A DNA stretch of 34,129 bases from the NCBI GenBank assembly GCA_029212785.1, contig JARGOG010000048.1, positions 1 through 34,129 on the forward strand, in the 5' to 3' direction. Below are positions 1 to 34,129 of the stretch, piece after piece; position 1 is the stretch's first letter, and every line of letters begins with the position of its first letter. Source of the stretch: Thalassobaculaceae bacterium. Its GTDB lineage: Bacteria; Pseudomonadota; Alphaproteobacteria; Thalassobaculales; Thalassobaculaceae. The notes under the pieces were generated by a model. It was not told where the DNA came from and ran no database searches. It saw only the letters and a list, made by a program, of their open reading frames with translations. The position numbers and the translations under genes were made by a program.

Positions 1-2
1 AG

Positions 3-473
3 CTGATTCTGCCGGCCAACGAGCCTGGATCCTCGATCATGCCCGGCAAGGTGAATCCGACCCAGGCCGAGGCGCTGACCCAGGTCTGCGCCCGGGTGAT
101 GGGCAACCACACGACCATCACGATTGCCGGCGCCACTGGCCATTTCGAGCTGAATGTCTTCAAGCCGGTGATGGCCGACGCGCTGCTGCAGTCGATCCGG
201 CTGTTGGGCGACGCGGCGGCGAGCTTCGCCGAGCGTTGCGTCGAGGGCATGGAGGCCGACCGCGCGCGCATCGAGAGCTTGCTCGGCAAGAGCCTGATGC
301 TGGTTACCGCGCTCGCACCGCATATCGGCTACGATTCCGCGGCAAAGATCGCCAAGAAGGCGCATGAGGACGGCACCAGCCTGAAGGCCGCCGCCCTGGC
401 CCTGGACTTGGTTTCCGATGAGGATTTCGACCGCTGGGTCCGTCCGGAGGCAATGCTGGGCCCGAGCGGGTGA
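3..473 (+). CDS. fumC: Fumarate hydratase class II, 3' part
   Basis: This is the C-terminal end of a class II fumarase, the soluble TCA-cycle enzyme that interconverts fumarate and malate. The gene is cut by the left edge of the window, so the reading frame enters at base 3 without a start codon. The fumarase/aspartase-superfamily signature G-S-S-x-M-P-x-K-x-N-P lies at bases 27-59, and its flexible loop carries the catalytic serine. Downstream, the residues HFELNVFKP and the final helical region with [16 protein letters not shown] are typical of FumC and separate it from aspartase, argininosuccinate lyase and adenylosuccinate lyase. The stop codon overlaps the GTG start of the next gene by four bases (GTGA), which suggests translational coupling. 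About 157 codons are visible of the roughly 460 usual for the family. Confidence 0.95.
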
Positions 474-757
474 CGCCGGCCGATCCGGATCTCGGGCCCG
501 GCACGCTAGACCCGGCGGCGCCGCGCAAGCGCTCGGTCATGATTGCCGGGCACGCGACCAGCGTGTCGATGGAGCAAGCGTTCTGGGATCTGCTGTCGGT
601 GTTCGCTGAGGCGCGTGGTGTCTCGCTCAACGGTCTGGTGACCGAAATCGACCGCTCGCGCACGGCCAATCTGTCGAGCGCCGTCCGCGTCTGGGTATTG
701 CGGGAATGTGCCCGCCGGGCCGGTCTCGACGACCAGAGCCCGGCCGTCGAACGTTAG
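470..757 (+). CDS. Ribbon-helix-helix domain protein (RHH_4 type)
   Basis: A 95-residue protein. Residues from about 20 onward ([21 protein letters not shown], then LNGLVTEID and [16 protein letters not shown]) match the alphaproteobacterial RHH_4 family of small ribbon-helix-helix proteins, which are probable DNA-binding dimers. The conserved beta strand [15 protein letters not shown] would contact DNA, and the two following helices would form the dimer. The start is GTG at 470, overlapping the fumC stop, so the two genes are probably co-transcribed. This fumC-RHH pairing is familiar in alphaproteobacteria as far as I recall. Its target is unknown. The stop codon TAG at 755-757 interlocks with the TAA stop of the convergent DUF1217 gene, so the genes share four bases and leave no room for a terminator between them. 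Confidence 0.85.
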
Positions 758-3273
758 ACGACGAAGTTCAGCAGACCGCTGGATTGCGGCAGGATCGACC
801 CGATCTGGCTCGCGATCGCGCTGTTCACGTTGTAGTTCGAGTCGACGCTGAAGCCCTGTGCCTCCAGATCTTTCTGGATCAGGTAGCGCTCGATGAACTT
901 GCGAGCCTCGTCGGTGAACTCGATCGGCTTCAGGAAGTCGCTGGCGCTGCCGCCGTCGCCTTCGATCGCGATCTTCTCCTCGTTGACGATCTCGCGCTGG
1001 ATCTTGAGGGCATAGGATTCCGCTTTCAGGCGGCCAAGCGTGCCCTGGGCGACGAACAGGGCGTCGTTCAGCGCACTGACACGGGCGCTGTCGTCGCCGG
1101 CCGATACCGCCACATAGTCGAAGCCTTCTAGCGCCGAGCGAAAGTTGGACTCGAATGAGGTCTGCGCATCGATGGTCAGCGTCGAACCCTGCGAGCCGAG
1201 CGCGATCTTGATGTCCCTGGCGAATTCGCCGAGCAGATTGTCGCCATCCTCCTCAGCACCGGCGATCAACTCATCGAGCTGCACGCGGAGTTCACGCACC
1301 TGGGTGTCGAGCTTACCGCGCGGATCTGCTTCCTCCAGCGCGAAGGCGATAACGGTGCGGTCGCGCGTGAGCTGATCGGTGACCGTCTCCAGCGCCGGTT
1401 TCAGATCATCGTCGAGCTGGGTGACGAGCGCCTCGCCGGCTGCCGCGTCGGCGATCGAGGCCGGTAGCAGATCGTAGATCGACGCGGCGAGATCGCCGCC
1501 TTCGGCGCGCGCCTGGGTGGTGCCGACGACCGTGTAGTTGAAGGTCCCGTCGGCCAGGAGATTGTCCAGCGTGGCCGAATTCGTGCCGTCGGAGACTTCG
1601 CCCGGCGTGTTGATCAGCTGGTTCAGCTCGCCGAGGCGGGCGGTGTAGTAGGCATTGATCTCGGTGAAGTCGGCACCGTCCACCTGGGCGTCCTTGGCCA
1701 ACTGGCGGATATCCGAAAGCGCGCGCTGGATCGTCGTGGCGCGGTCGAGGCTGTCGTCGATCGACAGCAGCCCGGTGCTCAGCGATTGGGTGTCCAGTTC
1801 GAGCGCGAAATTGACGTTGTTCAACGCGTTGGTGATGCTGACCACGTTGATCGAGTTCTGCGTCTCTGCCGTCTTGAAGGTCGCGTTCGCGGTGTCGTAG
1901 CTGGCATCGGCCGTATCGATATCGGCGGCCCTGGTCGCATAGGTCGCACCGTCAACGGCATCGCGCGCCGATTGCAGATCGGTCAGGAACCCGGCCAGGT
2001 CGGTGGAGCGGGTGATCGCCTTGGTGCCGTCGGTGGCGACCTGGGTGCTGATCTGGGCGGCCGTCGCATCGGTGCCGGTCGGCAAGGCGCCGCCGGTGCC
2101 GTTGCGCAGCAGGTTCTGGGTCTGGCCGCTGGACGGGTCGTAGAAGGTCGCCGTGTTGATGAAGCCGTCATCGCCGAGAATGCGGTCGGCATAGTCGAGA
2201 TATTGCGCCTGCAGGCTGTCGAATTCTTCCTGGTCCTCGGCGTTGCGCAGCTTGCCGGCGAGCTTGTCGAGCTCGTCGAGCACCACGCGGGTGTTCTGCG
2301 TCGCCTGGTTGGAGACGGCGACCAGACCGCGTTGGCGGAGCAGCTCGGAAATCGCCCCTTCCTGAACCGCGATCTCGTCGGCATTGATGCCGGCCGGATC
2401 GGTGATGGTGGCGAGGTCTTCGTACTGACCGCGGACCGAATCCAACTTTGTGACAATGTCGTTCAGGGTCGCGGTCGCGGCATTGATCGCCTTGGAGCCG
2501 CCGGAGATCTCGGTGAGATCGGCCTGCAACTGCTCAACCCGGCTGAGCTTGCTGGCCGAGCTTGAGCTCAATTTGAGGGCATCGAGCTTGATGCCGTTCT
2601 CGACCAGGGAGGCCTGCTTTTCCACCGACTGGTTGGCGATCTGGGCCGGCAGGTTCAGGGCGTCGGTGACGATCGCGCGCAGCGCTGAGTCGCCGAGGAT
2701 CTCGTAGGTGCTGTTGACGGAATTGATTCGCCGCAGGAAGAACAGCGCGTCGCGCGCCGCCGAATTCTGAGTGCCGAGGCTGCGCTCGAACTGCACCGTC
2801 AGGTACTTGTCGATGATCTCGGTCTGCTTGGTCGAGAGCTTGACGTTCTTGACGCCGAATTCGACCGTGTCGAGGAACTTCGCCAACTCGCCATAGCGGC
2901 CGTCCGCGAGCCGGTTGGCGAAGGAATTCACATCATCCGGATCGCTCTCGATGACCTTGCGGATCTTGCCGACGTTGTTGACGTCGCTGTCGAGGCCGAA
3001 GGCGGTCAGCAGGAACTGGAAGGTGTCGCGATCTTCGAGGAGGTCGTCGACCGAGTCGAGTTTGGCGGCGCCGCTCTTGAAGTCCTCAAGCGCGTTCTGC
3101 ACGTCGCCCCGGTCCAGGAAGGCCTGACGGGCCGCGACCTGATCCTGCTCATAGGCGCGCCACGCGCCGATCGCGGACATCGTTGAGCCGCCGCCATAGA
3201 GCGACCCCAGAAGACCGTTGGAGCTACCTGCGGCGCCCCCGAGAATGGCTGATGCGGCTGCGAAGTTCGACAC
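754..3273 (-). CDS. DUF1217 domain protein, probably flagellum-associated
   Basis: An 839-residue acidic, largely helical protein. The region of about residues 45-215 (with FLLTAFGLDSDVNNVGKIRK, SFANRLADGRYGELAKFLD, and a following YLTVQFERSLGTQN) fits DUF1217, a family of alphaproteobacteria usually found near flagellar genes. The rest contains long stretches suited to coiled coil and low-complexity Ala/Asp/Thr-rich sequence, and the end again has a DUF1217-like segment (RKFIERYLIQKDLEAQG). There is no signal peptide or membrane segment. The Gly/Ser-rich N-terminus resembles secreted flagellar axial proteins, but that is only an impression. The start is GTG at 3273, with AGGAG nine bases upstream. 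The protein is longer than many DUF1217 proteins I recall. The role is unknown; fliL lies 2.8 kb away but in a different transcript. Confidence 0.8.
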   Translation of the reverse strand: MSNFAAASAILGGAAGSSNGLLGSLYGGGSTMSAIGAWRAYEQDQVAARQAFLDRGDVQNALEDFKSGAAKLDSVDDLLEDRDTFQFLLTAFGLDSDVNNVGKIRKVIESDPDDVNSFANRLADGRYGELAKFLDTVEFGVKNVKLSTKQTEIIDKYLTVQFERSLGTQNSAARDALFFLRRINSVNSTYEILGDSALRAIVTDALNLPAQIANQSVEKQASLVENGIKLDALKLSSSSASKLSRVEQLQADLTEISGGSKAINAATATLNDIVTKLDSVRGQYEDLATITDPAGINADEIAVQEGAISELLRQRGLVAVSNQATQNTRVVLDELDKLAGKLRNAEDQEEFDSLQAQYLDYADRILGDDGFINTATFYDPSSGQTQNLLRNGTGGALPTGTDATAAQISTQVATDGTKAITRSTDLAGFLTDLQSARDAVDGATYATRAADIDTADASYDTANATFKTAETQNSINVVSITNALNNVNFALELDTQSLSTGLLSIDDSLDRATTIQRALSDIRQLAKDAQVDGADFTEINAYYTARLGELNQLINTPGEVSDGTNSATLDNLLADGTFNYTVVGTTQARAEGGDLAASIYDLLPASIADAAAGEALVTQLDDDLKPALETVTDQLTRDRTVIAFALEEADPRGKLDTQVRELRVQLDELIAGAEEDGDNLLGEFARDIKIALGSQGSTLTIDAQTSFESNFRSALEGFDYVAVSAGDDSARVSALNDALFVAQGTLGRLKAESYALKIQREIVNEEKIAIEGDGGSASDFLKPIEFTDEARKFIERYLIQKDLEAQGFSVDSNYNVNSAIASQIGSILPQSSGLLNFVV

Positions 3274-3345
3274 GGCGGAATACTCCTGTTTGTGCCGTAG
3301 ACCGGGCCATAGATGCCCATGCCAGTCGTTTCTCGACCACCTTGA

Positions 3346-3374
3346 AATATAGTGACCTCATTGTCTTTGCACAA
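3346..3374 (-). promoter_or_regulatory. Candidate sigma-70 promoter for the DUF1217 gene
   Basis: On the minus strand TTGTGC (3374-3369) and TATATT (3351-3346) are separated by exactly 17 bases, and lie about 75 bases before the GTG start at 3273. The match is moderate. It sits back to back with a plus-strand promoter candidate. A flagellar sigma factor could be used instead. Confidence 0.4.
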
Positions 3375-3430
3375 CGAGATTTACATTTCTTAAACCGGCG
3401 GCCCGGATTCGAGACCCCGCCGGGCAGTTC

Positions 3431-3459
3431 TTGCCGGGCAACACCCCGAAACCTATAGT
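3431..3459 (+). promoter_or_regulatory. Candidate sigma-70 promoter for the GGT-family gene
   Basis: TTGCCG (3431-3436) and TATAGT (3454-3459) are separated by exactly 17 bases, and end 42 bases before the ATG at 3502. Both hexamers resemble the TTGACA/TATAAT consensus. The 228-base divergent region 3274-3501 also holds a GCCCGG/CCGGGC dyad just upstream of this promoter. Confidence 0.45.
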
Positions 3460-3501
3460 GTCCGCCGATCCCTTGCGAAAACCATACCAAGAGTCTGCGC
3501 C

Positions 3502-5292
3502 ATGTTCACGACGCGCCCGGAAATCCGTGGCACCTTCGGTGTTGTCGCCTCCACCCACTGGCTCGGGTCCGCGGTCGGAATGCGGGCGCTGGAGCGGGGC
3601 GGCAACGCCTTCGACGCCGCAGTCGCCTGCGGATTCACACTCCAGGTGGTCGAGCCGCATCTGAACGGGCCGGGCGGCGACCTGCCGGCGCTGTTCTACA
3701 GCACGAAGCAGGGCAAGCTGCAGGCGCTCTGCGCCCAGGGGCCGAGCCCGGCAGCGATGACCATGGACGCGATCCGGGGCCTTGGCCTGGATCTGGTGCC
3801 CGGCAGCGGATTCCTCCCCGCCGTTGTCCCCGGCGCCTTCGACGGTTGGCTGCGGATGCTGCGGGACCACGGGACGATGTCCCTGGCGGAGGTACTGGAG
3901 CCGGCGATCGACTACGCCATCAACGGCTACCCGGCGGTCGGGCGCATCGCCGCGACCATCAACACCGTCAAGGAACTGTTCGAGACCGAATGGCCGACCT
4001 CGGCGGCGATCTACCTGAAGAACGGCGAGCCACCGGCACCGGGCAGCCTGTTCGCCAATCCGACCATGGGCGAGACCTATGCCCGCATCGTCCGGGAGGC
4101 CGAGGCCGGCGGCGGGTCGCGCGAGGCGGTGATCGACCGGGCACGCGACATTTGGTACCGCGGCTGGGTTGCCGAGGCGATCGACGCCTATTTCCACGCC
4201 GCACCGATGATGGACGTTTCCGGCCGGCGGCATCTGGGCCTGCTCACCGCCGACGATCTGGCGGGCTGGGAGTCCCATTACGAGGAGCCGGCGGCCTACC
4301 AGTGGGGCCGTTACACCGTCGCCAAGTGTGGCCCGTGGAGCCAGGGCCCGTCGATGCTTCAGCAGCTTTCGCTGCTCGACGGCATGGGCGTGGGCGACAT
4401 GGACCCGACGGGGCCGGACTTCGTCCACACGGTGGTCGAGGCGATCAAGCTCGCCATGGCCGACCGCGAGGCGTTCTATGGCGACCCGGACTTCGCCGAC
4501 GTGCCGATGCAGACCCTGCTCTCTCCGGACTATAATGCCGAGCGGCGCAAGCTGATCGCCGCGACGGCCTCCATGGACCTTCGGCCCGGCACGATCGACG
4601 GCTATCTCGGGTCGATCGATGCGGCGCTCGGCGTCGATGTCGCGCTCGATCCGCGCGAGATGGAGCGTATGGGCGTCGGCGAGCCGACCGTGTCGAAGAG
4701 CGGCGCGATGAAGGGCGATACCGTCCATATCGATGTCATCGACAAGGACGGCAATATGTTCTCCGCCACGCCCAGCGGCGGCTGGCTGCAGTCCTCGCCG
4801 ATCATTCCGGAGCTCGGCTTCTGCATGGGCAACCGGGCGCAGATGTTCTGGCTCGACGAGCGCTCCCCCTCCGCCCTCGGACCGAAACGCCGGCCGCGCA
4901 CCACGCTGTCGCCGAGCTTCGCGCTGCGCGACGGCGAACCGTACATGGCCTTCGGCACGCCGGGCGGCGACCAGCAGGATCAGTGGCAGACCCTGATGTT
5001 CCTGCACCATGCCGAGCACGGGATGAACCTGCAGGAAGCCATCGACTGCCCGGCCTTCCACAGCGAGCATTTCCCGAGCTCGTTCTGGCCGCGCGGCCGC
5101 AAGCCCGGCAAGCTGGTTCTCGAAGGCCGGTTCCCGGCGGCGACGGTGAAGGAACTCGAGCGGCGCGGCCACGACGTGCAGGTCGGCGAGGACTGGTCGG
5201 AAGGCCGGCTCAGCGCTGCCGTCAAGGACGGGCGGATGCTGAAGGCCGGTGCCAATCCGCGCGGCATGCAGGGCTATGCGATCGGCCGTTGA
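3502..5292 (+). CDS. Gamma-glutamyltransferase-family Ntn hydrolase
   Basis: A 596-residue member of the gamma-glutamyltranspeptidase family, whose members self-cleave into two subunits and hydrolyse or transfer gamma-glutamyl or related amide groups. Family marks are RGGNAFDAAVA near residue 32, LNGPGGD, and the predicted autoprocessing site GDTVHIDV, where Thr407 would be the new N-terminal nucleophile. The later LSPSFALRDG and FGTPGGDQQ correspond to the region lining the substrate pocket. The canonical oxyanion/pocket sequences differ: PSGGWLQSS follows the nucleophile strand and PGGD replaces the usual PGGS. There is no signal peptide, so the protein is probably cytoplasmic, unlike classical periplasmic GGT. 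The substrate is therefore open; HpxW-like oxamate amidohydrolases and acylases belong to the same family. The start ATG has only a weak ribosome site. Confidence 0.88.
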   Translation: MFTTRPEIRGTFGVVASTHWLGSAVGMRALERGGNAFDAAVACGFTLQVVEPHLNGPGGDLPALFYSTKQGKLQALCAQGPSPAAMTMDAIRGLGLDLVPGSGFLPAVVPGAFDGWLRMLRDHGTMSLAEVLEPAIDYAINGYPAVGRIAATINTVKELFETEWPTSAAIYLKNGEPPAPGSLFANPTMGETYARIVREAEAGGGSREAVIDRARDIWYRGWVAEAIDAYFHAAPMMDVSGRRHLGLLTADDLAGWESHYEEPAAYQWGRYTVAKCGPWSQGPSMLQQLSLLDGMGVGDMDPTGPDFVHTVVEAIKLAMADREAFYGDPDFADVPMQTLLSPDYNAERRKLIAATASMDLRPGTIDGYLGSIDAALGVDVALDPREMERMGVGEPTVSKSGAMKGDTVHIDVIDKDGNMFSATPSGGWLQSSPIIPELGFCMGNRAQMFWLDERSPSALGPKRRPRTTLSPSFALRDGEPYMAFGTPGGDQQDQWQTLMFLHHAEHGMNLQEAIDCPAFHSEHFPSSFWPRGRKPGKLVLEGRFPAATVKELERRGHDVQVGEDWSEGRLSAAVKDGRMLKAGANPRGMQGYAIGR

Positions 5293-5329
5293 TCCATAGG
5301 GTCGCGCTGACCGTGCTGGGGACCGGGGC

Positions 5330-5719
5330 TTGATCGACGGTATCGACCACAGCGCCGATGAAGGCGTGGTGCGGGTCACGCTCTCCGGCGTGTTCGCCGT
5401 CGACGACTTCCGGCGGGCCATGACCGAGGTGGTCCGCCTGCGGGAGGTCAAGGGACCGACCCACGCGATCTGGGACGTCACCGCGCTGGATTTCTCGCGC
5501 ATCGACATCGATGTCCTGCGTCGCACCAGCGATGCCCGGACCGAGTTTGCACCGCGCCGCGGCGACGAGCGGGTTGCCGTGGTGGCAAGCGCCTCCGTCG
5601 AGAAGGCGATCATGGAATTGTTCCTCGACCTCTCCGAGGAGACACGGACGTCGCAACGGGTGTTCGTGAACCGCGCTGCGGCCGAAACCTGGTGTCTGAC
5701 CGGCGCCGTGCCGGAATAG
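5330..5719 (+). CDS. SpoIIAA/STAS-like small protein
   Basis: A 129-residue soluble protein with the alternating strand-helix pattern of SpoIIAA-like (STAS/SEC14) proteins. It has an N-terminal strand VVRVTLSGVF, a strand THAIWDVTALDFS that ends in a conserved Asp, then RVAVVASASVEKAIMELF and RVFVNRAAAETWC. Proteins of this kind are common in alphaproteobacteria and their roles are mostly unknown; anti-sigma-antagonist activity cannot be inferred. The start is TTG at 5330, with a GGGGACCGGGG stretch before it. It lies 37 bases after the GGT-family gene on the same strand, so co-transcription is likely. The assignment rests on overall pattern rather than a catalytic motif. Confidence 0.7.
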   Translation: MIDGIDHSADEGVVRVTLSGVFAVDDFRRAMTEVVRLREVKGPTHAIWDVTALDFSRIDIDVLRRTSDARTEFAPRRGDERVAVVASASVEKAIMELFLDLSEETRTSQRVFVNRAAAETWCLTGAVPE

Positions 5720-5725
5720 CCTCGT

Positions 5726-5977
5726 CTATTCAGGGATGCCGATCGTGGCCAGCGCGTTATTCAGATATTCGCGCAGATAGAGGGCTGTATCCGGGGTCAG
5801 CTCGATCAGCGCGACCCGTCCGTCCTCGCGCTTGATCTTGAGGATCAGATTCTCGCCAGCAAGCTCGATGATGAAGGATTCCGCTCGCGCAGCCGATCCC
5901 GGCGCGCGTTCATCCTCGCTCACGCTTGGCTGGGCGCGCGTGAACCTGCTCCATTCGCTTTCGGCGGGCTTGGCCAT
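5726..5977 (-). CDS. Small conserved-looking protein of unknown function
   Basis: I do not recognise the family. The protein has 83 residues. The first 30 are polar and probably disordered, and the rest (ESFIIELAGENLILKIKRED, then VALIELTPDTALYLREYLN) is a compact beta-rich and helical domain ending in a hydrophobic helix. This looks like a real folded module rather than antisense noise. There is no signal peptide, membrane span or metal motif. It converges with the SpoIIAA-like gene, with six bases between the stop codons, and diverges from fliL. A good minus-strand minus-10 box lies about 45 bases before the ATG. Confidence 0.65.
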   Translation of the reverse strand: MAKPAESEWSRFTRAQPSVSEDERAPGSAARAESFIIELAGENLILKIKREDGRVALIELTPDTALYLREYLNNALATIGIPE

Positions 5978-6021
5978 GGCAATTTCGGACGATCGATCCT
6001 CGTGTACGCTCGCAATCCATG

Positions 6022-6027
6022 ATTATA
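6022..6027 (-). promoter_or_regulatory. Minus-10 box (TATAAT) before the 83-residue gene
   Basis: A perfect TATAAT reads on the minus strand at 6027-6022 inside an AT-rich patch (about 6019-6050) that stands out from the GC-rich surroundings. The start of the minus-strand gene is about 45 bases downstream. No good minus-35 box is seen at 16-18 bases. The same patch may serve fliL in the other direction. Confidence 0.4.
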
Positions 6028-6092
6028 TAGGATTTGAAAGTGTTTGACTCGTATTTCCTGCGGAACCGGTCGAGGGCGAGGGCCGAGTCGTT

Positions 6093-6587
6093 ATGAAGAA
6101 GCTGCTTCTGTTCGTGCTGCTGCCTCTGCTGCTGCTGATCGGCGCCGGTGCCGGCGCCTTTGTCGCCGGCCTGATTCCGGGCTTTGGCGGCGGGGCCGAG
6201 ACGGAGATGACGGAGGCGCAGAAGGCGGAGCTGGAGCGTAAGGAGAACATCGCCCCCTCGGCCGCGAAGGCGAGTCCGACCGGCGCCGTATTCCATACCC
6301 TCGACGAATTCGTCGTCAATCTGCAGTCGAACCGGGGCTATCCGGTCTTCCTCCTGCTCAGCATCACCATCGAACTGTCGGACCAGAGCGCGGTTCCGGT
6401 GATCACGACGCAGGAGCCGAGGATCCGCGACGGCATGATCGTCTACCTGTCCAGCCTCACGCCGCAGCAGTTGAACGGCTATGACGGGATCCAGGGGGTG
6501 CGCAACAGGACCTGGAAGCTATTGCGCGAACTGGTCGATCCGGATTTGATCCTGAACGTTCAGATCGCCAAGCTCACCGTCAAATAA
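6093..6587 (+). CDS. fliL: Flagellar basal body-associated protein FliL
   Basis: A 164-residue single-pass inner-membrane protein. FliL surrounds the stator units at the flagellar motor and supports torque and swimming or swarming. Residues 3-28 form one membrane helix rich in Leu and Ala, then come a Glu/Lys-rich linker (about 35-60) and the periplasmic FliL domain with FHTLDEFVVNLQ, YPVFLLLSITIEL, EPRIRDGMIVYLSSLT and a C-terminal LVDPDLILNVQIAKLTVK, typical of the family. Length is normal. The start ATG directly precedes the MKKLLL signal-anchor sequence. No fliM or other motor gene follows; instead an enolase-superfamily gene starts 19 bases downstream. I see no flagellar operon around it. 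Confidence 0.92.
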   Translation: MKKLLLFVLLPLLLLIGAGAGAFVAGLIPGFGGGAETEMTEAQKAELERKENIAPSAAKASPTGAVFHTLDEFVVNLQSNRGYPVFLLLSITIELSDQSAVPVITTQEPRIRDGMIVYLSSLTPQQLNGYDGIQGVRNRTWKLLRELVDPDLILNVQIAKLTVK

Positions 6588-6606
6588 CCCGTCCAGGGAG
6601 AATCCC

Positions 6607-7596
6607 ATGTCCCGCATGCTCGCCGTCGCCCGCGAAAGCTGGCCGATCCGCGGAGTTTTCCGTATTTCCCGCGGTGCACGCACCGAGGCGGAAGTGGTGA
6701 TGGTCACCGTCAACGCGGGCGAGATGGTCGGCCGCGGCGAGTGCGTGCCGTATGCCCGCTACGGCGAGACGGTCGACAGCGTGATCGACCAGATCCAAGG
6801 CGTGGCGGCCGCCGTGGCCGACGGGATCGACCGCGAGGCTCTGCTGGACGTGCTGCCGGCAGGGGCCGCCCGCAATGCCGTGGACTGCGCGCTCTGGGAT
6901 CTTGAGGCGAAGAGCCGCGGGCTGCCGGCCTGGCGGATCGCCGGCCTGCAGAACCCGCCGCAGCCGGTGACGACAGTCTTCACATTGTCGGTCGATACAC
7001 CGGATGCCATGGGCGAGGCGGCGCGCCAGAACGCCAACCGGCCGCGCCTGAAGCTGAAGATGACCGGCGACGGCGAGGATCTGGCGCGGGTCTCCCGCAT
7101 TCGCGACAACGCTCCCGGGGTCGATCTGGTGGTCGATGCGAACGAAGCCTGGACCCTGGCCACCTATACGGAGATTGCGCCGAAGCTGGCCGCGCTCGGC
7201 GTGTCGATGATCGAGCAGCCGCTGCCCGCCGGCGATGACGATGCCCTGATCGGTGCGCCGCGTGCGACCGCGGTCTGCGCCGACGAGAGCTGCCACGACA
7301 CCGCCACTCTCGACGCGCTCGAGGGCAAGTACGACATGATCAACATCAAGCTCGACAAGACCGGCGGTTTGACCGAGGCGCTGCGGCTGAAGGCGGAAGC
7401 GGAGAAGCGCGGGTTCCGGGTGATGGTGGGCTGCATGATCGGCACCTCGCTCGCCATGGCGCCGGGCGTCATCGTCTCTCAGGGGGCCGAACTGGTCGAT
7501 CTGGACGCGCCACTGCTGCTGGCAGAGGACCGCGATCCCGGCCTTGTCTACAACGGCAGCACGGTGATGCCGCCGGAACCGGCCCTATGGGGGTGA
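6607..7596 (+). CDS. Dipeptide epimerase / DgcA-like enolase-superfamily enzyme
   Basis: A 329-residue enolase-superfamily enzyme of the muconate-lactonizing subgroup. The best fit is L-Ala-D/L-Glu epimerase, or the related N-acetyl-D-glutamate racemase DgcA, which abstract the alpha proton of an amino-acid derivative. The two catalytic lysines lie in a K-x-K pair (Lys149 and Lys151) and on the opposite side at Lys248 (INIKLDK). Metal ligands are Asp177 (VVDANE), Glu203 (IEQPLP) and Asp226 (CADES). The N-terminal capping domain begins with a FRISRGARTEAEVV pattern common in alphaproteobacterial DgcA annotations. No dgcN (DUF1611) partner is adjacent, so the specific substrate stays open. A GGGAG ribosome site precedes the ATG. 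A methyltransferase gene starts five bases later. Confidence 0.85.
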   Translation: MSRMLAVARESWPIRGVFRISRGARTEAEVVMVTVNAGEMVGRGECVPYARYGETVDSVIDQIQGVAAAVADGIDREALLDVLPAGAARNAVDCALWDLEAKSRGLPAWRIAGLQNPPQPVTTVFTLSVDTPDAMGEAARQNANRPRLKLKMTGDGEDLARVSRIRDNAPGVDLVVDANEAWTLATYTEIAPKLAALGVSMIEQPLPAGDDDALIGAPRATAVCADESCHDTATLDALEGKYDMINIKLDKTGGLTEALRLKAEAEKRGFRVMVGCMIGTSLAMAPGVIVSQGAELVDLDAPLLLAEDRDPGLVYNGSTVMPPEPALWG

Positions 7597-7600
7597 TGCC

Positions 7601-8424
7601 ATGAGCGCCGTCGCCGAGCATTACGGCCGCAGCGGCCTGTTCGATCTTCTGCTGACCCGCCTCGCCGAATATGGGATCCACGATCCGGGCCGGGCCGACT
7701 TCTCCGTCATCGACCAGATGCACATGCGCGGGCAGACCGGCACCGAGGACGTGATCGCGGCGACCGGGATGGCGGCGGGCATGACGGTCGCCGATCTCGG
7801 CTCCGGCCTCGCCGGATCGGCCCGGATGTTCGCCGATGTGATCGGCGCACGGGTGACGGCGGTCGATCTGACGCCGAGCTTCTGCGCGACCGCCGAGGCG
7901 GTCAACGCCGCCGTCGGACTCGCCGACCGGATCCGGGTGGTGGAGGGAGATGCCACGGAGACCGGTCTTGCGGCGGGAGTCTTCGATGTCGTCACCACCC
8001 TGCATGCCTGTATGAACATTCCGGACAAGGAAGGCGTCTATCGCGAGGCGTTTCGGCTGTTGAAGCCGGGCGGGCGGTTCTGCTTCTACGATGTGGTTCT
8101 CGGCCCCGGCGGCGAGCCTCGCTATCCCACCCCCTGGGCCGAGCGCGCCGAGTTGAGCCATCTGATCCTGAACGGATGCGGGCGTTGTGCGAGGCGGTCG
8201 GGTTCCGGACGTTGGAGCTGCGCGACCTCACCGGCGACGCCAAGGCGGGCTCGACGGCGCGGCGCCAGGAGGCGCGGAAACGGGCCGAAACCGGAGAGGC
8301 CCCGCCGCTACAGGCCGGCGATATCCTGATGGGCGAGACCGCCGCTGAGAAGATGCGGAACATGGCGCATAACTTCGATGGCGACCATGTGGGCGTGGCG
8401 CTCGGGGCCTTTGAAAAGCCGTAA
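7601..8424 (+). pseudogene. Class I SAM-dependent methyltransferase, frameshifted
   Basis: The first frame (7601 to about 8173, 191 codons) encodes a class I methyltransferase with the SAM-binding motif VADLGSGLAGSAR (residues 63-75), an acidic residue ending the second strand (AVDL, Asp89), and VYREAFRLLKPGGRFCFYDV. The last third (MRALCEAVGFRTLELRDLT onward, 82 codons to the stop at 8422-8424) continues the same fold but in the frame one base earlier. The join lies at about 8171-8176. Compared with relatives, which have a short loop before the final helix-strand unit, one base (or about four) is missing. The result is a truncated chimeric protein unless the change is a sequencing error or the ribosome slips. 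It follows the epimerase gene by five bases, probably in one transcript. Substrate unknown. Confidence 0.75.
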
Positions 8425-8456
8425 AAAAAGAGCCGCGGTAGGGGGACCGCGGCTCT
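8423..8456 (-). terminator. Strong intrinsic terminator
   Basis: A perfect 11-base-pair stem (8429-8439 with 8446-8456) has a six-base loop. Read on the minus strand it is followed by a run of T (complement of the A tract 8423-8429), so it is a classic terminator for the epimerase transcript coming from the right. The left arm follows the plus-strand stop codon almost directly, so it may stop that transcript too, though without a U tract. The rest of 8457-8601 shows nothing recognisable. Confidence 0.8.
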
Positions 8457-8601
8457 GTCGACATGTCCGCAACGGGACGGAGGAAGCCCAGGGTGGACCT
8501 CAGTCGTTCGGCGAGTATAACGGCCGGTCGATATTCAAGTCAATACATACGCGTCATGCGTGTTGTTGGGCGGCTTCGACGCAGCCACGATCGCCGATTT
8601 C

Positions 8602-9585
8602 CTAGTCCACGGGATAAGGCCCGTCCTCGAATACCGTCTCGTGGTAGCCCTTGCTGCCGACGGTCCGGGCCAGATCGCTGCCGATCGCCTGACCGGCGGA
8701 GAGCTGCTCCAAAACCCGCGCGAAATCGAAGCGTGGCGCCCAGCCGAGGTCTCTCCTGGCTCGGGCATTGTCGTAGACCCGGTCGATCTCCTCGAACATC
8801 CGATAGCCGAGCCGTTGGTAGACGGCCTCGAAATCCGGAAACAGCCGGGCGACCGCCGCGGCGGGATCGGACCGCAGGGCCGGCAGGTCGCCCCGACTGA
8901 AAGGCGTGGTGGCACTGATGATGTACCGTGCGAAGCCGATCTCCGCAGCCCGGTCGATGGCGAGCAGATGGGCGGCGGCGGCGTCCTGCAGATCAACCCG
9001 GCGGAACAGGAACTCGTTGGCTTTCGCGTTGGCGTCGGCGAAGGCCGCCCGCCGCTCCCGGCTGTCATCCTCCTCGGGAAAGAAGCGGGAGGTGCGCAGG
9101 ATCAGGCAGGGCAGGCCATGGCGGCGATGGAACAACTCGCACAGGTCCTCGGCGGCGGTCTTGGTGACACCGTAGATGTTCTTCGGCGCGCCCCGCACGG
9201 TCTCGTCGATCCAGGCCGCCGGATCGCCCGACGCTGGGGTCAGGGCGGCGCCGAACGCGCTGGTCGTGCTGGTGAAGATGAAGCAGGAGACGCCGACGCG
9301 CGCGGCCTGCTCCAGCAGAGCCAGGGTGCCGGTGATATTGGTGTCGATGAAATCCTGCCGGCTGTGGGTCGCGACATGCGGTTTGTGCAGGGTGGCGGTG
9401 TGCAGCACGGCGTCGACCCCTGCCATGGCTTCGGCCACGACCGACACGTCCGCGATTGAACCGACGATCCCGGTATGCGGGCTCGCCTTGATATCGAGGC
9501 CGACAGGCTCGTGGGCACTGTCGGCGAGCATCCGCATGAGTCCCTCGCCAAGGTGCCCAGCACTTCCGGTGACCAGGATCCGCAT
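8602..9585 (-). CDS. NAD-dependent epimerase/dehydratase (extended SDR)
   Basis: A 327-residue extended short-chain dehydrogenase/reductase of the NAD-dependent epimerase/dehydratase type. These act on nucleotide sugars or other small molecules. The nucleotide-binding glycine motif TGSAGHLG opens the protein (residues 5-12), and the active-site pair Y-G-V-T-K follows, preceded by FTSTTSAFG for the catalytic Ser/Thr. The frame is open for 32 more codons upstream, but that stretch lacks the fold, so I place the start at the ATG encoding MRILVTG (9585). The C-terminal half contains DLQDAAAAHLLA, as in sugar epimerases. The substrate cannot be told. It lies 108 bases after the alpha/beta-hydrolase gene on the same strand. 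Confidence 0.82.
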   Translation of the reverse strand: MRILVTGSAGHLGEGLMRMLADSAHEPVGLDIKASPHTGIVGSIADVSVVAEAMAGVDAVLHTATLHKPHVATHSRQDFIDTNITGTLALLEQAARVGVSCFIFTSTTSAFGAALTPASGDPAAWIDETVRGAPKNIYGVTKTAAEDLCELFHRRHGLPCLILRTSRFFPEEDDSRERRAAFADANAKANEFLFRRVDLQDAAAAHLLAIDRAAEIGFARYIISATTPFSRGDLPALRSDPAAAVARLFPDFEAVYQRLGYRMFEEIDRVYDNARARRDLGWAPRFDFARVLEQLSAGQAIGSDLARTVGSKGYHETVFEDGPYPVD

Positions 9586-9693
9586 TGTCCATCCATAAGC
9601 GATGTCGACCATCTCATCGTCCCGGACCGTAATGTCGGGACGGCGCATTTCCAGGAATATCTTATGCGGGGCCGGGGCCATTCGGCGGCGCGG

Positions 9694-10500
9694 TCATCCC
9701 TGCAGATGCCGAGAGAAGAAGGACAAAAGCCGGGCGTTGTTGAGGTTTTCGGCATCCGGCTGCAGACCGTGGTTCTCTCCGTCATAGTAATGGACCTCCG
9801 GTGCGCGGCCCCCCGCCTTCAAGCGGGCTTCCAGGCGCCGGGTGCAGTCGACGGTCCAAACCTTGTCCTCGACACCATGGCTGATCAGGAGCGGGCCGTC
9901 GTACCGTTCGATCTCGATCGGCATGGCCGGCATCAATCCCGCGGTTGACCCGCGCCAGCTCCAGGACAGTTTGGCCGGATCCCAGGAGGCGCGCTTCGGA
10001 TCGGTCCAGGGGCGGGTCACGTTTGGCTCGAAGGCACCGCAGATCACGTCCGACGGCGCGTGGGCGGCAACCGCGTCGGGCAGTCCCGTCTCACCGTCAC
10101 GGGCCATCAGCGCGGTCAGAAGCAAGGCATGCTCGGCGCCGCGGGATACGCCGAACAGGCCGACCCGCCCGTTGGACAGACCGTCGGCCCGCGCCTCGGC
10201 GAGCGCGTCCTGGGTGCGATCCAGGGGGACATCGACGATATCCCCGGCATACCAGAAATTGCCGGAAACGGAGTAGGCGAATGGAATGGCGAGAAACCCG
10301 TTGGCAGCCAGCATCGCCGCGTTCCGGTGGCTCCACCCCGACCAGCCGCCCTCGGATCCATGCAACACCAGGACAGACGGAAACGGCCCGTCGCCGGGCG
10401 GGCTGTATCCCGTCCTGGACTTGCCCAACGAGCGACAGACGACCACGGGTGTCACCGGGTGCGAGCCGCCCGCCCGCGGGTCTCCGGTGCCGGCGCTCAA
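9694..10500 (-). CDS. Alpha/beta hydrolase (dienelactone-hydrolase or BAAT/thioesterase type)
   Basis: A 268-residue alpha/beta hydrolase. The nucleophile elbow is G-V-S-R-G, and the Asp of the catalytic triad probably lies in HGVEDKVW and the His in YDGENHG near the C-terminus. The oxyanion loop LVLHGSEGGW and the spacing suit the dienelactone-hydrolase/acyl-CoA-thioester-hydrolase C-terminal group. The substrate is unknown. The start is a TTG at 10500 that overlaps the stop of the upstream secreted-protein gene by four bases (TTGA), so translational coupling is likely. A downstream ATG would lose the N-terminal strand. There is no signal peptide, although the upstream partner is exported, so they may not act in one compartment. 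Confidence 0.78.
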   Translation of the reverse strand: MSAGTGDPRAGGSHPVTPVVVCRSLGKSRTGYSPPGDGPFPSVLVLHGSEGGWSGWSHRNAAMLAANGFLAIPFAYSVSGNFWYAGDIVDVPLDRTQDALAEARADGLSNGRVGLFGVSRGAEHALLLTALMARDGETGLPDAVAAHAPSDVICGAFEPNVTRPWTDPKRASWDPAKLSWSWRGSTAGLMPAMPIEIERYDGPLLISHGVEDKVWTVDCTRRLEARLKAGGRAPEVHYYDGENHGLQPDAENLNNARLLSFFSRHLQG

Positions 10501-11360
10501 TAGCCGACCTCGGCCTCCCAGAGGTCGTCGTTCACTTCCCGCATGGTGCGGTCATGGGCGCTTTCCAGGCAGCCGCGCAGAGTCAGCTTGAAGCCCATCT
10601 CGGCGTATTGGCCGCAGCGGTCGAGTTCGCTCTTCGCCCGGGCGATGCCGTCCGTCGACAGGCCCTGAAGACCGCCGGACGCGGACACATGGTCCCACAG
10701 TGCGGCGCGCTTGAACGGGTCGATGGCGCGCGGATCTACGCCACCCGACATGGCGGCCGGCAGGTGGTTGATCATCCGGGTCAGCGTCACCGCCGCGTCG
10801 GGGCGGGATTTGCCGGGGTGGAAGAAGTCGGCGGCGGTGAAGCGCGGCTCGCCGAAGGCCGTCTCGCGATCGCGCTCGGCGATCTCGGCCGGCACCGGGC
10901 CGGCCCCGATCGGAATCAGCGAGACCATCGGCGCGATCCGCACCGACACCTCCGTCGCATCGAGCGAGGCGAGACGGGACGCGTCCATCGTGATTCGGGT
11001 GCGGGTGAAATGCCCGTCGCTGACATAGGCCAGCAGCCCGGCGCCGGAGAATTCCCGCGTGCTGCCGTCGGCCTTGCGCGCGACCAGGGTGACATAACCG
11101 CTGCCGGCGGTGTCATAGGCCTGGCCGTCGGCCGGAGCCGGGCGGTCCTCCTGCAGGCAGAAGGAAGACACCAGCGCCTGGCAGACCACGCCGTCGCAGC
11201 TGAGCGGGATCGGCGTCGCATGGGCGACAAGCCCGAGCACCTGTGGCGGCAGGGAATGGGGGGGAGCCGTGTCGGCGGTGGCGGGCGCTGTCATGCAAAA
11301 CAGCGCGGCGATCCCCGTCAGGGTGACCACGGCGAGATTCATCGGGCGATGCATGCCCAT
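10497..11360 (-). CDS. Secreted protein of unknown function
   Basis: I do not recognise the family. The 287-residue protein begins with a signal peptide (Met1 or Met7 followed by NLAVVTLTGIAALFCM and a probable cleavage after APATA), so the mature protein should be periplasmic or secreted. The mature part contains at least four cysteines, a Gly/Thr-rich beta region (GSGYVTLVARKADGS) and a helical C-terminal third ending in GFKLTLRGCLESAHDRTMREVNDD. No catalytic motif is visible. A GGGAGG ribosome site lies close before the ATG at 11360. It is the first gene of a minus-strand group and diverges from the MttB-family gene across 217 bases in which I see no clear promoter. Confidence 0.65.
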   Translation of the reverse strand: MGMHRPMNLAVVTLTGIAALFCMTAPATADTAPPHSLPPQVLGLVAHATPIPLSCDGVVCQALVSSFCLQEDRPAPADGQAYDTAGSGYVTLVARKADGSTREFSGAGLLAYVSDGHFTRTRITMDASRLASLDATEVSVRIAPMVSLIPIGAGPVPAEIAERDRETAFGEPRFTAADFFHPGKSRPDAAVTLTRMINHLPAAMSGGVDPRAIDPFKRAALWDHVSASGGLQGLSTDGIARAKSELDRCGQYAEMGFKLTLRGCLESAHDRTMREVNDDLWEAEVGY

Positions 11361-11577
11361 GGGACCTCCCTTGGGCGGATCCGACTGGACGTCGTTCCGA
11401 CCCGTTTCTGTCGGTTGTGAAAAAGTGTCGCACTGCCCCCATGACCCGGCAAGTCACGAAACCCGGAGGTCTGGTGTCGCTCGTAGTCCATCTCCGACCG
11501 ATTCCTGTCGCGCGCGGCGCAGAACGAACGTGGCGGGCGCGCATGATCGGATCCTATCGCGGTGTTGGAGACGGACC

Positions 11578-13173
11578 ATGGGCGAAGATCTGGTCGAGAC
11601 TGGGGAGATGGATGTGGCAGGCGACGCCGGTGGGCGCCGCGAACGGCGGGGACGCACCGGCGGCGGTGGCCGCGATGCGCGCCGCGCGGCACGAGGCCGG
11701 CCGTCGACCCTCTACACCCCCTTCATCAGCCGCAACATCGGGACCTTCGACGTGCTGTCGCAGGAAGGGCTCGAGATCATCGAGACCAATGCCGAGACCA
11801 TCCTGGAGGAGATCGGCATCGAGTTCCGCGAGGATGCGGAATCCCTCGACATGTGGCGCGACGCCGGTGCCGATGTGGACGGCGAGCGGGTGCACATTCC
11901 CCGCGGCCTCGCGCGCGAACTGATCAAGACCGCGCCGGCCACCTTCACCCAACATGCCCGCAATCCCGAGCGGTCGGTTGAGATCGGTGGCGGCAACACC
12001 GTCTTCGCGCCGGTCTACGGCCCACCTTTCGTCAGCGACATCGACGGCGGACGGCGTTACGCGACGATCGAGGATTTCCAGAATTTCGTGAAGCTGGCCT
12101 ATGCACATCAGGGGATGCACCATTCCGGCGGCACCGTGTGCGAGCCGGTCGATCTGCCGGTGAACAAGCGGCATTTCGATATGGTCTATGCCCATATCAA
12201 GTATTCCGACAAACCCTTCATGGGCTCGGTCACCCATCCGCAGCGCGCGCTGGACACGCTGGAGATGGCGCGGATCGTCTTCGGCACGGAGTTCGTCGAG
12301 AACAACACGGTGCTGGTCTCGCTGATCAACGCCAACTCGCCGATGACCTGGGACGCCACCATGCTCGGCGCGCTGAAGAACTACGCGCGGGCCAACCAGG
12401 CGGTGATCACCACGCCCTTCATCCTGGCCGGCGCGATGTCGCCGGTCACGGTGGCCGGCACGCTTGCCCAGACCCTGGCCGAGGCGATGGCGGGTATGGC
12501 CTTCGCCCAGCTCTGTCGGCCCGGCGCGCCGGTGATCTTCGGCAGCTTCGCGTCGTCGATCTCCATGCAGTCGGGGGCGCCGACCTTCGGCACGCCGGAG
12601 CCGGCGCTGGTGCTGTACGGCTGCGCCCAGCTCGCCCGACGCCTCAATGTGCCGTTCCGCTCCGGCGGGTCGCTCTGCGGCTCTAAGGTACCGGACGCCC
12701 AGGCGGCGTTCGAGAGTGCCAACACCCTGCTGCCGACGGTGATGGGCGGGGTGAACTTCGTCCTGCACGCCGCCGGATGGCTGGAGGGCGGGCTGGTCAG
12801 CTCCTACGAGAAGTTCATGATGGACGCCGACCAGTGCGCGATGATGCGCACCATGCTGGAAGGCGTGGACCTCAGCGAGAACGGTCAGGCCATGGACGCG
12901 ATCCGCGAGGTCGGGCCGGGCGCGCATTTCCTTGGTTGCACCCACACCCAGGCGAATTTCGAAAAGGCGTTCTACCGCTCCTCGGTTGCCGACAACACGA
13001 CTTACGAGCAGTGGAGTTCCGAGGGCAGCAAGGACACCTATCAGCGTTCCGCCGCCTTGGTGAAGAAGACCCTCTCCGACTACGAGGCGCCGGCGCTCGA
13101 CCCGGCGGTGGACGAGGCGCTGATCGCCTATATGACGCAGAAGAAGGCGGCGTTCCCGGACAGCAACGTCTAG
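11578..13173 (+). CDS. MttB-family methyltransferase without pyrrolysine
   Basis: A 531-residue protein of the trimethylamine methyltransferase (MttB) superfamily, with the family blocks TLYTPFISRNIGTFDVLS, DVDGERVHIPRGL, GSVTHPQRALDTLEMA, LINANSPMTWD, FRSGGSLCGSKVPDAQAAFESA and FLGCTHTQANFEKAFYRS. The reading frame is continuous, with no in-frame amber codon, so it belongs to the non-pyrrolysine branch; characterised members of that branch demethylate quaternary amines such as glycine betaine onto a corrinoid protein. The Arg/Gly-rich N-terminus (RTGGGGRDARRAARG) is usual for alphaproteobacterial members. The frame is open 103 codons further upstream, but the ATG at 11578 with GGAG seven bases before it fits best. 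No corrinoid protein, reactivase or betaine gene is adjacent, so the substrate is unknown. Confidence 0.88.
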   Translation: MGEDLVETGEMDVAGDAGGRRERRGRTGGGGRDARRAARGRPSTLYTPFISRNIGTFDVLSQEGLEIIETNAETILEEIGIEFREDAESLDMWRDAGADVDGERVHIPRGLARELIKTAPATFTQHARNPERSVEIGGGNTVFAPVYGPPFVSDIDGGRRYATIEDFQNFVKLAYAHQGMHHSGGTVCEPVDLPVNKRHFDMVYAHIKYSDKPFMGSVTHPQRALDTLEMARIVFGTEFVENNTVLVSLINANSPMTWDATMLGALKNYARANQAVITTPFILAGAMSPVTVAGTLAQTLAEAMAGMAFAQLCRPGAPVIFGSFASSISMQSGAPTFGTPEPALVLYGCAQLARRLNVPFRSGGSLCGSKVPDAQAAFESANTLLPTVMGGVNFVLHAAGWLEGGLVSSYEKFMMDADQCAMMRTMLEGVDLSENGQAMDAIREVGPGAHFLGCTHTQANFEKAFYRSSVADNTTYEQWSSEGSKDTYQRSAALVKKTLSDYEAPALDPAVDEALIAYMTQKKAAFPDSNV

Positions 13174-13193
13174 CGGCCGTATCCCACCTCATT

Positions 13194-13284
13194 GTCACCC
13201 CGGGAGCGCGATCGCGCTGCTTGGGACCCAGTGGTCGCCGCGTCTGACTGGGGTCCGGCCTTCGCTTTGCTCAGTCGGGATGAC
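13194..13284. repeat. Intergenic inverted-repeat element
   Basis: The convergent gap between the MttB-family and DUF4870 genes holds nested dyads: GTCACCC/CGGGATGAC-like ends (13194-13200 and 13276-13284), a perfect 14-base palindrome AGCGCGATCGCGCT (13205-13218), and GGGACCCAGT/ACTGGGGTCC arms (13223-13232 and 13247-13256). This layout resembles the dispersed intergenic palindromes of alphaproteobacteria, with ends like CACCCCGG...CCGGGATGAC. It could also work as a bidirectional terminator. Copy number in the genome cannot be judged here. Confidence 0.6.
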
Positions 13285-13294
13285 GGGAGAGGGA

Positions 13295-13678
13295 TTAGAA
13301 CATATCCCCCGGCCGCAGGATCGGCTCGTCGTTGGAGAGCTTCAGCCATCCCTTGACGATGCGGTAGATCAGCCAGAGTTGAGCGAAGGCCAGAACCAGC
13401 CAGCCGAACAGCAGGATCACGCCGGCCCAGCCGATGACCGTCAGCAGCAGCCAGATCCAGAACGTGCGGATCTGCCAGCGGATATGGGTTTCCAGGTAAG
13501 TCCCCTCGACATCTCCGCGCTTCAGGTAGGCCAGGATTACGCCGAACATCGACGGGATCTGGAAGATCAGGCTCGCGCCATACAGGGCGTAGACGACATG
13601 GGTCGCCAGCCGATCGTTCTCCGGGGCGGAGAGCTTGAAGGGCAGCGGGCGTCGCTCAACGGCGCGGCTGTCGGACAT
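13295..13678 (-). CDS. DUF4870-like integral membrane protein
   Basis: A 127-residue membrane protein with hydrophobic segments at about residues 25-48, 68-90 and 92-110, and a conserved ETHIRWQIRTFWIW motif between them (about residues 62-75). That His-Arg-x-Gln helix start is typical of DUF4870/YtpI-like small membrane proteins in proteobacteria, whose role is unknown. The N-terminus is cytoplasmic-looking and the C-terminus short and polar. AGGAGA lies six to eight bases before the ATG. It diverges from the threonine aldolase gene, 89 bases away. That gap holds a weak CACACT/AGTGTG dyad and nothing else clear. Confidence 0.75.
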   Translation of the reverse strand: MSDSRAVERRPLPFKLSAPENDRLATHVVYALYGASLIFQIPSMFGVILAYLKRGDVEGTYLETHIRWQIRTFWIWLLLTVIGWAGVILLFGWLVLAFAQLWLIYRIVKGWLKLSNDEPILRPGDMF

Positions 13679-13767
13679 CCGGTCTTTCTCCTCACACTGT
13701 CACGGTCTTAAAGTGTGGACGCACCCCGTGTTTCGCAACATCCGCCGTCAACATCCGGAGCCGTTCC

Positions 13768-14832
13768 ATGGTCTCGTCGAACCCGACCGCCCAACCCCGC
13801 GTCAACCTGCACAGCGACACCGCCACCCGGCCCACACCGGGGATGCGCAAGGCGATCGCCGAGGCCGAGGTCGGTGACGAGCAGGCTGGCGAGGATCCGA
13901 CGGCGATCCGTCTGCAGGAGAAGGTTGCCGAACTGCTCGGCAAGGAGGCGGCCGTTTTCCTGCCCAGCGGCACCATGTGCAACGAGATCTCCTATCGGGT
14001 GTGGTGCGACCACGGGGACGAGATCATCCTCGAGGAAAACAGCCACGCCCTGCATTACGAGGTCGGCGGACCAGGGGCGCTGGCCGGCGTGATGACCCGC
14101 ACCATCAAGGGCACCAAGGGCTGGTTCACGTCCGACCAGGTCGAGGCGCTGATCCGGCCGAAATCCCGCCATATGCCGCGCCAGAAACTGGTGTCGGTCG
14201 AGAATACCGCGAACATGGCGGGTGGCACGATCTGGCCGCTCGATACCCTGAAGGGCGTCGCCGACACGGCGCGCGCCCATGGCATGCGCATGCATATGGA
14301 CGGTGCACGGCTACCCAACGCGGTGATCGCTTCCGGCATCTCCTTCGCCGATTTCGCCGGCACTTGCGACAGCGCCTGGATCGATCTCTCCAAGGGGCTC
14401 GGGTGTCCGATCGGTGGCGTGCTGGCGGGCGACAGGGATTTCATCGAGGAGTGCTGGCGCTTCAAGCACCAGTTTGGCGGGGCGTTGCGCCAGTCCGGCA
14501 TCGTCGCGGCGGCCGGGATCTACGCGCTGGATCACCATCTTGACCGGCTCGGCGACGACCACGCCCGCGCCCGGCGTCTGGCCGAGGGGATCGAGGACGT
14601 GGACGGCATTTCGGTCGACCCCAATTCGGTCGAGACCAACATGGTGTTCTTCGACGTTTCGGGCAGCGGCATCGGCGCACCGGAATTCTCGCGCCGGCTC
14701 ATGGCCGAGCACGAGGTGAAGATCAGCGCGGTGCAGCCGACCGTGCTGCGGGCGGTGACCTATCTCGGCATCGAGGATCCGGAGATCGAGCTGGCGGTCG
14801 CCGCCATCCGTGCGGTCGCGGCGGAGGCGTGA
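13768..14832 (+). CDS. ltaE: Low-specificity L-threonine aldolase
   Basis: A 354-residue fold-type I PLP enzyme that cleaves L-threonine or allo-threonine to glycine and acetaldehyde and may act on other beta-hydroxy amino acids. Typical blocks are NLHSDTATRPTPGMRKA at the start, AVFLPSGTMCNEI, HMDGARLPNA with the Asp that contacts the PLP ring nitrogen, and WIDLSKGLGCPIGGVLAG, where Lys209 forms the Schiff base. Length is normal. The ATG at 13768 begins a natural N-terminus (MVSSNPTAQPRVNLHSDTAT). The gene stands alone on the plus strand, flanked on both sides by inverted-repeat intergenic elements. Chirality at the beta carbon cannot be told. Confidence 0.9.
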   Translation: MVSSNPTAQPRVNLHSDTATRPTPGMRKAIAEAEVGDEQAGEDPTAIRLQEKVAELLGKEAAVFLPSGTMCNEISYRVWCDHGDEIILEENSHALHYEVGGPGALAGVMTRTIKGTKGWFTSDQVEALIRPKSRHMPRQKLVSVENTANMAGGTIWPLDTLKGVADTARAHGMRMHMDGARLPNAVIASGISFADFAGTCDSAWIDLSKGLGCPIGGVLAGDRDFIEECWRFKHQFGGALRQSGIVAAAGIYALDHHLDRLGDDHARARRLAEGIEDVDGISVDPNSVETNMVFFDVSGSGIGAPEFSRRLMAEHEVKISAVQPTVLRAVTYLGIEDPEIELAVAAIRAVAAEA

Positions 14833-14886
14833 TGTCGGTCTGAGGAGACATGGGTAACTGGCCTCCTCTCAACTACTTCTCCAACT

Positions 14887-14979
14887 CGACTTCCTGGACG
14901 GACCACAGGTCCGATCCAGGCCCCGGAGTGCTGGGCGCGCGCTGGATCCTGGATCACGCTGCGCGCGTCCAGGAAGTCG
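14887..14979. repeat. Intergenic inverted-repeat element
   Basis: Perfect 14-base arms CGACTTCCTGGACG (14887-14900) and CGTCCAGGAAGTCG (14966-14979) enclose 65 bases that include GCGCGCGCTGGATCCTGGATC and GCTGCGCGCG. Weaker pairing extends outward (CTCC near 14879 with GGGAG near 14986). The block fills the convergent gap between the threonine aldolase and the proline-rich gene and could fold into a long hairpin. It looks like a dispersed repeat rather than a gene. It is not the same sequence as the repeat at 13194-13284, although both share the general palindromic style. Confidence 0.6.
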
Positions 14980-14990
14980 GTATTGGGGAG

Positions 14991-15374
14991 CTATTTCGCG
15001 TCGATCGTGCCCGGGCTCGGGTGGATGGTTCCAGGACGGGTGTCTATGGTGCCGATCGGGGCCACCGGCTTCTCCGGACGTTTGAACGGTTCCTTCATCT
15101 CGATCGGTGCCGGCGCTTGCGGGCGCGCGTTCGGTTGGATCCGCGGCGGCTGGGTCGGCTGGCGGGAGCGGCGGTCGGCAGGCTTTTTCGCCGCGCCCTG
15201 CGGCGGCACCGCCGTCACTGGGGCGGACGGGCTGGCGCCGCCCTTCGGTGGGACGATCTGCTTCAGCGGCGTGCCGTCGGACAGTGAATGGCGCGGTGCC
15301 GATGAATCGGCCATCGCGACCCCCGCGACCCCGCATCCGGCGATCAGGCCGATCAGAACAGCGATCCGCCGCAT
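14991..15374 (-). CDS. Small secreted proline-rich protein
   Basis: A 127-residue protein with a signal peptide (MRRIAVLIGLIAGCGVAGVAMA, probable cleavage after AMA). A mature part follows that is very rich in Pro, Lys, Arg and Ala and lacks hydrophobic stretches (for example PPKGGASPSAPVTAVPP, ending in PGTIHPSPGTIDAK). It is likely disordered in the periplasm. The repeated GTI-D/H motif at the end (PIGTIDTRPGTIHPSPGTIDAK) is a short internal repeat. Cysteine 14 could make it a lipoprotein, but no proper lipobox surrounds it. It starts three bases after the cysQ stop, so it is probably the last gene of that operon. Family not recognised. Confidence 0.6.
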   Translation of the reverse strand: MRRIAVLIGLIAGCGVAGVAMADSSAPRHSLSDGTPLKQIVPPKGGASPSAPVTAVPPQGAAKKPADRRSRQPTQPPRIQPNARPQAPAPIEMKEPFKRPEKPVAPIGTIDTRPGTIHPSPGTIDAK

Positions 15375-15377
15375 CGC

Positions 15378-16166
15378 TCACCCACCCCGGGCGATGAAAT
15401 GCCCGTTGCGGAACTCAGGCTTGGAATAGTCGAACGGCGTGCCGTCGAACTTGGTCATCGACCCGCCGGCGGCCAGCAGCACGGCATGGCCGGCCGCGGT
15501 GTCCCATTCCATGGTCGGGCCGGTGCGGGGGTAGAGATCGGCCTCGCCGCGGGCCAGCAGGCAGAACTTCAGCGCCGAGCCGCGGGATACGCTTTGCTTC
15601 ACATTCATGGTCTCGATATAGGCTTCCAGCTCCGGATTGCGATGGCTGCGGCTGGCGACGACGGTCAGACCGTCGGGGCCGGGCTTGCGCACCGAGATCG
15701 CCGTGCGGGTGCCGTCGGCGGTTTCCTCCCATGCCCCGTGGCCCAGCGCGCCGCCCCAGACCATGCCGTCGACCGGCGTATGCAAGGCGCCCAGAACCGG
15801 TTCGCCGTCCCAGATCAGTCCGATATTGACGGTGAAGTCGTTGTGCTTGTTGATGAATTCCTTGGTGCCGTCGAGCGGATCGACGAGCCAGAACCGGCCG
15901 CCGGAAATATCGGGGATGTCGCCGGCCTCCACGCTCTCTTCCGCCACCACCGGGATGCCCGGGGTGAGCGCCTTGAGCGCCGGAACGATATGGGCGTCCG
16001 CCGCCCGGTCGGCCGCGGTCACCGGGCTGCCGTCCATTTTGTCGATCACATCGATATCGGCCCGGTAGTAGGGCAGGATGATCCGGCCGGCCTCGCGCGT
16101 CAGTGCCGCGATGGCGTCGAGCAGGGCGACCCGGTCTTCCGGATCGACCGCTGTAACTGAAGGCAT
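15378..16166 (-). CDS. cysQ: 3'(2'),5'-bisphosphate nucleotidase
   Basis: A 262-residue inositol-monophosphatase-superfamily enzyme. CysQ removes the 3'-phosphate from PAP made during sulfate activation and sulfonation. Metal-binding motifs are AEES at residues 75-78, the signature D-P-L-D-G-T at 96-101 followed by KEFINKHNDFTVNIG as in CysQ, and the second signature WDTAAGHAVLLAAGG near the C-terminus. A longer frame runs 84 codons upstream, but that part overlaps the CoxL-like gene and lacks family features, so the ATG at 16166 (MPSVTAVD) is the start. It follows the CoxL-like stop by five bases and precedes the proline-rich gene by three, so one transcript is likely. Suhb-like inositol phosphatase is less likely because of the K-E-F-I-N segment. 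Confidence 0.9.
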   Translation of the reverse strand: MPSVTAVDPEDRVALLDAIAALTREAGRIILPYYRADIDVIDKMDGSPVTAADRAADAHIVPALKALTPGIPVVAEESVEAGDIPDISGGRFWLVDPLDGTKEFINKHNDFTVNIGLIWDGEPVLGALHTPVDGMVWGGALGHGAWEETADGTRTAISVRKPGPDGLTVVASRSHRNPELEAYIETMNVKQSVSRGSALKFCLLARGEADLYPRTGPTMEWDTAAGHAVLLAAGGSMTKFDGTPFDYSKPEFRNGHFIARGG

Positions 16167-16171
16167 AAGAA

Positions 16172-18502
16172 CTACTCCGCTGCTGCCGCCGGCCGGGCCG
16201 CCTGGATCGCCGCCCAGATGCGATCGGGCGTGGCCGGCATGTCGATGTCGGTCACCCCGACCGGGGCCAGGGCGTCGAGGACCGCGTTGATCACCGCCGG
16301 CGGGGCGCCGATGGCCCCGGCCTCGCCGCAGCCCTTCACCCCGAGCGGGTTGGTGGTGCAGCGTGTCGGGCTCATCGAGAAATTCACCGGCGGGACGTCG
16401 TCGGCCCGGGGCAGGCAATAATCCATCAGCGAGCCGGTCACAAGCTGCCCGCTCTCGTCGTAGACCGTGTGTTCCAGCAGCGCCTGGCCCACACCCTGGG
16501 CCACGCCACCATGGACCTGGCCCTCGAGCAGAACCGGGTTCACCACTTCGCCGAAATCATCGACCACGGTGAACTGGATCAGCTCGACGATGCCGGTATC
16601 GGGGTCGATTTCGACCTCGCAGACATGGGTTCCGTTCGGATAGGTCGAGGCGGCGGGCTTGTACATCTCCTTCGCCTCAAGGCCCGGATCGATACCGTCC
16701 GGCAGCTTCGAGGGATCGCTGGCGGCAGTGGCCAGCGCGCCGAGCGTGATCGACCGGTCGGTGCCGACCACGGTGAACTTGCCGTCGGCCAGTTCCAGGT
16801 CGGAATCGGCCGCCTCCAGCAGATAGCTGGCCAGCATCCGCGCCTTCGCCGACACGCTCTGGATCGCCATGTGCAGGGCCGAGCCGCCGGCCGGCAGGGA
16901 ACGCGAACCGTCGGTGCCGGAGCCGTTTTCGATGGCGGCGGTGTCGCCCTGGACCACCTTGACTTTGTCGTTGTCGACGCCGAAGGCCTCGGCGACCAAC
17001 TGGGTGTACGCGGTCTCGTGGCCCTGGCCGGTGGAGCGGGTGCCGATCGGCACGGTGATGGTGCCGTCCGGCTCGATCCGGATATCGGACCATTCCGGCC
17101 CACCGCCGCCGCAGGCCTCGACATAGGTCGAGATGCCGATGCCGCGCAACTTACCGTGCTTGGCGCTTTCCGCCCGGCGGGTCTCGATTCCGGCCCAGTC
17201 GGCCTTGGCCAGAGCCTTGTCGAGATGGGCGGTGAAATCGCCGCTGTCATAAGTCTCGCCCAGTGCCGTGGTGAACGGCATGGAGGAGGCAGGGATGAAG
17301 TTCCGCCGACGGATCTCGTCGCGCGGCAGGCCGGCGACCTTGGCGGCGACATCGACCAGACGTTCCACCAGATAGGCCGCCTCGGGCCGTCCGGCGCCGC
17401 GATAGGCGTCGACCGGAAGAGTGTTGGTGAAGTAGTTGCGTACCCGGACATGGATCGCCGGCGTGGTGTAGAGCCCGGCCAGCATGCCGGAGCCGGCCAC
17501 GGTCGGAATCGCCGGGCCGTAGAGCGAGAGATAGGCGCCGAGATCGGCCTTGGTATCCACCGACAGCGCGAGGAAGCGGCCGGTCTCGTCCATCGCCACC
17601 TTGGCGTGGGAGACGTGGTCGCGGCCCTGGGTGTCGGAGACGAACGACTCGCCCCGCTCGGCGATCCACTTGACCGGCCGGCCGAGTTTCTGCGCCGCCC
17701 ACAGGACCAGTGCGTGTTCGCGGTACGGGAAGATCTTCATGCCGAAGCCGCCGCCCACATCCGGCGAGACGCAGCGGAACTTGGCCGGGTCGATGTTCAG
17801 CACCTTGGCGATGACGTCGCGCACCCCGTGCGGGCCCTGTGTCGAAACGTAGAGCGTCACCGTGCCGCCCGCCGGATCGGCCACGCCGACGGCGCCGCGC
17901 GGCTCGATCGAATTCACGATGATGCGGTTGTTGACCAGGCTGAGCTCGGCCACTGTCGCGGCCCGGGCGAAGCCGTCCTTTACCGCGGCGGCGTCGCCGG
18001 TTTCCCAGTCGAGGCAGAGATTGCCCGGAGCGGCGTCCCAGACGACCGCTCCGCTGTCGATGGCGGCGAGCCCCGGGACGGCGGGCCGCTCCGCATAGTC
18101 GATTTCGATCAGCTCCGCGGCGTCGCGCGCCTGATCCATGGTCTCGGCGACGATCAGGGCCACCGCATCGCCCACATGGCGCACCCGGTCGGTCACCAAC
18201 AGCGGATAGTCGGGGCCGACCGCTTTCTTGCCGTCCGTCCCTTTGAGCAGGGCACCGCAGGGCAGCGGCTTGAGGCCGTCGGCGGTGACGTCGGCGCCGG
18301 TCAGCACCGCCTTCACGCCGGGTGCCCGCGTCGCCGCGGAGACGTCGAGGGCGGTGATGTCGCCATGGGCGATCGGCGATCGCAGGACGACGGCCTTCAG
18401 CGCGTCATCGAAAGGCAGGTCATCGGTATATTGTCCGGTGCCGGTGAGGAACCGTTGGTCCTCGAGACGCTTCATTCCCTGTCCGATGCCGAACTTCGCC
18501 AT
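16172..18502 (-). CDS. Orphan CoxL-like molybdopterin subunit, form II
   Basis: A 776-residue molybdenum-binding large subunit of the xanthine oxidase/CO dehydrogenase family, with the order GIGQGMKRLEDQRFLTGTGQYTDD at the N-terminus, SPDVGGGFGMKIFPYRE, the active-site loop AYRGAGR (residues 366-372), GTRSTGQGHETAYTQ, and GVKGCGEAGAIGAP with the catalytic Glu727. Form I CO dehydrogenases carry AYxCSFR in that loop. AYRGAGR marks form II, whose real substrates are mostly unknown. The upstream frame extends 33 codons, but MAKFGIG at 18502 is the normal N-terminus. Neither the 2Fe-2S small subunit nor the FAD medium subunit is adjacent: cysQ follows after five bases and a divergent SRAP gene lies upstream. 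A partner encoded elsewhere would be needed for electron transfer. Confidence 0.92.
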   Translation of the reverse strand: MAKFGIGQGMKRLEDQRFLTGTGQYTDDLPFDDALKAVVLRSPIAHGDITALDVSAATRAPGVKAVLTGADVTADGLKPLPCGALLKGTDGKKAVGPDYPLLVTDRVRHVGDAVALIVAETMDQARDAAELIEIDYAERPAVPGLAAIDSGAVVWDAAPGNLCLDWETGDAAAVKDGFARAATVAELSLVNNRIIVNSIEPRGAVGVADPAGGTVTLYVSTQGPHGVRDVIAKVLNIDPAKFRCVSPDVGGGFGMKIFPYREHALVLWAAQKLGRPVKWIAERGESFVSDTQGRDHVSHAKVAMDETGRFLALSVDTKADLGAYLSLYGPAIPTVAGSGMLAGLYTTPAIHVRVRNYFTNTLPVDAYRGAGRPEAAYLVERLVDVAAKVAGLPRDEIRRRNFIPASSMPFTTALGETYDSGDFTAHLDKALAKADWAGIETRRAESAKHGKLRGIGISTYVEACGGGGPEWSDIRIEPDGTITVPIGTRSTGQGHETAYTQLVAEAFGVDNDKVKVVQGDTAAIENGSGTDGSRSLPAGGSALHMAIQSVSAKARMLASYLLEAADSDLELADGKFTVVGTDRSITLGALATAASDPSKLPDGIDPGLEAKEMYKPAASTYPNGTHVCEVEIDPDTGIVELIQFTVVDDFGEVVNPVLLEGQVHGGVAQGVGQALLEHTVYDESGQLVTGSLMDYCLPRADDVPPVNFSMSPTRCTTNPLGVKGCGEAGAIGAPPAVINAVLDALAPVGVTDIDMPATPDRIWAAIQAARPAAAAE

Positions 18503-18516
18503 TGCCTGCCTCGCTC

Positions 18517-18531
18517 GTTCGCGGTTGGTTT
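18517..18531 (+). promoter_or_regulatory. Near-match LexA (SOS) box
   Basis: GTTC-N7-GTTT fits seven of eight positions of the alphaproteobacterial LexA box GTTC-N7-GTTC. It lies 70 bases before the SRAP start and 15 bases before the CoxL-like start in the 98-base divergent region. A single mismatch box can occur by chance. Confidence 0.3.
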
Positions 18532-18544
18532 GAAGGATCGTAGT

Positions 18545-18556
18545 CCCGGTACCGGG
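18545..18556. promoter_or_regulatory. 12-base perfect palindrome, candidate operator
   Basis: CCCGGTACCGGG is a perfect 12-base palindrome in the middle of the divergent CoxL-like/SRAP intergenic region, where a shared operator would be expected. No cognate regulator is visible nearby. Confidence 0.3.
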
Positions 18557-18600
18557 TGTCGCCAAGCGACGTGACGGCTCGCGTGGAGGAGCCTGCAGCA

Positions 18601-19326
18601 ATGTGCGGACGTTACAGCATCACCACCGCCCCGGAGGCCATGCGCCAGTTGTTCGATGTCGACACGGCGTTGAATCTGGAACCGCGCTGGAACATGGCTC
18701 CGACTCAGGCCGCACCCGTCATCAAGCTGATGCAGGAGGGCCCTGCCAAGGGGCATCCGGTCGTCGCCATGATGCGCTGGGGTCTGGTGCCGGGCTGGGC
18801 CAAGGACATCGATATCGGCGTGAAGATGATCAACGCTCGGGCCGAGACGGTGAACGAGAAGCCGGCCTTTCGGGGCGCCTACCGCTACCGGCGCTGCGTC
18901 ATCCCGGCCGACGGCTTCTACGAATGGCGCACCGAGGACGGCGTCAAGCAGCCCTATCGGGTGGTGCGCAGGGACCGCGCGCCGTTCGCCTTCGCCGGGC
19001 TGTGGGAGCTTTGGGAGGGTACGGGCGAGGGCAGCGCGCTGGAGACCTTCACCATCGTCACCACCGAGGCGAACGCGGCGATCGCCCATATCCACCATCG
19101 CATGCCGGTGATGCTGTTCGCGCAGGACGCCTTCGCCACGTGGATGCGAGCGGATCCGAAGGATGCGGGCCAGTTGATGCTGCCTTGCGACCCGGGGTTG
19201 GTCGAGGCGTATCCGGTGGACCGTCGTGTCGGCAACGTGCGCAACGACGATGCTGGCCTGGTCGATCCGGTCGAGGTTCCAGCGGCCAAGGCCCCGCCGA
19301 AACCGCAGCAGGGATCGCTGTTCTAG
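18601..19326 (+). CDS. SRAP-domain protein (YedK/HMCES family)
   Basis: A 241-residue SOS-response-associated peptidase (SRAP) protein. The family forms a protective thiazolidine crosslink between Cys2 and an abasic site in single-stranded DNA. The catalytic set is present: Cys2 directly after the initiator Met (MCGRYSI), Asn78 (INARAE), Glu108 (GFYEWR) and His166 (HHRMPV). Because Cys2 must become the N-terminus, the start has to be the ATG at 18601, though an in-frame ATG lies 45 bases earlier. Length is slightly above YedK. A GGAGGAG stretch precedes the ATG. A near-match LexA box lies 70 bases upstream, which would suit a DNA-damage gene. It converges with the M24 gene across 20 bases without a terminator. 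Confidence 0.93.
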   Translation: MCGRYSITTAPEAMRQLFDVDTALNLEPRWNMAPTQAAPVIKLMQEGPAKGHPVVAMMRWGLVPGWAKDIDIGVKMINARAETVNEKPAFRGAYRYRRCVIPADGFYEWRTEDGVKQPYRVVRRDRAPFAFAGLWELWEGTGEGSALETFTIVTTEANAAIAHIHHRMPVMLFAQDAFATWMRADPKDAGQLMLPCDPGLVEAYPVDRRVGNVRNDDAGLVDPVEVPAAKAPPKPQQGSLF

Positions 19327-19346
19327 AGCCGACGCCAGAGCACGCG

Positions 19347-20603
19347 CTAGCCGAGCAGCGCTTCCTCGAACGGAAATTCGCTCAGCAGTTCGATCCCGGT
19401 TTCGGTGACCAGCACCTGCTGCTCCAGCTTCACCCCCTCGCCGCCGTCGTTGTGGCCGATGAAGCTCTCCACACAGAGCGTCATGCCCGGCTCGATCACC
19501 CCGTCGTAGCCGGCATCGGGAAAGTCGGCGCGGTGGTAGAGATACGGATATTCCCCCGACATGCCGCAGCCATGCGCCGAGAGGTAGTAGCGGTGGTCGG
19601 CATATTGCTCGGGGATGTCCCAGGCCTGTTCGGAATACTCCCGGAACGTCATGCCCGGTTTGATCACGGCCATGTTGTGCTGCACCTGCTCGTGGGCGGT
19701 TCGGTACAGCATGCGCTGATGCGCGCTCGGGCGGTTCGGGCCGGCGTGGAAGGTGCGGGAGAAGTCGCTGTAGTAGCCGTGGCAGCCGACCACGTCGGTG
19801 TCGAGCGCGATCAGTTCGTCGGCCGCGATCACCTTCGACGAGGTCTCCTGGAACCACGGATTGGTGCGCGGGCCGGAATTCAGCAGCCGGGTCTCGCAGT
19901 AATCGGCATTGGCGGCGATCACCGAGCGGTGCAGCACCGACCACAGTTCCGCCTCGGTCAGACCGGGGCGGATGGCGGCGCGCAGCTCGGCGACCCCGGC
20001 CTCCGTCGCACGCAGCGACGCCCGCACGCATTTCATCTCCTCGTCCGACTTGATGCAGCGGGCCATCTCGACCGGTTCCTGGGCGTCGACCAGCCGGATC
20101 CCCTCCGCGGCGAGGGCGATGGCGGCCCCGGCATTCAGCCGCTCGACCCCGATGACCGGATCCATGCCGCACATCTCGCGCAAGGTGGATGCCATTTCCC
20201 GCGCCCAGAGCCGTTCGCGCTCGGCGACCGCGGGGCCGGCGGCGACGAAGCTGGCGGTGGCGCTCGGTCGGACCTCGTCGACGGTCTCGTACCCCGATCC
20301 CAAATGCAGGGCGCCGGTGAACTCGTACAGAACGGACCGGTCCGCGGTCAGCAGCAGATACCGCGAGGGTTGGTTTCTGCTGGTGAAGATCTGCATGTTC
20401 CGCGTGCCGGTGGCGTAGCGGATATTGATGGAGTCGCTGAGGATCACCGCGGCGATGCCACGCGTCGCCATTTCGGCGCGCACCCTGTCCCGGCGGTAGA
20501 GCCGCACGGCGGCGAGGTCTATGCCGGCACTCTCCGGCGCGCGATCGAGCAGGGCGAGGTCAGGGTGGGTGCCGCGGTCGGCGTGCCAGTCGAGTTTGGC
20601 CAT
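19347..20603 (-). CDS. M24-family protein, DddP-like
   Basis: A 418-residue metallopeptidase-fold protein of family M24. It most resembles DddP, the M24-fold DMSP lyase that splits dimethylsulfoniopropionate to DMS and acrylate: NIRYATGTRNMQ, ETRLLNSGPRTNPWFQE and PGMTLCVESFIG are DddP-style blocks. The five metal ligands and His fall at Asp268, Asp270, Asp280, His344, Glu379 and Glu394, which is collinear (offset 27) with the DddP numbers 295, 297, 307, 371, 406 and 421 as I recall them. Tyr339 also corresponds to Tyr366. However the residue matching the proposed catalytic base Asp377 is Gly350 (HGCGMSGEYP), and the N-terminus is about 27 residues shorter. Either a variant lyase or a different substrate is possible; a creatinase or Xaa-Pro peptidase is less likely. 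AGGAAG lies eight bases before the ATG. Confidence 0.8.
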   Translation of the reverse strand: MAKLDWHADRGTHPDLALLDRAPESAGIDLAAVRLYRRDRVRAEMATRGIAAVILSDSINIRYATGTRNMQIFTSRNQPSRYLLLTADRSVLYEFTGALHLGSGYETVDEVRPSATASFVAAGPAVAERERLWAREMASTLREMCGMDPVIGVERLNAGAAIALAAEGIRLVDAQEPVEMARCIKSDEEMKCVRASLRATEAGVAELRAAIRPGLTEAELWSVLHRSVIAANADYCETRLLNSGPRTNPWFQETSSKVIAADELIALDTDVVGCHGYYSDFSRTFHAGPNRPSAHQRMLYRTAHEQVQHNMAVIKPGMTFREYSEQAWDIPEQYADHRYYLSAHGCGMSGEYPYLYHRADFPDAGYDGVIEPGMTLCVESFIGHNDGGEGVKLEQQVLVTETGIELLSEFPFEEALLG

Positions 20604-20637
20604 CGGCGGGGCTTCCTGATCGTCGCCGCGCCGGGCG

Positions 20638-21720
20638 CTAGCCGTGGCAGCGGGTGAACACCTCGGAGGTGCGCTGGGTGAAGCCGATGGGAGTGGTGTC
20701 GCCGATCATCTGGATGTCGTCGGCGCCGAGCTTCTGAAAATGCTCCACCAGCGTGTCCGAGCGCCGGATGTACCACGTGTACTCGTCCTCCAGCGTCTCG
20801 ATCACCGGCACGTCGATCGACGGATCGCGCCCCTGCGCCTTGACGCTAAAGCTATCGGCGGTGAACTCGATGAACTCGTCGCTGCAATTGCCCGAGGACC
20901 AGCGGCCTTGAAGGGCGCCGGCGACGTGTGGATGGCTTTCGGTCTCGCCCGAGGTCTGCGGCATGACGGCATGCGCGACCATCGGCGCCCCATGATCACC
21001 GCCCAACGCCGAGTCCTTCCACTCCCGCAGCATCTCGATGTAGTGCGGAGCCGGATCGACCTTGAAGGCAACCATCAGGGCCGCTGCGGCGCCGAAGATC
21101 AGCACCAGGGCGATGACGACGGTACCGACCATGAAGAACACCCGCCCGCGGCGCCGGGGCTCCGGGCGGAAATCCGGCGGTGGCCCAACCGGTTCATCGC
21201 TCGGATGGACCCCGCGGGCGAAGCCGAGGGAGCGCAGATCCTCGCTCGTCGCATCCTCATCCTCGACGCCGCGCCGGAGGCTCGGTTCTTCGTTTGCCGT
21301 CAGGTGGTCTTCCAGATCGGTGTGATCGTCATGCACAGTCGGCGCGCCGTCGCGGTCCGCTTCCTGGCGGGCGGCATGAATGGCGTCGGCGAAGGATCCA
21401 TCGGCGGCTGGCGCGTCGAGCGAATCCGGCGCCTCGCGTTCGGCACCACTCCACACTCCGCCCTCGGCCTCGTCATCGCCCGACGGCTCGCTGAGCGACA
21501 GGTCGATCGAGCCCCGGTCGACGAAGAAAATCTGGCTGAATTCCCATTCGCCGATGGTCGCGTTCCAGTCGCCACCGACGACGCGCAGTTCGGCGATCTC
21601 CTCGGCATCGAACTCCCGGACCATGGAGGAGACGAGCACCGACGCGCTTTGGGCACGCTCCAGCGTCTCCCAACCGGTGGCGTCACGCTTCTGCAGAAAA
21701 TACACGTCAAATCGGCGCAT
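20638..21720 (-). CDS. Single-pass membrane protein with acidic linker, unknown
   Basis: A 360-residue protein I cannot name. Residues 1-75 form a compact domain (MRRFDVYFLQKRD, EEIAELRVVGGDWN, QIFFVDRG). Residues 76-190 are acidic and probably disordered. A membrane helix spans about 194-218, preceded by RRRGR as a stop-transfer/positive-inside mark, and residues 225-360 form an outside domain with GRWSSGNCSDEFIEF and TRCHG (two cysteines that could pair). The predicted topology is N-inside, C-outside. The gene begins 12 bases after the GGDEF-EAL gene and ends 34 bases before the M24 gene, all on one strand, which suggests a shared transcript. The cytoplasmic N-domain could answer the c-di-GMP enzyme, but this is inference. 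Confidence 0.65.
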   Translation of the reverse strand: MRRFDVYFLQKRDATGWETLERAQSASVLVSSMVREFDAEEIAELRVVGGDWNATIGEWEFSQIFFVDRGSIDLSLSEPSGDDEAEGGVWSGAEREAPDSLDAPAADGSFADAIHAARQEADRDGAPTVHDDHTDLEDHLTANEEPSLRRGVEDEDATSEDLRSLGFARGVHPSDEPVGPPPDFRPEPRRRGRVFFMVGTVVIALVLIFGAAAALMVAFKVDPAPHYIEMLREWKDSALGGDHGAPMVAHAVMPQTSGETESHPHVAGALQGRWSSGNCSDEFIEFTADSFSVKAQGRDPSIDVPVIETLEDEYTWYIRRSDTLVEHFQKLGADDIQMIGDTTPIGFTQRTSEVFTRCHG

Positions 21721-21732
21721 CGCGTCGAGCCT

Positions 21733-24216
21733 CTACCAGCTTCTGTTCTCGCCGAGCAGCCGCTCGACCCCGGCGACATCCAAGGGCGGGGAGAACAGAA
21801 AGCCCTGGGCGTAGCCGCAGCCGATGGCCCGCAACTGGGCGAGCTGTTCGGGAGTCTCAACGCCTTCGGCGATCACGTCCAGTCTCAGGTTCTGGGCGAG
21901 CAGGGAGATGGTGCGCACGATCTCCAGGTTGTGCCGGTTGCGGCCCATGTCCTGCACGAAGGATTTGTCGATCTTGAGCGTGTCGATCGGGAAGGTGTGC
22001 AGGTAGCTGAGCGAACTGTAGCCGGTGCCGAAATCATCGACACAGACCTGGATGTTCAACGATTTCAGGTCCTGGAGCATCTGCGCCGACAGGTGCGCAT
22101 TCTCCATCAGCGCGCTCTCGGTGATCTCGAGCTTCAGGCAGCTCGGATCCATGCCGGTACCCTCGAGGCTGTTCGTCACCATCCGCACCAGATCGTACTG
22201 ATTGAACTGGCGGCTGGAGAGGTTGACGCTCATCTCCAGCGGGACTTTGAACGGAAACTTGTCGCGCCAACTCACCATCTGCTCGCAGGCACGGCGCAAC
22301 ACCCACTGTCCGAGCTCGACAATCATCCCGGTCTCTTCGGCCAGCGGAATGAAATCGGACGGCGGCACATCGCCGCGTTCCGCATGTGTCCAGCGGGCGA
22401 GCGCCTCGAATCCCTGGATGCGGCCGGTCGCCAGCGAAATGATCGGCTGGAACCGCAGCGCGATCTCACCCCGTTCCAGCGCCCGTCGCAGATCGGTCTC
22501 CATGTCCAGCGGCGTGACCGTGGTGCCGCGCATGTTCGCATCGAACGCCACGGCCTGGGCCTTGCCGAGCTCTTTCGCCTTGTACATGGCAAGCTCGGCG
22601 TCGCGCAGAATGTCCTCCGGACGGCCGTAGGCCTCCGTGGAATGCGCCGCGCCCATGGAGGCGGTGGCGAAGATCTCCTTGCCGCTCAGGGTGAACGGCG
22701 TGGCCAGCGCCTTCTGCAGCATGTCGCACAGGCTGAGTGCCTCGTTCTTGTCGGCCACATCCTCCAGCAGCATGGCGAACTCGTCGCCGCCGAGCCGGGC
22801 GACGGTGTCGCCGAACTTGAGATTGTGTTCCAGGCGCCGGGCGGCGGCGATGATCAGATCGTCGCCGTGAACGTGGCCAAGGCTCTCGTTGACCACCTTG
22901 AAGCGGTCGAGATCGAGATAGACAACGGCGAAGCTGGCGGAGGGATTGCGGCGATGGCGGGCCATCGCCTGGCGGACCCGCTCCAGGAACAGGGTACGGT
23001 TCGGCAGGCCCGTGAGATTGTCGTGCAGGGCATCGTGGATCGACTGTTCCTCGACGCGTTTGCGGTCGGTCACGTCGGTCATCGAGCCGGCAATGCGATA
23101 GGCGTGACTGGACTCGTCGCGCACGGCAAGGCCGCGTACCAGCATCCAACGGTAGGTGCTGTCTCGATGGCGGACGCGGTGCTCGCTCTCGAAATTGCCG
23201 ACGGCGCCACTCAGATGCGCATCCAGTTGGGCGGTGACCCGCTGGACGTCCTCGGGGTGGATCCGGCTGAACCACTCCTCGGCGCCGTCGCCGATATCCT
23301 CGTCGGTGTGGCCGAGCATTTCCTTCCAGCGCTGAGACAGGAAGATCGAGTTGGTCGCCAGATCCCAGTCCCACAGGCCGTCATTGGATCCGGCGGCGGC
23401 CAGGGCGTAGCGTTCCTCGCTCTGCTGCAGCGCGCGCTGCGCCTCCTGACGGGCGCTGATGTCCTCGTAGACGATGACCACGCCGCCTTCGGGCAACGGC
23501 TTGATGCGGACCTCCATCAGTCGGCCGGCGCGGTTGAGGCGTTCGTAGATCGTGCCGGGAGTTGTCCGCACCATCTGGATGACTTCGTTGGCAAGCTCGC
23601 CGGCGTTGCCCTCGCCGTACTCGCCCTGGGAGGCGAGGTGGCGGACGATATCGGCCATCGGCGTGCCGGCGCTGGCGAAAGTGGTCGGCAGATCCAGCAG
23701 GTCGAAGAAGCGGGAGTTCCAGGTCAGCAGCCGCCAGTTGCCGTCGTAGGCGCAGATGCCCTGGCTGATGTTGTCCATGGTGCTATGCAGCAGCACGGTG
23801 AACCGGGCGGCGTCATCGACATTGCGCCGATCCTCGGTGACGTCGCGGTAATGGATGATGCGGCCGCCATCGGCGGTCGTATGGTCGACGACGCGCACCC
23901 AGCGGCCATTTGTCAGCCGTTCGTCGACCCGGCCCCGCGGTCGCCCATGCGCTTCCATCCGGCGGTCGCGCCAGGTGTCGGCTTCCTTGGGGAACCGGGA
24001 GTGGCGCTTGGCCTCGACGTCACGGTCGATCAGATCGGAGAAGGCGACGCCGGGCTGAAGATGGTCTTTCAGGTAGGGGAAGAACGTCAGGACCGGCTGG
24101 GTGAACCAAACTACCCTGTCGCTCGCGTCCAGGAGCAGGAACCCGTCATCGACGGCATTGAGCACCGACGCCAGCGTGGCGGCGGAGGCCAGGATCGGAA
24201 TGTCGGCCGTGCTCAT
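21733..24216 (-). CDS. PAS-GGDEF-EAL c-di-GMP signalling protein
   Basis: An 827-residue bifunctional diguanylate cyclase/phosphodiesterase. Three PAS-like segments lie at about residues 15-125, 135-270 and 275-400 (the last contains WKEMLGHTDEDI and MTDVTDRKRVEEQ). Then follow a GGDEF domain (about 405-565) with the intact GGDEF at 476-480 in RLGGDEFAMLLE, and an EAL domain (about 575-815) with EAL at 604-606 in GFEALARW, EITESALMEN, DDFGTGYSSLSYL and the Lys of DTLKIDKSFV. Both active sites look complete, so it could make or degrade c-di-GMP depending on the PAS signal. No membrane segment is seen, so it is cytoplasmic. The start ATG overlaps the end of a possible 38-codon ORF in the ATGA arrangement. 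Regulation is unknown. Confidence 0.93.
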   Translation of the reverse strand: MSTADIPILASAATLASVLNAVDDGFLLLDASDRVVWFTQPVLTFFPYLKDHLQPGVAFSDLIDRDVEAKRHSRFPKEADTWRDRRMEAHGRPRGRVDERLTNGRWVRVVDHTTADGGRIIHYRDVTEDRRNVDDAARFTVLLHSTMDNISQGICAYDGNWRLLTWNSRFFDLLDLPTTFASAGTPMADIVRHLASQGEYGEGNAGELANEVIQMVRTTPGTIYERLNRAGRLMEVRIKPLPEGGVVIVYEDISARQEAQRALQQSEERYALAAAGSNDGLWDWDLATNSIFLSQRWKEMLGHTDEDIGDGAEEWFSRIHPEDVQRVTAQLDAHLSGAVGNFESEHRVRHRDSTYRWMLVRGLAVRDESSHAYRIAGSMTDVTDRKRVEEQSIHDALHDNLTGLPNRTLFLERVRQAMARHRRNPSASFAVVYLDLDRFKVVNESLGHVHGDDLIIAAARRLEHNLKFGDTVARLGGDEFAMLLEDVADKNEALSLCDMLQKALATPFTLSGKEIFATASMGAAHSTEAYGRPEDILRDAELAMYKAKELGKAQAVAFDANMRGTTVTPLDMETDLRRALERGEIALRFQPIISLATGRIQGFEALARWTHAERGDVPPSDFIPLAEETGMIVELGQWVLRRACEQMVSWRDKFPFKVPLEMSVNLSSRQFNQYDLVRMVTNSLEGTGMDPSCLKLEITESALMENAHLSAQMLQDLKSLNIQVCVDDFGTGYSSLSYLHTFPIDTLKIDKSFVQDMGRNRHNLEIVRTISLLAQNLRLDVIAEGVETPEQLAQLRAIGCGYAQGFLFSPPLDVAGVERLLGENRSW

Positions 24217-24329
24217 GCGGTCCCGCTTCCCGATGATCGGGCGGGCACGACTGTCCGTCCGATGCGGCGCAGCACGGCCACCTTCGGCATAATCCCAAAC
24301 TTGTCCACGTCCCCGGTGTCCAATTGCAT
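24213..24329 (-). CDS. Possible 38-codon ORF overlapping the GGDEF-EAL start
   Basis: A short frame starting MQLDTGDVDKFGIMPKVAVL and ending RSSGSGTA stops with TGA that overlaps the ATG of the PAS-GGDEF-EAL gene (ATGA). This is the layout of a translationally coupled leader ORF. It lacks a clear ribosome site, has no known family, and could be chance. Confidence 0.25.
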   Translation of the reverse strand: MQLDTGDVDKFGIMPKVAVLRRIGRTVVPARSSGSGTA

Positions 24330-24409
24330 TCGTTGCGACTTTAGCTGAAATCCAAGAATATCAGACGCTTCGATCTGCGACCAGCAATGTCCATGGCGGG
24401 TGGGATATC

Positions 24410-25045
24410 TCACTTGTCGGCACCGAGCACTGCAACCCCTCGTCGCACCCGGTAAAGGCGCCACAACAGGTGGGCCGCGGCGCTGCGATGCGGGGCCCAG
24501 CCGGCGGACAGGGTGTCGGAACCGGCGAGATCGGGGCGGTCCGGCAGATTCCGGAGCATCCGGATCCCCTCGCGCAGGGCCACGTCCCCCGAGGGAAAGA
24601 TGTCCGGGTCGCCCAGCGCGAACATGCGGTAGATCTCCGCCGTCCATCGCCCGATACCCGGTACGGCCACCAGGGCCGCATGGGCCGCCTGAGGTGCGTC
24701 GCTCCTAAGGCGCTCCAGCGCCAGCGATCCGTCGAGCACCCGCTCCGCCAGCGCCCGGCCGTACCGCATCTTCGCCCGCGAAAACCCGATCGCACTCAGG
24801 GCCGCGTCGTCGAATCCGGCGAAGCGTTCGGGATCGAGGCCACCCGCGTCGGTCAGTCGTTGCAGGATCGCGGCGGCCGAGGCGGTCGAGACCTGTTGGC
24901 CGACGATGATTCGGATCAGGGCGGCGAAACCGGGCTCCAGGACGCGCGGCGCCGGCGCCCCCGCTTCGGCCAGGGCGGCCGCGATGTCCGGGTCGATCTC
25001 GGCAAGGGTCCGCAACCCGCGATCGAGCGCTTCCTGCCGGGTCAT
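24410..25045 (-). CDS. alkA: DNA-3-methyladenine glycosylase II (AlkA-type)
   Basis: A 211-residue HhH-GPD base-excision DNA glycosylase. The helix-hairpin-helix VPGIGRWTA lies at residues 128-135, and the Gly-Pro/Asp loop contains the catalytic Asp154 in PSGDVALREG; QQVS near residue 50 also fits AlkA-type enzymes. It lacks the N-terminal AlkA_N extension and the cysteine cluster of MutY/Nth, so it is an AlkA-like alkylation repair enzyme of the short type common in alphaproteobacteria. The start ATG overlaps the stop of the upstream short deacetylase-like gene by four bases (ATGA), so translation is coupled. It ends 193 bases before the GGDEF-EAL gene. Confidence 0.88.
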   Translation of the reverse strand: MTRQEALDRGLRTLAEIDPDIAAALAEAGAPAPRVLEPGFAALIRIIVGQQVSTASAAAILQRLTDAGGLDPERFAGFDDAALSAIGFSRAKMRYGRALAERVLDGSLALERLRSDAPQAAHAALVAVPGIGRWTAEIYRMFALGDPDIFPSGDVALREGIRMLRNLPDRPDLAGSDTLSAGWAPHRSAAAHLLWRLYRVRRGVAVLGADK

Positions 25046-25269
25046 GCGTCGGGCGCGCCGAGACGGCCGGCCGCTTCCGCCGCAAGGTCCGCCATGGTCG
25101 CGAACTGCGCGCCCCGGCCGCGAGCTCGCCGGATCAGCCGCCGGATCCGCTCGACGCCGACCACGCCGAACGCGCCGCGCGACAAGGGGGTCGGCGTCAC
25201 ATGCCCCTTGGCGACAGGCAGCGAGAGGGCGTCGAAATCATAGGTCAGACACACGATGTGGCGTGGCAT
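25042..25269 (-). CDS. Internally deleted polysaccharide-deacetylase remnant
   Basis: A 75-codon gene with a good ribosome site (GGAGA six bases before the ATG). The first 40 residues (MPRHIVCLTYDFDALSL, TPTPLSRGAFGVVGVERI) match the N-terminus of allantoinase-like polysaccharide deacetylases, where LTYDFD holds the catalytic and metal-binding aspartates. The last 30 (RGAQFATMADLAAEAAGRL) match the very C-terminus of the same family. The 200-odd residues in between, including the zinc-binding His pair, are absent without a frame break. The result is a mini protein that cannot have the full barrel. It starts 78 bases from the divergent yjbQ gene and overlaps the alkA start. It may be a fossil kept for its translational coupling, or a genuine small protein. 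Confidence 0.7.
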   Translation of the reverse strand: MPRHIVCLTYDFDALSLPVAKGHVTPTPLSRGAFGVVGVERIRRLIRRARGRGAQFATMADLAAEAAGRLGAPDA

Positions 25270-25347
25270 CCGGGTCTCCGGCGGGATACGGTGACCCGAG
25301 GCTAGAGACGCCCACGACCACCGGCAAGACGGATCGGGAACGCAACC

Positions 25348-25803
25348 GTGTTGAGGGAACTCGCAGTCACCACCTCCGAGGTGACCCGCCAGGCATTGAG
25401 TGAGATCGACGTCCCGACCAACGGGGTGGGCCTTGTCGATATCACCGACCGGGTGCGCGGTTTCGTGAGGGAGAGTGGTGTCGCCGCGGGTCTGCTGACC
25501 GTGTTCGTGCGTCACACGTCGGCCTCCCTCCTGATCCAGGAGAATGCCGACCCGGATGTGCAGGTCGACCTCGACCGGTTCTTCGCGCGGCTCGCGCCGT
25601 GGGATACGACGCTCTACCGTCACGCCACGGAGGGGCCGGACGATATGCCGGCCCATATCCGCAGTGCCCTGACCCAGACCAGCCTTGCCATCCCCATCGC
25701 CGGCGGCCGCCCGGTTCTGGGCACATGGCAGGGCATCTACCTATATGAACACCGTGAACACCCGCACCGCCGCCACATCGTCCTGCACCTGATAGGAGCC
25801 TGA
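25348..25803 (+). CDS. YjbQ-family protein (UPF0047)
   Basis: A 151-residue protein of the YjbQ/UPF0047 family, often annotated as secondary thiamine-phosphate synthase; its true role in cells is not settled. Family blocks are LLTVFVRHTSASLLIQENADPDVQVDLDRFF (residues about 49-79), and toward the end GTWQGIYLYEHREHPHRRHIVLHLIG with the conserved histidines. The start is GTG at 25348; the neighbouring TTG at 25351 is possible. Its amidase neighbour starts five bases after the stop, so they are most likely one transcript. It diverges from the deacetylase remnant/alkA pair. No thiamine gene is nearby. Confidence 0.85.
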   Translation: MLRELAVTTSEVTRQALSEIDVPTNGVGLVDITDRVRGFVRESGVAAGLLTVFVRHTSASLLIQENADPDVQVDLDRFFARLAPWDTTLYRHATEGPDDMPAHIRSALTQTSLAIPIAGGRPVLGTWQGIYLYEHREHPHRRHIVLHLIGA

Positions 25804-25808
25804 CCGAC

Positions 25809-27089
25809 ATGACCGACGCGCCGCACCGTCTTGGTGCCCTGGATGCCCTTCGCGCCATCGAGGGGGGGAGCCTGACACCGGAAGCGCTGATGCAATCCTG
25901 TCTGGAGCGGGTTGCCGAGCGCGAGGCCGAGGTCGGCGCTTTCATCCATCTGGATGCGGAGCAGGCGCGGGACGCCGCCCGGGCGGCGACGACCTCCGGG
26001 GCGCTTGGTGGCCTGCCCGTGGCGGTCAAGGACATCATCGACACCGCCGACATGCCGACCGGTTACGGCTCGTCGATCTATATCGGCAACCAGCCGGAGA
26101 AGGACGCGGCCGTCGTCGCCCGTACCCGGTCCGCCGGTGGCGTGGTCATGGGCAAGACGGTGTCGACCGAGTTCGCCTGGCGCAATCCGGGCAAGACCCG
26201 CAATCCACGCGGGCTTGAGCACACGCCCGGCGGATCCTCCAGCGGTTCGGCGGCGGCCGTCGCCGACTTCATGGCGCCGCTTGCCTTCGGGACGCAGACG
26301 GCGGGGTCGGTCATCCGGCCGGCGGCCTATTGCGGCGTGGTCGGTTTCAAGCCGACCTTCGGCACCCATGACCGGCGCGGCGTGAAGGAACTGTCGCGCT
26401 ATCTCGACACCGTCGGGTGCTTTGCCCGGTCGGTCGCCGACATCGCCCATTTCGACTACGCGTTGCGCGGCGAGCCGGCGCCGCGTCTCGACGGGTTCGA
26501 CGGTGCCGCTCCGCGTCTCGCCTTCCATGTCCCGTTCGCCGATCGGATCGAGGAGGATGCGGGCGAGGCCCTGGAGAAGGTGCGCATCGCCGTGCAGACC
26601 GCCGGTGCCTCGGTGGTCGGCCTCGTCGACTGGACCGCCTTCGAGAAGATGGACGACGTCCACATGAAACTGATGACGGCCGAGGCGGCGCGCGCGCTGG
26701 CGTGGGAGTATGACAACCACCCCGACAAGCTGAGCGCGTTCTACCGCGAGACCATCGCTGCCGGCCGGGAGATCGACGACACCGCCCTGTATCAGTTGCA
26801 GGCCGATGCCGACAGTTTCCGCAACGATGCCGCAGCGCGACTGGACGGAATTGATGCGATCCTGACCGTGCCGGCCTCCGGTGAGGCGCCGCAAGGCTTG
26901 GATTTCACCGGCGATCCGCTGTTCAACAAGATCTGGACCCTGCTGCGCTGGCCCTGCGTCACAATTCCGGCCGGCACCGGCGACCAGGGGATGCCGCTCG
27001 GCGTGCAGATCGTCACCGGCTATGGCGAGGACGCCAAGGCACTTGCCGTCGCCGACTGGATCGAACGGGCGCTCTTGGCGGATCATTGA
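25809..27089 (+). CDS. Amidase (amidase-signature family)
   Basis: A 426-residue amidase-signature enzyme that hydrolyses C-N amide bonds. The Ser-cisSer-Lys catalytic triad is at Lys74 (AVKDIID), Ser143 (GGSSSGSAAAVA) and Ser167 (GTQTAGSVIRPA), with spacing of 69 and 24 residues as in malonamidase. The protein is shorter than GatA (about 490) and has no GatB/C neighbours, so it is a free amidase, not the transamidosome subunit. The substrate is unknown. Downstream lie a creatininase-family hydrolase and upstream YjbQ, a set suggestive of small cyclic or linear amide breakdown. The ATG follows the YjbQ stop by five bases. Confidence 0.9.
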   Translation: MTDAPHRLGALDALRAIEGGSLTPEALMQSCLERVAEREAEVGAFIHLDAEQARDAARAATTSGALGGLPVAVKDIIDTADMPTGYGSSIYIGNQPEKDAAVVARTRSAGGVVMGKTVSTEFAWRNPGKTRNPRGLEHTPGGSSSGSAAAVADFMAPLAFGTQTAGSVIRPAAYCGVVGFKPTFGTHDRRGVKELSRYLDTVGCFARSVADIAHFDYALRGEPAPRLDGFDGAAPRLAFHVPFADRIEEDAGEALEKVRIAVQTAGASVVGLVDWTAFEKMDDVHMKLMTAEAARALAWEYDNHPDKLSAFYRETIAAGREIDDTALYQLQADADSFRNDAAARLDGIDAILTVPASGEAPQGLDFTGDPLFNKIWTLLRWPCVTIPAGTGDQGMPLGVQIVTGYGEDAKALAVADWIERALLADH

Positions 27090-27145
27090 GCGTGCATGCT
27101 CTTGGCCGACACGCGAGAGCTACGGAACACTGAGGAGGAATGGGA

Positions 27146-27892
27146 ATGCGACTGCAATTGATGACCTGGATGGAAGTGGAAGCCTATCTGAACGGCAACA
27201 GGGGCATCATCATTCCCATTGGCTCGACAGAACAGCATGGTCCCAACGGCCTGATCGGCACCGACGCGATCTGCCCGGAGGTGATCGCAGACCGGGCGGC
27301 AGAAACGCTTGGATGCATCGTCGGCCCAACCATCTCGATTGGCATGGCGCAGCACCACCTGGCGTTCCCGGGGTCGATCGCGCTCCGCCCGTCGACGCTG
27401 ATGGCGGTAATCCGCGACAGCGTCCTGTCTCTGGCCCGCAACGGCTTCGAGCGGTTCTATTTCCTGAACGGTCATGGCGGCAACATCGCCACGGTGTCCG
27501 CCGCCTTCAGCGAAATCTATGCGGAGAAGAGCCTCGCCGTCGGCCCCAACCAGCCGCATGTCCGCTGTAAACTGGCGAACTGGTTCGCGTTCCCGGCCGT
27601 CAAAGAGATCAGCAAGGAGCTCTATGGCGACCGGGAGGGCAGCCACGCGACACCGTCGGAGATCTCGGTCACCCAGTACGCGTTCCGGGAGCACATCAAG
27701 AAGGTGGCGATGGACCCGGCGCCGCCGCGTCCGCGGCCGTTCTACGACGCCGAGGATTACCGACTGATCCATTCGGACGGCCGGATCGCTGCGGACAGCT
27801 TCCTTGCCACGCCGGAGGCCGGCGCCAGATTGATCGAAGCGAGTGCCGCGGGGGTCGTCGACGATTACCAGGCGTTCATCGACGAAGCGTAG
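27146..27892 (+). CDS. Creatininase-family amidohydrolase
   Basis: A 248-residue protein of the creatininase/creatinine amidohydrolase superfamily, which holds two metal ions and opens cyclic or simple amides (creatinine, formamides and related). Conserved ligands: Glu29 and His31 in STEQHG, Asp40 in IGTDA, His110 in NGHGGN, and Glu172 in HATPSEIS. An ATG two codons earlier sits directly on the AGGAGG ribosome site, so the ATG at 27146, seven bases after it, is the better start. Members of the family are also used in mycofactocin and FAD/riboflavin pathways, none of which is present here. It lies 56 bases after the amidase and 30 before cytochrome b561. Substrate not known. Confidence 0.87.
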   Translation: MRLQLMTWMEVEAYLNGNRGIIIPIGSTEQHGPNGLIGTDAICPEVIADRAAETLGCIVGPTISIGMAQHHLAFPGSIALRPSTLMAVIRDSVLSLARNGFERFYFLNGHGGNIATVSAAFSEIYAEKSLAVGPNQPHVRCKLANWFAFPAVKEISKELYGDREGSHATPSEISVTQYAFREHIKKVAMDPAPPRPRPFYDAEDYRLIHSDGRIAADSFLATPEAGARLIEASAAGVVDDYQAFIDEA

Positions 27893-27922
27893 GCGAGGCC
27901 GAGGAACAGTCAGGAGCGACAG

Positions 27923-28609
27923 ATGGGTGAATACGACGGCAAACCTACCGACGCGGTCTCCGTTCGGGTCTGGGACCGGCCGACCCGTGTCTTCCACTGG
28001 GTTCTCGTGCTGTGCGTCGCCGGAGCGTGGGTCACCGCCGAGCAAGGCATGACCGAATGGCATGAGCGTCTGGGGCTCACGATCCTGGCCCTCATCGTCT
28101 TCCGGCTGATCTGGGGGATCGTCGGTGGCGAGTTCGCCCGCTTCTCCAGCTTCGTGCGCGGCCCGGGTGCGGTCCTCACCTATCTGCGCGCGACTTTCGC
28201 CGGCCGGCATCCGGAGTATGCCGGACATAATCCGCTCGGCGCCCTATCGGTCCTGGCGTTGCTGCTGGCCGTCGGGACCCAGGCCACGCTCGGGCTCTTC
28301 GCCAATGACGACATCCTCTACGAGGGGCCGCTGTACCATCTGGTCGGCTATGACCTGTCGGGCACGCTGACCGGCCTGCACCATCAGATGTTCAACATCC
28401 TGTTGGCCGTTGTGATCGTCCATGTGGTGGCGGTCATCGGCTACATGCTGCTCCTGCGGGACGACCTGATATTGCCGATGATCACCGGCGTGAAGCGCAT
28501 GGCGCCGGGCGCCGTGCCGGGGCGGATCCGTCGCACACCCTGGTGGGTCGGGCTTGCGATCCTGGCGGTGTGCGGTGCCGGAGCCTACGGTCTCACGCTG
28601 CTTGCCTGA
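27923..28609 (+). CDS. Cytochrome b561-family membrane protein
   Basis: A 228-residue integral membrane di-heme b-type cytochrome (CybB/NiFe-hydrogenase cytochrome-b type). About five hydrophobic segments lie near residues 22-40, 50-68, 105-126, 155-177 and 207-226. Possible heme ligands are His25 (VFHWV), His47 (EWHER), His153/154 (LHHQ) and His167 (VIVHVV). It passes electrons from quinol or a dehydrogenase to a soluble acceptor. It converges with a cytochrome c' gene, a pairing seen in many proteobacteria, so c' is the plausible partner. A GGAGCGACAG sequence precedes the ATG. It probably sits at the end of the plus-strand creatininase operon. Confidence 0.88.
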   Translation: MGEYDGKPTDAVSVRVWDRPTRVFHWVLVLCVAGAWVTAEQGMTEWHERLGLTILALIVFRLIWGIVGGEFARFSSFVRGPGAVLTYLRATFAGRHPEYAGHNPLGALSVLALLLAVGTQATLGLFANDDILYEGPLYHLVGYDLSGTLTGLHHQMFNILLAVVIVHVVAVIGYMLLLRDDLILPMITGVKRMAPGAVPGRIRRTPWWVGLAILAVCGAGAYGLTLLA

Positions 28610-28616
28610 CGCGAAA

Positions 28617-28638
28617 AGGCCGACCCGCGGGCCGGCCT
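28617..28638. terminator. Short hairpin between convergent cytochrome genes
   Basis: AGGCCG (28617-28622) pairs with CGGCCT (28633-28638) around a ten-base loop. On the minus strand it is followed by TTTT, so it could end the cytochrome c' message, and it may also stop the cytochrome b561 message. Confidence 0.45.
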
Positions 28639-28664
28639 CTCGTCGTCGCGACCGATTGCGGGTC

Positions 28665-29102
28665 CTATTTCTTTTCGGCGCGGTAAGCCTTGTGGCAGGC
28701 GCCGCACGTTCCGCCGGTCGCCTTGAGTTGGTCGCCAAGCGCCGAGGCATCTCCGGATTCGGCCATCGCCACCAGTTTCTCGACGGCGGCGACGTGGTTG
28801 GAGGCGGCTTTTTCGAAGCCGGCCCAGTCGGACCAGATGGCGGGAAGCGCGCGGGTCTCGCCCTCGCCCGACCCCTCCGGGAACAGGCTGGGAATGCTCT
28901 CGGCGTAGGCCAGCATCGCCTTGGCCGGATCGACGGCCGCGGCTGCGTTGCCCGACTCAACGGCGGCCTGGACCGCCTTCATGTTCCCGACATGCGCCTT
29001 GAAACCCTTCTGGCGCGTGTCCACGACGTCGGCCGAGGCCATGCCGGCGATCATGGTCAGGCCGAGAACGGCGATAGCGGCGAGCTTCGTCGAAGTCTTC
29101 AT
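28665..29102 (-). CDS. Cytochrome c'
   Basis: A 145-residue periplasmic cytochrome c'. It starts with a Sec signal peptide (MKTSTKLAAIAVLGLTMIAGMASA, cleavage after ASA) and ends with the class II heme site C133-x-x-C136-H137 (GTCGACHKAYR), which in c' is placed near the C-terminus of a four-helix bundle. Aromatic IWSDWAGFEKAA and QKGFKAHVGNMK fit the helices. Cytochrome c' binds nitric oxide and protects against nitrosative stress, or acts as an electron carrier. AGAGGAG is eight bases upstream of the ATG. It converges with the cytochrome b561 gene. The divergent gene on the other side is 260 bases away. Confidence 0.93.
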   Translation of the reverse strand: MKTSTKLAAIAVLGLTMIAGMASADVVDTRQKGFKAHVGNMKAVQAAVESGNAAAAVDPAKAMLAYAESIPSLFPEGSGEGETRALPAIWSDWAGFEKAASNHVAAVEKLVAMAESGDASALGDQLKATGGTCGACHKAYRAEKK

Positions 29103-29282
29103 TCTTTTTCTCCTCTAGTCGGCCGGGTCATGGCGCCGGCCCGGAGACGGTACCGTGGATCGGGTGAGGGAAAGAGCGTCGATCGCGCTTTGAGGTCGCC
29201 CGCGGAGGTCCCCTCACTGCAATGTGATTGACAGTGAAGACGGGCCTTTGCGCGAGCGGTTTTGTGCGGAATGTCCCGAATG

Positions 29283-29311
29283 TCGACAGAGCGGGCGCGA
29301 CTCCGTAGAAT
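29283..29311 (+). promoter_or_regulatory. Candidate sigma-70 promoter
   Basis: TCGACA (29283-29288) and TAGAAT (29306-29311) are spaced by exactly 17 bases, each with one mismatch to consensus, and end about 50 bases before the GTG at 29362. The rest of 29103-29361 shows only a GTC/GAC-rich stretch; no structure I can name. Confidence 0.5.
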
Positions 29312-29361
29312 CGGGGCGATTCGGGTCAGGCATCAACAATCACCAGTGAGGGGGAGACGGC

Positions 29362-29745
29362 GTGACGGATGACCGCGTAGTCCTCTTGCACCCAGGCCGT
29401 GCCGACGTCGCGTCGACCCCGGAGACGGGTCGCGAGACCGTTGCGGACGAGGCGCCGACCCGGCTGACCATGGGCGTCGAGGTGCCGGCTGACCGCCGTT
29501 CGGTGCTGATGGTGCAGACCATCGCCCAGCTCGCCACCCTGGCGCAGGAAGCCGGCGTTCCGCTCGATGACGGACTTGTCGAAGGGGCGGAGCGTCTGGC
29601 CCGCAACCTGCGCGGCGCCGGTTTCGCCTTGCCGGCCCATCTCGAAGAGGCGCTGGAGGAAATCGCGCGGGCGCTGTCGCCGCCGGAGCCCGAGGACACG
29701 GGCGGCGTCGTGGTTCCGTTCCGCGTCGGCCCGTCCAACGACTAG
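29362..29745 (+). CDS. Small protein of unknown function
   Basis: I do not recognise this 127-residue protein. It starts with GTG at 29362, preceded by GGGGGAGA. The first 45 residues are polar; a helical, Ala/Leu/Glu-rich middle (MVQTIAQLATLAQEAGVPL and LARNLRGAGFALPAHLEEALEEIARAL) looks folded, and the end is VVPFRVGP. No signal peptide, membrane span or Cys/His motif. It has a good promoter candidate of its own and stands alone between the cytochrome c' and FkbM genes. A tandem 15-base repeat begins right after its stop. Confidence 0.55.
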   Translation: MTDDRVVLLHPGRADVASTPETGRETVADEAPTRLTMGVEVPADRRSVLMVQTIAQLATLAQEAGVPLDDGLVEGAERLARNLRGAGFALPAHLEEALEEIARALSPPEPEDTGGVVVPFRVGPSND

Positions 29746-29752
29746 GCTCCCC

Positions 29753-29808
29753 GTCCGCGCTCGATCCGTCCGCGCTCGATCCCGCGCAGATCCGGCCGCG
29801 CTCGATCC
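29753..29808. repeat. Tandem short direct repeat
   Basis: The 15-base unit GTCCGCGCTCGATCC occurs twice in direct tandem (29753-29767 and 29768-29782), and 13 bases of it occur a third time at 29796-29808. The repeats fill the convergent gap between the 127-residue gene and the FkbM gene. They are not CRISPR-like because there are no spacers of regular length. Confidence 0.75.
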
Positions 29809-29827
29809 GGCTCGGTAACGCGCCGAC

Positions 29828-31015
29828 CTAGCGGCGACGGCAGAGCATGTTCTTCTCATCGTCATCGACCGCGCAGTCGAAGCCGCTGGCGTCGATCCGG
29901 CGCAGAGCTTCCTGGTTGCGCGGATCGGCCAGACGGATCTCCAGGCGTATGGATCTGAGGCGCGGATCGTCGAGGGTTGCCTCCATCCCGGCGATGATCC
30001 GGTGCTCCGTGCCGTCGACGTCGATCTTGATGTGCTGGGGGCAGGGGATCTCCCCGGCCTCGATGAGGTCATCGAGGCGATACCCTTGCAGGATCTCCGC
30101 CGGCATGTCGGTGCCGCCGTGATCGGTCGCCGGTTCGTCGAAGCTCTGGGCCGCGGCGCCGGCGGTCTCCGAGCCGTAGGACAGCCGGCCCGCTGCGGTG
30201 CGGTCCGAGATCGCCCACTGCCGGGCGGTAACGAGATCGCCGACTTCGTTCAGGGCGATGTTCTGCTCCAGTGCCAGGGTGTTCGGCGTGAACGGTTCGA
30301 TGGCGATCGTCCGGCAGCCTCGGGTGACGGCGGCGAACAGGGAATACTTGCCGATATTGGCGCCGATATCGACGAAGACGTCGCCCGGATCGAAGGACGC
30401 GATCCATCGGATCATTCCCGGCTCGAAGGCGTAGAAATAGAGCAGCTCGACACCCAGTTGGGCGCTCGACAGCCGGCACCGCACCGACCGCGTGCCGACC
30501 GGGAGGGTAACTACCCGATCCGCCGTCATGATCGCGACCTCGGCTTTTTGACCAAGGGCCTGCTCGGCGGCGCGGCGTCCGTGGTGGTCGCAGATCCGAA
30601 GCAACAGTTGCCAGATCGGCTGTTTCTGCGAGACGTGCTGACACAGGTTCTTGAGAAGGACGCATTGAAAGAAGTGATCGGTGGCCGGACGCGCGCCGCC
30701 GGGGCCGTGATGCGCGGATAGCGATCGGTGCAACTGGCCATGCCGTTCGCGGATCCGGTCGCCGTGTGCCGGAAGCATGTCCAGCGGGGAGGCGAGGCTT
30801 CCATCGGCTTCCATGCGCTGCAGAAGCGCCGCCGTTTTCTCACGAATCAGCGGGTCGATCGGGAAGCGGACCACCGCCTTGTCGAGAATCAGTAGTGCGT
30901 CGAAGCGCTTACCGGCGACGACACAGGCGGCGGCCGTCTGCAGGCACTCGGCCGGCGTCGCGGTCCTGGCGCCGAGGCGGGCGACCACGGAGTCGATCTG
31001 TCGGTCGAGGGACAT
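29828..31015 (-). CDS. FkbM-family methyltransferase with helical N-terminus
   Basis: A 395-residue protein. The C-terminal half is an FkbM-type SAM methyltransferase: motif I VFVDIGANIGKYSLFAAV (about 213-230), the acidic residue TIAIEPFTPN (Glu240), and IKIDVDGTEHRIIAGM and SIRLEIRLADPRN near the end. FkbM enzymes O-methylate sugars, polysaccharides and natural products. The N-terminal 150 residues are helical, with a TPR-like start (ECLQTAAACVVAGKRFDALLILDKAV), so it may dock with a partner. No glycan cluster is seen near it. Substrate unknown. Its frame begins at the ATG at 31015, and a CCACCGGACGGTGG palindrome lies upstream in the divergent gap. Confidence 0.83.
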   Translation of the reverse strand: MSLDRQIDSVVARLGARTATPAECLQTAAACVVAGKRFDALLILDKAVVRFPIDPLIREKTAALLQRMEADGSLASPLDMLPAHGDRIRERHGQLHRSLSAHHGPGGARPATDHFFQCVLLKNLCQHVSQKQPIWQLLLRICDHHGRRAAEQALGQKAEVAIMTADRVVTLPVGTRSVRCRLSSAQLGVELLYFYAFEPGMIRWIASFDPGDVFVDIGANIGKYSLFAAVTRGCRTIAIEPFTPNTLALEQNIALNEVGDLVTARQWAISDRTAAGRLSYGSETAGAAAQSFDEPATDHGGTDMPAEILQGYRLDDLIEAGEIPCPQHIKIDVDGTEHRIIAGMEATLDDPRLRSIRLEIRLADPRNQEALRRIDASGFDCAVDDDEKNMLCRRR

Positions 31016-31161
31016 TGGCTGCTTCCGGTCAGCGGAATGGTCTGAATGCCAGCGTCGGATCGGCGACGCGGGAGCGAGGTGTCGGAGCCGACACTAGAGG
31101 AGGGAACTCTCCTGAAAAATCAAAATTGCCGGGTCCGTCCCGCCCAGCAGTGATCTCGACA

Positions 31162-31177
31162 GCCACCGGACGGTGGC
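31162..31177. promoter_or_regulatory. Perfect seven-base dyad, candidate operator
   Basis: GCCACCG and CGGTGGC (31162-31168, 31171-31177) are separated by two bases, 53 bases upstream of the acyl-CoA ligase ATG in the 214-base divergent gap. This is the size of a TetR- or MarR-type operator. No regulator gene is adjacent and no clear promoter was found. Confidence 0.3.
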
Positions 31178-31229
31178 GTAGTTAGCGGAAAACCGACGAC
31201 AACGAAAAGACGATTGGGAGGAATGGGCG

Positions 31230-32864
31230 ATGCAGCAGGGCCAGATGATGGACCGGCCGCTGATGATCTCCGACATCATCACATATGCGGCGGAAATCCG
31301 GGGCGATCAGGAGATCGTGTCGGTCCGGGTCGAGGGAGACCGCCACCGCTACACCTATGCCGATCTGGCCGGCCGGGCCGCTCAGCTCGCCCATGCCTTG
31401 CGCAAGCTCGGCATCGGCGACGGAGATCGGGTGGCGACGCTGGCCTGGAACGGCTACCGGCATCTGGAGCTGTACTACGGGATCTCCGGCATCGGCGCCG
31501 TCTGCCACACGATCAATCCGCGGCTGTTCGCCGAGCAGATCGTCTATGTGGTCGGTCATGCCGAGGACAAGGTCCTGTTTCTGGATGCGACCTTCGTGCC
31601 GCTTGTCCAGAAACTGCGCGAACATCTGCCGGCCAGCCTGCGCTATGTCGTTCTGGGGGACGATACCCACGGCCTCGACGGCGCGCTCGCTTATGAGGAC
31701 CTGCTGGCGGGGCAGCCCGCGGCCATCGACTGGCCGAGTTTCGACGAGAAGACCGCAAGCGGCATCTGTTACACCTCCGGCACGACCGGACACCCCAAGG
31801 GCGTGCTGTACACCCACCGCTCGACCCTGCTGCATTCCTATGGCCTGATGGCGATCGCCACCGAGGTCGGACTGACGCCGACCGACAGCATTCTGCCCGT
31901 GGTCCCGTTGTTCCACGTCAACGCCTGGGGTTTGCCCTACGCCATGCCGCTGACCGGCACCCGCATCGTCATGCCGGGGCCGAAACTCGACGGCGAGAGC
32001 CTGTTCACGCTGATGGACGAGGAGAAGGTCACCTCGGCCTGGGGCGTGCCGACGGTCTGGCTCGGCCTGCTTGCCGAGATGCGCCGGCAGGGCCGCAAGC
32101 CGGACGGGTTCGACGTCGTCATCATCGGCGGCTCCGCGGCACCGGAGCCGATGATCCGCGAGTTCGAGGTCGATTTCGGCGTGCGCGTCGTCCATGGCTG
32201 GGGCATGACCGAGATGAGCCCGGTCGGCACCCTCACCACCATGGGGCCGACCCTGAACGCGCTTCCCGACAAGGAGCGCCGCAGGTTCAAGACCGGCCAG
32301 GGCCGGCGCATGTTCGGCTGCGAGTTGAAGATCGTCGACGAGGCCGGCGACCGTTTGCCCCATGACGGAGAGGCGTTTGGCGAGCTGCTGGTCCGCGGTC
32401 ACGGCGTGATGAACGGCTACTTCGCCAACGAGGAGGCCAGCGCCGTCGCGTTCGACGCCGAGGGATGGCTCCGCACCGGCGACGTGGCGAAGATCGACGC
32501 ATACGGCTTCCTCTACATCGTCGACCGGACCAAGGACGTCATCAAATCGGGCGGCGAGTGGATCAGCAGCCTCGACCTGGAAGGGGCGGCACTCGGCCAC
32601 CCGGCCATCGCCGAATGCGCGGTGATCGCCGCTCCCCACCCGAAATGGGGGGAGCGGCCGCTGCTGATTGCCCGTCTTGCCGAAGGCCAGACGACGAGCC
32701 CGGGGGAGGTCCGTGCCTTCCTCGCGGACAAGGTCGCAAAGTGGTGGTTGCCGGATGATGTGGTTTTCGTCGACGATCTTCCCCATACCGCGACCGGAAA
32801 GCTGTCCAAGCTGACGCTTCGGGAGCGGTTCAAGGACCACGTCCTGCCGACGGCCGCCGACTAG
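31230..32864 (+). CDS. Acyl-CoA ligase, DmdB-like (3-methylthiopropionyl-CoA ligase)
   Basis: A 544-residue AMP-forming acyl-CoA synthetase. The P-loop [10 protein letters not shown] is at residues 182-191, the Trp-bearing binding-site strand [12 protein letters not shown] follows, then GWGMTEMSP, and the C-terminal hinge and catalytic Lys524 in HTATGKL. The start [22 protein letters not shown], the closing [25 protein letters not shown] and the length look most like DmdB, the ligase of 3-methylthiopropionate in DMSP demethylation, but long- or medium-chain fatty acids are also possible for this large family. GGGAGGA lies seven bases before the ATG. An MFS transporter starts 40 bases after its stop, so both probably share a transcript. 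The true substrate cannot be read from sequence. Confidence 0.85.
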
Positions 32865-32904
32865 GGCGGTCCCGGTATCCGGGAACGCCACATAGGACCG
32901 ACAG

Positions 32905-34129
32905 ATGAGCGATGACGCGGCGGTGAGCGCCGATACCCCGGCGCCGCCGATACGCTGGGCGATTCTGTTCGGCGTGTGGACCTGCTACTTCTGCTTCGGT
33001 CTGACGATCGCCGGTCTGGCGCCGATCGTCGGCCCCATCACCCGCGATCTGGAGATCAGCCACACCGCCATGGGCGGGGTGCTGGGCATCTGGCAGCTCG
33101 TCTATATCGTCGCCGCCGTTCCCTGCGGCAGCTTTCTCGACCGGGTCGGGGCGCGGCGCGCGATGTTCCTCGGCACGCTGATCATCGCGTTGTCCGGCCT
33201 AATGCGCGGGGTCGCCGATGACGTGGTGATGCTCTACATCGCCGTCGGACTGTTCGGCATCGGCGGCCCGATCGTCTCCGCCGGCGCACCGAAGGAAGTC
33301 GCCCGCTGGTTCACCGGCAGCGAGCGGGGCCTGGCGATGGGGATTTATATCACCGGACCGGCGCTCGGCTCGATCACCTCCCTGTCCCTGACCAATTCCG
33401 TGCTGATGCCGCTGTTCGACAATGACTGGCGGGCGGCCCTGCTGCTCTGGGCAGCGATATCCGTGGCGGGGGCCTTCATCTGGTTGGCGATCGCCCATCT
33501 GCCGGCCGCGCGCCGCCGCGACCCGCTTCCGGGTGCGGCGAAGCCCCGGCGCCAGCGCGAGGTGATCGCCGAGTTGCTGCGCATGCCGGAGGTGCGGCTG
33601 CTGATGGTGATGAGCGTGGCGATCTTCACCCTGAACCACGGCCTCAACAACTGGCTGCCGGAGATTCTTCGGGTCGGCGGCATGACGCCGGTGGAGGCGG
33701 GCTACTGGGCGACCGTGCCGACGGCGGTGGGCGTGCTCGCCTCGCTCAGCATCCCCCGTCTGGCGACGCCCGGGCGCCGTCATATCGTGCTCGGTGGGCT
33801 GGCGCTCGCGGCCGTCATCGCCTGTATCCTGCTCTGGATGGCGGCCCAGCCGATGTTGACGATCGGCCTCGTGCTTCAGGGGGTGGCCCGGTCGTCGCTG
33901 ATGACGGTGGCGATCCTCACTTTGGTCGAGACCAAGGGTGTGGGGTCGGAGCGGGCCGGCGTGGCCAGCGGGCTGTTCTTCTCCGCCGCCGAGATCGGCG
34001 GCGCCGGCGGCCCGATCCTGCTGGGACTGGTATACGACCACACCCACAGCTTCGATCTGTCCCTGTGGATCCTGGCCGGGGTCGCTGCCTTCCTGCTGCT
34101 CGGCACGGCCCGGCTCAAGGCGCTGCAGA
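32905..34129 (+). CDS. MFS transporter, 3' end outside window
   Basis: A continuous frame from the ATG at 32905 to the right edge, at least 408 codons without a stop, so the gene continues beyond the window. It encodes a 12-segment-type major facilitator. The first part has WAILFGVWTCYFCFGLTIAGLAPIVG, then the MFS motif A-like FLDRVGARRAMF, and long hydrophobic segments up to LSLWILAGVAAFLLLGTARLKAL. It resembles CynX/NimT-like or organic-acid MFS permeases, but the substrate is unknown. It follows the DmdB-like ligase by 40 bases on the same strand, so it may import the acid that the ligase activates. Confidence 0.88.
   Translation, partial: MSDDAAVSADTPAPPIRWAILFGVWTCYFCFGLTIAGLAPIVGPITRDLEISHTAMGGVLGIWQLVYIVAAVPCGSFLDRVGARRAMFLGTLIIALSGLMRGVADDVVMLYIAVGLFGIGGPIVSAGAPKEVARWFTGSERGLAMGIYITGPALGSITSLSLTNSVLMPLFDNDWRAALLLWAAISVAGAFIWLAIAHLPAARRRDPLPGAAKPRRQREVIAELLRMPEVRLLMVMSVAIFTLNHGLNNWLPEILRVGGMTPVEAGYWATVPTAVGVLASLSIPRLATPGRRHIVLGGLALAAVIACILLWMAAQPMLTIGLVLQGVARSSLMTVAILTLVETKGVGSERAGVASGLFFSAAEIGGAGGPILLGLVYDHTHSFDLSLWILAGVAAFLLLGTARLKALQ

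Follow-up and report, generated by a model that had tools for sequence, protein, structure and literature searches.

What does a protein do that resembles the DMSP lyase DddP in fold and metal site and lacks the residue favoured as the catalytic base of that enzyme? The question is raised by a gene for an M24 protein in a 34,129-nucleotide stretch of DNA from a Thalassobaculaceae bacterium (assembly GCA_029212785.1, contig JARGOG010000048.1; hereinafter, the window). Such a protein could be wrongly counted as a producer of DMS, a climate gas. It is probably not a DMSP lyase; the reading that we prefer, with a probability of about 0.5, is that it is a metal-dependent enzyme of the Gly type, within a large subfamily of DddP-like M24B proteins, with a putative role in quaternary-ammonium (betaine-type) catabolism.

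Sequence and predicted structure of the M24 protein

The open reading frame starts with ATG (Table 1) and is not truncated, as indicated by the N-terminal LDWH motif that is common to near orthologues (Asp5, Trp6 and Arg10 are invariant in 7 of 7). The closest solved relatives of the protein are DddP structures, at 33-34% identity: in a phmmer search of the PDB, RdDddP (4b28, E = 2.5e-69) and three RlDddP sequences come first, and prolidases follow from E = 5e-17. The metal ligands of DddP are Asp295, Asp297, Asp307, His371, Glu406 and Glu421 (DddP numbering as in the relevant passages of PMC4108388). In the alignment with RdDddP (4b28) and RlDddP (4rzy), they are matched by Asp268, Asp270, Asp280, His344, Glu379 and Glu394, and Tyr339 aligns with Tyr366 of DddP; the ligands and the Tyr366 equivalent are aligned in all 32 rows of one alignment. 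The same passages of PMC4108388 favour Asp377 as the catalytic base, with Tyr366 as the alternate, and a figure there has both residues invariant throughout the DddP lyases, the Fusarium enzyme included. In the window protein, the position of Asp377 is occupied by Gly350; the register at this position is fixed by the structure 4s01 (‘mutant D377N’), which has Asn there.

Thus, the match of the ligands and of Tyr339 to DddP and the replacement of the proposed base by Gly350, both given in a preliminary description of the locus, are borne out. That description also had the protein 27 residues shorter than DddP at the N-terminus. It is indeed shorter, but by approximately 22 residues; relative to RlDddP, the numbering is shifted by 22 residues at position 30 and by 27 at the C-terminus. 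The difference arises from two insertions in DddP, between approximately residues 206 and 217, that leave a 5-residue internal gap in the window protein.

The AlphaFold model of the protein (pLDDT 94, pTM 0.91) is closest to DddP by both structural comparisons: four DddP entries are the best Foldseek matches (TM 0.90, with prolidases next at about 0.7), and the VIA Z score is 48. As in DddP, the loop after the His ligand is one residue shorter than in prolidase. The NCBIfam model of DddP (NF043017) gives 307 bits, below its equivalog cut-off of 600. The next M24 match in the same genome has an E-value of 2e-12, and a DmdA-type search of this genome yielded 389 bits (cut-off 410).

Table 1. Features of the window, with positions counted from its first nucleotide
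Feature	Position	Strand	Basis or remark
DddP-like M24 protein, 418 aa, Gly350 at the position of DddP Asp377	19347..20603	-	alignments, profile scores, fold match
Codons 343-351 of the M24 gene (A-H-G-C-G-M-S-G-E): metal ligand His344 and Gly350	19551..19577	-	ORF-coordinate count, alignment
Hypothetical protein, 360 aa, no Pfam match, 34 bp upstream of the M24 gene	20638..21720	-	possibly co-transcribed
MTTB-family (PF06253) gene, about 6 kb from the M24 gene	11269..13173	+	family match
SRAP-domain gene, 20 bp from the M24 gene and convergent with it	18556..19326	+	domain match
Beta-eliminating lyase family gene	13768..14832	+	downstream of the MTTB-family gene, same strand
Molybdopterin-binding large subunit, xanthine dehydrogenase-type oxidase	16172..18601		
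Adjoining amidase and creatininase-family genes	25809..27892	+	

Distribution and phylogeny of the Gly type

A relative with an E-value of 1e-40 or better is present in 53 of 289 genomes of the class. A scan of named genomes yielded 209 relatives; the best 80 of these, at 69-90% identity, include proteins of Thalassobaculum litoreum (90%), Nisaea, Roseibium, Roseovarius, Maritimibacter and Oricola as well as Mesorhizobium, Sinorhizobium, Marinobacterium, Zobellella, Cobetia and MAGs labelled Acidimicrobiales, so that the hosts of the window clade span alphaproteobacteria, gammaproteobacteria and the latter MAGs. Most of the named hosts are marine; Sinorhizobium and Mesorhizobium are soil or nodule genera. 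The presence of Gly350 is not a chance occurrence, being found in all 84 distinct copies of the window clade (87 of 87 alignment rows, in which three genomes are counted twice). The six metal ligands and the equivalent of Tyr366 are kept in all 87 rows.

In the family as a whole, position 377 is usually Asp. Among 82 family rows, there are 65 with Asp, 13 with Gly, three with Asn and one with Val; a reduced set, which was used for one outgroup-rooted tree and for residue counts and from which 12 of the 82 rows were dropped as near-duplicates (one Asn and the Val row included), has 53 Asp and two Asn among 55 non-Gly rows. Gly is also found in the tree neighbours of the window clade, namely L015 and four HGETP-type proteins, and elsewhere in the tree in L014. 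Another residue, Tyr278, accompanies Gly350: Tyr is found here in all 87 window-clade rows and in all four HGETP rows, Phe in L014 and L015, and Cys in 42 of the 55 Asp or Asn rows. Both the window clade and the HGETP rows have an invariant His357. Four proteins (L020, L024, L048 and L058) form a second subclade of the Gly type, in which the loop reads HGVG(M/L)HGE(T/K)P and a His adjoins the Gly; one copy of this subclade is encoded next to a gene for a family-5 solute-binding protein (L191).

A careful tree was built from 59 rows, after 25 more of 84 had been taken out, namely near-duplicates, both outgroups and some distinct rows. It has a Gly clade of 18 rows (bootstrap/SH-aLRT 100/99) and a window clade of 13 rows (100/97), and the four rows of DddP (100/100) are nested among Asp-type rows. 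A tree constrained to unite the window clade with DddP is worse by 150 log-likelihood units and is rejected (p-AU 1.4e-43). The window clade is therefore not the sister of DddP, contrary to what had been proposed on first inspection, although the tree does place it outside the clade of characterised DddP. The results support a coherent clade that is related to DddP, unlike prolidases and uniformly devoid of Asp377. Plain membership in DddP, which was considered as well, was rejected on the profile score, the separate clade and the missing Asp377. Asp377 may have been lost in the Gly types or may never have been present, as the outgroup rooting differs between two quick trees with long outgroup branches: the Gly types are outside a 72-row clade in one and nested in the other.

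Gene neighbourhoods of the Gly-type and Asp-type proteins

The window's own neighbours say little about the function of the M24 protein: no MTTB, DMGDH-like, BCCT or OpuAC gene is found within 700 bp on the same strand. Upstream are the gene for the hypothetical protein, which clusters with a gene of one other locus among 86, in Thalassobaculum litoreum (L095), and a GGDEF-EAL gene. The MTTB-family gene of the window was considered as a partner. In a quick tree of 26 MTTB rows, however, its product belongs to a 5-row group apart from the MTTBs that adjoin window-type M24 genes, although the group includes one MTTB adjoining an Asp-type M24 (L179); the linkage is thus circumstantial and the partner reading is weakened.

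In the loci of the relatives, neighbours were called by blastp against representatives from the same loci (E 1e-15, within 700 bp), with families named by Pfam and NCBIfam searches of the representatives and extended by blastp. On the same strand and within this distance, MTTB is encoded in seven of the 84 distinct window-clade loci (L101, L102, L106, L117, L125, L145 and L154; in L116, it is one gene further off), a DMGDH-like protein in six, BCCT in four and OpuAC in three. At least one of these families is represented in 15 of the 84 loci, from 14 genera or equivalents; the other 69, the window among them, have no such same-strand neighbours. In L101, L102 and L163, the M24 gene has a same-strand neighbour that encodes a family-5 solute-binding protein, and a divergent LysR gene is present in 33 of the 84 loci (22 genera). 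Among 78 other DddP-like copies, which mostly have Asp (five Asn, one Val, one without a readable motif) and include DddP-type genes, MTTB is adjacent in six, DMGDH in three and any of the four families in eight, with BCCT and OpuAC in none. None of the four was found within 700 bp on the same strand of the six other Gly-type copies, two of which adjoin a family-5 solute-binding protein gene.

For comparison with chance, copies were counted genome by genome in 41 genomes (195 Mb), giving 133 for MTTB, 124 for BCCT, 393 for GCV_T and 122 for OpuAC. At one gene per kb, the expected numbers of adjacent cases at 41 loci are 0.06, 0.06, 0.17 and 0.05, respectively (approximately double for all 84 loci), versus seven, three, six (GCV_T/DMGDH-like) and three observed. 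The genomes were chosen by the author from among 80 named loci, usually with one for each genus, and are enriched for neighbours because all 14 named neighbour-bearing loci are among them; furthermore, related lineages (Oricola/Ahrensia; Rhizobiales; Tropicimonas/Aliiruegeria) are not independent, so that the counts overstate the number of events and the excess is an order-of-magnitude argument. BCCT genes are numerous (11, 22 and 21) in the three named genomes that have one next to the M24 gene. BCCT and OpuAC also carry DMSP, and therefore only MTTB and DMGDH, which act on N-methyl compounds, point to nitrogen.

The gene order MTTB-M24-DMGDH is found with the Gly type in L106, L117, L125, L145 and L154 and with the Asp type in L183 and L242. 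Both types occur in putative quaternary-amine loci, which is a new observation. Two loci hold both types, with the window-clade M24 located between MTTB and DMGDH (L239 and L240, which are wider views of L154 and L117 rather than new loci). In L239 (positions 6013-13788, Nitratireductor alexandrii), MTTB, the Gly-type M24 and the DMGDH-like gene are accompanied by an Asp-type M24 that is 47% identical to RlDddP. More generally, seven of nine loci encoding intermediate DddP-like proteins (406-517 bits with the DddP model) contain MTTB and DMGDH within a 20-kb stretch (L235-L240 and L242); of the remaining two, L243 has an adjoining BCCT and L244 has neither. The proteins in L235-L239, of which L235 is from Roseibium hamelinense, are near-DddP ones, 47-49% identical to DddP. 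A class-III aminotransferase family gene lies within about 4 kb of MTTB in the MTTB-M24-DMGDH clusters of L145, L239 and L240.

In the quick MTTB tree, a clade of 18 rows comprises nine of the 13 adjacent MTTBs, namely those of five of the seven Gly-type and four of the six Asp-type partners; outside this clade are the MTTBs of L101, L102, L179, L206 and the window. A gene over the DddP cut-off coexists with the window type in 14 of the 41 genomes, so that the latter does not simply replace DddP. Eleven of these 14 genes were examined, and none has MTTB or DMGDH adjacent. Among genes over the cut-off, that of L241 has MTTB about 4 kb away and that of L245, a Marinobacterium gene, has ProV, ProW and OpuAC close by, in line with transport of DMSP by OpuAC.

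Possible function and alternatives

Because some relatives adjoin genes for the use of glycine-betaine-like compounds, a role of the window protein in a betaine pathway appears probable. The suggestion of the preliminary description that it may cleave another compound than DMSP is favoured by these neighbourhoods and by the coexistence with genes over the DddP cut-off. A candidate substrate that would fit the loci is a betaine that enters the cell through BCCT or OpuAC and loses some of its methyl groups to MTTB and DMGDH. The metals might bind the carboxylate or carbonyl of the substrate, in the manner suggested for DddP, while its methylated ammonium end would occupy the tunnel. Cleavage of the C-N bond without Asp377 could then employ a metal-bound hydroxide, in a hydrolysis of the kind that creatinase and ectoine hydrolase perform. 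Otherwise, it might rely on a different conserved base, such as Tyr339, Tyr278 or His357. The occurrence of Gly and Asp forms in the same place of the gene order suggests that Asp377 is dispensable for that step or that the two forms perform different steps; the loci that hold both would suggest the latter. Tentatively, the whole DddP-like subfamily might be an unrecognised class of betaine C-N-cleaving enzymes that act beside MTTB and DMGDH, with DddP as a derived twig that adopted the sulfur analogue and the window clade as a branch without the Asp base.

The alternative that survives best is a DMSP (or DMSOP) lyase with a different base, for example, Tyr339 or Tyr278; we consider it unlikely. 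DddP is the nearest solved structure by both sequence and fold, the ligands and the Tyr366 equivalent are kept throughout the window clade, the adjoining BCCT and OpuAC could import DMSP, and the named hosts are mostly marine. Against this reading are the score of 307 bits versus the cut-off of 600, the fact that 14 of 41 genomes already encode a protein that exceeds this cut-off, the MTTB and DMGDH neighbours that concern N-methyl compounds, and the orthologues in soil or nodule genera. Low identity by itself excludes no DMSP lyase because, according to the parts of PMC4108388 that concern it, an active fungal DddP is only 32% identical to RdDddP; in the figure of that paper cited above, however, the fungal enzyme shares the invariant Tyr366 and Asp377.

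Ectoine hydrolase DoeA/EutD and creatinase are M24-fold enzymes that act on small osmolyte or N-methyl compounds, and a similar role, as a hydrolase of compounds resembling ectoine or creatine, is an improbable alternative. The predicted fold is similar (Z of 34.6 for DoeA and 33.6 for creatinase), EutB-like and EutC-like genes are encoded upstream of MTTB-M24-DMGDH in Oricola indica (L106, positions 3305-5327, scores over or near the cut-offs), and a creatininase-family gene is located 6.5 kb from the M24 gene of the window. The DoeA models NF038259 and TIGR02993, however, give 54 of 575 and 36 of 613 bits, far below their cut-offs, the sequence groups the protein with the DddP-like ones, and the EutB/EutC pair was noted at one locus, without a systematic search elsewhere.

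An Xaa-Pro peptidase or prolidase is very improbable. M24B prolidases and aminopeptidase P (3q6d, 5cdl, 1a16) share the fold and most of the metal ligands and come next after DddP, the highest Z score being the 35.0 of an Xaa-Pro dipeptidase, and in three loci a peptide-type solute-binding protein of family 5 is encoded next to the M24 gene. In the alignment with prolidase 3q6d, however, the second His of HGIGLEIHE, which is also the residue aligned with DddP Asp377, corresponds to Gly350, and the His of SALPHG corresponds to Phe251; we take these two to be the catalytic peptidase His residues outside the ligand set. Position 251 is Phe in 83 and Tyr in four of the 87 window-clade rows, and neither position is His in any row. 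In addition, Asp270 (DddP Asp297) aligns with Gly in 3q6d, and the betaine-type transporters (four BCCT, three OpuAC) outnumber the three family-5 genes. On the preferred reading, the protein is not a peptidase, and the prolidase assignment was rejected on both missing His residues and on the E-values. Least probable of all is a degenerate, non-catalytic DddP homologue with a binding or regulatory function, which the missing base might suggest but which is at odds with metal ligands that are invariant in 87 of 87 rows from alphaproteobacteria, gammaproteobacteria and MAGs labelled Acidimicrobiales.

The window type is similar to DddP (RdDddP 4b28; RlDddP 4rzy, 4s00 and 4s01; NF043017) in fold, ligands and the Tyr366 equivalent and differs in Gly350, the identity of 33-34%, the shorter N-terminal part, the internal gap, the clade and the gene neighbours. 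With the uncharacterised Asp-type DddP-like proteins, it has the M24B subfamily and overlapping partner genes in common, whereas those proteins mostly have Asp (65 of 69, with three Asn and one Val). Searches of the titles and abstract openings in one open-access library yielded no paper that links M24 or DddP-like proteins with MTTB loci. The MtgBCDE system for glycine betaine demethylation in marine bacteria (PMC12478193) likewise combines an MTTB-superfamily enzyme with further demethylation genes nearby, but the words ‘peptidase’ and ‘DddP’ have no occurrences in the main text of that article. In the ocean samples analysed in PMC10686828, dddP accounts for about 65% of the total ddd genes, according to the passage on these counts. 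With an Asp-less DddP-like clade and near-DddP proteins encoded near MTTB and DMGDH, loose homology counts could mix the sulfur and nitrogen cycles, and if the betaine-class reading is true, many metagenomic ‘dddP’ calls would be betaine genes; position 377 combined with an MTTB neighbour offers a simple filter for such calls. A betaine role would also mean one more enzyme for the degradation of abundant osmolytes and provide a natural experiment on lyase evolution. A separate observation concerns L045 (G086:C7, positions 8425-14600), where four DddP-like M24 genes, one of them Asn-type at position 377, adjoin MTTB; they are arranged as two pairs with a LysR gene in between, and the genome contains further copies.
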